DNA of 64,000 nucleotides, taken from an uncultured Alphaproteobacteria bacterium (GTDB lineage: Bacteria; Pseudomonadota; Alphaproteobacteria; Puniceispirillales; UBA1172). The DNA lies in contig OY288107.1 of the NCBI GenBank assembly GCA_958431225.1, positions 1,763,501-1,827,500 on the forward strand. The letters are read 5' to 3'. Position numbers and translations under genes: made by a program. Shown here piece after piece: positions 1 through 64,000 of the stretch (position 1 is its first letter; each line of letters begins with the position of its first letter). Below the pieces are notes generated by a model. That model had not been told where the DNA came from. It made no database searches and saw nothing but the letters and a program-made list of their open reading frames with translations.

Positions 1-1
1 T

Positions 2-298
2 GCAGAACACTATTCTGATGCCACACTGAAAGATAATAATGTGAAGTTACATGAGAGCATAATTAAGTATGGAATTATCGGCGCACAGCACTTTCAACGG
101 TTAGCCAATATGGCGAAATTGTCTGACGAAGATCTTTCCGCATATGCCCTTGAACTCGCAGAAGCAACGAAAATCTCAAAAGAAGAAGCCTTGAAAAAAT
201 TGAAAATATTGTTACAGAATCATGCGCAAGAATGGGATGACTTTTTGAGGGTGCAAGGGGAAAATACCTTTTTAAGGAGATGGATAAAAGGATGTTGA
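2..298 (+). CDS. C-terminal end of an unrecognised protein, cut by the window start
   Basis: The frame is open from the first bases of the window to a TGA just before the next gene, so this is probably the tail of a gene that starts upstream. A GTG at 41 could give an 85-residue protein, but no good ribosome binding site precedes it. The tail is helical and charged, with a run of alternating Lys, Glu and Leu near the middle and a Trp-Asp-Asp motif near the end. I recognise no family. It ends one base before the start of the XRE gene, so the two are probably co-transcribed and the pair may be a toxin-antitoxin or regulator unit. Confidence 0.5.
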   Translation, partial: AEHYSDATLKDNNVKLHESIIKYGIIGAQHFQRLANMAKLSDEDLSAYALELAEATKISKEEALKKLKILLQNHAQEWDDFLRVQGENTFLRRWIKGC

Positions 299-299
299 T

Positions 300-833
300 A
301 TGACTGACTCAAACGAACTCGGCGCAGAAGAAATAGGTCGCCGCTTACGCATCGCGCGGGAAAATGCGGGCATCGGGCAGGATGACGCGGCGGCGGCGAT
401 AGAAACCTCTCTCCCAACCCTTGTGTCCATTGAGCAAGGTGTGCGCCGTGCGCGTATGCCGGAACTGCAAATTCTCGCTAATCGCTATGGGATGTCAGTC
501 AATGCATTGTTGCGCCGTGAGGCGATTCACACTGATTTGGCTCCTCGTTTTTGCAAACTTCGGGAAACTGAAGACGAGCATAGTTTGGAAGCGCTTCGGC
601 TTTTGAATGATTTAGCGAATGCTGAAACCGAGCTTGAAAATATTTTGGACATCAAGCGGCGCGGGGAATACTCGCTGAGTTCAATGGCACATGCCACGTG
701 GAAACGTGATCTTATGTCTGAAGGTCAATTAGCAGAACTTTTAAGGATAGGGCGCGTGGATTTCCGCAAACTGGTTGATGAGATTGAACTTGAGGAAAAC
801 AACACAGACGACCTTCTCAAATCACCTACATAA
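300..833 (+). CDS. XRE-family regulator, internally deleted relative of XRE-ImmA/IrrE proteins
   Basis: Residues about 10-70 form a helix-turn-helix of the XRE/lambda-repressor type (EIGRRLRIARENAG at its start). The following stretch (RREAIHTDLAPRF, then a Leu/Asn-rich helix) is the linker typical of long XRE proteins that carry an ImmA/IrrE zinc peptidase. The last 40 residues (SEGQLAELLRI) match the C-terminal helix-turn-helix end of the same family. The peptidase with its HExxH motif, about 150-200 residues, is absent, so this looks like an internal deletion. The ATG at 300 follows AAAAGGATG and lies two bases after the upstream stop. Likely a DNA-binding autoregulator; without the protease it could act as a constitutive repressor. 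Confidence 0.75.
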   Translation: MTDSNELGAEEIGRRLRIARENAGIGQDDAAAAIETSLPTLVSIEQGVRRARMPELQILANRYGMSVNALLRREAIHTDLAPRFCKLRETEDEHSLEALRLLNDLANAETELENILDIKRRGEYSLSSMAHATWKRDLMSEGQLAELLRIGRVDFRKLVDEIELEENNTDDLLKSPT

Positions 834-846
834 AAACACAAAATAA

Positions 847-875
847 TTGCATTTTCCGCAATTTTTATGTATTTT
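847..875 (+). promoter_or_regulatory. Candidate promoter with inverted repeat for the AbiEi-like/XRE pair
   Basis: A TTGCAT box (847-852) and a TATTTT box (870-875) are 17 bases apart. The inverted repeat ATTGC-N7-GCAAT covers the -35 box and spacer and could be an operator. The predicted transcript start is only a few bases before the ATG at 887, so the message would be nearly leaderless. A related AT-rich stretch with a GCAAT motif lies at about 20355-20415 before the GmrSD-like gene. Confidence 0.4.
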
Positions 876-886
876 GCCATAGCCTC

Positions 887-1681
887 ATGACCAAAACACC
901 ATCAACCAAACAACAACGTTTAGCAACGCTCATGCGCGCGACATCTGGCGCGATCCGTGTTGCCGATGCGATGCGCGCTTTTGACATAGACCGGCGCCAT
1001 GCCTCTACACTGCTGGCGGGGTGGCATAGGCAGGGTGCGCTTCGGCGTGTTGCGCATGGTTTGTATGTTCCTGTTCCGCCGTCAGCGATGGGGCAGACGC
1101 AGGTGCTTGAAGACCCGTGGGTGCTCGTGCCGGAGCTGTATGCGCCCGGCTACATAGGCGGATGGAGCGCGTTGGAGCATTGGGGGCTGACAGAGCAATT
1201 GTTTCGCTCAATCTGCGTGCTTACGCAGAAGCGTGTTGCCTATGGCGCACATACGCATCAAGGGGTCAATTTCTTTATCAAATACGCCCCGCAAAAGCAG
1301 TTATTTGGCACGGAGACCGTGTGGCGCGGGCATACGAAAATACTGATTTCTGACCCCTATAAGACGCTTTTGGATTGCATCAATGATTTGCATCTAGGGG
1401 CAGGGTTGCAGCACGTGACTGACTGCCTGCTTGAATTCAAGCGGGTGTTTCATAAGCCAAGCGACCTTGATGCATTGCTGGACTATGCCATTCAAATAAA
1501 TAATGGCGCGGTTTTCAAAAAACTAGGCTATCTGGCTGAACAGCTTGAGTTTAAGCCCTCATTTATCAATAAATGCCGCAAGCGCACGACTTCAGGCTAT
1601 GCGGTTCTGGATAAAAATGCTACGCATAACCGGCTGGTGACGCGCTGGAATTTATGGGTGCCGAGAGGAAAGAACAAATGA
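887..1681 (+). CDS. AbiEi-like antitoxin/transcriptional regulator
   Basis: 264 residues. The first 65 form a winged helix (RVADAMRAFDID, then RVAHGLYVPVP) as in AbiEi-type antitoxins, in which an N-terminal winged helix represses the operon and the C-terminal part neutralises the toxin. The centre (GGWSALEHWGLTEQ, then ISDPYKTLLDCI) fits the AbiEi C-terminal domain. There is no AbiEii nucleotidyltransferase next to it; instead its end overlaps the XRE/ImmA-like gene by four bases (ATGA). That pairing suggests a two-gene unit in which the downstream protein replaces AbiEii. Start chosen at the only ATG near the predicted promoter. The family assignment is firm; the function with this partner is inference. 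Confidence 0.75.
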   Translation: MTKTPSTKQQRLATLMRATSGAIRVADAMRAFDIDRRHASTLLAGWHRQGALRRVAHGLYVPVPPSAMGQTQVLEDPWVLVPELYAPGYIGGWSALEHWGLTEQLFRSICVLTQKRVAYGAHTHQGVNFFIKYAPQKQLFGTETVWRGHTKILISDPYKTLLDCINDLHLGAGLQHVTDCLLEFKRVFHKPSDLDALLDYAIQINNGAVFKKLGYLAEQLEFKPSFINKCRKRTTSGYAVLDKNATHNRLVTRWNLWVPRGKNK

Positions 1682-2850
1682 CCCCAAAAGAACTAGGAAG
1701 CAAACTCAAACAAGCACGTGAAAATGCAGGCATGAGCCAAGCGGACGTTGCCGCCGCTCTCAACCTCACCCGAGCCGCCATCACTCAAATGGAAAACGGA
1801 AAGCGTGCGGTTTCAACACTGGAACTGAGCCAATTAGCCGCGCTTTATCACCGCCCGGTGGGCACGTTTTTTGGGGCGCACGATGCCGACGAGGAAGATG
1901 TGCTTGCTGTTCTACACCGCGCCATACCTGATTTTGGCGCACGAAGCGCAGTGAAAAAACAGGTGAGCCGTTACTTAAATTGGTGCCGCGAAGGACATAA
2001 TCTTGAGCGCATTTTGGGGCGTGGGCGGCGGTCTGTTCTGCCTGCTTATACCCCGCCCGTGCCAAAGGATTCTTGGCAAGCGGTTCAGCAAGGCGAAGCC
2101 ATCGCGCGCCAAGAACGGAAGCGCCTTGATTTGGGGCGTGCGCCTGTCCCTGATATGGCGCGGCTCATGCGGACGCAAGGCATCTGGGCGTCGGTTGCGG
2201 CGTTTCCTGATGGCATTTCTGGCTTGTTGCTGTCGCATACGTCCATCGGCATGGCGATTTTCGCGAACGCGGCGCATAGCAGGAGCAGGAAGCGTTTTGC
2301 CTACGCGCACCAATACGCCCACGCGCTGATGGAGCGGGAGGCGCCGGTCACGCTGTCCCAAACCGCCAATGCATCATCGGATCTGGCGGAACAAAGAGCC
2401 AGCGCATTTGCGACCGCGTTCCTGCTGCCTGCCGATGGCATTGCCGCTTTGTTAGAAAGTTTCGGCAAAGGCAAGCAGAGGATTGCTCATTACGATGTTG
2501 CGATGCTCGCGCGTCATTTTGGCGTGGGCTATCTGACGGCGGTGTACCGGCTGAAAAACCTGCACCACATATCCCCCGCCGAGTGCGATGCGCTCGCAGA
2601 AAAAGCGGATATGGGTAGGGCGTATCTGCACCAACTCGACTATTTGAGCGATTTAGAAGGCACGGATGACGAAAGCATCGCCCAGCGCGCATTGCGCGGC
2701 GACATCATCTATCTCGCTTTGGAAGCGCATCGCCGCGAAGAGATTTCTCGCGGTAAATTAGCCGATATTGCGCAGCTGTTGGACGTGGATAAACATTGGC
2801 TAACGGCGCAAGCTATTGAATCTCGTGGTGGTTCATCGCGGATGCGGTAG
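1678..2850 (+). CDS. XRE regulator with degenerate ImmA/IrrE zinc-peptidase domain
   Basis: 390 residues from the ATG at 1678, preferred over 1654 because AGAGGAAAG precedes it and it gives an ATGA overlap with the AbiEi-like stop. Residues 1-65 are an XRE helix-turn-helix. The middle is the ImmA/IrrE region, normally a zinc metallopeptidase that cleaves repressors. The expected HExxH reads HQYAH (codons CAC CAA TAC GCC CAC, about 2307-2321), so the catalytic Glu is Gln while both zinc-binding His are kept. The protein may therefore bind metal without cleaving. The C-terminal end (EISRGKLADIAQLL) repeats the helix-turn-helix-like end seen in the gene at 300. A regulator or sensor role is inferred. 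Confidence 0.75.
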   Translation: MTPKELGSKLKQARENAGMSQADVAAALNLTRAAITQMENGKRAVSTLELSQLAALYHRPVGTFFGAHDADEEDVLAVLHRAIPDFGARSAVKKQVSRYLNWCREGHNLERILGRGRRSVLPAYTPPVPKDSWQAVQQGEAIARQERKRLDLGRAPVPDMARLMRTQGIWASVAAFPDGISGLLLSHTSIGMAIFANAAHSRSRKRFAYAHQYAHALMEREAPVTLSQTANASSDLAEQRASAFATAFLLPADGIAALLESFGKGKQRIAHYDVAMLARHFGVGYLTAVYRLKNLHHISPAECDALAEKADMGRAYLHQLDYLSDLEGTDDESIAQRALRGDIIYLALEAHRREEISRGKLADIAQLLDVDKHWLTAQAIESRGGSSRMR

Positions 2851-2882
2851 TAAAATGGGGGACCATGCACCCCAAGCCCCCA

Positions 2883-2908
2883 GCAGGGGTGGATGCGCCC
2901 CTGCAGAT
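2883..2908. terminator. Hairpin between convergent genes
   Basis: GCAGGGG (2883-2889) pairs with CCCCTGC (2898-2904) around an 8-base loop, between the stop of the XRE/ImmA-like gene and the stop of the converging membrane-protein gene. A short T-containing stretch (ATTCTTT) follows. It could terminate transcription arriving from the left; the T tract is weak. Confidence 0.4.
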
Positions 2909-2911
2909 TCT

Positions 2912-3685
2912 TTATGAGGGTATCTCTTGCGATGTTACTGCTGTCCCAACGCTCAATGAGGCTTTTAATAAAGTCGTGATGTATTCTTCATTTGCTTTTT
3001 TGAGTGCGTTAAGGGAAATAACCTTAATCCACAAATAAAGCCAACAAGCTGTAAGAAATATCCACACGCTGCCCATTGTAATTTCATATTTTTTCCAATT
3101 TTTTTCAAGCAAATCAGCGTTGAATTCCAGCGCAAAATGAAGCGGAAACCCTATGGTCACTGATTTAATTATAAACAACAGCCCTGTTAATGCGGTAATA
3201 CCTAAAACCCAGTACTTTAACGCGAGCATATTTCTTTGAAAGCCGTAATTGCAGAGTTTATCAAATACAGTAGGAAATTTTTCATCCTCCCGAGTGCGTT
3301 CCTTTAACCATTGAATAACATGGTTAATTTGTTTTGCCGTTTCTGTTTTATCTTTAAGGGTAAAATCAATCTCATTTCTTGATTTACTAGCGGCCTCAAG
3401 GATATACATAATATATTTGTCCTGACCGTTTTTTTGATAACGAGCAATTAAAAATTCGCTATTTGATATAAGTTTTTTCTCTCTCAATAATTTCTTTTCT
3501 AATTTTCTACCAAGTCGTGCAGCAAAATGCCCTTGAAAAAAAGCAAAGAACAGAGCCAATGACAAAAAACCAAAAACCAAGATGCTTTCGACGTTAGAAA
3601 TCAACAAAATTAAGATCGGCAATGCGGCAAAGAATTCAGGTATAATTCTCGCCCTAAATTGATGTTTACTGGCAACAATGTTCAA
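2912..3685 (-). CDS. Multi-pass membrane protein, partner of the MBL hydrolase
   Basis: 257 residues with four apparent membrane segments: two near the N-terminus (about residues 14-32 and 35-52) and two in the second half (about 156-174 and 203-223). A cytoplasmic, charged, probably coiled loop separates the pairs (KLEKKLLREKKL and later KSRNEIDFTLKDK). The start is TTG and overlaps the stop of the MBL gene by four bases (TTGA), a sign of translational coupling. I recognise no named family. The pairing of a soluble hydrolase with a small multi-pass membrane protein resembles defence operons in which the membrane protein is the effector, but that is inference. Confidence 0.6.
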   Translation of the reverse strand: MNIVASKHQFRARIIPEFFAALPILILLISNVESILVFGFLSLALFFAFFQGHFAARLGRKLEKKLLREKKLISNSEFLIARYQKNGQDKYIMYILEAASKSRNEIDFTLKDKTETAKQINHVIQWLKERTREDEKFPTVFDKLCNYGFQRNMLALKYWVLGITALTGLLFIIKSVTIGFPLHFALEFNADLLEKNWKKYEITMGSVWIFLTACWLYLWIKVISLNALKKANEEYITTLLKASLSVGTAVTSQEIPS

Positions 3686-4782
3686 TTCTCTAATTCCTCA
3701 ACTTCATAATAGAATCCAGTAAATTCGATGGGTCTCCAATTCCTATATGGCATATCGCCGCTGCTAAATCTGATAGGAGCTCCTTTTGTCGCATCCCATA
3801 AATACCCACGAGTGAAAAAAGCATTAGCAACAGACCTCTTTGGGTGTTTTTTTGCCTCTTTTGCGACGCTAGCATAAGAGGAACCTCGCCCTCCAAAACC
3901 ACCTTCGGGCAATTTATTCCCCAGCAGTTTATTAAGAATCTCTACGTTTATATTACGCCGACTTCCATGATGTGGCATTTGAATAAAAGTAAGCGAACCC
4001 GATTTAAAACCGTGTATGCTCTCAAGATATTCATATGCCCTTGAAAGAGCTTCTATGCCAGCATCCGCAGTAAGAAGAATTTGATCTTCATTAAAATCAC
4101 AAAACAATACCGTGCTACTCTCGTTACAAACAGATGTTGCTGGATAATCCATAAGCTCATCCTTTTTCCAGGAAGCTGGCACAAGCCGCATGATTGTTTT
4201 CGCAACCTGCGTAAACACACCAAGTGCCGCTTTCTTAAAACTCGCTTGTCCGCCTCCTTGTCGGTCTAATTGCCCCTTAACTAAACCTTTGTAAAATTCT
4301 TTTGATGGGCTCGCAACAGTAAGTGGTCCTATTTCACAGCCTTGAACAGGACTACAAACTGGCACGCCTTTATCTTTGGCAAGTTTCTTTAATGCTTCCA
4401 CCTTGTCCGCATCCGCTTTAGAAAAACGATTAGGGTCTGATTCTTCTGCTAACTCAGAACGATTGGCATAATCACAAGGATCATTAATCCATAATTTACC
4501 CACGGTACATTTATCCATAACCCCTTCTAAACCGCCTATGTGGTCAGCGTCGGGGTGAGAGCAAACAATATGGTCTATGTGGGTAGCATTATTGTAATAC
4601 GTCCGCATATGATTGAGTATAGTATCGCTAGTTTCTACGTTACCACTTTTTTTATGCCCACCATCAATGAGTATAATTTTGAATTCACCATTTTCTTCTT
4701 TGTAACGGAAGAGTATAGCGTCCCCAGAGGAGGATTCCTCCCCCACCGCTAGAAAATCAATCTCAAAACCAGTAATTGTCAT
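3682..4782 (-). CDS. MBL-fold hydrolase, ComEC/Rec2-like
   Basis: 366 residues with the metallo-beta-lactamase fold. IILIDGGH (about residues 36-43) is the first strand-loop, SHPDADHIGG (about 76-85) is the HxxxDH metal motif, LLTADAG (about 238-244) holds the bridging Asp and MPHHGSRRN (about 268-276) holds a later metal His. This order is that of ComEC/Rec2-type MBL domains, which cut nucleic acids or phosphodiesters, but here the domain stands alone, without ComEC membrane segments. It is the middle gene of a tight minus-strand operon: a 52-aa basic protein ends 8 bases upstream and the membrane protein overlaps downstream. A nuclease or phosphodiesterase activity is likely; the substrate is unknown. 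Confidence 0.75.
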   Translation of the reverse strand: MTITGFEIDFLAVGEESSSGDAILFRYKEENGEFKIILIDGGHKKSGNVETSDTILNHMRTYYNNATHIDHIVCSHPDADHIGGLEGVMDKCTVGKLWINDPCDYANRSELAEESDPNRFSKADADKVEALKKLAKDKGVPVCSPVQGCEIGPLTVASPSKEFYKGLVKGQLDRQGGGQASFKKAALGVFTQVAKTIMRLVPASWKKDELMDYPATSVCNESSTVLFCDFNEDQILLTADAGIEALSRAYEYLESIHGFKSGSLTFIQMPHHGSRRNINVEILNKLLGNKLPEGGFGGRGSSYASVAKEAKKHPKRSVANAFFTRGYLWDATKGAPIRFSSGDMPYRNWRPIEFTGFYYEVEELEN

Positions 4783-4790
4783 GCCTACCT

Positions 4791-4949
4791 CTACTTTTTC
4801 CTTCCCTTGCTCCTACCCGGACGCTGCCCTAATGCGGAGGCAGCTACCGATTTTGTCGCTTTGCTAGTCCGTCGACTCCTCAATAGTCTAGAAGCGAGCG
4901 ACGCTATCCGCTTTCCAGTCACTTTTTTGCTATTTGGTTTTCTTGGCAT
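4791..4949 (-). CDS. 52-residue Lys/Arg/Ser-rich basic protein
   Basis: A short frame that is easily missed. It begins with ATG (4947-4949) after a strong ribosome binding site, AAGGAGGCAAG, and ends in TAG 8 bases before the MBL gene. The protein starts MPRKPNSKKVTGKR and ends GRSKGRKK; roughly a third of its residues are Lys or Arg, with Ala/Ser-rich segments (SVAASALGQR) between them. The composition suits a nucleic-acid-binding or membrane-surface peptide. Strong SD, correct spacing and tight linkage argue that it is real and part of the MBL-membrane protein operon. I recognise it only as a small conserved-looking hypothetical; any function is inference. Confidence 0.7.
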   Translation of the reverse strand: MPRKPNSKKVTGKRIASLASRLLRSRRTSKATKSVAASALGQRPGRSKGRKK

Positions 4950-5012
4950 ATTCTTGCCTCCTTAATCACATAGTTACCAATTACCGCCCATATTTTGCGA
5001 TCTCAATCGGAC

Positions 5013-5041
5013 AGGCTACAAAATATACGATTTTGAGTCAA
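5013..5041 (-). promoter_or_regulatory. Candidate promoter of the MBL operon
   Basis: Read on the minus strand, TTGACT (5041-5036) and TAGCCT (5018-5013) are 17 bases apart, about 65 bases before the ATG of the 52-aa gene. The -35 box is good, the -10 box weak. No other convincing promoter was seen before this operon. Confidence 0.35.
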
Positions 5042-5122
5042 GCAAAAAAATCATCCTGTCACTCCACTGGATGCTTTGCAGCGGGCGTTTAAGGCTCGGA
5101 AGTCGTAGCACCCCATAAAAAC

Positions 5123-5150
5123 TTGCATCAATGACAAATTTACTATACAT
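5123..5150 (+). promoter_or_regulatory. Promoter-like half-site shared with the hipBA operator
   Basis: The stretch from TTGCATCAATG to TACTATACAT is nearly the same as the left arm of the hipBA operator (10107-10134, TTGCCTCAATG to TACTATACAT). It lies just before a hairpin-T tract and the mod gene. It may be a promoter (TTGCAT and TATACA boxes) or a solo binding site for the HipB at 10179. Confidence 0.4.
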
Positions 5151-5190
5151 CGGCATTAGCAATGTGATTCTTGCTAATGCCGTTTTTTTA
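5151..5190 (+). terminator. Perfect 12-bp hairpin followed by seven T, in front of mod
   Basis: CGGCATTAGCAA (5151-5162) and TTGCTAATGCCG (5171-5182) pair perfectly around an 8-base loop and are followed by T7. This has the form of an intrinsic terminator. It sits only 28 bases before the mod GTG, so it either ends a short upstream transcript or acts as an attenuator of the R-M operon. Confidence 0.6.
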
Positions 5191-5218
5191 TTCATTTGGC
5201 TTTTATTGGGGCGGATTT

Positions 5219-7357
5219 GTGAAACTGAGCGATAATGAAATTAGGGACATCACCGGTCTTTTGGAGGAAGGCAAGCCGCTTCCTGACAAATATCGGTTTA
5301 TGCTGTTCGGGGATAATCGGGAGATTGAGCTGGTTTGGAATGGCAAATCGGGCGATGTTACGAATGTTGTTCTGCCGTTTCAGACCATTGAGCATGTTGA
5401 TGAGCCGCGCCCTGAAAAGGATGTTATGGCACAGCCGGAACTGTTTGATCTCGCTACCGGGCGGCAATTAAAGGGTTGGACGAATAAACTGATTTGGGGG
5501 GATAATAAATTTATCCTTTCCTCGTTGAAAAACGGCCCGCTTCGTGAGGAGATTGAGGCGAATGGCGGCATAAAACTCATCTACATAGACCCGCCCTTTG
5601 ATGTTGGCGCGGATTTTTCTATGGATGTGGAGATTGGTGGCGAGACGCTGGCGAAAGAACCTAATGTGTTAGAGGAGATTGCCTATAGAGATACTTGGGG
5701 GAAAGGGCAAGATTCATTTTTATCAATGATATTTGATCGCTTGGCCTTAATGAGAGATGTTCTTGCGTCGGATGGTGTTATTTTTGTCCACTGCGACTAC
5801 AGGCTATCATCAAATTTAAAGCTTATATTGGATGAGGTATTTGGACCAAAAAATTTTTTAAATGAAATTATTTGGAGTTATGGAGCTGGAGGTAGCCCTA
5901 AAGGCCATTTTCCTAGAAAACATGATACTGTTTATTTTTATCAAAAAAACGGAAAGACTCAAGGCATCAACACAAGCAGTAGCGTGATGCGCGTTCCTTA
6001 TGATGAGTCGACTTTATCCACGCATTACAAAAATACTGATGCGGATGGTCGTAGATATCGAGTTCAAACGGTAAAAGGGAAACAATACAAGACTTATGCA
6101 GATGAAGGTAAGTTGGTGACAGATGTTTGGGTGGATATAGGGGCGCAGAATGCAACCTCTCCTATATCTAAGGAAGCGACAGGATATCCCACACAAAAAC
6201 CGGAAAAATTGCTTGAGCGAATCATAAGCAGTTCTAGTGAATCCGGTGACATAGTCTGCGATTTCTTCGCTGGGTCAGGCACCACGGCGGCGGTAGCGGA
6301 AAAATTGGGGCGCAAATGGATTTGTTCTGACCTTGGTAAATTTGCCATTCATACCTCCCGAAAACGTCTCATCGGCGTTCAGCGCAAACTCAAAGAAGCG
6401 GATAAAAATTACCGCGCTTTTGAGGTTTTGAATCTTGGTAAATATGAACGCGAGCTTTTTGTTTCAGGGCTGGCGGAACTTGATAATACATCAACGCAAA
6501 AACTTGAAGATAACCGCGACCTGGCATTCACTTCGCTGATTTTACAAGCATATCAAGCAGAGGCAGTTGAGGGATTCCGCACTTTTCGCGGTAAGAAAAA
6601 CAACCGCATGATTGCCATCGGTCCGGTCAATATGCCGGTATCGCGCCTTTTTGCCGAACAGGTGGTCGCGGAATGTTTGGACAATAACATCACCAACATA
6701 GACCTACTCGCCTTTGAATTTGAAATGGGGCTTTTTCCAAGTATTCAGGATGAAGCATCAAGCAAAGGCGTTGATCTTGCCATGAAATACATACCCAAAG
6801 AGGTTTTTGACAAGCGCGCGGTAGACCAAGGCGAGGCGACATTCCACGATGTTGCCTATATTGAAGTCCGCGCCCATATTGATGGAAATAATGTGGTGAT
6901 TGAACTCACCAATTATTCGGTTTTCTACACGCAAGGCGCTCTCGCACGCACCGAAGCAGCGCTCAAAAACGGCAAGAGTGAAGTGGTTGTCGCAGGCGGT
7001 CAGGTTATCAAACTCAGCAAAGATAAAAACGGCACTTCCAAGCCTCGTGAGGTGCTGACAAAAAACTGGCATGACTGGGTGGATTATTGGTCAATTGATT
7101 TTGACTATGAATCCAAAAAAGAAATGATCCACGAACACGACCCAAAAACCGGGAAATATGTTGAAAAATGGACAGGCTCTTATATCTTTGAAAATGAATG
7201 GCAGTCGTTCAGGACAAGACGCGATAGATCAATTGAGCTGAAATCGGTTCCGTATGAATTCGCCGATGGACGCAAAAAAATCGCTATCAAAGTCGTGGAT
7301 ATTTTCGGCAACGACACCATGAAGGTGATTGACGTGACTATAGGAGGAAAAATCTAA
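5219..7357 (+). CDS. mod: Type III restriction-modification methyltransferase (Mod)
   Basis: 712 residues from the GTG at 5219, chosen because GGGGCGGA precedes it; an earlier ATG at 5171 lies inside the hairpin and is unlikely. DPPF (about residues 124-127) is the catalytic motif IV and FFAGSGTT (about 349-356) the S-adenosylmethionine motif I; this order is that of beta-class adenine N6-methyltransferases, as in type III Mod subunits. The variable stretch between them is the target recognition domain and is AT-richer than the flanks. Mod recognises the site, methylates one strand and is also needed for cleavage. It overlaps res by one base (TAATG). DPPF in place of DPPY is common. Confidence 0.92.
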   Translation: MKLSDNEIRDITGLLEEGKPLPDKYRFMLFGDNREIELVWNGKSGDVTNVVLPFQTIEHVDEPRPEKDVMAQPELFDLATGRQLKGWTNKLIWGDNKFILSSLKNGPLREEIEANGGIKLIYIDPPFDVGADFSMDVEIGGETLAKEPNVLEEIAYRDTWGKGQDSFLSMIFDRLALMRDVLASDGVIFVHCDYRLSSNLKLILDEVFGPKNFLNEIIWSYGAGGSPKGHFPRKHDTVYFYQKNGKTQGINTSSSVMRVPYDESTLSTHYKNTDADGRRYRVQTVKGKQYKTYADEGKLVTDVWVDIGAQNATSPISKEATGYPTQKPEKLLERIISSSSESGDIVCDFFAGSGTTAAVAEKLGRKWICSDLGKFAIHTSRKRLIGVQRKLKEADKNYRAFEVLNLGKYERELFVSGLAELDNTSTQKLEDNRDLAFTSLILQAYQAEAVEGFRTFRGKKNNRMIAIGPVNMPVSRLFAEQVVAECLDNNITNIDLLAFEFEMGLFPSIQDEASSKGVDLAMKYIPKEVFDKRAVDQGEATFHDVAYIEVRAHIDGNNVVIELTNYSVFYTQGALARTEAALKNGKSEVVVAGGQVIKLSKDKNGTSKPREVLTKNWHDWVDYWSIDFDYESKKEMIHEHDPKTGKYVEKWTGSYIFENEWQSFRTRRDRSIELKSVPYEFADGRKKIAIKVVDIFGNDTMKVIDVTIGGKI

Positions 7358-10074
7358 TGGCAATGCATAAAAATTTCCCAACTTCGCCTTATGAGATTCT
7401 GAAGCCAGAACTGCGCTGGTTTCCGGCTGATGAAACATTGCGCGAAACCGCATACGAAAACCTAATGCCGCCCCTAGTGCCGGAATTACGCAAACAAGTC
7501 TATCAGTGGCGCAATGACGGATATCCAAATATCAGCAATACTAGTCGGACTTTGCTAAATTGGTGGTTCAATACACCGCATCCAATCCAACATGCGGACG
7601 GGTTTATGGATGCGTTTAAGTATTATTTCGCCCAACGCGAGGCGGTGGAAACCATCATCTACATACATGAATGTGTAAAAGTGAAAGACAAATATGACCT
7701 CCTGCGCTTTGACAAAGGGGAAGCCGTATCAGCAAAAATGATTGAGGAAACTTGGCGGCGCTATGTTGTGAAAATGGCAACAGGAAGCGGGAAAACTAAG
7801 GTGATGAGCCTTTTGCTCGCTTGGTCGTATTTTCATAAAAAATACGAGGAAGATTCAGATTTGGCGAAAAATTTCCTCATTATAGCACCAAATATCATCG
7901 TCCTTGACCGGCTGAGAAGTGATTTTGATGGATTGAAAATTTTCTTGCACGACGACCCCATCCTGCCCGATAATGGCATTGATGAACGGAACTGGAAAAC
8001 CGATTTTCAACTCACGCTACATATTCAGGATGAGGTAGGGAGGCCGAATCCAAGTGGTAATATCTTTCTCACTAACATTCACCGCGTTTATGATGATAAA
8101 ACGCTAGAAGCAACGCCCGATGATGAAAACTCAATGGATTATTACCTTGGACCAAAACCCAAAGGGAATACCACGGATTCAGGCGTTGATCTCGGGCGCA
8201 TTGTCAGGGATATTGATGAATTGGTCGTCATCAATGACGAAGCGCATCACATTCACGATAGTCAATTAGCTTGGTTCAAATCAATCAACGATATTCATAA
8301 CAAGCTGAAACAAAAAGGCGCACAACTAGCACTGCAAGTCGATGTCACGGCAACGCCCAAACACAATAAAGGCGCGATATTTGTTCAGACCGTCTCGGAC
8401 TATCCGCTTATTGAAGCAATCACGCAAAATGTCGTCAAATGCCCCGTGCTACCAGATAAACCAAGCCGAACAAAACTTGAGGAAAGGCAGAGTTCGGTTT
8501 ATAGTGAAAAATATAGCGATTATATCAATCTCGGCGTCACCGAATGGCGCAAAGTCTATCCTGAGCATAAAAAATTGGGGCAGAAAGCGGTGCTGTTTAT
8601 TATGACCGATGACACCAAGAACTGTGATGAAGTGGCAGAATATCTGGAAAAAACCTTCCCTGAATTGAATGGTGCGGTTTTGACTATCCACACCAATAAA
8701 AAAGGGGAAATCAGCGATAACCCTGCGTCTAAAGAGTCAAAAAAAGAACTGGAAGAATTGAGAAAACAAGCAAACGAAATTGATAGTTGGGGTAGTAAGT
8801 ACAAAGCCATCGTTTCGGTTCTCATGCTAAAAGAAGGATGGGATGTGCGGAATGTTACCACTATTGTTGGGCTACGCCCTTACTCGTCCAAGTCGAATAT
8901 CCTCCCCGAACAAACGCTTGGGCGCGGGTTGCGGCGCATGTATCCCGAACGTGACACAGAAGAACGTGTCAGCGTTATTGGAACAGACGCTTTTATGGAT
9001 TTTGTTGAATCACTCCAAACCGAAGGGATTGAATTTGATCAAGAGCCAATGGGAGAAGGCGCACCACCTATTATATCGCTAGTTATTGAAGTCGATAATG
9101 ATGGTGGCGATAAAGATATTGATGCATTGGATATTGAAATCCCTATCCTCTCACCGCGCGCGATTCGTGAATATGAGAATCTGAATGCGCTTGATGTCAA
9201 TCAATTGGAATTTCATGTGCAAGGATATCAACAATATTCCGAAGAAGAACAGCGGGTAATGGTGTTTCGGTATATTACAAGTGAAGACATGAGCCATACC
9301 ACAAACCTAGAAGGGGCAATGGCAAGCGATTATCGTAGTGTCATTGGCTTTTTCGCACAAAACATCCTTAAAGAACTCCGAATGCCTACATATTATGATG
9401 TGCTTTATCCTAAAATTCAGGAATTTATTCAGGATAAATTATTCGGAAAATCCGTTAACCTAGATGACCGCAATACGCTCAGGAATTTGAGCGAGCCACC
9501 TGCTCTCGAAACCATATTTAAGACGTTCAAATTTGCGGTCAATGCTCTGATAATTAAGGATCCGGGCAGCGCAGAAATTCGTGGTAGCATAAAAGTCAAA
9601 GACACGCGCCCCTTTACGGTTAAAAATCAGGAATATATCATACCCAAAAAGTCCGTATTTAACAAAATTGTTGGCGATTATGGCTTGGAGCTTAGGTTTG
9701 CACAGTTTTTAGAGCGCGTTCCTGATGTGATCTCATTCACCAAGAATTACACGGCAATAAAATTCAAAATTGATTACGTTACTGCCGCCGGATACATTGC
9801 AAATTATTTCCCAGATTTTCTAGTAAAGGTTGCAGATAACAAAATCTTTATCGTAGAAACAAAAGGTCGTGAGGAGATAGATGCCCCACTTAAGATAAAA
9901 AGATTGCGCCAATGGTGCGCCGATGTGAACGCATTGCAAGACGATGTGGAGTTTGATTTTGTCTATGTTGATAACAAAAATTTCGACAAACTAACAGGCG
10001 CAGACGGCAAGTCCAAAGATAGACTCGCAACATTCTCTGACCTTGTGTCGCACTTCACCGAGTATAAGGGATGA
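7357..10074 (+). CDS. res: Type III restriction endonuclease subunit (Res)
   Basis: 905 residues. Superfamily II helicase motifs are in order: Walker A ATGSGKTK (about 141-148), DEAH (about 293-296) and VDVTATP shortly after; the second RecA-like domain has EGWDVRNV and LGRGLRRMYP. Near the C-terminus FPDFLV and, further on, IVETKGRE (about 818-838) form the PD-(D/E)xK nuclease. Res translocates or slides from the Mod-bound site and cuts DNA beside it. It is preceded by a strong SD (TAGGAGGAAA, inside mod) and is translationally coupled. The gene appears complete with all key residues, so the system is probably active. Confidence 0.92.
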   Translation: MAMHKNFPTSPYEILKPELRWFPADETLRETAYENLMPPLVPELRKQVYQWRNDGYPNISNTSRTLLNWWFNTPHPIQHADGFMDAFKYYFAQREAVETIIYIHECVKVKDKYDLLRFDKGEAVSAKMIEETWRRYVVKMATGSGKTKVMSLLLAWSYFHKKYEEDSDLAKNFLIIAPNIIVLDRLRSDFDGLKIFLHDDPILPDNGIDERNWKTDFQLTLHIQDEVGRPNPSGNIFLTNIHRVYDDKTLEATPDDENSMDYYLGPKPKGNTTDSGVDLGRIVRDIDELVVINDEAHHIHDSQLAWFKSINDIHNKLKQKGAQLALQVDVTATPKHNKGAIFVQTVSDYPLIEAITQNVVKCPVLPDKPSRTKLEERQSSVYSEKYSDYINLGVTEWRKVYPEHKKLGQKAVLFIMTDDTKNCDEVAEYLEKTFPELNGAVLTIHTNKKGEISDNPASKESKKELEELRKQANEIDSWGSKYKAIVSVLMLKEGWDVRNVTTIVGLRPYSSKSNILPEQTLGRGLRRMYPERDTEERVSVIGTDAFMDFVESLQTEGIEFDQEPMGEGAPPIISLVIEVDNDGGDKDIDALDIEIPILSPRAIREYENLNALDVNQLEFHVQGYQQYSEEEQRVMVFRYITSEDMSHTTNLEGAMASDYRSVIGFFAQNILKELRMPTYYDVLYPKIQEFIQDKLFGKSVNLDDRNTLRNLSEPPALETIFKTFKFAVNALIIKDPGSAEIRGSIKVKDTRPFTVKNQEYIIPKKSVFNKIVGDYGLELRFAQFLERVPDVISFTKNYTAIKFKIDYVTAAGYIANYFPDFLVKVADNKIFIVETKGREEIDAPLKIKRLRQWCADVNALQDDVEFDFVYVDNKNFDKLTGADGKSKDRLATFSDLVSHFTEYKG

Positions 10075-10108
10075 TATTGCTTTAGCGGCCGTCCTTAAAA
10101 ATAACTTG

Positions 10109-10169
10109 CCTCAATGGTAAATATACTATACATTATGGGCTGATTTGTATATTATACTAACCATTGAGG
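10109..10169 (+). promoter_or_regulatory. Large palindromic operator/promoter of hipBA
   Basis: Two 24-base arms (10109-10132 and 10146-10169) face each other across 13 bases. The outer ten bases of each arm match perfectly (CCTCAATGGT / ACCATTGAGG), the inner part imperfectly. The right arm ends 9 bases before the hipB ATG. HipB proteins repress their own operons through such palindromes, so this is the likely autoregulatory site. Confidence 0.65.
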
Positions 10170-10178
10170 ATTAAAGCC

Positions 10179-10499
10179 ATGACCAGAAGGAAAACAATCA
10201 TCTCGCCCGAACTGGCAGAGATTCTACAAAATGTCGGCGAAAACATCAAACTCGCCCGACTACGTAGGAAAATTACGACGACGATGCTCGCTGAGCGCGC
10301 GGGCGTTAGTCGCATTACATTGCGTAAGGTTGAAAATGGCGCGAGTGGCGTCACTGTGGGCGTGTATGCGAATGTGTTGTTTTGTCTTGGGTTGGAACGG
10401 GATTTGTTGTTGCTCGGGGGCGATGATCCGTTGGGGCAACGTTTGCGTGATGCGGAATTGACGCATACGAAAGAACGTGTGGCGAAGCGGGGGCAATGA
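10179..10499 (+). CDS. hipB: HipB-type XRE antitoxin
   Basis: 106 residues with an XRE helix-turn-helix across about residues 16-70 (NIKLARLRRKITTTMLAERAG, split by the turn, then RITLRKVENG). The ATG at 10179 is preferred to a TTG at 10164 because GAGGATTAA lies before it. Its stop overlaps the hipA start by four bases. HipB binds and inhibits the HipA kinase and represses the operon; the large palindrome immediately upstream fits this. Confidence 0.85.
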   Translation: MTRRKTIISPELAEILQNVGENIKLARLRRKITTTMLAERAGVSRITLRKVENGASGVTVGVYANVLFCLGLERDLLLLGGDDPLGQRLRDAELTHTKERVAKRGQ

Positions 10500-11779
10500 T
10501 GGCATCGCAAAAACAGACGCAAAAAACGATAGAGGTTTATGCGCATTGGCATGGCATGGACGCGCCTATTTTTATGGGGACGCTTTTTGCCGCGCCGTCT
10601 CGGGGGAAGGAGATTTTTTCTTTTGCGTATGATGCGGCGTGGTTGAAATCGCCGCATGCGCAAGTGCTTGACCCTGATTTAATGCTGGCTTCGGGGCCGC
10701 AATATGCCCGCGAAGGGCAGGGTAATTTTGGCTTGTTTTTGGATTCTGCCCCTGACCGCTGGGGGCGGGTTTTGATGCAACGCCGCGAGGCGCAACAAGC
10801 ACGCGGCGAGGGGCGTCAGGCGCGCACTCTGCTGGAATCGGACTATCTGTTGGGCGTGTATGATGGGCATCGGATGGGGGCTCTGCGCTTTCGGCTGCCC
10901 GGGGATGCGGCGTTTTTGGATAATCAAGAAAATACGGCAATCCCGCCTTGGGCAAAGCTCAGGGATTTGGAATATGCCAGCCGGCAATTGGAACGTGATA
11001 ATGTCGAAAATGAGAGCAAATATCAAGAGTGGTTGAATATGTTAATTGCGCCCGGCGGGTCGCTAGGTGGCGCGCGTCCCAAAGCCAGTGTTGTGGATGC
11101 TGACGGTCAGTTATGGATTGCCAAATTCCCTAGTCGCGGTGATGAAATCAATATCGGCAAATGGGAATATCTGGTGCATTCGCTGGCGCAACGGGCGGGG
11201 GTTGATGTGTCCGAAGCCAAAATCCAAAGATTTTCCGGAGAGCATGACACCTTCCTAACCAAGCGTTTCGACCGCACAGAAACCAGCGCGCGCCGACACT
11301 TCGCCTCGGCAATGACGCTACTAGGCAAGCAAGATGGCGACGGCGCCGACACCGGTATGAGCTATTTGTATTTGGTCAGCTTCCTAAAAAAATACGGCGC
11401 ACAGACCGAGCAGGATTTGGAACAACTCTGGCGGCGCATCGTGTTTTATATCTGCGTATCAAACACCGACGACCACCTGCGCAATCATGGTTTTATGCTC
11501 GCGGATAGGGGCTGGGTGCTTTCGCCGGCGTATGACATGAACCCAGTGGCGACCGCGGGCGGTTTATCGCTCAATATTTCCGAAGCAGATAATAGCCAGG
11601 ATTTAGAACTGGCAAAATCCGTGGCGCATTATTTCCGTGTTGAGGAAGAGCGCGCCGACACAATCATTGGTGAGGTTAAAGCCGTTGTTAAAGATTGGGA
11701 AGCCGTAGCGAAAAAACTCTCCATCCCGGCGCGGGAAATGAACCAGATGAAAGGCGCGTTTCGGTGTGTTGGTGGGTGA
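10496..11779 (+). CDS. hipA: HipA-family serine/threonine kinase toxin
   Basis: 427 residues, the usual length. The N-terminal subdomain has DSAPDRWGR (about residues 83-91), typical of one branch of HipA proteins. GGSLGGARPKAS (about 186-197) is the nucleotide-binding loop region, SNTDDHLRNHGF (about 322-333) holds the catalytic Asp and the metal-binding Asn, and SPAYDMNP (about 342-349) takes the place of the DFG motif. HipA kinases phosphorylate translation factors such as glutamyl-tRNA synthetase and induce dormancy. All catalytic residues are present, so the toxin is probably functional. It is the second gene of a classic hipBA operon and is only distantly related to the hipA at 56.2 kb. 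Confidence 0.9.
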   Translation: MMASQKQTQKTIEVYAHWHGMDAPIFMGTLFAAPSRGKEIFSFAYDAAWLKSPHAQVLDPDLMLASGPQYAREGQGNFGLFLDSAPDRWGRVLMQRREAQQARGEGRQARTLLESDYLLGVYDGHRMGALRFRLPGDAAFLDNQENTAIPPWAKLRDLEYASRQLERDNVENESKYQEWLNMLIAPGGSLGGARPKASVVDADGQLWIAKFPSRGDEINIGKWEYLVHSLAQRAGVDVSEAKIQRFSGEHDTFLTKRFDRTETSARRHFASAMTLLGKQDGDGADTGMSYLYLVSFLKKYGAQTEQDLEQLWRRIVFYICVSNTDDHLRNHGFMLADRGWVLSPAYDMNPVATAGGLSLNISEADNSQDLELAKSVAHYFRVEEERADTIIGEVKAVVKDWEAVAKKLSIPAREMNQMKGAFRCVGG

Positions 11780-11897
11780 TGCGTCCTACAACATCCCCAA
11801 AAACCCCAAAATACCCCATGCAATAAACAATATCGCATTGGCTAAAAATAAAATCTGCGGTAGGATGGGTGGTGATCCTAACTTTATGAGTGCTGCC

Positions 11898-12521
11898 TCA
11901 TCTGGCGGTGACGCAAATTGCCTGTTTCAGATGGTCATTCGTGCCAAGTTGGTCGACCAGAAAGCCTGCCAGATCCTCGCGCGGTATTGTTTTTGTGATG
12001 GACGTGTTGGAGGCCAGAACCCGACCTGTGCCCGGTTTTTCGGTCAATACGGCAGCGCGCACGGCGGTCCAATCCAGCCTTTCGTCGGCAAAGATTTCCT
12101 CTTCTCGCGTATGTTCCGCCAGAATGTTTCTCAAAATCGTTCTGAAAAGGATCTTCGAATACCAAGGTATCCGCGCCCAACTGTCACCGACGCCTGCCGC
12201 CGATACAAAGACCAGCCGCTTAACTCCATGCTCCAGCATCGCATTGCGTATATTCGCTGCGCCCTGGGAAAGGGTAACGCGATCTTTCAATCCCACGGGC
12301 CCCAGACAGACCAGGACGGCCTCCTGCCCTGCCATGGCCTGATAAACGGCTTGGGCATCAAGCACGTCGCCTTTTACCTTATTGATACTTTCGTGCGCAT
12401 ACCGGCCCTCGACCGAGCGACCAAAAACCGTAACGTAGTAGCTTGCCGCCACCGCCTTGCGCCAGCAATGGTCGCCAGTCTTACCCGTGGCACCGAACAC
12501 AATAACTTTCAATTTGCTCAC
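11898..12521 (-). CDS. NAD(P)-binding oxidoreductase-like protein, NmrA/atypical SDR family
   Basis: 207 residues. The N-terminal VIVFGATGKTGDH (about residues 6-18) is the glycine-rich dinucleotide loop of atypical short-chain dehydrogenases. KGDVLDAQAV and LVFVSAAGVGDS follow in the usual places for strands 3 and 5. There is no YxxxK pair in the normal position, which fits the NmrA-like/biliverdin reductase B-like group that senses or reduces with NAD(P)H. It stands alone on the minus strand, converging with hipA, and shows no link to the defence genes. Substrate unknown. Confidence 0.8.
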   Translation of the reverse strand: MSKLKVIVFGATGKTGDHCWRKAVAASYYVTVFGRSVEGRYAHESINKVKGDVLDAQAVYQAMAGQEAVLVCLGPVGLKDRVTLSQGAANIRNAMLEHGVKRLVFVSAAGVGDSWARIPWYSKILFRTILRNILAEHTREEEIFADERLDWTAVRAAVLTEKPGTGRVLASNTSITKTIPREDLAGFLVDQLGTNDHLKQAICVTAR

Positions 12522-12623
12522 CTCAAATGTTCAGTTTCCCGACCTTATTTCGTCCTACCTGTGATTGCTTTGATGGCATTGTTGCGCTCCTTCCTAATCA
12601 CGTGACTTCCTAACATTGTATCC

Positions 12624-12743
12624 TTATAGTTCCATGCGTGTTATGATCTCAGCAATGTAGGTTTCTTTACTGTCATTCATAAAGAATACATTTTTTTCCG
12701 CCCATTTGTCAATATCTTTTCCCCAGTTTAATTTGCAGAAAAA
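12624..12743 (-). pseudogene. Possible gene-end relic upstream of the SDR gene
   Basis: A 39-codon open stretch without a credible start reads as protein-like sequence (LNWGKDIDKWAEKN, then ending IITRMEL and TAA). It may be the 3' end of a lost gene. The remainder of 12522-12898 holds the upstream regions of the SDR gene and of the 83-aa gene, and nothing else I can name. Confidence 0.25.
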
Positions 12744-12779
12744 TCATCCTACCACCTCGCCGCTTACACCCCACAAGGG

Positions 12780-12822
12780 AATTTCTTGCAAAAATTGCTT
12801 CTTTTTGTCAAGAAATTATGTT
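12780..12822 (+). promoter_or_regulatory. Candidate promoter and operator for the DUF2779 pair
   Basis: TTGCTT (12795-12800) and TATGTT (12817-12822) are 16 bases apart. A perfect 9-bp inverted repeat, AATTTCTTG (12780-12788) and CAAGAAATT (12809-12817), brackets the -35 box, as an operator would. Confidence 0.4.
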
Positions 12823-12898
12823 AACAAAAAACCATACAAGAGTGCGTGGCATTTTATGAGGCGATGCACAAGCAGCAAACAGCAAAGAGGAGATAGAC

Positions 12899-13150
12899 AT
12901 GTTTGATGTTGATGTTGAATTTCGGATTGGTGGTAGGAAGGTTCATCCTAACCAAATCGCCAATGAATGGGAAAAGGCTATAATGAAGGAATGGCGCGAT
13001 GATTTTGTGAGAAAACTCCGCGGTATTCGTGACCTTAAAACTGGGGAAAGACCTAAAATCATTGTTAAAGGGCGCTCGCTGTCGAATTTAACAATTGAGG
13101 TTGAAGGGTCTAAAAACCTCATTGATGAAGTTAATCGCCGGGTGGGTTAA
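12899..13150 (+). CDS. 83-residue protein upstream of the DUF2779 nuclease, unknown
   Basis: Preceded by a strong ribosome binding site (AAGAGGAGATAGAC) and ending two bases before the next ATG, so the two genes are surely one operon. The protein has an N-terminal strand-rich part (DVEFRIGGRKV), a Trp-containing helix (ANEWEKAIMKEWRDD) and a C-terminal basic strand (PKIIVKGRS). No known family recognised. The small size and tight linkage suggest a partner or regulator of the nuclease. Confidence 0.7.
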   Translation: MFDVDVEFRIGGRKVHPNQIANEWEKAIMKEWRDDFVRKLRGIRDLKTGERPKIIVKGRSLSNLTIEVEGSKNLIDEVNRRVG

Positions 13151-13151
13151 A

Positions 13152-14639
13152 ATGACAAAGCTCACGATATCCAAATCCCAGTATATAAAAGGTCTACAAT
13201 GCCCAAAGGCTTTGTGGTTGAGTCGTCACAGCAAAGACCTAGCGTCAGAGGTTGCACAAACTAAACAAGCATTATTTGACACAGGTCGAGATATTGGCGA
13301 TGCAGCTAGGGGATATTTTGCTAATGGCGTTTTAGTTGCTAATGAGTATTGGGAAACAGAAGGCGCAGTCGAAGCTACTGAACAATATACCCAAAACGGA
13401 GAGGGTGTAATATTTGAAGCCGCAGCCATTCACCCAAGCAATGGATGCCATGCGCGGATTGATATCTTAAAGCGCGTTGAAAATAGTAACCAATGGGATT
13501 TGATTGAAGTAAAGGGTTCCACTAAATTAAAGGACCCTCACATTGATGATGTGTCGTTTCAGTATCACGTATTTAATGGCGCTGGGTATGAAATTCGAAA
13601 ATGTTACGTGATGCTTGTGAATAGTGACTACATTCGCAATGGTAAAATCGACCCACAAAAACTCTTCAAACTTGAAGAAATAACAAACAAAGTGCTTGCT
13701 AAGCAAAGTGAAGTTGATACGGCGACAAGGCAACTCAATTCCATTTTGGTAGATCAGACCGAACCAAAAGAGTTGATTGGGGTGAAATGCTCTACGCCTT
13801 TTGAATGTGATTACAAAAATTATTGCTGGGTGGATGTGCCTGATTACTCGGTTTATGATGTGTTTTCCAAATCAAAAGTTGATGAGATAGCCAGCCAGCA
13901 TGGTTTTGATATTAAGGCATTGCCTGATCAAATAAAACCAACTGGAACAAAAGCCATTGATGTACAGAGTTATATTGAAGGAGAAACGCATGTAGATGCT
14001 CCGGCTATATCCGATTTTCTGCGCCAAATTAGCTATCCAATCTATTATTTAGATTATGAGACGATCGTACCAGCTATTCCAATGTTTGATGGCACAAAGC
14101 CATATCAGCAGATCCCTTTTCAATTCTCTGTCCATATCCAGCACACACCTAACGGCGATCTAACGCATCACGAGTTCTTACATAAAGATCGAAGCGACCC
14201 GCGTAGAGCATTTGCTGAAAAACTGGTGGATCTTTGTGGCGATACAGGAACAGTGCTGGTTTATAATCAGTCCCTTGAAAAGACGCGGAATAAGGAGCTA
14301 GCTCAAGATTTTCCAGAATATGCCAGTGCTATTCAGGCTATTAACGCACGGATAGTGGATTTATTAGAGCCGTTTAGAAAGCGCTGGTTATATCATCCAG
14401 ATCAGCGTAGCTCCGCGTCTATTAAAGCAGTTTTGCCATGTTTTTCCGATCTCTCATACGAAAATTTAGGAATTGGCAGTGGGGAAGAAGCCATGTTGCA
14501 ATATAAAAATTTCATCGCGGGCAATATCCCGGAATACGAACTAGAGGATTTATGGAAAAATCTGAGCGCTTACTGCGAGCAAGATACGCGTGCGATGGCA
14601 ATCTTGTTAGATGCTTTAAAGCAGCAAGCACATGAATAA
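13152..14639 (+). CDS. DUF2779 protein: Cas4-like nuclease fused to a DEDD-type exonuclease-like domain
   Basis: 495 residues from the ATG at 13152. It opens with SKSQYIKGLQCPKALW, the DUF2779 hallmark, whose Cys17 with three Cys near residues 213-225 (GVKCSTPFECDYKNYCW) can hold an iron-sulfur cluster as in Cas4/AddB-type nucleases. ARIDIL and, about 20 residues later, LIEVKG supply the Asp and ExK of a PD-(D/E)xK site. The C-terminal half has YYLDYETI (about 300), VYNQSL and CEQDTRAMA, the Asp/Glu pattern of RNase T/DnaQ-type exonucleases. DUF2779 proteins are often found in genomic islands; the role is unknown, but two nuclease-like halves make DNA or RNA processing likely. Confidence 0.8.
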   Translation: MTKLTISKSQYIKGLQCPKALWLSRHSKDLASEVAQTKQALFDTGRDIGDAARGYFANGVLVANEYWETEGAVEATEQYTQNGEGVIFEAAAIHPSNGCHARIDILKRVENSNQWDLIEVKGSTKLKDPHIDDVSFQYHVFNGAGYEIRKCYVMLVNSDYIRNGKIDPQKLFKLEEITNKVLAKQSEVDTATRQLNSILVDQTEPKELIGVKCSTPFECDYKNYCWVDVPDYSVYDVFSKSKVDEIASQHGFDIKALPDQIKPTGTKAIDVQSYIEGETHVDAPAISDFLRQISYPIYYLDYETIVPAIPMFDGTKPYQQIPFQFSVHIQHTPNGDLTHHEFLHKDRSDPRRAFAEKLVDLCGDTGTVLVYNQSLEKTRNKELAQDFPEYASAIQAINARIVDLLEPFRKRWLYHPDQRSSASIKAVLPCFSDLSYENLGIGSGEEAMLQYKNFIAGNIPEYELEDLWKNLSAYCEQDTRAMAILLDALKQQAHE

Positions 14640-14832
14640 ATATGTATAGTGGCTTTTGGTTTTTATAAATTTATGATGGAGGCAATCTCTCATACTCCAA
14701 GAGAGCGTTCTGTCATAAACTAGCCGCACCCTTAATGGCATTCGCCAAAAATTCGCCCCACCGCGTTCAACGGTTAGGGGTGAAAGCCCCCACATCAAAA
14801 TCACTTTAACCTTTCACATCCGCGAAAATTTT

Positions 14833-14838
14833 TATAAT
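14833..14838 (+). promoter_or_regulatory. Strong -10 box directly before nnrD
   Basis: TATAAT lies 8 bases before the nnrD ATG, which would place the transcript start at or within a few bases of the start codon; no ribosome binding site fits in between. The -35 region is weak. Either nnrD is leaderless or the box is chance. Confidence 0.35.
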
Positions 14839-14846
14839 ATCATCTC

Positions 14847-15599
14847 ATGGAAAACTCACCAAAACTGTGGAAATCCGCCTTACCTGTCAAAAACACGAAC
14901 CAGCATAAATACTGCCATGGTTTGGCGGTGGTTTTTGGGGCTCCTGCTTTGACTGGGGCTACGCGGTTGGTGGCGGAGGCGGCGGCTCGGGTGGGGGCTG
15001 GGTTGGTTGAGGTTGTTGCTGATGCGGGCACTGCGCCGATTTATCGTGCCTCTTTGCCGCCGCATATTCTGGTGCGCGAGGGCGCGGCTTCGCCTAAGCA
15101 ATCGGCTTTGCTTTATGGCTCTGGCGGGCTTTCCGTGCGTCCTGATTTTTGCGCCCAAGTGCCGGTGGTGCTTGATGCTGATGCGCTTTATGATTTGCCC
15201 GCGGAGCTGCCGCCGCATTACGTGCTGACGCCGCACGAAGGCGAATTCGCCCGCGCCTTCCCCAAACTAAAAGGCACCCGCGCCGATAAAGCCACCGCCG
15301 CCGCCAAAACCATCGGCGCGCATATCGTCCTCAAAGGCGCATCAACCATCATCGCCGCGCCCGATGGCAACATCATCACCAACCAACACGCCTCGCCGCA
15401 TTTGGCAACCGCAGGGAGCGGCGACGTGCTGGCAGGAATGATCCTCGGGCTGCTCGCACAAGGCATGGACGCACACCTCGCGAGCGCCGCCGCAGTGTGG
15501 ATACATGGCGACGTCAGCATCAGCATAGGTCGCGGACTCGTGGCTAGCGACATCCCGGCGCAGATTCCTGCTAGTCTAAAAAAGATATTTGGGGAGTAA
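14847..15599 (+). CDS. nnrD: ADP-dependent NAD(P)H-hydrate dehydratase
   Basis: 250 residues, a stand-alone version of the YjeF C-terminal domain (ribokinase fold). HKYCHGLAVVFG (about residues 20-31) is the first strand region, VVLDADAL and LTPHEGEFAR (about 124-133) line the substrate site, VLKGAST follows, and TAGSGDVLAG (about 188-197) is the nucleotide-binding and catalytic Asp motif. The enzyme repairs NADHX/NADPHX back to NADH/NADPH with ADP. The epimerase half (nnrE) is not fused here. This is a housekeeping gene, GC-richer than the neighbouring defence genes, with DUF4065 just downstream. Confidence 0.9.
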   Translation: MENSPKLWKSALPVKNTNQHKYCHGLAVVFGAPALTGATRLVAEAAARVGAGLVEVVADAGTAPIYRASLPPHILVREGAASPKQSALLYGSGGLSVRPDFCAQVPVVLDADALYDLPAELPPHYVLTPHEGEFARAFPKLKGTRADKATAAAKTIGAHIVLKGASTIIAAPDGNIITNQHASPHLATAGSGDVLAGMILGLLAQGMDAHLASAAAVWIHGDVSISIGRGLVASDIPAQIPASLKKIFGE

Positions 15600-15603
15600 A
15601 GAT

Positions 15604-16062
15604 ATGATAGTTATTTTTGATGTTGCATCTTACATTTTGCAGAAGCGTGGGGCGATGACGGCAATGAAATTGCAAAAGCTCGTCTATTATTCGCAGTGCT
15701 GGTCGCTGGTTTGGGACGAAGAACCTTTGTTCAAAGCCAGAATTGAGGCATGGGAAAATGGCCCAATCGCCCCAACACTTTACGATGCTCATAAGGGCGA
15801 ATTCAAGGTTGCGTTCGGCTCAATGCAAGGCGACCCCGCAAAATTGACCAAAGACCAAAAAGAAACCATTGACGGAGTGCTTGATTTTTACGGGGAAAAA
15901 TCAGCGCAGTGGTTGAGCGACCTAACCCACCTTGAAGCCCCGTGGAGGCAAACCCGAGCCCGCGCTGGTGTCAACGCAGGGGAAAGGTGTCACGAGGAAA
16001 TCACGCTTGCTGATATGCACGAATATTACTCTGGATTGGGTGAGGAAGCTGATATGGTTTAG
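15604..16062 (+). CDS. DUF4065/Panacea-domain protein (SocA-like antitoxin)
   Basis: 152 residues from the ATG at 15604, which has GGGGAGTAAAG before it. TAMKLQKLVYYSQCWSL (about residues 19-35) and EAWENGPIAPTLYD (about 48-61) are the signature blocks of DUF4065. Such proteins are antitoxins for many unrelated toxins (PanA) or proteolytic adaptors such as SocA, which delivers SocB to ClpXP. No small toxin gene lies next to it: upstream is nnrD and downstream a helicase after a 216-base gap. It may be an orphan antitoxin or serve a partner elsewhere. Confidence 0.8.
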   Translation: MIVIFDVASYILQKRGAMTAMKLQKLVYYSQCWSLVWDEEPLFKARIEAWENGPIAPTLYDAHKGEFKVAFGSMQGDPAKLTKDQKETIDGVLDFYGEKSAQWLSDLTHLEAPWRQTRARAGVNAGERCHEEITLADMHEYYSGLGEEADMV

Positions 16063-16278
16063 GTGGGGCGTCACCGAACGCGGTGGGGCGGGTTTTTGGT
16101 GCGTGGTGTGGTGTTTTGTGCTTTTTTTGGCGGAAATGCGCTAATTTTATCTTGTTCTCACAACTAAATTTTTTGAAATTTTTGAATAATCAATGGACTT
16201 TTTGATGATAAAGTGGCTAGATTAACTGTCAAATCAAATGCAACCCCGCCTTATGGCAGATATGAAAGGGATGATAAA

Positions 16279-18840
16279 ATGACTAGCAAATCAAATGGTG
16301 AGGATTCTGAAATGGACTTTTCAACATTAGGATCTATCACTCAAAAAACATTGCCAACGCATCCGGTAGAAATTTTTGAAAGTTTGCCAAGTTTACCAAA
16401 TACTCCGAATGACCTTTGGAGGGGGCAAGCAGAGGCACTTGAAAATTGGCATCAATGTCGAACAAAGAGTGATGTTCTTATGGCTCTAAATACAGGTGCT
16501 GGAAAAACAATTGTCGGTCTACTCATAGCTCAAAGTTTGGTCAATGAAGGGCATAAAAATGTTCTTTATATTTGCTCAACAATCGATCTTGTGAAACAAA
16601 CTTCTGAAGAAGCAACTCGCATAGGTCTGGAGCATACAGTAAGAGTAAAACAAGAATTTAACAACACTCGATTTGAGTTAGAACAAGGGTTTTGCATCAC
16701 AAACTATCATGCTCTGTTTAATGGCCATAGTAGCCTCAGAAAAAACCATTTTCCACAAGCTATTGTCTTTGATGACGCTCATGTTGCTGAAAGTATTTTA
16801 AGAGGTTCCTACACAATTAGCATTGATAGTGCAGAAAAAACCGAGCTATTCAATGAAATTTCTCAATTATTCTATTCGCACTTTGATGAATTAGGGATAG
16901 CGGAGCAGTTTAAAGACAGTATAAGCAAGGAACGCCATGTATCAGCTTTTGTTGCGCCTAGAGGGCTACAAAACAATAAATCTCAACTTTTGCAAGTATT
17001 TCATAAATATGATCTTTCGCAGGATAAAGACTTAACTTATCCATTTGAGCACCTTAAGGGTCACATCGAATCTTGTGCGGCTATTTTTAGACATGGTGTT
17101 TTTGAGTTGTCTCCACCCTTTTTGCCGTCTCGTGCGATGGAAATTTTTCATGACCAAATAAAGAGAGTCTATCTATCTGCTACATTGAAATCAAAAACAG
17201 AATTTATTAGGGCTTTCGGGAGAATGCCAGAAGAAACGATTGAACCTTTAAATGATGCGGGGAATGGAGAAAGACTTATCATAAGAAGCATGGAGATGGA
17301 AGGAAATTTTTCGACAAATTTTGTCAAAGATTTATCCGCTTCTAAAAAAGTGGTGATTGCTGTTCCAAATTATTTAGAATCTGAAAAATGGTCTAAGGTG
17401 GCTAAAGTGCCTAACCGAGATAATTTCTCAGAAAGATTAGATAGATTCAGAGCATCTGAATCTGGTGCTTTTGTTTTGGTTTCAAGGGTTGATGGCATAG
17501 ACCTGCCACACGACACTTGCAGATTAATGGTAATTGAAGATTTGCCAAGAGGAACATCATTGCTTGAGCGTTATCAATGGGACGATCTAAAGATGGAAAA
17601 TGTGCATGCCTCAAGGATAGCCAATAGGTTAGCACAATTATTCGGGCGCATTAATAGAGGTAGAAATGATTACGGCGTGTTTTTGCTAGAAGGGCATGGA
17701 TTGAATATATGGTTGGGCAAAGATCGTAATGTGGCTCTGTTGCCACCTTTACTGCAAAAACAAATTCTTTTAGGGAAAGTCGTCCAAGAAGGAAGGGTTA
17801 AGACTAGTGAGAACGTTGTGGGCGCTATTGAAGCCGTTTTATCACGAAGTGAAAGCTGGCTTAATTATTATAAAAGTAACATTAAGTTGGGTGAATTAGA
17901 TCAAGAACAAGTTAATAGAGTTGCGGATTCTGAAGCGTCTCTAGAAGAGGCGGCTATTTCTGAAGCTAAATATGCAGCTCATATATGGGATAAAGAATAT
18001 GCAAAGGCGCGTATAGAAATTGAGAAGTCGTCTGTTAAAATAGCCCCCATAGACACACGACTTTCTGGTTGGCATAGTGTTTGGTTGGGAGCTGTGTATG
18101 ATCTAGAAAATGACAATGAAAGTGCTGAAAAAGCATATAGCATTGCGAGAGAACGTCTTGGTAGAGTGATTCATTTACCCAAAAAAAGCATAAAAAGTGA
18201 TGTTCTTGGGAAAGTGGAGCAAAGGAATAATTTTTATGCATCTGTAAAAAATTATTTTTGGGATGCTGGGGGAGACAAATCCGGGATAGATAAATCTAGA
18301 CAAGCAATCAATCAGGCTAGGGTGTTATTAGATGGAATAAAAACTCCTAGCGCAAATCAAGCGGAAGAATCTGTTCGTTTTTTGGGACAAATTTTGGGAT
18401 TTCAGTCCACAAGACCCGATAATGATTTGCATAAAGGCCCTGATGTTCTTTGGGTTAATGATGATACGGGCGAAGCTTTGGCTTTTGAGTTGAAAACAAA
18501 TAAGCAAATTCCGACAACATACAGTAAAAGTGATATTGGCCAAGGGCATAACCATATTGCTTGGTTCAAGGAACAAGAAGAATACGACAAACACACCTTG
18601 ATTGGACTTGTGTATGTAGGACCGGAAATAGGAAGGGTGGGAGATCAAGCTAGTCAATCAGATACTATGTATTTCACTGATGTAGATAAAATTTATTCAG
18701 TAATGGGGGAGGTGACGGCACTACTATCCGATCTTTTACAATTGCTACCAGTGCAAAGAAGCGCTGAGATGCAATCAAAAAGCCAAGAAGAAAAATGGGA
18801 AATGCGTTCCATTTTTTCTAGGTTAATACCTAGTCAGTAA
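16279..18840 (+). CDS. DEAD-like helicase with C-terminal PD-(D/E)xK-like nuclease domain
   Basis: 853 residues from the ATG at 16279, preferred over a GTG at 16213 because AAAGGG precedes it. LNTGAGKTIVGL (about residues 69-80) is Walker A and VFDDAH (about 162-167) a variant DEAD box. The second RecA-like domain has VYLSATL and LAQLFGRINRG. About residue 720 onwards, GPDVLW and then AFELKTNK make a GPD...ExK motif of restriction-like nucleases. A long helical region with a TPR-like stretch lies between. It is AT-rich and alone, so it is probably a single-gene defence factor with helicase and nuclease parts. I cannot assign it to a named system. Confidence 0.7.
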   Translation: MTSKSNGEDSEMDFSTLGSITQKTLPTHPVEIFESLPSLPNTPNDLWRGQAEALENWHQCRTKSDVLMALNTGAGKTIVGLLIAQSLVNEGHKNVLYICSTIDLVKQTSEEATRIGLEHTVRVKQEFNNTRFELEQGFCITNYHALFNGHSSLRKNHFPQAIVFDDAHVAESILRGSYTISIDSAEKTELFNEISQLFYSHFDELGIAEQFKDSISKERHVSAFVAPRGLQNNKSQLLQVFHKYDLSQDKDLTYPFEHLKGHIESCAAIFRHGVFELSPPFLPSRAMEIFHDQIKRVYLSATLKSKTEFIRAFGRMPEETIEPLNDAGNGERLIIRSMEMEGNFSTNFVKDLSASKKVVIAVPNYLESEKWSKVAKVPNRDNFSERLDRFRASESGAFVLVSRVDGIDLPHDTCRLMVIEDLPRGTSLLERYQWDDLKMENVHASRIANRLAQLFGRINRGRNDYGVFLLEGHGLNIWLGKDRNVALLPPLLQKQILLGKVVQEGRVKTSENVVGAIEAVLSRSESWLNYYKSNIKLGELDQEQVNRVADSEASLEEAAISEAKYAAHIWDKEYAKARIEIEKSSVKIAPIDTRLSGWHSVWLGAVYDLENDNESAEKAYSIARERLGRVIHLPKKSIKSDVLGKVEQRNNFYASVKNYFWDAGGDKSGIDKSRQAINQARVLLDGIKTPSANQAEESVRFLGQILGFQSTRPDNDLHKGPDVLWVNDDTGEALAFELKTNKQIPTTYSKSDIGQGHNHIAWFKEQEEYDKHTLIGLVYVGPEIGRVGDQASQSDTMYFTDVDKIYSVMGEVTALLSDLLQLLPVQRSAEMQSKSQEEKWEMRSIFSRLIPSQ

Positions 18841-18935
18841 AATGTCTGATTCAGTAATTTATGGTGCGGCGGTTGCAACAAAACCCAATCCAACATATCA
18901 TAGACATCTCACCCAACAGCAAGCAAACCACCACA

Positions 18936-20246
18936 ATGAACAAAAAAACCCAAACACTCCACCTAAACCAACTAAACTACCGCCTATTGATAGCGGTTGT
19001 TTTCACGCTACTGGTGCCGACGCTATACAACACTTTCAGAATATACCTAATCGGCGACATCCCTAGCGAATGGGGTTTCAACATCGCATCGCAAATAGCA
19101 TGGCTAAATATCATCTACGAGGTGCTACAAGAAGCCATCATCCTACCGCTATTTTTCGTGCTAGGCCCGCTAGTCGCGCATACTCGGTTTTTTCGCCAAA
19201 AAATCATGCACGGGCTGATTACCATAACCGCGCTATACACGCTCATTGCGCTGTTTATATGGGTGTCCGCCGGTCATTTGGTGCATTTTTTGAATCAGTC
19301 GCCGGGGCTGATTGCGGAAACAATCCAATATATTCGCCTCGAAACCATAGCCATTCCCTTGCGCGTAATAACCGATATTGCCCTCATTGCCTTAATTGCG
19401 CTGTCGGCAAAATCTAGGATATATTTATTCTTATTATTACAATTACTGGTGCGCGTGGTTTTTGATTATGCCTTTATCAATGAAGGCGCGCTAGGTTGGG
19501 GCGTCATCGGGATTGCTTATTCCACCATCTGCATCAACGTGGTGACGGCGCTAGCAGGCATATTCATCCTATTTCAAACCTTGCGCGCGCCCGACCAAAC
19601 GCAATCCGCGCCATCCGAGAATATCAGCTGGCGCAAGTGGCTCCGAGTGTCGGTGCTGTCCGGCGCGGAGAGTGGCGTGCGGAATATTGCTTTTGTCATT
19701 ATGGTGTTGAAAATGGCTAATGAAATTGGCGAACAAGGCACGTTGTGGATTACTAATGGCTTCATCTGGGGCTGGCTTTTGCTGCCGATTTTGGCGTTGG
19801 GAACATTGATTAAACAAGATGTTAGCACGCATGGAGGTGTGATTGGCGACCGTTTTAAGGGCTATTTTTCACTGTCGCTGGTGGTTTGTTTAGTATGGAT
19901 TCTCACCATCCCAATTTGGGGCTGGTTTATTCAAAACATAATGGGCATTGATGATTACAATGCCATTGTTTCCCTAGCCTTGCTGTTCCTGCCGTTCTAT
20001 ATCATTTTCGCGTTCAACAACATCCTAGACAGCTATTTCTACGGCATGGGACGCACAGATTTGATGCTGTATCAAAGCCTCGTTGTGAATTGCGGGTATT
20101 ATGTCATCGCGTTCATATTATACGTGCAGGGCGTATTCGTGCCGAGCCTACAAGCAATCGCACTACTTTTCGGCTTTGGCATCGTGCTAGATATGCTGAC
20201 AACTATGGCGTTATTTCGCTTCGTGAGGTATCCGTTGAAGAGGTGA
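18936..20246 (+). CDS. MATE-family efflux transporter
   Basis: 436 residues from the ATG at 18936; an upstream frame from 18861 is open but reads as non-protein. Hydrophobicity gives about twelve membrane segments, arranged as two six-helix bundles with the family features TLYNTFRIYLIGD in helix 1 and FNNILDSYFYGMGRTDLM before the last helices. MATE proteins export drugs or metabolites using sodium or proton gradients. The last 93 bases of the gene recur at 22.3 and 31.8 kb as fragments that bracket defence genes, so the 3' end of this gene seems to be an integration or recombination hotspot; the gene itself is intact. Confidence 0.85.
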   Translation: MNKKTQTLHLNQLNYRLLIAVVFTLLVPTLYNTFRIYLIGDIPSEWGFNIASQIAWLNIIYEVLQEAIILPLFFVLGPLVAHTRFFRQKIMHGLITITALYTLIALFIWVSAGHLVHFLNQSPGLIAETIQYIRLETIAIPLRVITDIALIALIALSAKSRIYLFLLLQLLVRVVFDYAFINEGALGWGVIGIAYSTICINVVTALAGIFILFQTLRAPDQTQSAPSENISWRKWLRVSVLSGAESGVRNIAFVIMVLKMANEIGEQGTLWITNGFIWGWLLLPILALGTLIKQDVSTHGGVIGDRFKGYFSLSLVVCLVWILTIPIWGWFIQNIMGIDDYNAIVSLALLFLPFYIIFAFNNILDSYFYGMGRTDLMLYQSLVVNCGYYVIAFILYVQGVFVPSLQAIALLFGFGIVLDMLTTMALFRFVRYPLKR

Positions 20247-20365
20247 AGGTGTGGCGCGCCGGCAACCATTTTGCTGACGCCAGCAAAATGGTCTAGGCGT
20301 AGCGTTCTGCCCTGCCCCCCCATGCACAATCCGAATCCCCAGCCTATCCCAAACCGCATCAAAAT
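20151..20365 (+). repeat. Repeat copy A: MATE 3' end, palindrome and about 75 bases beyond
   Basis: This 215-base stretch is matched by 31801-32017 with few differences. It consists of the last codons of the MATE gene, a 28-base near-palindrome (20265-20292, ACCATTTTGCTGACG and its complement with one mismatch) and a GC-rich tail ending near CCGCATCAAAAT. The two copies are direct repeats around the GmrSD-like gene and the type I R-M operon. Confidence 0.75.
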
Positions 20366-20488
20366 ACAAAACAATCGCATTTTTGCAATTTTGTGCGTTT
20401 TTGTATAGTGCCATATCAATTGCCGTGATATGTTCCGATCTCATTAACTCAGAATCAATTTACAACGGTTCATAAGGGGAGGCGGTAC

Positions 20489-22216
20489 ATGAATGCCAAA
20501 GACAGCTATCTTTTAGAATTTGTTCGCGGCGTCTCGCAGTTCGTCATTCCGATTTACCAGCGGAAATACTCTTGGGAGCGTATTCAGTGCGAACAGCTTT
20601 GGAACGATGTGTTGCGAGCTGGCAAAGCGGATACCGCTGGTGGTCATTTCATTGGTTCGATTGTCTATGTAGCTGATGATGAAACGCATGATACCCCTTG
20701 GCTGGTTATTGACGGACAACAGCGATTGACAACACTGACGCTACTGATTGTTGCGCTGTCCCGCGCCTTGGGCGATCAGGAGCCAATGAACGGCTTTTCG
20801 AAGAAAAAACTGGAGAATGAATACCTTATCAATGCCTCCAAATCTGGCGACAAGCACAGAAAACTGGTCTTGTCCGAGACGGATAGCGATACCCTTTTTG
20901 CGGTGATCGACGACAGGGATTTGCCGGATAATTGCTCCCGCCGAATTAAAGATAACTTCTTGTATTTCCAAGAGTGCATAAAAAGTGAGGCGGACGACCT
21001 GCAAACGGTATGTCGCGGATTGGCAAAATTGCTTGTTGTTTATGTCGCCCTATCGCGGAAAGACGACAACCCGCAGCTTATCTTCGAAAGCATGAACTCA
21101 ACCGGGCGAGAGTTGAGCCAAGCCGACCTCATCCGCAACTTCATTTTGATGGGATTAGAGACGGATATTCAAACGCAGCTCTATAACCAGCACTGGCACC
21201 CGATGGAGCAGGCGTTTGGGCAGAAATTTTACGACAGTCATTTTGATCGTTTTATGCGGCATTACCTGACCGTGAAGACAGGCGATATCCCGAAGGTTAA
21301 TGACGTCTATACGGCTTTCAAGACGTATGCCCGATCTGAAAGCATTGCTACATTGGGCATCGAGGCACTGGTCAAGGATATTCGCCAGTATTCAAAGTTT
21401 TACTGCTCAATGGCCTTGGGCAAAGAGGCAAACGCTAAACTGAAAGCGGCCTTCCACGATTTGAGCGAACTTCGTGTCGATGTTGCTTATCCGCTCTTGC
21501 TAGAGTTGTATGCAGACTTCGATAGCGACGAACTGAATCATGATGACTTTCTCGTCGCCGTCCGCTTGATTGAATCATACGTTTTCCGACGTGCGGTGTG
21601 TTCGATACCCACAAATTCGCTGAACAAGACTTTCGCGACGTTTGGTCGAGCCTTGAAGAAGGATCGCTATCTGGAAAGCATCATGGCTCATTTCTTGCTG
21701 ATGCAGACCTATCGCAGCTTCCCATCGGATGAAGATTTTAGCGAACATATCAAGGTTCGGGATCTCTACAACTTCCGTAGCCGTAGATATTGGCTGCTCC
21801 GGTTCGAAAACTTTGGTCGCAAAGAACGAGTGCCAGTCGATGAATATACCATTGAACACATCATGCCGCAAAATGAAGACCTCACCCCTGCATGGAAGCA
21901 AGCCATTGGCGATGATTGGAAGCGTGTACACGAGAAATATCTGCACACACTCGGTAACCTGACACTGACCGGCTACAACTCCGAATACAGCAACCGTCCA
22001 TTCAAGGAAAAAAGAGATATGGAGGGCGGGTTCGGGCAGAGTCCCCTTAAGGTCAATGCCGGGTTGGGTGAGTTGGAAGAATGGACAGAAGCGACTATCG
22101 TTGAACGCGCAGACAACTTGGCTAAAAGGGCCTGCGATGTTTGGCGGTTCCCCGATATCGACGCGGACGTATTGGATGCCTATCGTTCTGAAGAGGCTAA
22201 TGAGGGCGACATATGA
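20489..22216 (+). CDS. DUF262/DUF1524 protein, GmrSD-like type IV restriction enzyme
   Basis: 575 residues. Near the N-terminus, FVIPIYQRKYSWE (about 18-30) and VIDGQQRLTTLT (about 72-83) are the DUF262 nucleotide-binding motifs. In the last quarter YTIEHIMPQN (about 452-461) and LGNLTLTGYNSEYSN form the DUF1524 His-Asn nuclease site. The fused GmrS-GmrD arrangement cuts foreign DNA, often with modified cytosines, using NTP. GGGGAGGC precedes the ATG. It is a single-gene defence unit lying exactly between two copies of the MATE 3' end, which suggests insertion as one module. All key motifs are intact. Confidence 0.88.
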   Translation: MNAKDSYLLEFVRGVSQFVIPIYQRKYSWERIQCEQLWNDVLRAGKADTAGGHFIGSIVYVADDETHDTPWLVIDGQQRLTTLTLLIVALSRALGDQEPMNGFSKKKLENEYLINASKSGDKHRKLVLSETDSDTLFAVIDDRDLPDNCSRRIKDNFLYFQECIKSEADDLQTVCRGLAKLLVVYVALSRKDDNPQLIFESMNSTGRELSQADLIRNFILMGLETDIQTQLYNQHWHPMEQAFGQKFYDSHFDRFMRHYLTVKTGDIPKVNDVYTAFKTYARSESIATLGIEALVKDIRQYSKFYCSMALGKEANAKLKAAFHDLSELRVDVAYPLLLELYADFDSDELNHDDFLVAVRLIESYVFRRAVCSIPTNSLNKTFATFGRALKKDRYLESIMAHFLLMQTYRSFPSDEDFSEHIKVRDLYNFRSRRYWLLRFENFGRKERVPVDEYTIEHIMPQNEDLTPAWKQAIGDDWKRVHEKYLHTLGNLTLTGYNSEYSNRPFKEKRDMEGGFGQSPLKVNAGLGELEEWTEATIVERADNLAKRACDVWRFPDIDADVLDAYRSEEANEGDI

Positions 22217-22244
22217 GCCAGTTTTCATTTCTCCAGGGCGAATT

Positions 22245-22397
22245 TGCGGTTATTATGTCAACGCATTCATATTGTACGTGCAGGGCATATTCGTGCCGAG
22301 ATTACAGGCAATAGCACTGCTTTTCGGCTTTGGTATTGTGCTAGATATGCTGACGATGATTGCACTATTTCGCCTCGTTAAATGCCCGTTGAAATAG
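22245..22397 (+). pseudogene. Repeat copy B: relic of the MATE 3' end
   Basis: The frame encodes 50 residues (CGYYVNAFILYVQG ... LFRLVKCPLK, stop) that match the last 50 residues of the intact MATE protein with few changes. There is no start, and the match begins just after the GmrSD-like stop. The copy is more diverged in DNA than copies A and C and lacks the palindrome. Confidence 0.8.
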
Positions 22398-22524
22398 TTC
22401 TACCTCTATCAACCTTCTGTGGTTTCTTTGGCAAAAAACCAGCTTCCAGCAATCCTGCGCTACAATTGACGCAGGATTGGCTTATCAGTATTCATCGCCA
22501 TGCGGGTGTTATCTTTGCATTGTA

Positions 22525-23250
22525 TTAGTATTGCCAGTTTTCATGAGCAAGAGGGAGGCTGTTTAGCTCGTCTCTAAATGTGCGCCATTGCGGCATGATG
22601 CGATCCATATGATCTACGAAGTTGTCATTGTGTGTGCGTTCAAGAAAATGAACCATTTCATGGACAACGATGTATTCAAGGCAATTAGTTGGTTTTTTGA
22701 TAAGCTCTAAGTTGAGCCATATCCTCTTGTGCGCAGGATTGCAACTTCCCCATTTTGTCTTCATCCTCTTAATCCCAAAAGAGCCCACCTGCAGTCCAGA
22801 TTTGATTTCCCACCTTCTAACAATGTCGGGGAGAATTCTTTTCATTTCCTTGCGATACCAGTCAGTCAATAGCTTTTCGCGTTCTTCGATTCCTGTGTCC
22901 TCATTGATATTCAAAACCAGCTTTTTTTTATTTTTAATTTCAACGAAGGGACGTTTTTCAGTAGGGGTAATATCTAATAAATATCTGCGCCCAAGGTAGT
23001 AATGACTTTCCCCAGTGACTAACTCTCGTACACTCTGTCTCGGTTGATCCTGAAAAAGTCTTATCTGGCGTTTGATCCAGCTGAATTTTGATATAATTGC
23101 CAGCCTTACGGCTTCATCATCGATAATTTCTGGAACCGCGATCCTAACCCATCCATCAGGTGGGTATACCGCCAAGTGAAGGTTTTTAATTTTCTTCCGA
23201 ATAACCGTCACGGGCAATTCATTTACAATAATTGTGTTCTCACCGGTATT
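22525..23250 (-). CDS. YgjP-like zinc metallopeptidase
   Basis: About 241 residues. VVHEMVHFLERTHN (about residues 197-210) has the HExxH zinc site and the later His of YgjP/SprT-like proteins, and KTKWGSCNP is the family block before it. An ATG at 23301 would give 258 residues with a 62-base overlap into hsdR; I prefer the GTG at 23250, which has GAGG at the right distance and overlaps hsdR by 11 bases. The gene is the last of the type I R-M operon. YgjP-like genes often ride with type I systems; a role in turnover or control of restriction is possible but unproven. Confidence 0.8.
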   Translation of the reverse strand, partial: NTGENTIIVNELPVTVIRKKIKNLHLAVYPPDGWVRIAVPEIIDDEAVRLAIISKFSWIKRQIRLFQDQPRQSVRELVTGESHYYLGRRYLLDITPTEKRPFVEIKNKKKLVLNINEDTGIEEREKLLTDWYRKEMKRILPDIVRRWEIKSGLQVGSFGIKRMKTKWGSCNPAHKRIWLNLELIKKPTNCLEYIVVHEMVHFLERTHNDNFVDHMDRIMPQWRTFRDELNSLPLAHENWQY

Positions 23251-26200
23251 CACTTTGATGCCTCGCCAGTTCAAGTATTTGCTTCGCGTCATAACCATCA
23301 TAGCCAGTAGTTTTCAGAACACCATCAATAGCCCGTTCTATCTCAAGCTCTTTGAAACTATGGCCACACCAGTCATCTTTTTTAGTTTCCCTAATTATTC
23401 TATCTATTGCGAGAGCAAGATTTTCATCTTCTCCTAAATTATCATAGAGCGCTCTTTTTGCATCTGAATTTAATGATTTTGGATAAGAACTATTCGTTCC
23501 CGTGCGCAATACCTTGCCTGACAGATCAATAATTTTTTCCAAGTAATCCTTATATTCGAGTGCCTGCTCCTTGCGTTCCCGAATGCGCGCATCCAGCAGT
23601 TCAGACATTCTTTCATAGTATTTTGGATTGACTGGTTGCTTTTCAATGACAACGCTTCGAATGTTGTTTTCAATAGTTTCTGCAACAGCATCTTCGTTAT
23701 TGCGGATTCCCTTTGGCAACTCTTTGATTGCATCTTCTCCACGTTCAACAATAAGCTGGATAAGGCTAAGGTCATCAAAGGCTGATATTTTTTGGCTTTC
23801 TTCCGCTTGAATATATGAATCAATAAGATGGCGCATTGCTGGCTCGTAGAGCTTTGTATCGATATAGTCGCCGCTTGCCAGTTTGACTTCCATTCGCACA
23901 GTTTCATAACGCTGAGTCTCAGCTTTTATAGCTTGAATTTCTTTTTGGGAATATCCTGCTTCAGCCATTTCATTAGCCAACGCAGCATAAGCACGAATAA
24001 AAGAACTACTTGCCTTGTATAAGGCGAGCCTACGTGGCTCGTTGACTTTCAGAACGTCCTTGTCAGATGGATCTTCTGCACAGAAATATCGAATGTAAGC
24101 AATGGTGTCTTTTGGTGGAGCGACATTCTCACAAAGAGCTTTTATTGTTTCGCGTGTTTCATCCAAGTGCTCTTTGGCTTTGGTTAAACGGTTTTTGAGC
24201 AATCCGATAACGTCCTCTTTATCGTATTTATCAAATGCGCCAGTGGTATAAGTGGTATAGTCTTCAATTGAGCTTTCCAAACTTTTGAACAGATCCTTGT
24301 AGTCAATGACGTATCCATATTCTTTATTTTCACCATGCAGGCGGTTAATGCGACAAATAGCCTGAAAAAGGCCATGGTCTTGCATCTTTTTATCGATGTA
24401 GAGATATGTTGCAGGCGGTGCATCAAAGCCTGTCAGCAGTTTATCAACGACGATAAGCAACCGCATCTGACCGGGTTCGTTAACAAATTTTTCTTTCACT
24501 TTCTTTTCAAATTCTCCCGCACGTTTGACTGCTTGCTCTTCAGATTGACCAAAAAAATCGGCAAGCATTTTTTGGTAAATATTATGTTTGTGAATTTTTT
24601 CCGTGGAACCTTCGCCGCTTTCCTCATCTTTGATGCCTTGAGGCGAAGGCTTATATGAGGTAATTATGGCACATTTGCGAGCAAGGTCAGTCTTATCAAA
24701 GAGTTCATAGAATTTACAAGCATTATAAATACTATCTGAAACCAGCATGGCATTACCGCCCTCATTAGCAAGGTGTTCTTTTGTTTCCATGTCGAGCAGA
24801 ATATCGCTTACAATTTTTTCCAGTCGCGACTGAGAACTAAAGACTTTTTTCATGGTTCCCCATTTTTGCTTCAACTGTGCCCGAGCGGAGTCATTGAGAC
24901 CTCTTGTTTTTGCGTCAAACCATAAATCTATCTTATCCTGAGATGTTATGTTCTGGTCAATGTCGCGTGCTTCATATCGCAAGTCCAGAATGGTACCATC
25001 TTTAACGGCTTCATCAAATTTGTACGTGTGGATGTAAGGGCCAAAGATCTCAAGACTACTCTGCTTGTCAGCCTTGAGTAGCGGCGTTCCTGTGAAGCCG
25101 ATGAATAAAGCGTTGGGCAGGATCTTTTTCATAGCAGCATGAAGCTTGCCTGATTGTGTGCGATGACACTCATCTATGAAAACATAAATATCACCCTTTG
25201 CCTTGAAGTCGGATTTCATATTTTTTTCAATATTTGCTAGGAAGTTATCGATGTCTTTATCTGATGAATCATCACTATCTGAGCCGCCAAATTTATGAAT
25301 AAGAGAGCAAATCAACGATTCATGGGTGTTATTAAGGGTATTAATAAGATTAGCGGCACTGGTGGTTCGATGAATATCCTCATCAACGCCTTTATATACT
25401 TTTTCAATCTGATCATCCAGCTCGCTTCGGTCAGTAATAATGAGTACGCGGGATTTTTTTAAGTTCTCACGTATCCATTTTGTTAGCCACACCATAGTCA
25501 AGCTTTTACCGGAACCTTGTGTGTGCCAGATGATGCCGCCTTCACGGCGATAGATGTGCTTCTGCGCTTCTTTAACGCCGAAATATTGGTTTGGTCGGCA
25601 GATCTTTTTTACACCAGCATCAAAGACGATGAAATCATGGATCAACTCAAGCAATCGTTTTTTCTCACATATAAGGGACAAGTGGCGATCTAGTATATAA
25701 TCGCCAATGCCACCCTCTTCCTTCCATTCCAGATAATATCTCTCGCCAGTTTCAATGGTTCCATAGCGCAATCCTTGCGTGTCATTGCCAGCCATCACAA
25801 GCTGCATGGTGGTGAAGAACGAACCGATAAATTCCTTTCTCTGGTTAAGTAGGTTTTGCCGTATGCCTTCGGTCAGTCCGATGGTGGAGCGCTTTAACTC
25901 AATTACGCCGATGGCTATGCCATTTATGTAAAGAATGATATCCGGGCGTTTGGTTTGTCTTCCCTTTACTGTGACTTCTTCGGCGATGGCAAAGTGATTT
26001 TTATTGGGGTTCTCCCAATCAATGAGCCAAACGGTTTTGTTCTTTTCGCCAGCATTTTCTTTAACCTTAACGCCGTAACGTAGTAGGTGATAAACATCCT
26101 TATTGGCATCATAGAGATTGCGTCCATCACCCAGCGCTGCCGCTTGTTCCAGTTCACGCGAGGCGCGTTCAATTAGTTTGCCGCTGTAACCTCGTTTTTT

Positions 26201-26350
26201 CAGAAATGCTTTAAGCAGGTCCGTCTCAATATTTTTATTATCAGCATAGCCTTCCCGGTTATCCAGATATTCGTATCCAAGCTGATCTTTGAATAGATCG
26301 ATGATACGGTTTTGCGTGACGCGCTCTTTGGCTCCAACTTTACTCATCAT
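23240..26350 (-). CDS. hsdR: Type I restriction enzyme R subunit
   Basis: 1036 residues from the ATG at 26350, which overlaps the dinD end; an earlier frame start at 26467 lies within dinD and is less likely. KRPDIILY and, about 15 residues later, VIELKR (about 135-155) form the PD-(D/E)xK nuclease; [11 protein letters not shown] (about 278-288) is Walker [10 protein letters not shown] (about 395) the DEAD-box variant and FTGTPL motif III. HsdR pumps DNA through the bound enzyme and cuts when translocation stalls. With hsdM and hsdS upstream it completes the operon. The gene is long but within the family range and appears intact. Confidence 0.92.
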
Positions 26351-27191
26351 TGTCATCCAAACTATCCGGTGATTTAAGTGCCTTTTTCTCTTGCGATGTA
26401 ATGCGGCGCTCAAGTTTTTTGATGTCTTCTTCAGGTAGTAGGGTTTCCGGGCGGATGCCTCGCTCAATTAAAGTTTTACGAACGGCTTGATGGCTAGTGA
26501 CATGCTCGCTTGATATCTGCGTCTCAGTGGTCATATTATTTTTACGCGCATTGTGGATTGTGATTTCAGTGGCAAAGTCTTTTGCTTTAAGGATGATTGT
26601 GGGCGCAAAATCAGCCAATGGGCGGTTATCAGGTACTTGCCACTGGGCTTTCATTTGCTGTGTGCTTTTGCCAAATAAAGCTTGGTCGCCTTTGCTACGA
26701 ATGATGCCAAAATTGCGATCTTGTCCGGTTTGCTCGTATATGACTTCGGAGAGTTCTTTTTCTGTTTGGGTGAGTTTCTTACGAGCAGAGATGCGTTCTT
26801 GCTCAAGAATGCGTTGCTCGATTAGCTCAGCGCGGCGGGTTTGCATGGCAAAATAGGTCTGCGCAAAGGCAATTTGCTCTTTGCGCGGGTCGCCGTTCTG
26901 CGCAATCAGGTAGCAGGCATAGCGGGTGAGCATGACATCATCAATCTCGCGCTTACCACCAGAGCCAAGATCGACCATTTTGCTGACGTCAGCAAAATGG
27001 TCTGAAACCTCGTGCCCGCTTAATTCACAGGCAACTTTAGCTTTGGATATCACCAGAGCAAAATTTCGCCATTGGTCATAACTGAGAAGGTGCTGGAGGT
27101 CACGGGCAAGCCAATACTCAATGCCGCTTTCGGTCTTTTGAGCATGAAGCTCAAAATTGCCTGTTAAGGTTGTGATTAGCTCTTTTTTCAT
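26340..27191 (-). CDS. dinD: DinD-like BRO-N domain protein in a type I R-M operon
   Basis: 283 residues. [18 protein letters not shown] (about 27-44), [20 protein letters not shown] (about 76-95) and IAQNGDPRK are hallmarks of DinD, whose E. coli member inhibits RecA filaments and is SOS-induced. The frame overlaps TIR by four bases and hsdR by eleven, so it is an integral operon gene. dinD-like genes often occur inside type I R-M operons; it may modulate repair or restriction after damage. Codons for residues about 63-73 form a perfect 30-bp palindrome that is also found three times between genes in this window. Confidence 0.88.
26973..27002. repeat. Perfect 30-bp palindrome inside dinD
   Basis: GACCATTTTGCTGAC is followed by its exact reverse complement. 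The same core, CCATTTTGCTGACG plus complement, occurs at 20265-20292, 31915-31942 and 33525-33552 between genes. In dinD it encodes [10 protein letters not shown], a segment of normal length for the family, so it is not an insertion that lengthened the protein. Confidence 0.75.
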
Positions 27192-27907
27192 CCTAAGGCT
27201 GCCGTGATTTTAGATTGATCTATTTTGAAGCCAAGTTGCCCGAGGCGTTGCACAAGTCTTTTTGTAACTTCTTGCACATGCTCATTGAATTCGTGGTACT
27301 GAATACCGTTGATATCAGACGGTATCTCCAATGCGCCCTTTTTAAGGATAAACGTTCTTTCTCGCCCCAGTCGTCCCATCACCATACCCATTTCTAAGAT
27401 GACATTTTGACGAGCACGAGGTTGCTTATCAGGCTCCTGTTTTGATTTAGGATAACCAAAATCGTCCGGTGTCAGTAGAACAATACCCAGTGCGGTTTCC
27501 TTGTCTATGTTTTTCTCCAAGGCTTCTATTAGGGTTTGGCTACTAGCGTCTGTGGATTGTATAATAAATGGCTCAAGCCCAAGCCTTCTTATGATCAGTT
27601 CTAGTTGTTCAGTAGCATCATCGTCATGGCCATGAACAATAAAAATTTTCTTGTCCGTAAGATTTTCAACGGGAGGCGTTGCTGAAGCAGATTCATCAAG
27701 AAGCGGAAGAATTTTATCCTTCGCCGCCTGCACATTCTTACCTTGGAATTGTAACGTTCCCTTTGCCGGCCACCAATTTAATACCTCACCAGTGCGAGCC
27801 TTAAAGCTATGGCAGTCATTTGCCTTTTTGTATTGCCAACTTCCTACGTAGCCAGCTGTTTTGACCAACTCCTCGAGTTGTCCAATGTCTCCGAAAAATA
27901 GAGTCAT
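27188..27907 (-). CDS. TIR-like nucleotide-binding protein embedded in the type I R-M operon
   Basis: 239 residues. After a small N-terminal domain (about 1-75), [16 protein letters not shown] (about 85-100) starts a TIR-like domain of the predicted nucleotide-binding type also used in CBASS and pyrimidine-cyclase defence effectors. [10 protein letters not shown] and [16 protein letters not shown] (about 168-183) follow; the Glu in ILEMG is the likely NADase residue. It overlaps dinD by four bases and starts one base after hsdS ends. TIR enzymes destroy NAD+ and abort infection; here restriction subunits might trigger it. The fold is clear; activity is inferred. Confidence 0.82.
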
Positions 27908-27908
27908 G

Positions 27909-29243
27909 TTAAGACCTCCTGAATTTATCCGCTTTAATTAAGCGTGTTTTGCCTGTTAAAAGCTCCTGCATCATGCCTATTTTGAGATTATGGACTTTTT
28001 CTAGACGTTTTTCAAGAGATTCAATCTCGGCGTCCATATCTGAGAGAAGAGTAGCTATTGCTTTTTGTTCCTTTGGGCTTGGAAGAGGAATTCTTGTATT
28101 ATTAATTAATCCGGTATTCAAGTTCATTTGAGAGCCTGTTTGACCGTATTTTGCCCAATCATTTTCTATGTTGGAAAGCGCATAATACATATATTCTTTA
28201 TCTGCTTTCAATTGATCGAAAACTACAAATCCGTCATGAATGCAGAGGTTTTTATGGGTGATGATTGGCCTACCAATGGTAGCGCATATACTCATAACTA
28301 AATTTTGTTCGGCTACAAATCGACTATTAGCAATGCCAGCCCCTGAAAGACTTTGCCTTGTTTCCTTCAGATATTTCCTTGACTTACTCACATCTGAAAT
28401 TCGAAGCCAGCCGACGCTTGATTTGTTATCAAACCAAATCGGACTGCCAATAGGTCTTGGGGAAGCTCCTCGCTGAATTTGCGCAAGATCACCCATAAAA
28501 GGGGCATCCCAATCCTCTGGAATAAAGCCAATATCCGTTTTTTTGTATTCATCCGTGCTTAATCCTTTCCGTTTTTTTTCTTTTCTCTTATCACCAAAGC
28601 CTGAGAGGCGTTTTTTGCCCGTGAGGAGTTGTTGCATGGTAGCGGTTTTCATATTGCGCTTTTTGGCAATTAGTTTCTCAAGGCTTTCAATTAAGCCATC
28701 CACATCCGACAACGCCCCCGCAATCGCTTTTTGCTCTTTGGGTTTGGGCACGTCAATTTGTAGCCGAGAAATATCTTTCTTTGAAAACTCTAGAAAAGTT
28801 GATCCAGTGGAAAGTTGTAAAAGCTGTTCCTTTAAGGTGAGAACCTTATAATACATAAACTCATTATCTACAGAATGGCAGACTAGGGACTTAAAGCCCT
28901 GATTCGTTGTGATTTCAGTCTTGGCAACTTTAATTTCACCGATTGTGGCTCTGCTACAAAGTAACAAGCTTCCTTCCGGTAACAAATTAGCAGAGCTTTT
29001 AGAAAGTCCAAGGGACGTAATATTCCTATCCGTTTTATAGAGATATTTACCAGAAGTTTCCGTGATATCTGAAGGTATGCACCAAGGTATATCACCCTTG
29101 ATCCAGAAAGTTGGATTTGCCGTAGACGGAGTACCCCCACTAACAATATCACATAAATCTGATACAAGTTTTATATCCCAATCCTCTGGGATAACGCCAA
29201 TATCCGTCTTTTTGTATCCTGCCTTTATTTTTGCCATCACCAT
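27909..29243 (-). CDS. hsdS: Type I R-M specificity subunit
   Basis: 444 residues with the two-fold layout of HsdS. Each half has a target recognition domain opening with IPEDWD and a conserved helix opening with PKEQKAIA (about residues 165 and 390), followed by a Leu/Glu/Lys-rich coiled spacer with AKKRNMK or EKVHNLK. The two recognition domains define a bipartite target. The start overlaps the hsdM stop; an ATG six bases further in is equally placed to the SD GGGGGTGAG. Both recognition domains look intact. Confidence 0.9.
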   Translation of the reverse strand: MVMAKIKAGYKKTDIGVIPEDWDIKLVSDLCDIVSGGTPSTANPTFWIKGDIPWCIPSDITETSGKYLYKTDRNITSLGLSKSSANLLPEGSLLLCSRATIGEIKVAKTEITTNQGFKSLVCHSVDNEFMYYKVLTLKEQLLQLSTGSTFLEFSKKDISRLQIDVPKPKEQKAIAGALSDVDGLIESLEKLIAKKRNMKTATMQQLLTGKKRLSGFGDKRKEKKRKGLSTDEYKKTDIGFIPEDWDAPFMGDLAQIQRGASPRPIGSPIWFDNKSSVGWLRISDVSKSRKYLKETRQSLSGAGIANSRFVAEQNLVMSICATIGRPIITHKNLCIHDGFVVFDQLKADKEYMYYALSNIENDWAKYGQTGSQMNLNTGLINNTRIPLPSPKEQKAIATLLSDMDAEIESLEKRLEKVHNLKIGMMQELLTGKTRLIKADKFRRS

Positions 29244-31708
29244 CTCACCCCCATCTTTTTAAGATGCTTTTCCACACGTTTGGAATAATCAGTAACCTGC
29301 TTGGTCAGCACTGGCATGGGATGGGCATAACGTTCCTCTAGCTCTTTTATACGATTGGCTAAGGCTTGCGTTACGCGCTCAACCTCAGCAACAACGTCGG
29401 CGCTTAATTGAGCAAACCATTTATCAACCACAACCAGATCTTTGATATCACTAACACTGAGCTTGGCGTAGTGCGATAAGGTTTCCTTATCAAGTTCCAG
29501 TTGCTGCTCCTTGATCTTGGAAGCCAAAGCACCTTCTTTATCCAATAGTTTCTGTGCCTGTTTTAGAACAGCTATCTCATCTTTAAAATCTTCATTGTCT
29601 TTAATAGCCTTGATGCGATTTTTTAGGCTGGGTTCGGTTAGGTTGCCTTTGTTATTTTTGGCTTCTTCCAGCAAGCCGTCCTCACCACTATGCTCGTCGG
29701 TCAGTTCTTCGATTTTTTGTATGGCAGTCTCACGCTGAGCCTCCAATTTATCAAGGGCTTGCTTGTCTTCATTGTAGTAACGTTGCACTATCAATGCAGG
29801 TGGAATCAAATCAGCCTTGAATTTTTTGGCATTCCTGCCCGAGCCAATAATGATGTCTGGCGTTTCTTTTATCTTGTTATCTTTATCACTTTCATAATCG
29901 AGTGGGCGTATCTTTGCAGCATCTTTCCAGCCCACGCTTGAAATTTGATACATATCATCTTGCATGGTCTCAGACCAGTAGTCCATCAAACGCTGATAGA
30001 CATCGTATTTGTCTATCAACAAAATGTTTGCGAAAGTTGCTAATAAGTCTTCCGAAATCTTTCGTATAACATCCTTTGGATTGCGACCTTTTTTAAGCGA
30101 CTTCAGATATAATTCGTGCTTATCTTGCCAATTTTTCAATGTAGTTTTAGCCTGTTTTGCGTATTTTCGATAATCGGAAGAATTCAAGATGGTTGCTTTA
30201 ACTTGATCGCTCGGCACGCAAGCGATCAGATAATCTGGGCTACCATTTGATTTGAAAAGTGTATTCCGTGTTTTTTTGAAAACATCCCAATAACGTTTAA
30301 GCCCATCAATATCTCGCTTTGGAATGCCGCCTTGCAAATGAGCAGTGAGATCATGGGCATCTGTTTCGTCGCCACTATCAATGTAGCGCGGTAGATTAAG
30401 GTTATAGTCGTTCTTTGGGTCGGCTACCTCAGAGACGGGCACTAAGCGAGAGAAACCTTCAATTTCTATCTTATTGTTAAAAGTATCCACAATCTTGTGA
30501 ATGTCTCGGTCGCGCAACCGATTTTTGTTGCCGTCTTTGATGAATCCTTTGCTGGCATTGATCATAAAAATGCCTTTACGAGATGTGGCATGTTCTTTAT
30601 CCAGCACTATAATGCAAGCAGGGATACTGGTGCCATAAAACAGGTTGGCAGGCAATCCAATGATGCCTTTGATATAACCATGTTTGACTATTGCCTGGCG
30701 GATAGTCGCTTCGGTGTTGCCTCTGAACAACACGCCATGTGGCAGAATGACCGCGCCCTTACCAGTGCTTTTCAGTGAGCGGATAATATGTAGCAAGAAA
30801 GCATAATCGCCATTCTTTGAAGGCGGCACGCCATAGCCGTCAAATCGCCCATAAGGATCGGTGATGGTTTTTTTATTCTCGTCTCTTGCAAAGCCACTCT
30901 GCCATGACTTTGTTGAAAATGGTGGGTTAGCGACCACAAAATCGAATGTTTTAAGCATAGATGCGGACTGTGCAAATGCCGGAGCGGAAAGTGTACTATT
31001 ACCACCTTGCGCAAGGTCAGCAGATCCTTCACCGTGCAGAAACATATTCATTTTTGCTAAAGCAGTGGTGGCAACATCTTTTTCTTGTCCGTAAATGGTT
31101 AAGCCTCTTGGGGCTTCATCTGCCGCTTTCAATAGCAGAGAACCAGAGCCACAAGTTGGGTCATACACAGCCTGATCTTGGCGCGTGTTTTTATCAATGC
31201 CGATGATTTTAGCCATGACACGAGAAACTTCGGCAGGCGTATAAAATTGCCCCTTGCTCTTGCCGCTTTCCGTAGCAAAGTGAAGCATTAAGTATTCGTA
31301 GGCATCTCCAAGTAAATCATCACCTTCAGCACGATTGCTACGAAAATCTAAATCATCGAAAATAGATACCAGCTTGGACAGCCGATCCTGCATTTCTTTG
31401 TCTTTGCCAAGTTTGTCTGGATCATTGAAATCAGCAACATCGATCACACCTATTAGGTTATTGGCTTTGGCAAGTTCGCCAATGGCCATGTTAATTCCGT
31501 TTCCAATGTTTTTTGTGCCCTTAAGAGCAACCAAGTCGGCAAAGCTACCGCCTTTAGGAACCTCTACCAAAGATTTAGTGTCTGAGACGTATTTTACAAA
31601 AAGCAATGTCAGCACATAGTCTTTATACTGCGAGGCATCCATGCCACCACGGAGTTCATCACAGCTTTGCCAGAGTGAGCTGTATAATGCTGATTTTTTA
31701 ATTGCCAT
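29237..31708 (-). CDS. hsdM: Type I R-M methyltransferase subunit
   Basis: 823 residues, longer than the usual 500-550. GQFYTPAEVSRVM (about 157-169), YDPTCGSGSLLL (about 186-197) and VANPPF (about 259-264) are the S-adenosylmethionine and adenine N6-methylation motifs. The extra C-terminal part (about residues 520-823) contains Lys/Glu-rich coiled segments, as in the group of long HsdM proteins found with DinD/YgjP-bearing operons. It is the first gene of the minus-strand operon hsdM-hsdS-TIR-dinD-hsdR-ygjP. The start region (31709-31800) shows no clear promoter to me. Confidence 0.92.
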   Translation of the reverse strand: MAIKKSALYSSLWQSCDELRGGMDASQYKDYVLTLLFVKYVSDTKSLVEVPKGGSFADLVALKGTKNIGNGINMAIGELAKANNLIGVIDVADFNDPDKLGKDKEMQDRLSKLVSIFDDLDFRSNRAEGDDLLGDAYEYLMLHFATESGKSKGQFYTPAEVSRVMAKIIGIDKNTRQDQAVYDPTCGSGSLLLKAADEAPRGLTIYGQEKDVATTALAKMNMFLHGEGSADLAQGGNSTLSAPAFAQSASMLKTFDFVVANPPFSTKSWQSGFARDENKKTITDPYGRFDGYGVPPSKNGDYAFLLHIIRSLKSTGKGAVILPHGVLFRGNTEATIRQAIVKHGYIKGIIGLPANLFYGTSIPACIIVLDKEHATSRKGIFMINASKGFIKDGNKNRLRDRDIHKIVDTFNNKIEIEGFSRLVPVSEVADPKNDYNLNLPRYIDSGDETDAHDLTAHLQGGIPKRDIDGLKRYWDVFKKTRNTLFKSNGSPDYLIACVPSDQVKATILNSSDYRKYAKQAKTTLKNWQDKHELYLKSLKKGRNPKDVIRKISEDLLATFANILLIDKYDVYQRLMDYWSETMQDDMYQISSVGWKDAAKIRPLDYESDKDNKIKETPDIIIGSGRNAKKFKADLIPPALIVQRYYNEDKQALDKLEAQRETAIQKIEELTDEHSGEDGLLEEAKNNKGNLTEPSLKNRIKAIKDNEDFKDEIAVLKQAQKLLDKEGALASKIKEQQLELDKETLSHYAKLSVSDIKDLVVVDKWFAQLSADVVAEVERVTQALANRIKELEERYAHPMPVLTKQVTDYSKRVEKHLKKMGVRW

Positions 31709-31800
31709 TGCTCTTCCCCCATTCTCGGAATCATTTTTGTTGTGCGTTGAAGCTTAATCAAAATTGAGCCACGCCGTGAAAATAGCGAAAAATAGAGAAG

Positions 31801-32017
31801 CAAGCAATAGCGCTACTTTTCGGCTTTGGCATCGTGCTGGATATGCTGACAACTATGGCACTATTTCGCTTCGTGAGGTATCCGTTGAAGTGATGAAGAT
31901 GCGGTGCGCCGGAAACCATTTTGCTGACGCCAGCAAAATGGTCTAGTCGTGGTGTTCTTACCCTGCACCCCCCATGCACAATCCTAATCCCCAACCTATC
32001 CAAAACCGCATCAAAAT
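31801..32017 (+). repeat. Repeat copy C: MATE 3' end, palindrome and tail
   Basis: The first 93 bases encode the last 30 residues of the MATE protein in frame with a stop. The near-palindrome (31915-31942) and a 75-base tail follow as in copy A. The copy ends exactly where an hsdS relic begins on the other strand. Together with the relic it fills most of the 363-base gap between hsdM and the 341-aa gene. Confidence 0.75.
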
Positions 32018-32018
32018 C

Positions 32019-32063
32019 CCACGCCACTTCCGCCCCAGCCAGCAATTTCTCTAAATAGCTCAT
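32019..32063 (-). pseudogene. Relic of a type IC hsdS start
   Basis: The minus strand encodes MSYLEKLLAGAEVAW, close to the start of EcoR124-type HsdS proteins (from memory MSYLEKLLDGVEVEW). The frame overlaps the end of the 341-aa gene, then runs into repeat copy C. Only about 15 codons of the original gene remain. Confidence 0.6.
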
Positions 32064-32071
32064 CAGTCGTC

Positions 32072-33097
32072 TCATTCCTCTTCATCAGAAGGCGAGTCTG
32101 ATGCATCGTCTTCATCTTTGTCGCTTTGGTTTTCAATCTGCGGGGGTTTTTCTTTTTTTTCCAGTAATTTTTTTAATCGCTCATAATCAATAGAAAAGCG
32201 TTGCTCATCATCTTGCTTTATAAATTCTGGGGGATTGAGCGAGGGGTGAATTTCCGTGCCTTTCTCAATGAGGGCAATAAGTTTTTCAAGCCCCTTAGTA
32301 ATAGAGATTTTCATTTCTTCCGGGCCGTTAGGAAGTTCCGATAATTCAGCGATCAGTTGATCCACTTGTTCTTCGATTTTAATTTCGACCATCTCATTGA
32401 CACGACGCTTGATTTCGTCATCGGTAACCGGTTTTGGGGCTTCGCCTTCTTTTGCCTGTTTTCGTTTTTCTGCTTCTAGGCTCAACCGAATCTCTTGATT
32501 TTCATACCAAAGTTTTTGAACTTGGAGCATTCCTTCTGCAATCACAATTACGCCCATAAGTGCGAAATATACAATCGGACCTCCCGTAATCAGAATTTCA
32601 TACCAAGATGACCCAGTATCAAAGCCTTTGAATTCAATATCACCGCCTAGACCTTTATGCTTGACGATGAGTTTTAAAACCTCTTGAAGTTCTTTGTTGA
32701 ATTTACTGAGCTCGTCTAAATCACTGATGCTATCTGCCGGAATTTTGATGTTAACAATGTGTTCGTCTTGCTCATCAACCAATACCTCTAAAATACCATA
32801 GAAAACAGGTAGTTCCTGATTAATCTCATTAACGATTTGCGACAATTCACCGAAATGCTCCTGTGAAATTTGTGCTTCCGTTGCAGTCTTGCCGTATGCC
32901 TTAGTGATATCCTCTAAAATCTCAGCATTTGTCTCTAACCAAGGTTGGTCGGCTAAAGCTTCCAGTGCTGTAATTAAGGTGTTATACCCGCTAATATGAT
33001 AAAAATGTCCACTAAATACACTTTCCACCTCAAATATGAGTTGAATGTTATCATCCGTTGCCTCATCAATAATTTTTTTTAATACGCCCAGTCTCAT
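32072..33097 (-). CDS. Unknown 341-residue protein with one membrane segment
   Basis: No family recognised. The N-terminal half is mixed and acidic, one hydrophobic stretch lies at about residues 170-190 (GGPIVYFALMGVIVIAEGML), and the C-terminal half is a highly charged coiled region (EIRLSLEAEKRKQAK, DEIKRRVNEMVEIKIEEQ) ending in an Asp/Ser/Glu tail. It sits between a type IC hsdM start relic upstream and an hsdS start relic downstream, with an ATGA overlap to the latter, so it was probably an accessory gene of that lost R-M operon and has outlived it. An SD (GGGGAGAGTGAC) precedes the ATG. Confidence 0.65.
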   Translation of the reverse strand: MRLGVLKKIIDEATDDNIQLIFEVESVFSGHFYHISGYNTLITALEALADQPWLETNAEILEDITKAYGKTATEAQISQEHFGELSQIVNEINQELPVFYGILEVLVDEQDEHIVNIKIPADSISDLDELSKFNKELQEVLKLIVKHKGLGGDIEFKGFDTGSSWYEILITGGPIVYFALMGVIVIAEGMLQVQKLWYENQEIRLSLEAEKRKQAKEGEAPKPVTDDEIKRRVNEMVEIKIEEQVDQLIAELSELPNGPEEMKISITKGLEKLIALIEKGTEIHPSLNPPEFIKQDDEQRFSIDYERLKKLLEKKEKPPQIENQSDKDEDDASDSPSDEEE

Positions 33098-33140
33098 GTC
33101 ACTCTCCCCTTTAGAAGGTTGATTATTCTATCACGCCACT

Positions 33141-33293
33141 TCAATGCCACCAAGCAATTTGAACTACCGAGGAATCCTCGGTAGTTGCCCCGCCAACCCC
33201 ATCCAGCAATTTCTCTAAAATTGCACCTCTGACCTCATTGGCGATTCTCCAGATTCCGCGGTGCAATTCTGCGCGTTGTTCCTCCCCAGTCAT
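33141..33293 (-). pseudogene. Relic of a type IC hsdM start fused to an hsdS start
   Basis: After an SD (GGAGATAAAAC) the frame reads MTGEEQRAELHRGIWRIANE, then VRGAILEKLLDGVGG. The first part matches the N-terminus of EcoR124-type HsdM; the LEKLLDGV part matches the start of type IC HsdS. The two are joined directly, so nearly all of hsdM is deleted. The 50-codon frame still ends in a stop and could make a short peptide. A 25-base palindrome (33162-33186, AACTACCGAGGA and its complement around one base) lies inside it. Confidence 0.6.
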
Positions 33294-33524
33294 GTTTTAT
33301 CTCCTCGTATGTTTTCTCACGCGCCGATACAGCGATTTATCCTGCTCTGCTGAAATCGCTATGCAATAACCTATAAAGCACGACTTGAAAATAGTTAAAA
33401 ATCGATAACAAATCAAGCAAGATAATCAGGGCAGACTCATTAATGGCAAACTCAAAGGGATTTTGCCATCACTATCTCGCGCACTTGCTTCCGCCCCTTC
33501 CACTGAAGGTGTGGGGTGCCGGCA

Positions 33525-33552
33525 ACCATTTTGCTGACGTCAGCAAAATGGT
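33525..33552. repeat. Intergenic copy of the palindrome, perfect 28 bp
   Basis: ACCATTTTGCTGAC and its exact complement, flanked by GGTGCCGGCA on the left and CTAG on the right as in copies A and C. It has no MATE sequence before it. The gap 33294-34087 otherwise contains the 49-base tandem repeat and the orfX leader; I see no intact gene there. Confidence 0.7.
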
Positions 33553-33884
33553 CTAGGGGCGCGGACTAAATAAGTGAGGGAAGGGCGCTAGACGCAATGC
33601 CCCAGTCTGCTCATCCTTTACTCGACCCGATTGTATAGCCCGGTTGCCATATGTCAATATGTAACCATCAGAGGAACGATGAGGACGGCGCGGCGGCGTG
33701 GGCGCAGATTAAAGGGATGATGCATGAGGTGCGCGAAGGAAGGGCGGATGTGGCGAATGTGAATGAAATCAAAATGAAATCAAAATGAAATATATTTACT
33801 TGCACACTAGCAAATGAAGAGGGCAGCACGGCTATCCCACACAGATAATCCTAGCCCTGCGGTGATGATGAGGTTGAGTCATTC

Positions 33885-33998
33885 GCGCACGTTTTTCATA
33901 AAACCTGCAATTTGCGCGCGTTTTTCATAGATAGCGCACGTTTTTCACAAAATCTGCAATTTGCGCGCGTTTTTCATAGATAGCGCACGTTTTTCATG
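33885..33998 (+). repeat. 49-bp tandem repeat, about 2.3 copies
   Basis: Units start at 33885, 33934 and 33983 with GCGCACGTTTTTCA and contain CTGCAATTTGCGCGCG in the middle. Each unit holds two versions of GCGCRCGTTTTTCA, so a shorter motif repeats five times. Such direct repeats could be iterons, operators or a slippage-prone spacer; it lies shortly before the first orfX leader. Confidence 0.7.
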
Positions 33999-34019
33999 GA
34001 AAAGTATTTAAAAACTATT

Positions 34020-34087
34020 CATAACCTCAAGGGGAGCGTATAGCATACCGTCCTACTTGTTTGGCATAACGATAAAGGAGCAATGAT
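34020..34087 (+). promoter_or_regulatory. Conserved leader of orfX copy 1
   Basis: All four orfX genes share this roughly 65-base leader: a GAGGGGAGCGTATAGCAT block (possible -10 TATAGC), a CCTACTTGTTTGGC block and AAGGAGCAATGAT before the ATG. Here the copy is the most diverged. The strong AAGGAG is the ribosome binding site. Confidence 0.5.
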
Positions 34088-34498
34088 ATGACGCCGACGA
34101 AAAGCAGACGCGAAAATGAAGAATGGGATGAAATTGATCGTGAAATTGAACGAGAGAATGATGAGATGCGTGCGGCATATTTGCAAACGATGAAGCTCTA
34201 CACGGCTGAGGATATTCAAGGACCAAGCGCCAAGTGGAAACGCGAAGGGCGTGTTTTTGCCATTCAAGATGGTGAAAAAGATCTGTTCCCGGCTTTCCAG
34301 TTTGTTGATGGGCAGCCTTTGCCGATTATCCGAAAAATCTTGGAGGCGTTGCCCGACTATTTGAGTCCATGGCAGACAGCCTTTTGGTTTGAATCAGGTA
34401 ATGGCTGGTTGGGCGGAAAAACCCCACAAGAATGCCTTAAAAACGAAAGCAAGGTCATTGACGCCGCCGAACAATTAGCCAAGCCAATGATTGGTTAA
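34088..34498 (+). CDS. orfX copy 1: MbcA/ParS-like antitoxin-type protein
   Basis: 136 residues. A charged N-terminus (SRRENEEWDEID) is followed by LYTAEDI, REGRVFAIQ, DLFPAFQF and GNGWLGGKTPQECL. The last blocks resemble the toxin-binding domain (DUF2384) of Xre/MbcA/ParS antitoxins, which normally pair with RES-type NAD phosphorylases. No RES toxin is present; instead abiEi and abiEii follow. Four full copies and at least two tails exist in 34-55 kb, all with the same leader. The family call is moderate; the role may be antitoxin or regulator. Confidence 0.6.
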   Translation: MTPTKSRRENEEWDEIDREIERENDEMRAAYLQTMKLYTAEDIQGPSAKWKREGRVFAIQDGEKDLFPAFQFVDGQPLPIIRKILEALPDYLSPWQTAFWFESGNGWLGGKTPQECLKNESKVIDAAEQLAKPMIG

Positions 34499-34560
34499 GC
34501 GTGACTAAAACCGCCATCCCCGCACAGATAATTGTAGCCTTTGCGATGATTATTGGAATG

Positions 34561-34623
34561 AAAATTCATGATTGCATGAATTTTAGTCTAAAAGATTGAC
34601 ATTCTGGATTCGCTCGCTATTAT
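34561..34623 (+). promoter_or_regulatory. Promoter and palindromic operator of abiEi-abiEii
   Basis: TTGACA (34596-34601) and TATTAT (34618-34623) are 16 bases apart, a near-consensus promoter. Just upstream AAAATTCATG (34561-34570) and CATGAATTTT (34575-34584) form a perfect 10-bp inverted repeat with a 4-base loop, a candidate AbiEi binding site. The whole element is missing before the second abiEi at 47555. Confidence 0.6.
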
Positions 34624-34659
34624 GTCATGAGGCGAACAGCACAATCAGGAGTTAAGCCC

Positions 34660-35256
34660 ATGTCAAATTTGGAAAAATTGAAAAAGCATTTGAGAGCCGG
34701 TCAGGTGTATCGGCGCGCGGATCTTGTTGGGCTTTCCACTAGCCTAGATCGTCATTTACGCCAACTGGTGGATGAGGGCGTGCTGAAAAAGATCAGAGGC
34801 GGTATCTATTATAAGCCTAGAAAGTCAGTGTTTGGTGATGTGCCTCCCGAAGAGCAAAAGGTGCTTGCGCGCTTTCTCAAGAGCGATGATTTTCTCGTGA
34901 TGTCGCTCAATAGCTATAATGCGCTCGGTTTGGGAACGACACAGCTTTACAATGAACAGCTTGTCTATAACCATAAGCGCGATGGGCGTGTGGAAATGAA
35001 TGGACAGAAATACTTTTTCATGAAGGGGCGAAAATATCCCAAAAAAGTCAATAAGGCTTTTCTGCTGGTAGATCTCGTCAACAATATCGATTTATTGGCT
35101 GAGGACAGGGAAGCGCTGAAGGGGCGCATCGCGCAACGCGCCTCTGATTTCGGCATGGAAGAAGTATGCCGCACTGCCAAACTTTACGGAAAAGCCGCTA
35201 CCCAGAAGTTTTTTGAACAGATCACCTCAAGAAGCGAGTTTGCCAGTGCCGGATAA
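34660..35256 (+). CDS. abiEi: AbiEi-family antitoxin
   Basis: 198 residues from the ATG at 34660 (SD AGGAG). A winged helix (VYRRADLVGLST, then KIRGGIYYKP) occupies about residues 15-60; the C-terminal domain has SLNSYNALGLGTTQ and AFLLVDLVNNID. AbiEi represses its operon through the winged helix and counteracts the AbiEii nucleotidyltransferase. It overlaps abiEii by 11 bases. A near-identical copy lies at 47555 and tails at 42.0 and 55.0 kb. Its own promoter and palindrome lie in the 160-base gap after orfX. Confidence 0.88.
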   Translation: MSNLEKLKKHLRAGQVYRRADLVGLSTSLDRHLRQLVDEGVLKKIRGGIYYKPRKSVFGDVPPEEQKVLARFLKSDDFLVMSLNSYNALGLGTTQLYNEQLVYNHKRDGRVEMNGQKYFFMKGRKYPKKVNKAFLLVDLVNNIDLLAEDREALKGRIAQRASDFGMEEVCRTAKLYGKAATQKFFEQITSRSEFASAG

Positions 35257-36199
35257 AAAATTCCTACACCGGCATCCTAACTTTAAGGATATTGTTACTA
35301 TCGTCGCTCGGGATAAGAGCATCGTTCGATATATTGTTGAAAAAGATTATTGGGTCATGCATTGTCTCTATGGTCTTCAACAGGGCGGGTATGATTTTCA
35401 ACTAAAGGGCGGAACGTCTCTTTCAAAAGGTCATGGGCTGATTCATAGATTCTCCGAGGATATTGATATTTGCATTCCGCCGCCTCCTGAATCGGGACTC
35501 AAAATTAGCAAAAATCACAACAAAGATGCGCACATTGAGGGGCGGAAAAACTATTATGATGCCATAGCAAAAGAAATCGCGATTGAAGATATTGAGGCAG
35601 AAAGAGACACCGATTTTGATGATGAAAAATGTCGCAGTGGTGGCATTCGTCTGCATTATCAGGCGCTTTTCAAGACAGGAGAGGCGGGAATCAAGGAAGG
35701 GGTACTATTAGAGTTGGGTTTTGATCAAGTTACGCCAAACATAGCTGTTGATATAAGTTCTTGGGTCTATGAACACGCCGTCAGCGAGGGCGTGAGCATC
35801 ATTGATAATCGGGCGAAAAACGTGGCTTGTTATGAAGCGGGCTATACTTTTGTTGAAAAACTGCAAGCCATCTCCACGAAGTATAGGCAATTCAAAGCAG
35901 GCGCATCTGTTCCCGCCAATTTCATGCGGCACTATTATGATGTCTATTGCCTTTTACAAGATAGAGGGGTGAGGGCATTCGCCAAAACGGAAGCTTTTGA
36001 AACCCACCGAAAACGCCGGTTCCCCGCTACTGATTGGGAAATTCCCCTGTCGGAAAACCCGGCTTTCTTGCTTAATAATTCGGAGGATTTTGAAAGTTTG
36101 AAGAAAGAGTATATAAGCAAAAAGTCCCTCTATTATCAGGGGCAGCCGGATTTTGAAGACGTGATGACCGCTATCCGAGACTGGGTGGCTGGACGTTAA
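35246..36199 (+). CDS. abiEii: AbiEii-family nucleotidyltransferase toxin
   Basis: 317 residues from the GTG at 35246. This start is supported by the relic at 42178, where ATG stands at the same point before a matching GKGFLHQHPEF sequence. VEKDYWVMHCL (about 32-42), LKGGTSLSKG (about 55-64) and FSEDIDI (about 70-76) form the GS...DxD nucleotide-transfer site. AbiEii/MenT-type toxins modify tRNA or RNA and stop growth on phage infection. Key residues are intact. Its last codons start the 250-base repeat that recurs at 48160. Confidence 0.88.
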   Translation: MPDKKFLHRHPNFKDIVTIVARDKSIVRYIVEKDYWVMHCLYGLQQGGYDFQLKGGTSLSKGHGLIHRFSEDIDICIPPPPESGLKISKNHNKDAHIEGRKNYYDAIAKEIAIEDIEAERDTDFDDEKCRSGGIRLHYQALFKTGEAGIKEGVLLELGFDQVTPNIAVDISSWVYEHAVSEGVSIIDNRAKNVACYEAGYTFVEKLQAISTKYRQFKAGASVPANFMRHYYDVYCLLQDRGVRAFAKTEAFETHRKRRFPATDWEIPLSENPAFLLNNSEDFESLKKEYISKKSLYYQGQPDFEDVMTAIRDWVAGR

Positions 36200-36434
36200 G
36201 GGATGCTGTAACTACATATAAATAAATATAAATACTTATAAATAAATATAAATACGTAAAAATAAATAAAATTACATAAAAATAAATAATTGTAAAACAT
36301 TTGCAAATTGGGGGCATTTTTCAACCATACATGCAGAAAGGAAAAAACACGGCTATGATAGCATTTGCTAGCCCCGAGGGGAGGGTATAGCATGTCGTCC
36401 TACTTGTTTGGCTTAGCGGTAAAGGAGCAATGAT
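36184..36434 (+). repeat. 250-bp repeat R1: abiEii end, AT-rich spacer and orfX leader
   Basis: From GGTGGCTGGACGTTAAG through a spacer of repeated ATAAATAAATAT-like units to the orfX leader, this segment is almost the same as 48160-48409. The AT-rich block (36218-36290) contains the unit AAATAAATATAAATAC twice. It carries the leader of orfX copy 2. Confidence 0.85.
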
Positions 36435-36845
36435 ATGACGCCGACAAAAAGCAGACGCGGGAATGAAGAATGGGCTGACATTGATCGTGAAATTGCGCGA
36501 AAAAACGCTGAGATGCGCGCAACATATTTGCAAACCACGAAACTCTACACGGCTGAGGACATTCAAGGGCCAAGCGCCGAGTGGAAACGTGAGGGACGTA
36601 TTTTTGCGATTCATGATGGTGAAAAAGATCTGTTCCCGGCTTTCCAGTTTGCTGATGGGGAACCTTTGCCGGTCATCAAAGAAATTTTGGAGGCACTGCC
36701 CGACTATTTGAGTCCATGGCAGACAGCCTTTTGGTTTGAATCGGGTAATGGATGGTTGGGCGGAGAAATCCCACAAGAATGCCTTAAAAACAAAAGCGAG
36801 GTCATTGACGCCGCTGAGCAATTAAGCAAGCCAACGATTGGCTAA
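36435..36845 (+). CDS. orfX copy 2: MbcA/ParS-like antitoxin-type protein
   Basis: 136 residues, about 80% alike to copy 1 by eye, with the same blocks (LYTAEDI, REGRIFAIH, DLFPAFQF, GNGWLGGEIPQECL). The N-terminal part (RGNEEWADIDREIARKNAE) is closer to copy 4 than to copy 1. It is followed after 140 bases by the first Sel1 gene rather than by abiEi. SD AAGGAG. Confidence 0.6.
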   Translation: MTPTKSRRGNEEWADIDREIARKNAEMRATYLQTTKLYTAEDIQGPSAEWKREGRIFAIHDGEKDLFPAFQFADGEPLPVIKEILEALPDYLSPWQTAFWFESGNGWLGGEIPQECLKNKSEVIDAAEQLSKPTIG

Positions 36846-36986
36846 CATGGCTACAAAAGAACCACCACCGAATCCTCACAATCTAGTGAATTCCTACACA
36901 TTTTGCAGAACCGAGCCGATGCCGCGGCTTAGGGGAGGGATTATATGGTTGCGGGGGCGGGGCGTTTTGGGTAGTATTGGGGTATT

Positions 36987-37577
36987 ATGGAGATGATGAG
37001 TATGGAGGAAACAAAAAAACCACTTTCCAATGTGACGCACGTTGATTTCGTTGCGATAGCAAATTTTAAGCAAGGGTTGAGTGCTTTTGAGGCTAAAGAT
37101 TACGATGCCGCGCTTGATAAAATTGCTCCTTTAGCGCAGGCGGGTGATAGCCGCGCCCAATACTATTTGGGGCGGATGTATCATGATGGCAACGGCATTG
37201 AACAAAGTTTCGAGGAAGCGGCTAAGTGGTATTGCCTTGCGGCAGAAGCAGGAAATGCCGAAGCCCAATTTCATTTTGGGTTAATGCATTATGGCGGCAG
37301 GGGCGTTGCACAAAGTTTTAAGGACGCGGCGGAATGGTTTCGCCGTGCGGGCGAGGTGGGGCATGTCGTCTCCCTACTCACGCTCGGGTTTATGTATGAA
37401 AGTGGCACGGGTATGCGAGAAAATAAATGCCGTGCCTATTTATGCTATGATCTTGTCGATGTTATATGGGATGAATGTGCAAAAGATAGCCGTGATAAAA
37501 TAGCGCGCGATATGACTCCCGAACAAATCAGCATCGCCAAACGTATGGCGAAAAAATGCCGTAGGCAGAATTATTAA
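36987..37577 (+). CDS. Small Sel1-repeat protein
   Basis: 196 residues with three Sel1 repeats in about residues 50-150 (AQYYLGRMYHDGNGI, AQFHFGLMHYGGRGV, LLTLGFMYESGTGM). There is no signal peptide, so it is probably cytoplasmic. The end has the MTPEQISIAKRMAKKC block typical of Sel1 proteins. Sel1 repeats are TPR-like protein-binding scaffolds. It lies 22 bases before a longer Sel1 gene, probably co-transcribed. Function unknown. Confidence 0.8.
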   Translation: MEMMSMEETKKPLSNVTHVDFVAIANFKQGLSAFEAKDYDAALDKIAPLAQAGDSRAQYYLGRMYHDGNGIEQSFEEAAKWYCLAAEAGNAEAQFHFGLMHYGGRGVAQSFKDAAEWFRRAGEVGHVVSLLTLGFMYESGTGMRENKCRAYLCYDLVDVIWDECAKDSRDKIARDMTPEQISIAKRMAKKCRRQNY

Positions 37578-37599
37578 TTACACTAAGGAGGAAAAGAAC

Positions 37600-38790
37600 A
37601 TGGTTTCGAAAAAAGAAAAGCCTGGCGCTGAAAAGCAGAAAGATGAGGAATCTTTTGCGGATATAGTTAAGAAGGCGAAGGCGGGGGATACTGATGCCCA
37701 GGTCACTTTGGGGTTGCATTATGCGCAAGGCCATGGTGTTGCGCAGGATAGTGCGGAAGCGGAGAAATGGTGGTATCTTGCGGCAGATGCGGGGAATTTT
37801 CGCGCTCAATATTTTCTGGGGGGGATGTATTTTCATGGCGCCGGTGTTAGCCAAGATTTCGTGGAAGCGGAGAAGTGGCTTCGTCTTTCGGCTGAGGCGG
37901 GTTTTGCCTCTGCCCAAAGCAATCTGGGAATCATATATCAGGATGGCTTGGGCGTTGCAGAAGATTATGCAGAAGCGGCAAAATGGTTTAGATTGGCGGC
38001 AAAGGCAGAGGACGTCCCGGCGCAATATTTTCTGGGGATGATGTATTATCATGGCACCGGCGTTCGCCAAAGTTTCGTGGAAGCGGCAAAATGGTTACGC
38101 CCCGCGGCAGAGGCGGGGCTTGCCGCCGCTCAATTTATTCTGGGGGAGATGTATAAAAATGGTAGTAAAGGCGTTGCAGAGGATAATACAGAAGCGGTGA
38201 AGTGGTATAGCCTTGCGGCAGAAGCAGGGGATACCGCCGCGCAATTTGCTCTGGGCTTGATGTATGCGCGTGGCGCCGGCGTTCGCCAAGATTATGCGCT
38301 TGCTATGAAGTGGTATCGCCTCGCGGCGGATGCGGAAAATGTCAAGGCCCAATACAATTTGGGGATGATGTATTATCAAGGTGAAGGTGTCCCACAAGAT
38401 TATGCAGAAGCGATGCAGTGGCATCTCCTAGCGGCTAATGCGGGGCATGCTGAATCCCAATTTATTCTGGGGGTGATGCATGCGAATGGCGAAGGTGTTC
38501 CACAGGATAATGTGCGTGCCGCGCGCTGGTATCGCCGTGCGGCGGAGCTGGGTAATGCCAACGCCCAAAATTTTCTCGGGTTGGTTTATATACTCGCAGA
38601 GGGCGTTGAGCAGGATGCGTGCCTCGCCTATATGTGGCTAAACCTAGCCGCCGCCCAAGGGGATGAAAAAGCAAAAGAAGACCGCAATATGCTAGCAAAA
38701 AACATAACCCCCGAACAAATCGCCAGAGCCGAAAAAATGGCAGAAGAAATGGCACAAAAAATAACCAAAAACCAAAAAAAATCCCGATAA
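37600..38790 (+). CDS. Sel1-repeat protein with nine repeats
   Basis: 396 residues; SD AAGGAGG. Nine Sel1 repeats run from about residue 30 to 345, each with A(E/Q)xxLGxMYxxGxGV and EAxKWxxLAA blocks. A Lys-rich head and a Lys-rich tail flank them; no signal peptide is seen. The repeats are so alike at DNA level that recombination could change their number. Its stop codon abuts a 3' tail of an orfX gene, so the Sel1 pair seems to have replaced an orfX body. Confidence 0.85.
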   Translation: MVSKKEKPGAEKQKDEESFADIVKKAKAGDTDAQVTLGLHYAQGHGVAQDSAEAEKWWYLAADAGNFRAQYFLGGMYFHGAGVSQDFVEAEKWLRLSAEAGFASAQSNLGIIYQDGLGVAEDYAEAAKWFRLAAKAEDVPAQYFLGMMYYHGTGVRQSFVEAAKWLRPAAEAGLAAAQFILGEMYKNGSKGVAEDNTEAVKWYSLAAEAGDTAAQFALGLMYARGAGVRQDYALAMKWYRLAADAENVKAQYNLGMMYYQGEGVPQDYAEAMQWHLLAANAGHAESQFILGVMHANGEGVPQDNVRAARWYRRAAELGNANAQNFLGLVYILAEGVEQDACLAYMWLNLAAAQGDEKAKEDRNMLAKNITPEQIARAEKMAEEMAQKITKNQKKSR

Positions 38791-38813
38791 TTAAGCAATT
38801 CAGCGGTTGGTTA
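38789..38813 (+). pseudogene. 3' tail of an orfX gene directly after the Sel1 stop
   Basis: AATTAAGCAATTCAGCGGTT and the following GGTTAA match the last codons of orfX (compare the end of copy 4). It begins at the stop codon of the Sel1 gene. Confidence 0.5.
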
Positions 38814-38817
38814 AGCG

Positions 38818-38900
38818 TGACCACAACCCCCATCCCCTACCGCAAAGGGGCGGTTAGATTTCGTGATGCTTAATCGCCATCGGCGATGCCTTTGGCGCGG
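38818..38900 (+). repeat. Repeat R2: flank of tctA, also at 48822-48905
   Basis: The stretch from TGACCACAACCCCCATCCC through CGCAAAGGGGCGGTTAG to GATGCCTTTGGCGCG is matched almost base for base at 48822-48905. CCCCTACCGCAAAGGGG could form a small hairpin at the end of the tct operon. Confidence 0.75.
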
Positions 38901-38946
38901 ACAGGGAGGCGCGGCGCACCCTCAGGGTGGTAGCGTGGGCGCGAAT

Positions 38947-40437
38947 TTACAGGGCGGTGCGGTGGGTTCGGTAGGTTGGTAGTAGGATTAGTGTTGCTGA
39001 TAGCAACAGCAGGACTAGCGTCATTGGGCGTTCCCAGATGAAATTGATGCCGTCATAGAGTTGCATGGAACGGGCAAAATTATTTTCCAACAGCGGCCCT
39101 AAAATGAATCCAATCAACAATGGGGCTAGGGGATAATCGGCGAAGCGAAACGCGCTGGCAATGATGCCAAAACCTACGAGAATCAACAGCTCCGTGGCGT
39201 TATTCTGCCCTATATATGCCCCCATCAATGTGAAGAAAAGGATAAACGGAATTAAATAATTACGCGGCACCGCTAGCACTTTTGCAATATACGGAATTAG
39301 GGGCAGATTCAAAATCAACAGCACCAGATTGCCTAGATACATTGAGATAATGACCGCCCAAAAAATCTGCGGATTATCCACCATCAGGCGCGGTCCTGGT
39401 GCAACATTGAGCGCAATCAATGCCCCTAGCAAAATCGCCGTGGTGCCTGACCCGGGAATCCCTAACGTTAGCAACGGCACAAAAGACCCGGTGCAAGCGG
39501 CGTTATTTGCCGATTCCGGTGCGGCTAGCCCTTTGACCGAACCTTTGCCGAATTGTTTTTGTTCTTCTTTGGTGGCTAGATTGCGCTCAACCGCATAGCC
39601 CAAAAACGAGGCTATGGTCGCCCCCGCCCCGGGCAAAACACCGATCAGAAACCCCTGAATCGATTGCCGCCCAATCACCGGCGCGATGGATTTGGCTTCA
39701 TCTTTGGTGATGCGGAGCTCTTTAATTTCGCTATTTCCGCTCGCTTGCTTGGAACGATTGGGGTCAAGCACCAGATAAATCGCCTCGGGCAACGCAAACA
39801 TTGCCATGGCGAGCGTGATGAAACCAAAGCCGCTTTGCAGGTCAAGAATCCCGCCGGTAAAACGCGGCAAATTAAACAGCACCCCTTCGCCAACCGTGCC
39901 AAGCGCCAGCCCTAGAAACGTCATCAGCAACGCCTTAAACACCTGCCCGGTGCCAGCAAACGCGGCAATCGCAGACAGCCCCACAACCATCAGAGCAAAA
40001 TATTCAGATGAATGAAAAAGCAGCGCGACACTCGCCAGCATCGGCGCAAACAACAACAGCAAAATCGCCCCCACCGTGCCGCCAGCAAAAGATGAAATCG
40101 CGGCAACGGTCAGTGCTTTCCCCGCCTTACCCTGCCGCGTCAAAGGATAGCCATCAAAACTAGTCGCCACCGTTGAAGCCACCCCCGGCGCGTTAATGAG
40201 AATAGACGAAGTAGAACCCCCAAAAACCGCGCCATAATAAACCCCCGCCAGCAAAATCAGCGCGGCAGAAGCATCGCCAATCGTGACGGCAATGGGAATC
40301 ATAATCGCAATAATGGACATAGGGCCAAGCCCCGGCAACATACCAATAAACGTGCCAATCAAACACCCGCCCACCACCATCAAGAGATTTTGGATGGATA
40401 GGGCGGTGGTGAGACCAATCATAAGGCCTTCAAGCAT
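38947..40437 (-). CDS. tctA: Tripartite tricarboxylate transporter, large permease
   Basis: 496 residues from the ATG at 40437 (SD AAAGGGG), the normal TctA length; an upstream frame to 40509 overlaps tctB. About eleven membrane helices. IGTFIGMLPGLGPMS (about 27-41) and the later PESANNAACTGSFVPLLTLGIPGS (split by one turn) are the two signature loops. TctA with TctB forms the sodium-driven membrane channel that takes up substrate from the periplasmic TctC. Operon order on the minus strand is tctC-tctB-tctA. Substrate is not predictable from sequence. Confidence 0.9.
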   Translation of the reverse strand: MLEGLMIGLTTALSIQNLLMVVGGCLIGTFIGMLPGLGPMSIIAIMIPIAVTIGDASAALILLAGVYYGAVFGGSTSSILINAPGVASTVATSFDGYPLTRQGKAGKALTVAAISSFAGGTVGAILLLLFAPMLASVALLFHSSEYFALMVVGLSAIAAFAGTGQVFKALLMTFLGLALGTVGEGVLFNLPRFTGGILDLQSGFGFITLAMAMFALPEAIYLVLDPNRSKQASGNSEIKELRITKDEAKSIAPVIGRQSIQGFLIGVLPGAGATIASFLGYAVERNLATKEEQKQFGKGSVKGLAAPESANNAACTGSFVPLLTLGIPGSGTTAILLGALIALNVAPGPRLMVDNPQIFWAVIISMYLGNLVLLILNLPLIPYIAKVLAVPRNYLIPFILFFTLMGAYIGQNNATELLILVGFGIIASAFRFADYPLAPLLIGFILGPLLENNFARSMQLYDGINFIWERPMTLVLLLLSATLILLPTYRTHRTAL

Positions 40438-40448
40438 CGCGCGCCCCT

Positions 40449-40940
40449 TTAGAAAAATACCGGCAATGGCGTAAGAAAAATCCCCAACACCACATTGACG
40501 AGATACCAAACAGCCCCGGCGGCAGTCGCCGACACCAGCGCCACCACAACATAGCGGCGCTCGCCGAGAATGATACTACCGATGGCTAAAAACAAAAACG
40601 TCGCCGCCAGAAAGCCAACCGGGCGCAAAACCAGCGCATAGACCACCATCAGCCCAAGAAGCGCCAGTGCCTGCCCGAATTTGTATTCCTTCAGCCGGCG
40701 GTAATTGATTTCTGTGGCGTCGGAGTTAGGGGCACCGGTGCCCGACTTCTCAAAACCACAAAGCACAATCAGCGCCGTCATCACCCCGCCGATTGCTAGC
40801 AGTTTCGGGAAACTTGACGGCCAGATGGGGTTGCGCTGCATAATCGGCGGCAGCTGCGCGTCCATCGTGAAAAACGCCGTATAGCCATAAAGCGCAAACG
40901 CTAGGAGCAATAAAAACGCTATCCATCGGTCAAGTGTCAT
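40449..40940 (-). CDS. tctB: Tripartite tricarboxylate transporter, small permease
   Basis: 163 residues with four membrane segments (about 9-26, 43-62, 84-104 and 110-150 as two closely spaced helices). FPKLLAIGGV after the first helix is typical of TctB. It lies between tctC and tctA with short spacings, as in other Tct operons, and is thought to stabilise or couple the large permease. Confidence 0.85.
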   Translation of the reverse strand: MTLDRWIAFLLLLAFALYGYTAFFTMDAQLPPIMQRNPIWPSSFPKLLAIGGVMTALIVLCGFEKSGTGAPNSDATEINYRRLKEYKFGQALALLGLMVVYALVLRPVGFLAATFLFLAIGSIILGERRYVVVALVSATAAGAVWYLVNVVLGIFLTPLPVFF

Positions 40941-40968
40941 TGGTCAGGGGCCATCGTTCAAAATGCTT

Positions 40969-41952
40969 TTAGAGGAAGCCCAGTTTCACCATCAGATCGC
41001 CGATGACCTTTTCTTGGTCTTCAAGGAATTTTTTGAAGTCATCCCCTGAGTTATGGATGTTCGCCCACCCATTGCGCGCGCGCACGGCTTCCCATTCGGG
41101 CGTGTCATACATTTTGGCGATAGCATCTTGATATTTTGCCAGCTGAGATTTCGGCAGACCCGGTGCGGCGAAAAACCCGCGCCAGTTGACGAAATAGGTA
41201 TCAATGCCTTGTTCTTTCATGGTCGGCGCATTAGGTGCGGCAGGGATGCGCTCATTGGCAGTGACGCCGATGATTTTCACCTCGCCCGCATTTGCCAGTT
41301 CCACCGCTTCCGAAAAGCCAGTGGAAAGTGCGGTAATTTCACCCGAAAGCAAAGCCGCCATAGCCTTACCGCCCGCATCATAAGCAAGATATTTGACCTC
41401 AACAGGGTCTTGCCCCGCCGCTTCCATGACCATAGCCGCCACCAGATGATCCATACCCCCAGGCACCGAACCGCCACCAACAGCAGTGCCGTTAGGGTCA
41501 GCCGCATAAGTCTTAACCAAATCATCCATAGAATTGATGGGGCTATTCTTGCCAACAACGATAGCCGCATAATCGCCAATCGTCCCAGAAACCAAAGTCA
41601 AATCGCGGAAACTTTGCGGAAACACGCCGGTCAGCGAACGAATAACAATAGGCGTAGAATTAACCATCAAAGTGCCATGATTGCTCTCAGCGTTCTCAAT
41701 GAGGTAAGCAATAGCCTTACCGCCCCCGCCCCCAGACATATTTTCATAAGAAGCAGAACCAACCAACCCAGCTTTAGTAAGCGCCTCACCAGTGCCACGA
41801 GCAGTACCATCCCAACCACCCCCAGCACCGCCAGGAATCAAAAAATGGATGCTATCCAAAACCTGATGGCCACCCGCATAAAGCGGATTAACCATAATCA
41901 AAGCCAACCCCGCAGCAACAACCGCACGGCGCGTAAAATGAAATCGTGTCAT
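40969..41952 (-). CDS. tctC: Tripartite tricarboxylate transporter substrate-binding protein (Bug family)
   Basis: 327 residues. A signal peptide (TRRAVVAAGLALIMVNPLYA, cut near residue 26) sends it to the periplasm. IPGGAGGGWDGTARG (about 39-53) and the later MSGGGGGKA are ligand-binding loops of Bug proteins, and PGGMDHLVAAMV lies near the second lobe. It delivers a carboxylate to TctAB. The SD GAGGGAG precedes the ATG. The start region of this gene is echoed as a scar at about 48.93 kb. Confidence 0.9.
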   Translation of the reverse strand: MTRFHFTRRAVVAAGLALIMVNPLYAGGHQVLDSIHFLIPGGAGGGWDGTARGTGEALTKAGLVGSASYENMSGGGGGKAIAYLIENAESNHGTLMVNSTPIVIRSLTGVFPQSFRDLTLVSGTIGDYAAIVVGKNSPINSMDDLVKTYAADPNGTAVGGGSVPGGMDHLVAAMVMEAAGQDPVEVKYLAYDAGGKAMAALLSGEITALSTGFSEAVELANAGEVKIIGVTANERIPAAPNAPTMKEQGIDTYFVNWRGFFAAPGLPKSQLAKYQDAIAKMYDTPEWEAVRARNGWANIHNSGDDFKKFLEDQEKVIGDLMVKLGFL

Positions 41953-42015
41953 GTCTAATCTCCCTCAGTTAAGTTCCCCAACATATAGCACGATAAAAAC
42001 CAGCGACCAAGTCAT
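41932..42015 (+). repeat. Repeat R3: tctC start and upstream region, also at 48921-48988
   Basis: It holds the first codons of tctC on the minus strand plus upstream DNA (CCAACATATAGCACGATAAA, then GCGACCAAGTCAT). The other copy lacks about 16 bases that include the SD. Confidence 0.7.
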
Positions 42016-42026
42016 AAAGATTCGGG

Positions 42027-42161
42027 ATGGTGGAGGACCGAGACAATCTGAAGAAGCGCATCGCCCAACGAGCCTCTAAATTAGGCATGAAAGAAGTCCA
42101 TCACGCCACCAAACGCTACGGAAAACCCGCAACGCGGAAGTTTTTTGAACGGATTAGTTAA
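42027..42161 (+). pseudogene. Relic of abiEi (C-terminal 44 codons)
   Basis: The frame reads EDRDNLKKRIAQRASKLG, then YGKPATRKFFERIS and a stop, matching the end of the two intact AbiEi proteins. The remaining 150 or so N-terminal codons are missing, with tctC upstream DNA joined instead. Confidence 0.8.
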
Positions 42162-42177
42162 GAAAGCGAATCTGTCA

Positions 42178-42270
42178 ATGTCGGGTAAAGGTTTTCTGCA
42201 TCAGCATCCCGAATTTGAGGTTATTGACTTGACTTATGGACACGATTACATTTGCCGTAGGTGTTCCTAA
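42178..42270 (+). pseudogene. Relic of abiEii (N-terminal codons)
   Basis: ATG followed by SGKGFLHQHPEFEVID aligns with the start of AbiEii at 35246 and confirms that start. Homology ends after about 17 codons and the frame stops soon after. With the preceding abiEi relic it is the joint of a third abiE cassette. Confidence 0.65.
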
Positions 42271-42284
42271 CAGAGGGTTTTTCT

Positions 42285-42944
42285 ATGCGTCTTGCTGATA
42301 TTTGTAAAATTCACATGGGCTTTACGGTTCGGCATCGTTTGGAGCCTGTTGAGGAAACTGGGGTGAAGGCTATCCAGCTAAGGGATGTTATGTTCGGCGG
42401 TGAGGTCAATCCTGCTAGACTTAAAGAGTTTGATCTTCCTGATGTGCCAAAACATTATCGCGCCGGAGCTGGGGACGTTGTTTTTCGCTCTCGTGGTGCG
42501 CGCAATACCGCTAGCGTGATTGATGAATCTTGGGACGATTCTGCTGTTGTGATCTCGCCATTGGTATTGTTGCGTCCAAATCGCGAACTGGTTACGCCCC
42601 GATACCTCGCATGGGTGATCAATCAAGAGCCTGCTCAGAGGCATTTTGATAAATTCGCCCTTGGAACTAATCTTCGAATAATTGATCGTTTTTGTCTTGA
42701 TGCCCTCAGGATTGATGTTCCAGATCTAGAACGCCAGCGTGCTATTGTTGAGATTGATGCTTTGGCTGAACGTGAACAGAAGCTCCTAACCCTCTATCTC
42801 AAAAAGAAACGGAAATTGATAAGCGCGATTCTGCTAGATCAAATCAGAAAACACTCAATGGAAATAAAACCAGAAATGATAGCATCGCAACGCAATCTCG
42901 CGACAGCGACCGCAAAAGAAAATTCCAAATCGTCCCCTAGTTAG
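42285..42944 (+). CDS. Orphan HsdS-like protein with one target recognition domain
   Basis: 219 residues from the ATG at 42285 (SD GAGGG). MRLADICKIHMGFTVRHR at the start, ALGTNLRIIDRFCLDALRIDVP (split by a turn) and LERQRAIVEIDAL followed by a Leu/Lys coiled end are those of one half of an HsdS protein. Single-domain S proteins can dimerise to make symmetric targets. No hsdM or hsdR is adjacent; the next genes are ietA and ietS, 222 bases away. It may lend a new specificity to HsdM subunits elsewhere in this island. Confidence 0.75.
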   Translation: MRLADICKIHMGFTVRHRLEPVEETGVKAIQLRDVMFGGEVNPARLKEFDLPDVPKHYRAGAGDVVFRSRGARNTASVIDESWDDSAVVISPLVLLRPNRELVTPRYLAWVINQEPAQRHFDKFALGTNLRIIDRFCLDALRIDVPDLERQRAIVEIDALAEREQKLLTLYLKKKRKLISAILLDQIRKHSMEIKPEMIASQRNLATATAKENSKSSPS

Positions 42945-43166
42945 CGGTAAGACTGGGGTAGGGACACTTACTGGGCACTTTGCTTTTGATTAACACACGC
43001 AAAAAGGCGACAATGAAAAGAAAAATGCCGATATGATTTCAAAATAGCATTGTTATGAGTTCAGAGTATGGTAAAACAAAAGAGAAGATTTCTATTTTGC
43101 GGGGCTGTGGAGTGGTAGAGATATCCATAGGGGAATCGAAAAGGAAACAGAACGGAAATTAACGTA

Positions 43167-44165
43167 ATGGCACGAAGCGATCTATTAATCTCCCTAGTAA
43201 AAGCCAGTGTCAGTGGTAACAAAGATACTGTGCATTCAGTTGTGGAGAATATCATTGCCGAGGAAAAGAGTAAGCAACACAACGTGCTTGCAGATAGGCT
43301 CACGCGCGCGTTACAGACAAATGGGAACGGGGGTCGTGCCATCCCGTCCGCAGCTTACGGTGCCCAGAACAGAATTAAAGATGCGCTCGCTGAGGTTACT
43401 CCCCGACATCAGCTAGATGATATCGTGCTAAGTAAAACAACGCTTCAAAGCGTTAACCAGCTTATTGAAGAACAGCAACGCGCAAGTATACTGCGCGCTA
43501 ATGGTTTGGATCCTCGGCATCGCATCATGCTTGTTGGTCCTCCGGGCAACGGTAAGACATCTTTAGCCGAAGCCATAGCGGAAGCTTTAGCTGTTCCTTT
43601 TTTCATTATTCGCTATGAAGCGCTTATTGGAAGCTATCTTGGTGAAACAGCTCAGCGCCTCAAGCGGATGTTTGATTTTATTTGTACAACGCCTTGTGTG
43701 GTGTTTTTTGATGAATTTGATGTGGTCGGCAAAGAACGTGGTGATGTTCATGAAACCGGCGAAATCAAGAGAGTCGTATCTTCTCTTTTGATGCAGGTTG
43801 ATAACTTACCAAGTTATGCAATAATTATTGCGGCTTCCAATCATGCTGAGCTTTTGGATCGTGCAGTATGGCGACGGTTTCAAATTCGTCTATCTCTGCC
43901 CGCCCCAACTTCAAAAGATCTTCAGAACTTTCTAGAACGGCATTTTCAGAATCTTAGTGACAATTCTGGCATGACATTAGCGGAAATCGTTAAATGTTTA
44001 GGAAAGGTTAGCTATGCGGAAGCTGAAGAGTTTATGCTAGACATACGGCGCAGAGATGTGCTTTCAATGCATCAAAAACCTATAAAAACAATTATTAATG
44101 AACAATTAAAGGCATGGAAGACACGAGCTCAGTCAAAAAGCCACAATTCAGATATGGCAGTTTAA
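43167..44165 (+). CDS. ietA: AAA+ ATPase of an IetAS-type defence pair
   Basis: 332 residues. An N-terminal helical region (about 1-80) precedes an AAA+ core with LVGPPGNGKTSLAEAIA (Walker A, about 122-138), CVVFFDEFDVVG (Walker B, about 176-187), IIAASNHAELLD (sensor 1) and RAVWRRF (arginine finger). It lies three bases before a subtilase gene. AAA ATPase plus subtilisin-like protease is the layout of IetAS, first described as a plasmid-maintenance toxin-antitoxin pair and later as an antiphage system. The ATPase may restrain or feed the protease. Confidence 0.85.
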   Translation: MARSDLLISLVKASVSGNKDTVHSVVENIIAEEKSKQHNVLADRLTRALQTNGNGGRAIPSAAYGAQNRIKDALAEVTPRHQLDDIVLSKTTLQSVNQLIEEQQRASILRANGLDPRHRIMLVGPPGNGKTSLAEAIAEALAVPFFIIRYEALIGSYLGETAQRLKRMFDFICTTPCVVFFDEFDVVGKERGDVHETGEIKRVVSSLLMQVDNLPSYAIIIAASNHAELLDRAVWRRFQIRLSLPAPTSKDLQNFLERHFQNLSDNSGMTLAEIVKCLGKVSYAEAEEFMLDIRRRDVLSMHQKPIKTIINEQLKAWKTRAQSKSHNSDMAV

Positions 44166-44168
44166 TAA

Positions 44169-46817
44169 ATGGCTGAACGTCCTCTTCTAAATTTACCTTC
44201 TCCGAGGCGCATATCACCTAGCTCAAGATCAGGGTTTCCTTCTAATGTGATTCATCCAGTTGGTGCAGATCGACAAGGGCAGAGACTTGGCTCAAAATTT
44301 GATCGACTTTCACAAATTCCTATTGAGCCTCAACAGCTGGCAATACTTCAAAACGACCCGGCTGCAATTGTGCCTGAGAGAGCCCTCGTTTTTGAAATTG
44401 TAAATGATGGTGTTGACTTTTATAAGGCGTGCCGCAACCTTAAAGGGCTTGAGTTTTTAGGTGAAGATGAAGACGAAATTGAAACCGATGAAGATTTTTT
44501 TGTTGAGGGTGATGACAAAATTGAAAGCAATGAAGGTCTTTTTGTTGAGGGCGCTGACAAAAAAATTATGAATCAGCGAATATACTTTACAATGCCGAAC
44601 GATAAGGCGTTGCGTGAAATATTGAGTCTTTGGAAGCGATATCAAAAAAATGAAGATCTCCCTCAAGGACAAAAAGAATGGACGAAAGTATTTAATCACC
44701 TGCGCGATATCCGCCCATGGGGGCCAAAAGATCGAATTACCGAGGAGACCGAAAAGAATTGGCAAGAACATCTAGAGCAGAATCCGGACCAGCCAATTAG
44801 ATGTGAAATAGAATTTTGGTTTAGAGATAATGGTAAACGAAGGGATCGTGCTCATCAACGCTTTCAGGAGATAGTTAAGGACGCAGGTGGAAGCATTCAT
44901 CATCAAACTACAATTCCACAAATTCGCTATGATGCAGCACTGCTAGAAATTCCCCCCAATCATATACGGCGAATTCTAGATAATCCTGATGTTGATCTGG
45001 CAATTTTTGACGATGTGATGATGATACGTCCTCAATCTTTCGTGACTGACCCACAGAGTGCTGACCCTGAAGATTTCAGAGATGTTGAAGAGGCAGATAT
45101 GCCCCTTCCTACCGAGCCTCCACGCGCAGCTTTATTGGATGGACTTCCAATGGCTCAGCATTCAAGGTTAGCAGAACGACTCGATATTGATGACCCTGAC
45201 AAATATGAAGATCATTATGGGCAAGCAATGGAGCAAGAACATGGCACCAGTATGGCATCGCTCATTATACATGGAGATTTAAACGCTAAACCAGTTGGTA
45301 CACCAATCAGAAGTCGACTCTATGTGCGCCCAGTAATGTACCCTCATTCAGCGGAATTTGATGGAAGTAAAACTGAGTTAATGCCATCGAATAGGCTGGC
45401 AATTGATATTATTTGGCAGAGTTTCATTCGAATGTTCGGTGGTAGCGAAGAGTCAGCAGCTTCAGGAGTAAAGATCGTTAATTTATCTCTTGGTGATTTG
45501 AATCGTCGCTTCTTTGGTGTGATGAGTCCGTGGGCAAGATTGATTGATTACCTTTCTTGGGAATACAAAGTATTAATTTTGGTCAGTGCGGGCAATATAA
45601 CTGATGCTATTCCTTTAGATGGGATTTCATCATGGCAAGATTTCGAGAATACAGGGCTTGCGGTGCGCGAAGACATTCTACTTCAAGCAATACTTAAGCA
45701 GCGCGCGATACGGCGTCTACTTTCCCCATCAGAAGGGATGAATGCAATAACTGTCGGGGCGTGCCATTCAGATACTATTCCCCCGCACAGCCCAGGTATG
45801 TCAAGGGGGGTTGATCCCTACGAGAATTCTGGACTTCCCAATCCAAGTTCTGCCCTAGGGCTTGGTTACCGCAAAGGCGTGAAACCGGAAATACTATTTC
45901 CAGGAGGAAGAGAATATATTAGAACAAATAGTTCCCATGCACCAATATCAGTCTTGCCCATAAAACGACCAGGTCGATATTTTGGAATCGGGGCGGCGGC
46001 TCCCGGCTTATCTGGAGACCTAACAAAACAATTGAATTGTAGTGGCACTAGTGTCGCAACAGCCTTGGCAACGCACAGCGCCCTTAAGATTTTAGAATCT
46101 TTAGATGACATGCCGCCAAGCCCGCTTTATCCTAAAGTCGATGAGGAATTTCATGCAGTCATTGCAAAAACTCTGCTTGTCCATGCTGCGAAGTGGGATG
46201 AAGATTTAGCGAAAAAAATAACTAAGTTGGCGAAGAGAGTCGGACTCAGCAATTCTCGGAATTTACGGTATGATGTAACGCGATTCCTTGGATTTGGTGT
46301 AGTGGACTTGGAAAAAGTTTTGGAATGTACTGAGAATCGTGCGACAATGATTGGGTGGAATACAATTCAAGCCAAAAAAGCCGACGAATTTCGAATTCCA
46401 TTACCGCCAGGGCTGGAAAATGTAAGAGGGTTTCGGGCTGTCACTGCAACGGCAGGCTGGTTTACTCCGATAAATTTCAGTCACCGAAAGTATCGTATGG
46501 CAACGCTCGAAATTACTAATGGTAGCGATAAAGGACTTTCATTGGGTGTGAGCAATGCCAAGTCGCAACCGATTCACGACGTATTCGGTCGCGGTGCGGT
46601 TTTTCATAAACGTTGGGAGGGTACGAAAGCGCAGGCATTTGTTGACAATGGAGATATTGTTCTGCATGTGACCTGTAAGTCTGAGACTGGTGGCGATTTA
46701 AGTGATGAAATTCCATATGGTTTGGCTGTTTCCTTAGAAGTCGGTGAGGATGTTGCTATTTCTGTTTATCAAGATATCCAAGCGCGCCTCCGAGACCGTG
46801 TGCCTGTAAGACCATAA
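44169..46817 (+). CDS. ietS: Subtilisin-like serine protease of the IetAS-type pair
   Basis: 882 residues. An N-terminal region of about 300 residues, partly acidic and repetitive (two VEGDDKIE/VEGADKKI stretches), precedes the S8 peptidase domain. Catalytic residues are in order: Asp in AALLDGLP (about 320), His in EHGTSMASL (about 357) and Ser in CSGTSVATALA (about 626). VSAGNI holds the oxyanion Asn. No signal peptide, so it acts in the cytoplasm with IetA. All triad residues are present. Protease targets in this defence family are not known to me. Confidence 0.85.
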   Translation: MAERPLLNLPSPRRISPSSRSGFPSNVIHPVGADRQGQRLGSKFDRLSQIPIEPQQLAILQNDPAAIVPERALVFEIVNDGVDFYKACRNLKGLEFLGEDEDEIETDEDFFVEGDDKIESNEGLFVEGADKKIMNQRIYFTMPNDKALREILSLWKRYQKNEDLPQGQKEWTKVFNHLRDIRPWGPKDRITEETEKNWQEHLEQNPDQPIRCEIEFWFRDNGKRRDRAHQRFQEIVKDAGGSIHHQTTIPQIRYDAALLEIPPNHIRRILDNPDVDLAIFDDVMMIRPQSFVTDPQSADPEDFRDVEEADMPLPTEPPRAALLDGLPMAQHSRLAERLDIDDPDKYEDHYGQAMEQEHGTSMASLIIHGDLNAKPVGTPIRSRLYVRPVMYPHSAEFDGSKTELMPSNRLAIDIIWQSFIRMFGGSEESAASGVKIVNLSLGDLNRRFFGVMSPWARLIDYLSWEYKVLILVSAGNITDAIPLDGISSWQDFENTGLAVREDILLQAILKQRAIRRLLSPSEGMNAITVGACHSDTIPPHSPGMSRGVDPYENSGLPNPSSALGLGYRKGVKPEILFPGGREYIRTNSSHAPISVLPIKRPGRYFGIGAAAPGLSGDLTKQLNCSGTSVATALATHSALKILESLDDMPPSPLYPKVDEEFHAVIAKTLLVHAAKWDEDLAKKITKLAKRVGLSNSRNLRYDVTRFLGFGVVDLEKVLECTENRATMIGWNTIQAKKADEFRIPLPPGLENVRGFRAVTATAGWFTPINFSHRKYRMATLEITNGSDKGLSLGVSNAKSQPIHDVFGRGAVFHKRWEGTKAQAFVDNGDIVLHVTCKSETGGDLSDEIPYGLAVSLEVGEDVAISVYQDIQARLRDRVPVRP

Positions 46818-47008
46818 GGTGCCATTGGTAGGAAATGACAAAATTGTAAGCCAAATTGGCTATTTCCTTTCACTATGCTGGAGAGTATTTATAAAGTATT
46901 CAAAAAGTAAATATAAATTAAAACGTTTTAAAAACTATTCAAAAATTAAATATATTTACTTACAAAATACGCAATGAATAGAACAGCACGGCTATGATAG
47001 CATTTGCT

Positions 47009-47073
47009 AACCCCGAGGGGAGCGTATAGCATGTCGCCCTACTTGTTTGGCTTAGCGGTAAAGGAGCAATGAT
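47009..47073 (+). promoter_or_regulatory. Conserved leader of orfX copy 3
   Basis: Nearly identical to the leaders of copies 2 and 4: CCCCGAGGGG (10-bp palindrome), TATAGCATGTCG, CTACTTGTTTGGCTTAGCGG and AAGGAGCAATGAT. The preceding 46818-47008 is AT-rich with runs like AAAGTAAATATAAATT and holds no gene. Confidence 0.5.
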
Positions 47074-47499
47074 ATGACGCCGACGAAAAGCAGACGCGAG
47101 AATGAAGAATGGGCTGAAATAGATCGTGAAATTGAACGAGAGAATGATGAGATGCGTGCGGCATATCTAAAAACCACGAAGCTCTATACGGCTGAGGATA
47201 TTCGGGCGCTAAACCCGAGCGCGCTAAGTTCCGAGTGGAAACGCGAGGGACGTATTTTTGCGATTCAAGATGGTGAAAAAGATCTGTTTCCGGCTTTTCA
47301 GTTTGCTGATGGGGAACCTTTGCCGATTATCAAAGAAATCTTGAAAGCGCTTCCCGAAGACATGTGCCCATGGGAGACGGCTTTTTGGTTTGAAGCGGGT
47401 AATGGTTGGTTGGGCGGAGAAGTCCCACAGGAATGCCTCAAAAAAGAAAGCGAGGTCATTGACGCCGCCGAACAATTAGCCAAGCCAATGATTGGCTAA
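47074..47499 (+). CDS. orfX copy 3: MbcA/ParS-like antitoxin-type protein
   Basis: 141 residues. It differs from the other copies by a five-residue insertion in the LYTAEDI region (DIRALNPSALSSEWK). The N-terminal half is closest to copy 1 and the rest keeps DLFPAFQF and GNGWLGGEVPQECL. abiEi follows after 55 bases, as in copy 1, but the abiEi promoter is missing between them, so orfX and abiEi are probably on one message here. Confidence 0.6.
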   Translation: MTPTKSRRENEEWAEIDREIERENDEMRAAYLKTTKLYTAEDIRALNPSALSSEWKREGRIFAIQDGEKDLFPAFQFADGEPLPIIKEILKALPEDMCPWETAFWFEAGNGWLGGEVPQECLKKESEVIDAAEQLAKPMIG

Positions 47500-47554
47500 G
47501 CGTAACTACAACCGCCATCCCGGACGGCGAACAGCACAATCAGGAGCTAAACCC

Positions 47555-48154
47555 ATGCTGAGTTTGGAAAAATTGAAAAGGCATTTTCGGGTCGGTCAGG
47601 TGTATCGGCGCGCGGATCTTGTTGGGCTTTCCACTAACCTAGATCGTCATTTGCGCCGGCTAGTGGATGACGGCGTGGTGAAAAAACTCAGGGGCGGTAT
47701 CTATTATAAGCCCAAAAAATCGGTTTTTGGTGACGTGCCTCCTGAAGAACAAAAGGTGCTTGCGAGTTTTCTCAAGAGTGATGATTTTCTTGTGATGTCG
47801 CTCAATAGCTATAATGCGCTCCGCTTGGGAACGACGCAGCTTTATAATGAACGACTTGTCTATAACCATAAGCGCAACGGGCGCATGCAAATAAATGGAC
47901 AGAATTATTTTTTCCTAGAGACCCGAAAATTCCCTAAAAAAGTCAGCGAGGCGTTTTTGTTGGTGGATGTCATCAACAATATCAATATGTTGGCTGAGGA
48001 CATAGAGAAACTGAAGCAACGCGTCGCCCAGCGCGCCTCTGATCTCGGCATAAAAAAAATCCACCGCACCGCCAAACGCTACGGAAAACCCGCAACCCAG
48101 AGGTTTTTTGAACGGGTCATGTCCGAAAGCGAATCTGCCGATGTCGCGCCGTGA
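47555..48154 (+). CDS. abiEi: AbiEi-family antitoxin, copy 2, without AbiEii
   Basis: 199 residues from the ATG at 47555 (SD AGGAG), very like the protein at 34660, with the same winged helix and C-terminal blocks (SLNSYNALRLGTTQ, AFLLVDVINNIN). abiEii is missing: after the stop the DNA jumps to the last codons of abiEii and repeat R1. The promoter-palindrome element of the first cassette is also missing. The protein could still neutralise the AbiEii made from 35246 or repress that operon in trans. Confidence 0.85.
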   Translation: MLSLEKLKRHFRVGQVYRRADLVGLSTNLDRHLRRLVDDGVVKKLRGGIYYKPKKSVFGDVPPEEQKVLASFLKSDDFLVMSLNSYNALRLGTTQLYNERLVYNHKRNGRMQINGQNYFFLETRKFPKKVSEAFLLVDVINNINMLAEDIEKLKQRVAQRASDLGIKKIHRTAKRYGKPATQRFFERVMSESESADVAP

Positions 48155-48159
48155 AGGGA

Positions 48160-48409
48160 GGTGGCTGGACGTTAAGGGATGCTGTAACTACATATAAATA
48201 AATATAAATACTTATAAATAAATATAAATACGTAAAAATAAATAAAATTACATAAAAATAAATAATTGTAAAGCATTTGCAGATTGGGGGCGTTTTTCAA
48301 CCATACATGCAGAAAGGAAAAACACGGCTATGATAGCATTTGCTAACCTCAAAGGGAGCGTATAGCATGTCGCCCTACTTGTTTGGCTTAGCGATGAAGG
48401 AGCAATGAT
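48160..48409 (+). repeat. 250-bp repeat R1, second copy
   Basis: Same layout as 36184-36434, with differences at only a few positions, mostly in the last 100 bases. It begins with the last codons of abiEii (GTGGCTGGACGTTAAG), which shows that an abiEii gene once stood before it. Confidence 0.85.
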
Positions 48410-48820
48410 ATGACGCCGACGAAAAGCAGACGCGGGAATGAAGAATGGGCTGACATTGATCTTAGGATTGCGCGAAAAAACGCTGAGATGCGCGCGAGAT
48501 ATTTGCAAACCACTGAACTCTACACGGCTGAGGATATTCAAGGCCCAAGCACCAAGTGGAAACGCGAGGGGCGGGTTTTTGCTGTTCAAGATGGTGAAAA
48601 AGATCTGTTCCCGGATTTCCAATTTGCTGATGGGAAACCTTTGCCGATTATCCAAAAAATCTTGGAAGTGCTTCCCGAAGATTTGACCCCATGGCAGACT
48701 GCTTTTTGGTTTCAATCGGCTAATGGATGGTTAGATGGAAAGACCCCACAGAAATGCCTCAAAAACGAAAGCAAGGTCATCTACGCCGCCGAACAATTAG
48801 GCAATCTAGCGGTTGGCTAA
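48410..48820 (+). CDS. orfX copy 4: MbcA/ParS-like antitoxin-type protein
   Basis: 136 residues, the most diverged copy at the C-terminus (SANGWLDGKTPQKCL in place of GNGWLGG). The Gly to Asp change lies in the motif shared with MbcA/ParS toxin-binding domains and could weaken partner binding. The N-terminus is like copy 2. It is followed by repeat R2, not by Sel1 genes. Confidence 0.58.
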   Translation: MTPTKSRRGNEEWADIDLRIARKNAEMRARYLQTTELYTAEDIQGPSTKWKREGRVFAVQDGEKDLFPDFQFADGKPLPIIQKILEVLPEDLTPWQTAFWFQSANGWLDGKTPQKCLKNESKVIYAAEQLGNLAVG

Positions 48821-48821
48821 C

Positions 48822-48988
48822 ATGACCACAACCCCCATCCCCTACCGCAAAGGGGCGGTTAGATTTTGTGATGCTTAATCGCCATCCGCGATGCCTTTTG
48901 CGCGTGTGGTGGTGCGGGGTGTAAAATTAAATCGTGTCATGTTAAATTTCCCAACATATAGCACGATAAAAACCCGCGACCAAGTCAT
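48822..48988 (+). repeat. Deletion scar: R2 joined to R3
   Basis: The first part (48822-48905) equals the downstream flank of tctA (38818-38900) and the second part (48921-48988) equals the start and upstream region of tctC (41932-42015). On the minus strand the second part still encodes MTRFNFT, compared with MTRFHFT of intact tctC. The tct operon has therefore been lost here after duplication. Confidence 0.7.
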
Positions 48989-49065
48989 ATCGTTTTTTTG
49001 CTTGTCAAAACATAAAAGCGATGTATCATTAGACGATCAAATCATCAACCTTTTGGAGGATTATT

Positions 49066-50022
49066 ATGAGACTGGCTTCATTTATTATGGCAGTGGCGTT
49101 GCTTGCAACACCTGCTTTCGCACAACAGCAATTTGTTTCTATTGGCACAGGCGGGGTCACGGGGGTTTATTACCCGACTGGCGGTGCTATTTGTCGCCTT
49201 GTTAACAAAGAGCGTAAAGATCACGGCATTCGTTGTTCTGCCGAATCTACTGGCGGTTCTGTTTATAACATTAATACCGTTCGCGCCGGTGAGTTAGAAT
49301 TTGGTGTCGCGCAATCTGATTGGCAATTTCATGCGTATCATGGCACCTCAAAATTCAAAGATGCGGGGGCGTTTAGCAATCTGCGCGCCGTATTTTCGGT
49401 GCATCCCGAACCCTTCACCTTGATTGTTCGTAAAGATTCAGGCATCGACTCATTCAAGGCGCTGAAAGGCGAGAAAGTCAATGTTGGCAACCCCGGCTCT
49501 GGGCAACGCGCCACCATGGAAGTCGTCATGGAAGCCTTTGGCATGAAAATGAGCGACTTTGCACTAGCCGCCGAACTCAAAGGCTCAGAACAAGCCCAAG
49601 CGATTTGTGACGGCAAAATTGACGCCATGATTTACACAATCGGTCACCCCGCCGCCGCCATCACCGAAGCCGCGACAACTTGCGATGTCAAACTTGTTTC
49701 GGTCACGGGCGCGCCTATTGATAAACTGATCGCGGATAATCCGTATTATCGTTCAGCGACAGTGCCCGGCGGTATGTATAAAGGCACGGATAATGATGTG
49801 ACGACCTTTGGTGTTGGGGCTACCTTTATCACCTCTGCGGATGTGCCGGAAAAAGTTGTCTATACCGTGGTGAAAGCCGTGTTTGAAAACTTTTCTGACT
49901 TCAAAAAACTTCACCCTGCCTTTGCGAATTTGGAGGAAAAGCAAATGATCAGCGATGGTCTTTCTGCGCCTTTGCACGCTGGTGCGGTTAAGTATTACAA
50001 AGAACGCGGTTGGATGAACTGA
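49066..50022 (+). CDS. TAXI-family TRAP transporter solute receptor
   Basis: 318 residues; SD GGAGG. A signal peptide of about 19 residues ([12 protein letters not shown] then QQ) exports it to the periplasm. [20 protein letters not shown] (about 26-45) is the TAXI signature, and [16 protein letters not shown] (about 143-158) lines the ligand pocket. TAXI receptors feed fused DctQM-type TRAP permeases, which follow here. Ligands of this group include glutamate and organic acids; the operon partners point to an amino acid. A strong hairpin between receptor and permease would keep receptor levels high. Confidence 0.92.
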
Positions 50023-50035
50023 TTCATAAACTGAA

Positions 50036-50090
50036 ATGCCTCCCCCCGCATCATAGCATCAAAGTATCATGGGGGGGGAGGGCATTTTTT
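50036..50090 (+). terminator. Hairpin with T6 between TAXI receptor and permease
   Basis: ATGCCTCCCCCC (50036-50047) can pair with GGGGGGAGGGCAT (about 50073-50085, one bulged G), followed by T6. It has the form of an intrinsic terminator and probably allows partial read-through, so that the receptor is made in excess over the permease. Confidence 0.7.
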
Positions 50091-50103
50091 ATGAGCATAC
50101 AAG

Positions 50104-52722
50104 ATGGCAAACCCACCCGCCTCTGCTGAAGAAATCGTTGCCTCGTCCGAAACAGGCGGACGCAGTTTAGAAGGCGTAGTGCTTAAATTTGTTTTGGCAC
50201 TCGCCTTTTTGTGGTCGTTGTTTCAGCTTTATGTGGCTTCGGCATTGCCCTTTATTTTGAGCGAGCATTTAGGGTTAAAACTCGTCTTTAACAATCAGGA
50301 AACTAGGCAAGTGCATTTGGCTTTTGCGCTTTGTTTGGCGATGCTGGTTTTCCCATTATGGCGCAAATCTCCTAAGAATAAGATTCCGCTTTATGATTAC
50401 GTCCTTGCGGGGCTTGGGGTGTTTGTGTGCATCTATTTGCTCTTTAACAAGGCGAGCATTGCGGACAGGGCGGGGCTGCCGACCATCATGGATCTTTGTG
50501 TGTCCGCCACTGGCATGATGCTTCTTGGCATAGCCGTCTTCCGCACTTTAGGCTTGCCGTTAATCGTTGTTGCGTCTGTTTTCGTGGCGTATGTATTTTT
50601 TGGCGATTCGCCTAACCTGCCCGAAGTCGTGCAATGGAAAGGCGCGTCGGTGGGCAAGGCTTTATGGCATTATTGGATGCAAACCGAAGGCGTGTTTGGC
50701 GTGGCTTTGGGCGTTGCCGCATCCATGATATTTCTCTTTGTGTTGTTCGGTGCATTGCTGGAAAAAGCGGGTGCGGGAAATTATTTTATCCAACTCGCCT
50801 TTTCCACATTGGGGCATCTGCGGGGCGGTCCGGCAAAGGCGGCGGTGGCGGCATCGGCGGCATCGGGGCTTTATTCGGGGAGTTCAATTTCAAACGTTGT
50901 GACCACCGGGACCTTTACCATCCCGCTCATGAAAAGAACGGGTTTCAGTGCCGAACGCGCTGGCGCCATTGAGGTCGCGGCATCAACAAATGGTCAATTA
51001 ACACCGCCAGTCATGGGCGCGGCGGCTTTTTTAATCGCCGAATTCACCGGCGTTTCGTATCCTGAATTGGTCAAACACGCGCTACTGCCGGCGGTGGTTT
51101 CGTATATCGCGCTTTTCTATATTGTGCATCTTGAAGCCCTAAAATTGGATTTGCAAGGCTTGAAAAAAGCACCCAGCGCAAGGTCTTTTCTTTACAAAAT
51201 TATGGGATTTTTGTTTGGCTTTATTCTTATGGGGTTGCTGGGGGTTTTTGTTTATTATGGGCTTGGCTGGGCGCATGATATTTTTCCAGAAAAAGATTAC
51301 ATGATCCGCCCCGCCATTGTTCTGATTGCTTATGTATTTTTAGTGCGGGTGGCGGCGAAAGTCCCTGACCTGCCTCAAGAATTGACATTGAGCCCGCACA
51401 AGGCACTACCGCATCCAAAAACTGTGGCTTTGACGGGGCTATATTACCTACTGCCGATAGTGGTTTTGGTTTGGAACATTTTGATTGAACGCCTGTCGCC
51501 ATCCTTGTCGGCGTATTGGGCGACCGTCATTATGATCTTTATTGTCATAACCCATAAAGGCTTAAAGCAATTTTTTCGCGGCAACCATTTCAAGCTGGAT
51601 GATATTAAAAAAGGGTTCAATGATTTCGTAGATGGGATGATTTCTGGTGCAAAGAATATGATAGGCATCGGCGTTGCTACCGGTGCGGCAGGCATCATTA
51701 TCGGCACGGTCTCACTAACCGGGGCGCATCAAGTCATTGGCGAATTCGTTGAGTTTTTATCGGGAGGCAATTTGATGCTCATGTTGCTTTTGGTCGCCGT
51801 GATGAGCCTGATTTTAGGCATGGGATTGCCAACCACCGCAAATTACATAGTCGTGTCGTCGTTGATGGCACCGGTGATTGTATCGGTTGGTGCGCAATCT
51901 GGGCTGGTGGTGCCATTGGTGGCGGTGCATTTATTTGTTTTCTATTTCGGGATTTTGGCGGATGACACGCCCCCTGTGGGTTTAGCGGCGTTCGCGGCGG
52001 CGGCTATTTCGCAAGGCGACCCAATCAAAACCGGGATTCAAGGATTCACCTATGATATCCGCACCGCACTCCTGCCATTTTTGTTTTTGTTCAATACAGA
52101 ATTGCTGTTGATTGATGTGGGCTTTGCCAAAGCGATCTTTGTATTCGTCATTGCTACGCTCGCCATGTTGTTATTCGCGGCGGCAACGCAAGGCTATTTC
52201 ATAGCAAAAAGCCGCATCTGGGAAAGTCTGGTTTTGCTATTGGTGGCATTGACGCTTTTCCGTCCGGGTTATTTGCTAGACCGATTTGTCCCGCCATTTG
52301 AAAACATCACTGCCACCGAATTCGCTAGTGCCTTGACGCCTCTTGATAATGAAAAAACATTATATGCAAAGGTTAGCGGTCCAGATTTTGATAACCCCGA
52401 TAGGCGTGTAGATTTGACGGTGAAATTCACTTTGCCCGATGGGGCGGATGCGATTGCGCGCATGGATTCGGCAGGATTCACCTTTGATGATGCGGCGGCA
52501 GGAACGCTCATAGAGCCCTTCACAGGAACGCCATTTTTTGAAACATTTCAAAGATTTGATTTTTATGGCGATGAACCTGTCAAAATAGAGGTAATCCAAA
52601 TCCCCACGGAACGCATCATCAAAGAGGTGTTTTACATCCCCGCTTTTGGCGTTCTGTTCGTCATCATCATGCTTCAACGCCGCCGCCAAACCAAGCCAGC
52701 ATTTTGGGGCAGATTATCGTGA
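50104..52722 (+). CDS. Fused TRAP transporter permease (DctQM type)
   Basis: 872 residues with many membrane segments: a 4-helix DctQ-like N-terminal part (about 25-200) and a 12-helix DctM-like part (about 200-740). Marker loops are AASAASGLYSGSSISN (about 252-267), the later TGAAGIIIGTVSLTG and GMGLPTTANYI (about 574-584), and FGILADDTPPVGLA. The C-terminal 130 residues form a soluble DUF3394-like domain before a last membrane helix. It uses the sodium gradient to import the ligand bound by the TAXI receptor. It overlaps the aminotransferase by four bases. Confidence 0.92.
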   Translation: MANPPASAEEIVASSETGGRSLEGVVLKFVLALAFLWSLFQLYVASALPFILSEHLGLKLVFNNQETRQVHLAFALCLAMLVFPLWRKSPKNKIPLYDYVLAGLGVFVCIYLLFNKASIADRAGLPTIMDLCVSATGMMLLGIAVFRTLGLPLIVVASVFVAYVFFGDSPNLPEVVQWKGASVGKALWHYWMQTEGVFGVALGVAASMIFLFVLFGALLEKAGAGNYFIQLAFSTLGHLRGGPAKAAVAASAASGLYSGSSISNVVTTGTFTIPLMKRTGFSAERAGAIEVAASTNGQLTPPVMGAAAFLIAEFTGVSYPELVKHALLPAVVSYIALFYIVHLEALKLDLQGLKKAPSARSFLYKIMGFLFGFILMGLLGVFVYYGLGWAHDIFPEKDYMIRPAIVLIAYVFLVRVAAKVPDLPQELTLSPHKALPHPKTVALTGLYYLLPIVVLVWNILIERLSPSLSAYWATVIMIFIVITHKGLKQFFRGNHFKLDDIKKGFNDFVDGMISGAKNMIGIGVATGAAGIIIGTVSLTGAHQVIGEFVEFLSGGNLMLMLLLVAVMSLILGMGLPTTANYIVVSSLMAPVIVSVGAQSGLVVPLVAVHLFVFYFGILADDTPPVGLAAFAAAAISQGDPIKTGIQGFTYDIRTALLPFLFLFNTELLLIDVGFAKAIFVFVIATLAMLLFAAATQGYFIAKSRIWESLVLLLVALTLFRPGYLLDRFVPPFENITATEFASALTPLDNEKTLYAKVSGPDFDNPDRRVDLTVKFTLPDGADAIARMDSAGFTFDDAAAGTLIEPFTGTPFFETFQRFDFYGDEPVKIEVIQIPTERIIKEVFYIPAFGVLFVIIMLQRRRQTKPAFWGRLS

Positions 52723-54044
52723 AAACGCATATATTTCCGCGCCATACCAAAGACAATCTGCCCATAGCAGTAAGTGGGCAGGGCAGTTATCTTTTTGACC
52801 AAAGCGGCAAAGCGTATTTAGACGCATCAGGCGGTGCGGCGGTATCGTGTTTAGGGCACGCGCATGCAAGCGTCATCGCGGCACTGCACGCACAAGTGGA
52901 TGCGTTGGCTTATGCGCACACGGCGTTTTTTTCATCAGAGCCAGCAGAAACATTAGCAACCCGCCTATGCGCCCACGCCCCTGAGAAAATAGACCGCGTT
53001 TATCTAGTATCAGGCGGCTCGGAAGCGATAGAAGCTGCGTTAAAACTCGCGCGCCAATATTACATAGAGCGCGGGCAACCCGAACGCCAAAACATCATAG
53101 CAAGGCAGCAAAGTTATCACGGCAACACGCTTGGTGCGTTAGCGGTAGGGGGGAATGCGTGGCGGCGTCAGCAATTTGCGCCCCTGTTGATTGACACGCA
53201 CCACATCGCGCCATGCTTTGCTTACCGAGGCAAAAAGGATGATGAAGACATTGCCGCATACGGACAACGCATGGCTAATCAGCTGGAAGAAAAAATACAA
53301 GAACTTGGCGCCGAAAGCGTCATGGCGTTCATAGCCGAGCCAGTGGTGGGCGCAACGGCGGGGGCGGTTACGGCTGTTGATGGGTATTTTAAGCGCATCC
53401 GTGAAATTTGCGATCAATATGATGTGTTGCTCATTTTGGATGAGGTCATGTGCGGGATGGGGCGCACGGGGTATTTGTTCGCCTGTGAATATGACGAGAT
53501 AGCACCTGACATAGTCTGCATAGCAAAAGGGCTAGGGGCTGGCTATCAACCCATCGGTGCTATGATGTGTTCGGCAAAGATATATGCGGCGATTGAAAAC
53601 GGCAGTGGATTTTTTCAACATGGGCATACATATCTAGGGCATCCGATGGCGGCGGCGGCGGCGAATGCGGTTTTGGACGTGCTGATTGACCAAAATCTGT
53701 TAAGCGATGTAAAGCCTAAAGGAATGTTTTTAGAAAACAGGTTACGCGCAGAATTTAACCAGCATCCTCATGTCGGCGATATTCGCGGCAGGGGTTTATT
53801 TTTGGCGATTGAATTGGTTGAATCGCGTGAAAGCAAATCAGCCTTTGACCCACAAAAAGGGCTCGCCAAACAGATCAAAAAACGCGCACAAGAAAACGGG
53901 CTTTTATGTTATCCCATGTCAGGAACTATAGATGGCAAGCATGGCGACCATGTATTGCTCGCACCGCCGTTCATCATTTCAGAAAGCGAGATGGAAGAAT
54001 TGGTTGCTAAATTATCACGAACGCTTGATGATGTATTGCCATGA
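52719..54044 (+). CDS. Class III pyridoxal-phosphate aminotransferase
   Basis: 441 residues from the GTG at 52719, which overlaps the permease stop (GTGA) with GGGGCAG before it. LVSGGSEAIEAALKLARQY (about 90-108) binds phosphate, LLILDEVMCGMGRTG (about 237-251) has the cofactor Asp, and IAKGLGAGYQPIGA (about 267-280) holds the Schiff-base Lys. Class III enzymes move omega- or beta-amino groups to pyruvate or 2-oxoglutarate. Position between an importer and a beta-keto acid cleavage enzyme suggests that it turns an imported amino acid into a keto acid for that enzyme. Confidence 0.9.
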   Translation: MKTHIFPRHTKDNLPIAVSGQGSYLFDQSGKAYLDASGGAAVSCLGHAHASVIAALHAQVDALAYAHTAFFSSEPAETLATRLCAHAPEKIDRVYLVSGGSEAIEAALKLARQYYIERGQPERQNIIARQQSYHGNTLGALAVGGNAWRRQQFAPLLIDTHHIAPCFAYRGKKDDEDIAAYGQRMANQLEEKIQELGAESVMAFIAEPVVGATAGAVTAVDGYFKRIREICDQYDVLLILDEVMCGMGRTGYLFACEYDEIAPDIVCIAKGLGAGYQPIGAMMCSAKIYAAIENGSGFFQHGHTYLGHPMAAAAANAVLDVLIDQNLLSDVKPKGMFLENRLRAEFNQHPHVGDIRGRGLFLAIELVESRESKSAFDPQKGLAKQIKKRAQENGLLCYPMSGTIDGKHGDHVLLAPPFIISESEMEELVAKLSRTLDDVLP

Positions 54045-54814
54045 CACCGCTTCCCAAAATCATGGTTGCACCGAATGGTTCTTACAAAACAAAAAAAGAC
54101 CATCCCAACATCCCCATCACGCATGACGAAATCATAAGAGAAGTGCGTCTAGCCCATGAAGCCGGCGCAGATGGCGCGCATCTACACATACGCACGCCCG
54201 AGCAACGGCATCTGTTAGAGGCAGCACCTTATAGGGCGTTGATTGATGCGCTGTCGGCACTCTGCCCCGATTTATACATTCAAATCACCACCGAGGCAGG
54301 AGGAATCTATTCCCCCGCCCATCAGCGCAAATTGATCATGACGCTAGCGCATCCCTATGTTTCAGCAAGCATAGCCGAAATTTCAAGCGACAGGGACACA
54401 AGCGCGCTAGCAGAACTATTCAATTTCTGCCAAAAAAACGGCATAGAGGTGCAACATATCTGCTATGCGCCAAAGGATGTCATATCGGTGCAACATTTCA
54501 TGGAAAAAAACATCATCCCCCCCGAACAAAACCGCTTCCTATTCGTTCTAGGCAGATACAACGCAAACCAACAATCCGCACCATCAGATTTGGATCAATT
54601 TCTGCAACTAGCCAACAAAGACAAAATGGATTGGGCAGTATGCGCATTCGGCACAGCAGAAACGGCGTGCTTAGCAAAAGCCATAAAAAACGGCGGCAAA
54701 GCCCGCATCGGCTTCGAAAACAATCTCCTATCAGACACAGGAAAAATAGCCCAATCCAACGCCGAAAGAGTAAAAGAACTCATAGCATTCTGTGCCAGTG
54801 CGCGTCCCATTTAA
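54041..54814 (+). CDS. BKACE-family beta-keto acid cleavage enzyme (DUF849)
   Basis: 257 residues, slightly shorter than the usual 270-310. GADGAHLHIR (about 42-51) gives two zinc-binding His, ITTEAGGIY (about 86-94) follows, and RIGFENNL (about 222-229) gives the Glu ligand. BKACE enzymes combine a beta-keto acid with acetyl-CoA to make acetoacetate and a new CoA ester. It overlaps the aminotransferase by four bases (ATGA), so the two act together. Its stop codon abuts an orfX tail. Short length may affect CoA-side residues, which I cannot judge. Confidence 0.85.
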   Translation: MTPLPKIMVAPNGSYKTKKDHPNIPITHDEIIREVRLAHEAGADGAHLHIRTPEQRHLLEAAPYRALIDALSALCPDLYIQITTEAGGIYSPAHQRKLIMTLAHPYVSASIAEISSDRDTSALAELFNFCQKNGIEVQHICYAPKDVISVQHFMEKNIIPPEQNRFLFVLGRYNANQQSAPSDLDQFLQLANKDKMDWAVCAFGTAETACLAKAIKNGGKARIGFENNLLSDTGKIAQSNAERVKELIAFCASARPI

Positions 54815-54911
54815 TGGCTGGTTGGGCGGAAAAATCCCACAAGAATGCCTCAAAAACGAAAGCGAGGTCATTGACGCCGCCAAGCAATTAAGCAAGCCAG
54901 AGATTGGTTAA
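54813..54911 (+). pseudogene. 3' tail of an orfX gene directly after the BKACE stop
   Basis: AATGGCTGGTTGGGCGG begins at the last bases of the BKACE gene and continues in the orfX frame (GWLGGKIPQECL, KNESEVIDAAKQLSK, then stop). The N-terminal two thirds are missing. It is joined at its end to GCGTGACTACAACCGCCATC as in intact copies. Confidence 0.8.
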
Positions 54912-54991
54912 GCGTGACTACAACCGCCATCTTTGGGCGAATAGTTCCGTGTTAGCCATTTGAGGCAGTTGTCCGGAATTTCCAGATAACT

Positions 54992-55016
54992 GAATCTGCC
55001 AATGCCGCGCCGTGAA
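54992..55016 (+). pseudogene. Short abiEi-end relic
   Basis: GAATCTGCCAATGCCGCGCC and the following GTGAA match 48131-48155, the end of the second abiEi, in 23 of 25 positions. With the orfX tail just upstream it marks a lost orfX-abiE cassette. The remaining part of 54912-55171 shows no gene that I can support. Confidence 0.4.
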
Positions 55017-55171
55017 TATAGCCTTGTGGCGTTAATATGAGTATAGGACAGGGTTCGCCACACCATTTTCGAAGTTCCGTCACAGAATTCGCCTTTATAT
55101 CGTGCGTAGGATTGAAAAGAAAGCGGGTTTGGTGTATAATCAGGGGGTGGTCTAGCCAAAGGAAAAAAAGT

Positions 55172-55300
55172 ATGATACAGATAAACAAACTGGATTCTAG
55201 GTGGATTGCTAGCGGTGATGCTAGTTGCCACCGCATTGGCGGCAGATTACCATTCCCCGATGCACTTTACCAAATTGAAAGGGAGGCGAATGATGGATAA
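55172..55300 (+). CDS. Possible 42-residue peptide
   Basis: ATG after AAAGGAAAAAAAGT opens a short frame (MIQINKLDSRWIASGD, ending REANDG) that overlaps the start of the next gene. A second frame across the same bases (from about 55206) reads like a signal peptide ending in TALAADY. Both may be decayed remains. Weak support. Confidence 0.25.
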   Translation: MIQINKLDSRWIASGDASCHRIGGRLPFPDALYQIEREANDG

Positions 55301-55772
55301 TAATTTGTTCTATGTTGTTGATAGCAAATTCTCAAACACGGCTGCATTGGTTCTAAAGCAAGCAAAATATTATTGTGAACCAGGGGTGCTTAAAGAAAAC
55401 ATTCATCGCCCAGAAGGTCAGATAATTGGTTATAGAAATGGTTGCTTAATTGGTATTCAGAAAGATGATATTCAAGATCCTCATTTCTTTCTGGCAGTTG
55501 GTGGCTACATAATTGCCTTCGATATCATGACTGGCAAAAGGATGGCAGGTGAAACAGGCTATGAAAAACTTGACAAGTTTATTGAGATTTACTGGGAGTT
55601 GGATCGCATTCAGATTGCCGATAAATGGAATCAAATCCGCCATGAAGATCGATTCAAAATGCCATCTAACTGGACACAAGATTTAACTGACCCCCATGAG
55701 GTAACGCAAGGAATTGAACGTCTTCATTCGGCAAAAATTCCAAAAAATGATGGAAAAAACAATGCTCCGTGA
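55290..55772 (+). CDS. Unknown 160-residue protein
   Basis: Starts at the ATG-ATG at 55290, after a strong SD (GGGAGGCGA); a longer frame from 55206 has no SD. Sequence blocks are FYVVDSKFSNTAALVLKQA, EGQIIGYRNGCLIGIQKDD, YIIAFDIMTGKRMAGETGYE and a Trp-rich C-terminal part. It looks globular and soluble. I recognise no family. Its end overlaps a relic that resembles the start of a helicase-type restriction gene, so it may have belonged to a lost defence operon. Confidence 0.55.
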   Translation: MMDNNLFYVVDSKFSNTAALVLKQAKYYCEPGVLKENIHRPEGQIIGYRNGCLIGIQKDDIQDPHFFLAVGGYIIAFDIMTGKRMAGETGYEKLDKFIEIYWELDRIQIADKWNQIRHEDRFKMPSNWTQDLTDPHEVTQGIERLHSAKIPKNDGKNNAP

Positions 55773-55836
55773 TCTTGAATATCAAAGCCGCGTTTTTAAG
55801 GTGCTGGAATATCACCTTGAGCATTTAGCCGACTGA
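55762..55836 (+). pseudogene. Possible start relic of a restriction helicase gene
   Basis: The frame reads MLRDLEYQSRVFKVLEYH, then LEHLAD and a stop. The opening resembles the first helix of helicase-type restriction subunits, which often begin with a short lead and then YQ and VL motifs. It overlaps the preceding gene in another frame, as operon genes do. The remainder of the gene is gone. The gap 55837-55963 shows nothing else. Confidence 0.3.
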
Positions 55837-55963
55837 AAAGGCTGTTAATCTCCCCGCTTAACGTGAACTAGGCGAGGTCTATAGCGGCGAACTTTAAGGA
55901 AAATGCCCCTAAACAGGATAATCTCTACAAAATTGACGCACAAAACGGCAAAAAAGACCCGAA

Positions 55964-56011
55964 CGGGATGATTCTATTGATTCTGCCCCCTATTATGCTA
56001 TAATCATCCCG
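55964..56011 (+). promoter_or_regulatory. Promoter and operator of the second hipBA
   Basis: TTGATT (55977-55982) and TATAAT (55999-56004) are 16 bases apart. CGGGATGATT (55964-55973) and AATCATCCCG (56002-56011) form a perfect 10-bp inverted repeat that brackets the promoter. This resembles spaced HipB operators and would let HipB block RNA polymerase. Confidence 0.65.
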
Positions 56012-56024
56012 AAAGGGTTGATTT

Positions 56025-56240
56025 ATGCAGGATAACAAAATTGAAAAATTGGGGCGCATGGTTAAGACCGCCCGTAAAGAGCAAGGTTTGACGCAAGGGC
56101 AACTCGCCGCCGTCTCAGGCGTCGGGACGCGCTTTATCCGCGAGCTTGAACAAGGCAAAACATCGTGCCATATCGGCAAAGCACTGGCCGTTGTAGCCAT
56201 GCTCGGGCTTGATATCACCATCGGCGGCGATGCGCTATGA
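56025..56240 (+). CDS. hipB: HipB-type XRE antitoxin, second locus
   Basis: 71 residues: a helix-turn-helix of the HipB type (LGRMVKTARKEQGLTQGQL, then RFIRELEQGK) and the short C-terminal strand GLDITIGG that HipB dimers use. The SD is AAAGGG. It overlaps hipA by four bases. It should repress the promoter directly upstream and hold HipA in check. Confidence 0.85.
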   Translation: MQDNKIEKLGRMVKTARKEQGLTQGQLAAVSGVGTRFIRELEQGKTSCHIGKALAVVAMLGLDITIGGDAL

Positions 56241-57470
56241 CCCGCACGTTGGATGTGTATTTGCACGATAGGCTGGCGGGCGAGCTTGAGCAGGCGGATA
56301 GTGGCGACCTAACTTTTACCTATGCCGCCGAATATTTAGATGCCGCGCCTCACGGCATATCGCTGTCACTGCCCCTAGAAGCCGCGACTCATAGCGGCAA
56401 TGCTGCCAAGGCGTTCTTCTCTGGGCTTTTGCCAGAACAGAGCGTGCGGGCGCGTTTGGCGCGGTGTTTAGGGCTTTCGGAAAAATCCCTTTGCCTTGCT
56501 CGAGGCGGTCGGTGGTGATTGCGCCGGGGCTTTGGCGTTTTACCCGCACGAGACGAAACCGCCGGCGCGTTCGGATGATGTTGAGGTCTTGGACGACAAA
56601 GCATTAGGCGAAGTTTTGGAGCTGATAAAACGCCGTCCGATGCTGGCAGGAGATGATGGTTACCGCTTTTCCTTAGCGGGCGCGCAGGATAAGCTAGCGG
56701 TCGGGCTTAGGGAAGGGCGCATAGCGCTCATCAAAGACGGCGCGCCCACCACGCACATCCTAAAACCGGTCATTGAAGGCATAAAAGACAGCGCGCACAA
56801 TGAGCTATTTTGCATGAGGCTAGCCAAAATGATGGGGCTTGATGCGCCAGAAACATCGCTCGGTTTTGCCAGCGATACGCCGTATTACCTAGTTGAACGC
56901 TACGACCGCCACACCGCCCCCGACGGCACCATAACCCGCATCCACCAAGAAGATTTCTGCCAAGCATTAGGCATCGCACCAGAGATAAAATATGAAGCCG
57001 AAGGCGGCCCAAACATCGCCGCATGTCTGGAGGTCATCACCAACCAAACGGCGCACCCAGCGGCTGACCAGATGAAATTGCTCGATCGCGTGTTGTTCAA
57101 TTACCTGATAGGCAATGCCGACGCTCATGGGAAGAATTTTGCCCTGCTCTATAAGGGCGATAAACCAGAATTGGCGCCAGTTTATGATTTGCTGAGCACC
57201 GCCATATATCCCAGTTTAGCTAAAAATATGGCGATGAAGATTGGTGGTCAATATGAGCCACGAGACGTTTATCTGCGGCAGTTTTATAAGCTAGCACCCG
57301 ACACCAAAGCCGCGCGAGCAGATATGAAAAAGCGTATGGAGAAAATGGTAAAAGAAATGCTGGAAGTAGCCCCAGAATTAAAAGCAGAGCTAACCGCAAA
57401 GGGGCTGGAATCGGATGTGTTTGGCGACATTATCACCATAATTGAAACTCGTGCTAGGAATTTTGGATGA
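56237..57470 (+). pseudogene. hipA: hipA with a one-base frameshift in an A5 run
   Basis: The first frame (56237-56518) and the second (to 57470) together encode a standard HipA of about 410 residues. The frame breaks at AAAAA (56481-56485): removing one A restores LGLSEN followed by PFALLEAVGGD, the normal HipA sequence. Downstream SLAGAQDKLAV, the catalytic NADAHGKNFAL and APVYDLLST are all intact. It may be a recent loss of toxin, a slippage switch or a sequencing error. HipA kinases phosphorylate tRNA-charging or related factors. Confidence 0.85.
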
Positions 57471-57614
57471 CGACCCTATGCGCTCGGCAGGTGGAAGGTA
57501 CTAAACCCAGCGGCGGGTGTAGCGCTAGCTATGCGCAGGGTTTTGGATGATGTAGGGAAAATCCGGTGGGTTTTTTGTTGTGGATGCGTTGAAAAATTCT
57601 TGTCCTTTTAATTC

Positions 57615-57688
57615 TTGCATTTATTTTTTTTATGGTGCATAATGCATTATTATGATGTATTATGATGCATTATGGTGCAATAATGAAA
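57615..57688 (+). promoter_or_regulatory. Promoter and repeated operator before the RHH-hsd operon
   Basis: TTGCAT (57615-57620) and CATAAT (57638-57643) are 17 bases apart. ATAATGCATTAT (57639-57650), a perfect 12-bp palindrome, overlaps the -10 box, and ATGATGCATTAT (57662-57673) repeats it 23 bases on. Spaced repeats of this kind are typical for ribbon-helix-helix repressors such as the one encoded next. Confidence 0.6.
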
Positions 57689-57707
57689 ATTACGTTAGGG
57701 CGTTAAT

Positions 57708-57902
57708 ATGGCTGGTAAATCTTCGAAAAAAATGGTGAGAACTTCGGTTATCTTACCGCAGGACAAGAGGCTTTTATTGGAACAGATTGCCGATGTTAAT
57801 GGTGCATCGGTTGCTTGGGTTATTCGTCATGCGATTAAAGAATTTATTAAAAACAACAAGAATAACAAGGAACTTAAGCTGAAAACGACCAAGAAGGAGT
57901 GA
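57708..57902 (+). CDS. Ribbon-helix-helix (CopG/Arc-like) regulator of the R-M operon
   Basis: 64 residues. VRTSVILPQDKRLLLEQIA (about 10-28) supplies the DNA-binding strand and first helix, and VAWVIRHAIKEFI (about 36-48) the second helix. A Lys-rich tail follows. It ends three bases before hsdM. RHH proteins bind short repeats; those in the promoter region fit autoregulation. It may act like the control proteins of other R-M systems, delaying restriction after entry into a new host. Confidence 0.75.
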   Translation: MAGKSSKKMVRTSVILPQDKRLLLEQIADVNGASVAWVIRHAIKEFIKNNKNNKELKLKTTKKE

Positions 57903-57905
57903 ACT

Positions 57906-59486
57906 ATGACATCTGAAAATAATGGCAAAACGAATGGTGCGATTATTGAGTTTGCGCAGGACTTGTGGGCGATGGCTGATGAGATGCGTGGTCATATGGA
58001 CCCATCGGAATACAAACACATTGCGCTTGGGTTGATTTTCTTAAAATATATCTCCGATGACTTTGAGGAGAAGTTTAAGGAGTTAAGCGCTGAAAAAGAC
58101 GCTGACCCTGAGGATCCTGATGAGTATATTGCAAAAAACACATTCTGGGTTCATAAAAAAGCGCGCTGGGATATGATTAAGGCAAATGCGCGTTCATCGG
58201 ATATTAAGAAAATTGTTGATGATGCGATGGTTGCCATTGAAAAAAAGAATCCATCTCTAAAAGGCATTCTGCCGAAAGAATATTCGCGCCCTGGGCTTGA
58301 TAGGCAGCGATTAGGTAATCTGATTGACCTTATGAGCAAGGTCAGCATGAAAACCCAAGGCAAAAAGGATGTTCTTGGTCGCGTTTATGAATACTTTCTT
58401 ACCCGCTTTGCTGGTGCAGAAGGCAAGGGTGGTGGCGAGTTTTATACGCCGCAATCGGTCGTTCAGTTGCTTGTTGAGATGTTAGAGCCTTACAAGGGGC
58501 GTGTCTATGATCCTTGCTGTGGTTCTGGCGGTATGTTTGTTCAGTCGGAGAAATTTGTGGAAAAGCATGGTGATCGCATCGGCGATATTTCGGTTTATGG
58601 GCAGGAATCTAACTTTACCACATGGCGTTTGTGTAAAATGAACCTCGCTATTCGTGGGATTGATGGGAATATCGGAACTAGAAATGCGGATACCTTCCAT
58701 GATGACGTGCATAAAGATTTGAAGGCGGATTTTATTCTCGCCAATCCGCCATTTAATATCTCAAATTGGGGCGGCGAGCGCTTGCGTGATGATATGAGAT
58801 GGAAATACGGCACGCCTCCTGCGGGCAATGCTAATTTTGCATGGATACAGCATATCGCGCATCATCTTGCACCGTGTGGAGTGGCTGGGATTGTGTTGGC
58901 TAACGGTACAATGAGTTCAACCGCGAGTGGTGAAGGCGAGATTCGCCAACGTCTCATTGAGGATAATTTGGTTGATTGCATGGTGGCTTTGCCCGGTCAG
59001 CTTTTTTATTCCACCACAATTCCTGTGTGTTTATGGTTTCTTGCCAAAGACCGCAGCAATGGTCTAGTGAAACGTAGCAAATTGCGCGACCGGCGCGGGG
59101 AAATTTTATTCATTGATGCGCGCAAACTCGGCTTCATGGCAGATCGCACGCATCGTAATTTAGACCCGCAAAAAGACATCGGCTATATCGCGGATGCCTA
59201 TCATTCGTGGCGGGGTGAGGAAGTTGAGCATGAGGTCTTTAAGGGTGGCTATCAAGATATAGCAGGTTTTTGTAAATCGGCATCGTTGGAAGAAGTAGAG
59301 AAAAATGGGTTTGTGCTAACGCCGGGGCGGTATGTTGGAGCTAGAAAAACTGATGTTGATGAAGAGGATTTTGAAACAAAAATGCGTATCCTCTCGCAAA
59401 AACTCTCCGAAATAAAAGAATCTAGTGAAAATTTAGACGTGCAAATTCAACGCTCTCTAACAAAAACCATGGGTGCATTAAAATGA
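57906..59486 (+). CDS. hsdM: Type I R-M methyltransferase subunit, second system
   Basis: 526 residues, the usual length. [15 protein letters not shown] (about 177-191), [14 protein letters not shown] (about 199-212) and [12 protein letters not shown] (about 277-288) are the methyltransferase motifs. SD AAGGAG. It overlaps hsdS by four bases. It is only distantly like the 823-aa hsdM at 31.7 kb, so the two systems were acquired separately. Confidence 0.93.
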
Positions 59487-60691
59487 CTTGGAAAACTACA
59501 ACTTGGGGAGATTCCTGCGAGTTACGCTATGGGAAAGCGTTGAAAAATTATAAACACTTCAACTCAGATTACCCAGTCTACGGAAGCGGTGGAATTGTAG
59601 GTTCAGTTGATAAAACAATTGCCCCTAAAAATAGCGTTATAGTGTCTAGAAAGGGGACACTAACTGCATATTGGTCACCTAAACCGTCTCACATTATCGA
59701 TACTGCTTTTTGGTTGCAACCTAGCGAAAAACTAGATTCTAGATGGGCATATTATGCAATAAAAAATTTGGACGTTTCAACTCTCGTAAGCGGTTCTGGG
59801 GTTCCCTCTCTCTCCCGAGATGATTTTTATCGTGAAGAATTATTGCTTCCGTCACTTTTAGAGCAAAGAGCAATCGCTCGCGTCCTAGGTTGTTTAGACG
59901 ACAAAATAGAACTCAATCAAAAGATGAATGAGACGTTGGAGGAGATGGCGCGAGCTATATTCCAAAGTTGGTTTATTGATTTTGATCCTGTCAGAGCCAA
60001 AATGGAAGGACGCCCAACCGGACTTCCCGATGACATCAGCAACCTTTTTCCAAATTCTTTTGGCGATGATGGCTTGCCTACGGATTGGGAGATGACAACC
60101 ATTGAAGAAAAGGGACACATTATAACAGGCAAAACACCATCAACAAAACGCACAGAATATTTTGGCAACGATTACCCATTTATTAAAATTCCAAATATGA
60201 ATTCAGTATGGGTAACAGAAACTGAAACTTCACTATCTGAATCTGGTCATCAAACCCAAGCTAATAAACTGCTACCAAAAGGAACTGTATTAGTGAGTTG
60301 TATCGCCTCACCGGGCGAAGTTTCAATCGTCAGCAAGCCCAGTCACATAAATCAGCAAATAAATGCGGTAATCCCAAATAAGAACTGCCCCACAAGTTGG
60401 TTGTATTGTGCGCTTGTAAATTTGAAAACAGAAATAATTGCGATGGCATCTGGTGGTTCTGTAGCACCAAATTTGAATAAGGGAAATTTTTCTAAAGTAA
60501 AGATTGCTAGCTGCCCAAGTAAAATAATGGTTTCCTTTGATGAAATTGTGGGTCATTTATTTGATAAAATATTATTCAATGATAAAGAAAACAAAATTCT
60601 AGCCGAACTACGCGACACCCTCATGCCAAAATTGATGTCCGGCGAGTTGCGTGTTAAAGATGCCGAGTGTGAAGTGGAGGACGCATTATGA
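59483..60691 (+). CDS. hsdS: Type I R-M specificity subunit, second system
   Basis: 402 residues with two target recognition domains. [21 protein letters not shown] (split by a turn, about 127-147) and a long helix with [15 protein letters not shown] form the central spacer; [14 protein letters not shown] opens the second domain, and [14 protein letters not shown] closes the protein. It overlaps hsdM and the SIR2-like gene by four bases each. Both domains look intact. Confidence 0.92.
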
Positions 60692-61662
60692 CCCTAGAAA
60701 AATGGAATGATATAAAGAAGGATTTTCGCGATGCGCTAATCATCGGCAATGGCGCGAGTATTGCTATACATAAAGACTTCAACTATCCTAATTTGTGGGG
60801 GGAAGCGGTCAAGCGTAACAGAATCAGCATTGAACTTCAGGATTTAGCTGACAGGTTGGAAACAGGAAAAAATTTTGAAGCATTGCTCAGTCCATTGTTA
60901 CTTGCCGAAACTATCAATGACACCTTTAAGGTTAAAGGCAAATCGATCATCACGAAATCATACGACAAACATCGTAGAGCTTTGATAGATACGGTGCGCG
61001 ACATTCATTGCTGCCATGGTAATGTGAAACAGTATTTGCCTAGAGTAGCAGATTTCCTAAAGCATTTTCAAACCGTATTCTCACTCAATTATGACCTGCT
61101 TATCTATTGGGCAATTATGCGTGGCAAAAATCACAAAGTTGTAAAAGACTGCTTTGATAACGGCTCTTTCACGGACGATTGGGAAGACTGGAGAAGAAAT
61201 AATCGCACTCTCGTATTTTATCCCCATGGCGGTTTGCAATTTGCTCGGTGGAGTGATGACACAGAAACAAAACTAGATACGACTACAAGTGCCGATAATT
61301 TACTTGAACACGTATTAAAAACTTGGAGACAAAAATCTGTTGAACCATTAGTTGTGGCTGAGGGCGGTGGCAAACAAAAGATGCGCTCGATTAAAAGAAG
61401 CAATTATCTATTAACCGTACATCGTGATATTTTGCCCAATTGCGGATCAACACTCGTCATATATGGTTGGTCAATGCATAAAACCCTTGACGGGCATCTG
61501 CTAAGGCAAATTCAAAAAGGTAGCTATAAGAAAGTTGCGGTCTCTGTGCATAAACCCTCCGAGCACAATATTAAAAAATTTATGGCGCGCGCAAAGAAAA
61601 ATATAGGCATTCAAAACATCACATTTTTTGACGCAGAAAGCGCAGGATGCTGGATTTATTAA
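60688..61662 (+). CDS. SIR2-like (DUF4917-type) protein embedded in the R-M operon
   Basis: 324 residues. ALIIGNGASIAI (about 16-27) is the nucleotide-binding loop of SIR2-like proteins, TVFSLNYDLLIYW (about 130-142) has the Asn/Asp site, FYPHGGLQFA (about 174-183) the catalytic His, and VIYGWSMHKTLDGHLL (about 257-272) the last loop. The layout fits DUF4917, a SIR2-like group. SIR2 effectors in defence deplete NAD+. It overlaps hsdS by four bases and lies 15 bases before hsdR, so it is part of the operon, in the same place where the other type I operon carries a TIR gene. Confidence 0.78.
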   Translation: MTLEKWNDIKKDFRDALIIGNGASIAIHKDFNYPNLWGEAVKRNRISIELQDLADRLETGKNFEALLSPLLLAETINDTFKVKGKSIITKSYDKHRRALIDTVRDIHCCHGNVKQYLPRVADFLKHFQTVFSLNYDLLIYWAIMRGKNHKVVKDCFDNGSFTDDWEDWRRNNRTLVFYPHGGLQFARWSDDTETKLDTTTSADNLLEHVLKTWRQKSVEPLVVAEGGGKQKMRSIKRSNYLLTVHRDILPNCGSTLVIYGWSMHKTLDGHLLRQIQKGSYKKVAVSVHKPSEHNIKKFMARAKKNIGIQNITFFDAESAGCWIY

Positions 61663-61677
61663 CCAAGAGGAAACCCC

Positions 61678-64000
61678 ATGAACAACAACTTCACAGAAGA
61701 CACCGTAGAACAAGCCTGCCTAGCTTGGCTGGGAGAATTGGGGTATGATATCATCCATGGCTTCAGCATCGCCCCGGGCGAGCCTAACCAGATGCGTGCT
61801 AGTTATTCTGACGTCATATTGCATGAAAAACTACGCACCGCACTGACAAGCATCAACCCACGCATCCCCGCCGAAGTCATAGATGATGTCTGTAAAAATC
61901 TTTCAACCCATCCTGATTTGCTTGAAGATAATCGCCTGTTCCACCAAAAGCTCATTGACGGCGTCGAGGTGGAATACACCAATCCCGACGGCGAAACCAC
62001 CGGCGACAAAGTATGGCTCGTTGATTTTGATGATATTTCCAAAAACGACTTCTGCGCCGTCAATCAGTTCACCGTGGAAGAAAACAAACAGAGACGCCGT
62101 GCTGATGTTGTCGTTTTTGTCAATGGCATCCCTCTCGCCGTCATTGAGCTGAAAAACGCCGTCAATCAGCACACCACAAACGCTCACGCCTATAACCAAT
62201 TACAGACCTACACGCGCGACATCCCCTCGCTTTTCCGCACCAATGCGCTCCTTGTGATATCAGACGGCATTGAGGCTAAACTGGGCGCGCTCCATGCCCC
62301 AAAGCAACGCTTTATGCGCTGGCGGACGATTGATGGCGTCACTATTGCCGAAAAGAACGCCGCGGAACTAGAAACACTGCTCAAAGGAGTGTTTGATAAG
62401 CATATCTTGCTAGACTTTATCCAATATTTCACAGTGTTTGAAAAAGACGGCGCGCAAATTACCAAAAAAATCGCCGCCTACCACCAATACCACGCCGTCA
62501 ATAAAGCCATCCAAAGCACCCTTGATGCCGCCTCGGAAAAAGGCGACAAGCGGGCAGGGGTGATCTGGCACACGCAAGGTTCCGGCAAAAGTCTTTCTAT
62601 GGCGTTCTTTGCCGGCAAAATCATCCGCCAAAAAGCAATGAAAAACCCCACATTGGTGGTCTTAACTGACCGCAACGATTTAGACCAACAGCTATTCAAT
62701 ACCTTCTGCTTATGTAAAGACCTGCTCCACCAAGACCCAGCGCAAGCGACAGACCGCAAGGATATGCGCGAAAAACTCGCAGTTGATGTCGGCGGAGTCG
62801 TCTTTACGACTATCCAAAAATTTGCTCCTGAAAAAGGCGAGAAATTCCCGCTACTCTCTGACCGCAGGAATATCATCGTCATTGCCGATGAAGCCCACCG
62901 CAGCCAATATGATTTTATCGATGGTTTCGCCCGCCATGTGCGGGATGGACTCCCTAATGCCTCATTTATAGGCTTTACTGGCACGCCAATTAAGCAATCT
63001 GATAAAAATACCTATGCTGTCTTTGGTAAAGAAATAGATACCTATGATATCCAACAAGCCGTAGATGACGGTGCAACAGTGCGAATCTATTATGAAAGCC
63101 GTTTGGCTAAAATTGAACTCAACGAAGCAGAGCGACCCCACATAGAAGAAGAATTCGAAGAAGTCACCGAAAGTGAAGAAGTTGAACACAAAACAAAACT
63201 CAAAAGCAAATGGGCGCGCCTAGAAGCGCTGGTCGGGACGGAAAAACGCATTAATCTCATCGCCCAAGATATAGTCGACCACCTCGAAGCTAGGCTAGAG
63301 GCAATGAACGGCAAAGCTATGGCAGTATGCATGAATCGCGGTATCTGCGTTAATCTATACGATGCTATCATTAAACTGCGTCCAAAATGGCATAGCGCTG
63401 ACAACAAAAAAGGCGCGGTTAAAGTCGTTATGACTGGTTCCGCTAGCGACCCCGAATCTTTCCACCCCCACTTACGCAATAAAGCCGCCCAAAATGCCAT
63501 AGCACAACGCGCAAAAAACCCAGACGACCCCCTCAAATTAGTTATCGTCCGAGACATGTGGCTCACCGGATTTGATGCACCGCCAATGCACACAATGTAT
63601 GTTGATAAGCCAATGCAAGGGCATAATCTCATGCAGGCAATCGCGCGGGTGAACCGAGTATTCAAAGACAAACCTGGCGGGCTAGTCGTGGATTATCTGG
63701 GAATATTATACAGCCTCAAAAAAGCGCTAGCGCGCTATACTGAAAGAGATCGTGCAGAAACTGGCGTGTCTCAAGTCAAAGCCATCGCCGCTATGATGAA
63801 ACAATATGAACGGGTGCAACAGCTATTTCATGGCTTTGATTACTCAATAGCAATCAATGGAAAACCACAGGACCGCCTAAACATTCTACCCGTAGCGATG
63901 GATCATATTTTAAGCCAAGAAGAAGGTCGCGAATGCTTTATGCGGTTCTCTCTCAAACTATCCAAAGCCTTCGCCCTATGCGCCGCCAGCGACGAAGCCA
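61678..64000 (+). CDS. hsdR: Type I restriction enzyme R subunit, second system, cut by the window end
   Basis: 774 residues are visible from the ATG at 61678 (SD AAGAGGAAA); the stop lies beyond the window. [20 protein letters not shown] and the next Lys (about 140-159) form the PD-(D/E)xK nuclease, [13 protein letters not shown] (about 298-310) Walker [11 protein letters not shown] (about 401-410) the DEAD box and FTGTPIKQ motif [19 protein letters not shown] and ARVNRVF belong to the second RecA-like domain. It completes the RHH-hsdM-hsdS-SIR2-hsdR operon. Confidence 0.92.

Follow-up and report, generated by a model that had tools for sequence, protein, structure and literature searches.

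A divergent Hna-family helicase-nuclease among defence genes of an uncultured alphaproteobacterium

The locus and its neighbourhood

The window analysed here is a 64,000-nucleotide stretch of contig OY288107.1 from an uncultured Alphaproteobacteria bacterium. Within it, a helicase-nuclease gene is surrounded by restriction systems and other defence genes:

5171-10074: N6_N4_Mtase methyltransferase and, directly after it, a Res-type helicase-nuclease whose C-terminus is TnsA/RE_endonuc-like
12899-14639: DUF2779 protein; Cas4-like nuclease and RNase H-like matches, both weak
15589-16062, + strand: Panacea (SocA-like) gene, upstream of the Hna-family gene
16312-18840, + strand: helicase-nuclease gene of the Hna family (PDC-S28), 842 aa from the favoured start at 16312; the ORF is open from the ATG at 16279
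20489-22216: GmrSD-type gene
23240-31708: R, S and M genes of a type I restriction system; between R and S lie a TIR-domain gene (PDC-S35) and a BRO-N gene (PDC-S13)
34627-35256: first DUF6088-like protein, beside an AbiEii toxin gene at 35213-36199
43167-46817: AAA ATPase adjoining a subtilisin-like protease
47492-48154: second DUF6088-like protein

As originally predicted, the helicase-nuclease is encoded by a single AT-rich ORF, which counts 853 aa from the ATG at 16279 and runs uninterrupted on the + strand to a stop ending at 18840 (GC content 0.385-0.396, compared with ~0.45 for the whole window). The true start is more likely at 16312, giving 842 aa, because close homologues align from the methionine at residue 12 and the N-terminal MDF of the window protein matches the MVDF of S. 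meliloti Hna. A GAGG stretch lies upstream of this position. Since the gene is intact and conserved across 91 other homologues, a chance ORF or motif can be excluded on sequence grounds.

The gene stands alone in a single-gene organisation, again in line with the original prediction. We considered the Panacea gene as a partner antitoxin and set it aside: the two genes share a strand, an AT-rich gap of 249 nt lies between its end and the favoured start, and no such annotated neighbour occurs in the relatives L003-L006. Promoter scans gave results at chance level.

Among the surrounding genes, those at 5171-10074 are a predicted type III-like restriction pair, and the TIR and BRO-N genes inside the type I system are candidate defence genes; a second type I-like system is also present in the window. 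Pairings of an AAA ATPase with a subtilisin-like protease, as at 43167-46817, are common in mobile or defence regions. The GmrSD-type gene is flanked by a 150-nt direct repeat (20090-20239 and 22244-22393, 84% identical) that corresponds to the 3′ end of a MATE-like gene, as if it had been inserted along with a duplicated end of this neighbour. The two DUF6088-like proteins are 75% identical to each other, and no AbiEii toxin gene adjoins the second among the listed ORFs of at least 150 aa.

Enrichment in defence islands, which had been proposed as a check, is suggested for relatives of the same branch. Their 90 neighbour proteins matched 64 PADLOC models, whereas 90 control proteins matched 5 (cut-off 1e-20). 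This comparison is supportive only, as it counts models rather than loci, draws its control regions from other genomes and includes several matches to generic families (mads, SspH).

The gene was absent from all 60 of the nearest relatives sampled, which gave weak motif-level matches only, and, of 299 genomes sampled across the phylum, 5 carry a family member, one of them being the window's own genome. Many plasmids and some viral or proviral contigs carry members as well. Given this distribution, the gene looks mobile. A scan of genome contigs with a single sequence found no relative, and an alignment-based scan found 545. One homologue lies on the Lactococcus lactis plasmid pMRC01 (L009, 3953-6487); it is 41% identical to S. 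meliloti Hna, with a conserved dimer loop. pMRC01 is described as a phage-resistance plasmid, and this homologue may account for that resistance.

Domains, fold and assignment to the Hna family

We located the following features in the window protein, numbering residues from the favoured start:

16492-16509, + strand: Walker A/motif I, TGAGKT, residues 61-66 (homologue alignment)
16771-16782, + strand: motif II, DDAH, residues 154-157 (homologue alignment)
17485-17670, + strand: SF2 motifs V and VI, R392-V-DGIDLP and Q442-LFGR-INRG-xxD453 (alignment)
17746-18393, + strand: nearly all-helical region leading from helicase to nuclease, residues ~479-694 (AlphaFold2 model)
18439-18495, + strand: PD-(D/E)XK nuclease active site, P710, D711, E726 and K728, aligned with Hna P712, D713, E727 and K729

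The N-terminal SF2 helicase that had been predicted is evident from Pfam matches to ResIII/DEAD (4e-16, 5e-11) and Helicase_C_2 (4.5e-7). It forms a HEL1/HEL2 module in which the Q-motif, Walker A, DDAH and motif VI are all present, the Q-motif residue Q39 lying upstream of Walker A with the same number in the window protein and in Hna. The GPD...ELK motif noted near the C-terminus is the genuine nuclease active site: P710, D711, E726 and K728 align with the catalytic residues of a solved and tested homologue. Between the two, the region called TPR-like is indeed nearly all helical in the AlphaFold2 model, but no TPR family matched it, so the term is descriptive only.

The original prediction could fit this domain order to no named defence system, a statement that does not hold. 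With PADLOC, the window protein is a full-length match to PDC-S28 (model PDLC04987, 1046 bits) and scores 486 bits with a second PDC-S28 model. S. meliloti Hna (the hna gene product of S. meliloti 1021 pSymA) matches the same pair of models at 400 and 1020 bits, the latter over its full length, which makes PDC-S28 and Hna a single family. DefenseFinder likewise tracks Hna. A phmmer search of the PDB retrieved 10uj, S. meliloti Hna, with an E-value of 1.1e-44 over residues 27-765 of the window protein. NCBIfam holds no model for the family, the best weak match being to the ATPase stretch of dnd_restrict_1, and PHROG 16128, whose function PHROG has not assigned, matches mainly the helicase part.

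Structure prediction, also proposed at the outset, pointed the same way. The AlphaFold2 model, built from an alignment of 59 sequences, has a pLDDT of 90.6 and a pTM of 0.89, and its top three Foldseek matches in the PDB are the Hna monomer and both chains of the Hna dimer (3.3e-40, 8.2e-31 and 2.8e-17), followed by DinG at 4.8e-13. VIA-align gave a Z of 36.4 with the Hna monomer over 756 residues (next family, Z 18); the accompanying rmsd of 16 A suggests that the domains are placed differently in the model. With an Hna dimer chain, Z was 26.9 and rmsd 3.4 A over 556 residues. The modelled fold, HEL1 included, is close to that of Hna.

Family, fold and conserved catalytic residues are established for the window protein. 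It very probably belongs to the Hna family as a divergent member and is, by homology, a stand-alone phage-defence protein, although a fold match cannot demonstrate activity.

Conserved catalysis and a divergent dimer loop

Hna (helicase-nuclease abortive infection) was described by Sather et al. (2023) as a one-gene abortive-infection system. Hna of S. meliloti, the source of PDB 10UJ and 9YKJ, was characterised by Hooper et al. 2026 (PMC13381803); the published work comprises genetics, biochemistry and cryo-EM structures, with function treated in PMC13381803 and PMC12445080, and places Hna in ~2% of genomes (PMC13381803). Mutation of P712, D713, E727 or K729 kills or impairs the nuclease, T30A/D31A/P34A breaks the autoinhibitory dimer, R36A/Q39A breaks ATP hydrolysis, and phage SSB serves as the trigger (PMC13381803).

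From S. meliloti Hna we infer, for the window gene, a defence function together with exonuclease activity, control by ATP, an abortive outcome and an SSB trigger. Most likely, the protein defends by abortive infection, acting as an ssDNA exonuclease that ATP restrains and a phage factor, for example SSB, triggers. The SF2 ATPase (DinG/XPD-like) module would bind ATP and ssDNA and hold the C-terminal PD-(D/E)XK nuclease in check. A phage factor (phage SSB for S. meliloti Hna) would release the nuclease, which would digest ssDNA 3′-5′, and the cell would die or stop ahead of phage release.

The catalytic residues are conserved across an alignment of 92 sequences. In Hna numbering, D713, E727 and Q39 are invariant (92/92), K729 is present in 91 and P712 in 87; the window protein carries all of them (P710, D711, E726, K728 and Q39 in its own numbering). 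Identity to S. meliloti Hna is ~21%, and the window protein falls in a separate, mostly alphaproteobacterial branch, as judged from a quick, midpoint-rooted tree with long branches, from which we took only that the window and S. meliloti branches are separate. The closest relative of the window protein, at 67-68% identity, comes from a Rhodospirillales MAG, and to our knowledge no member of this branch has been tested experimentally.

The residues of the dimer loop and the ATP-site residue R36 follow a different pattern. Hna T30, D31, P34 and R36 correspond to P, N, D and W in the window protein, the matching of T30/D31 being alignment-dependent (a one-residue indel) and that of P34/R36 anchored by the neighbouring L35 and Q39. 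In the window branch (35 sequences), R36 is W and P34 is D or E without exception. A third, broad branch of 40 sequences always has D at P34 and Y, W, F or H at R36. R36 is kept only in the 10 sequences of the S. meliloti branch, most of which also have P34, T/S at position 30 and D/E at position 31. These positions come from mutants of S. meliloti Hna and are not a published criterion of family membership. The loop is thus conserved in just one of three main branches, though the published mechanism terms it highly conserved (PMC13381803).

Because its contact residues are not conserved, the exact autoinhibitory dimer is doubtful in the window branch, and the published dimer mechanism should not be transferred to the window protein without a test. 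We tentatively raise the possibility that this branch is a functionally distinct Hna subtype, whose nuclease would be restrained and triggered unlike that of the ATP-induced, SSB-sensitive S. meliloti dimer. Such a protein would keep its nuclease and might, for example, rely on a different dimer interface, a different phage protein, or DNA structures in place of SSB. The restriction of the loop residues and R36 to the S. meliloti branch favours a different restraint, as does the expectation of the Hna authors that orthologues differ in recognition (PMC13381803). However, the overall fold including HEL1 matches Hna closely, Q39 and every motor motif are retained, loop contacts can drift while an interface persists, and the indel leaves T30/D31 dependent on the alignment; on balance, we regard a changed restraint and trigger as conceivable but somewhat improbable. 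With the loop conserved in one branch of three, orthologues like the window protein are well suited to testing how widely the SSB-triggered, ATP-restrained model applies. Apart from these points, the window gene is an unremarkable representative of a known defence family, one whose candidate label, PDC-S28, is now tied to the tested system Hna.

Comparison with known systems

DinG, ExoDinG and XPD share the SF2 core fold with the window protein (Z ~16-18), aligning over the helicase core only at 13-15% identity. As DinG and XPD are the next-best folds after Hna, one might read the gene as a housekeeping DNA repair enzyme of this type with no role in defence. We consider this very unlikely: Hna is far ahead of both in the fold ranking, the protein ends in a PD-(D/E)XK domain, and the gene sits among defence genes, is missing from each of the 60 sampled relatives and is sporadic across phyla. 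ExoDinG, moreover, has its exonuclease domain at the N-terminus, preceding the DinG helicase, whereas the nuclease of the window protein is a C-terminal PD-(D/E)XK.

The ResIII match and the several restriction genes within the window might suggest a restriction subunit, either type III Res or type I R, working with a nearby methyltransferase. This is scarcely credible: the PADLOC REase_I model scores just 13 bits, no PADLOC REase_III model reached E 0.1, the ResIII match is to the generic ATPase domain only, neither a Mod nor any other methyltransferase adjoins the gene, and the relatives L003-L006 stand alone with no conserved methyltransferase partner.

Hachiman (HamAB) has the same helicase-plus-nuclease defence logic but consists of two proteins, and its HamB model gives only 15.7 bits on the window protein.

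The Hna family, to which we assign the gene, offers the closest comparison. S. meliloti Hna (pSymA; PDB 10UJ, 9YHN, 9YKJ) and the window protein are alike in domain order, fold, SF2 motifs, nuclease catalytic residues, single-gene organisation, the PDC-S28 models that they match and length (845 and 842 aa, respectively). They differ in sequence, at ~21% identity and on separate branches, and in the dimer-loop residues T30/D31/P34 and R36, which the window protein does not keep. From PADLOC PDC-S28 (PDLC04987), a candidate label now seen to include Hna, we noted no difference. The window gene is not a new system; it is a distant new member of Hna, an already described one-gene defence family.
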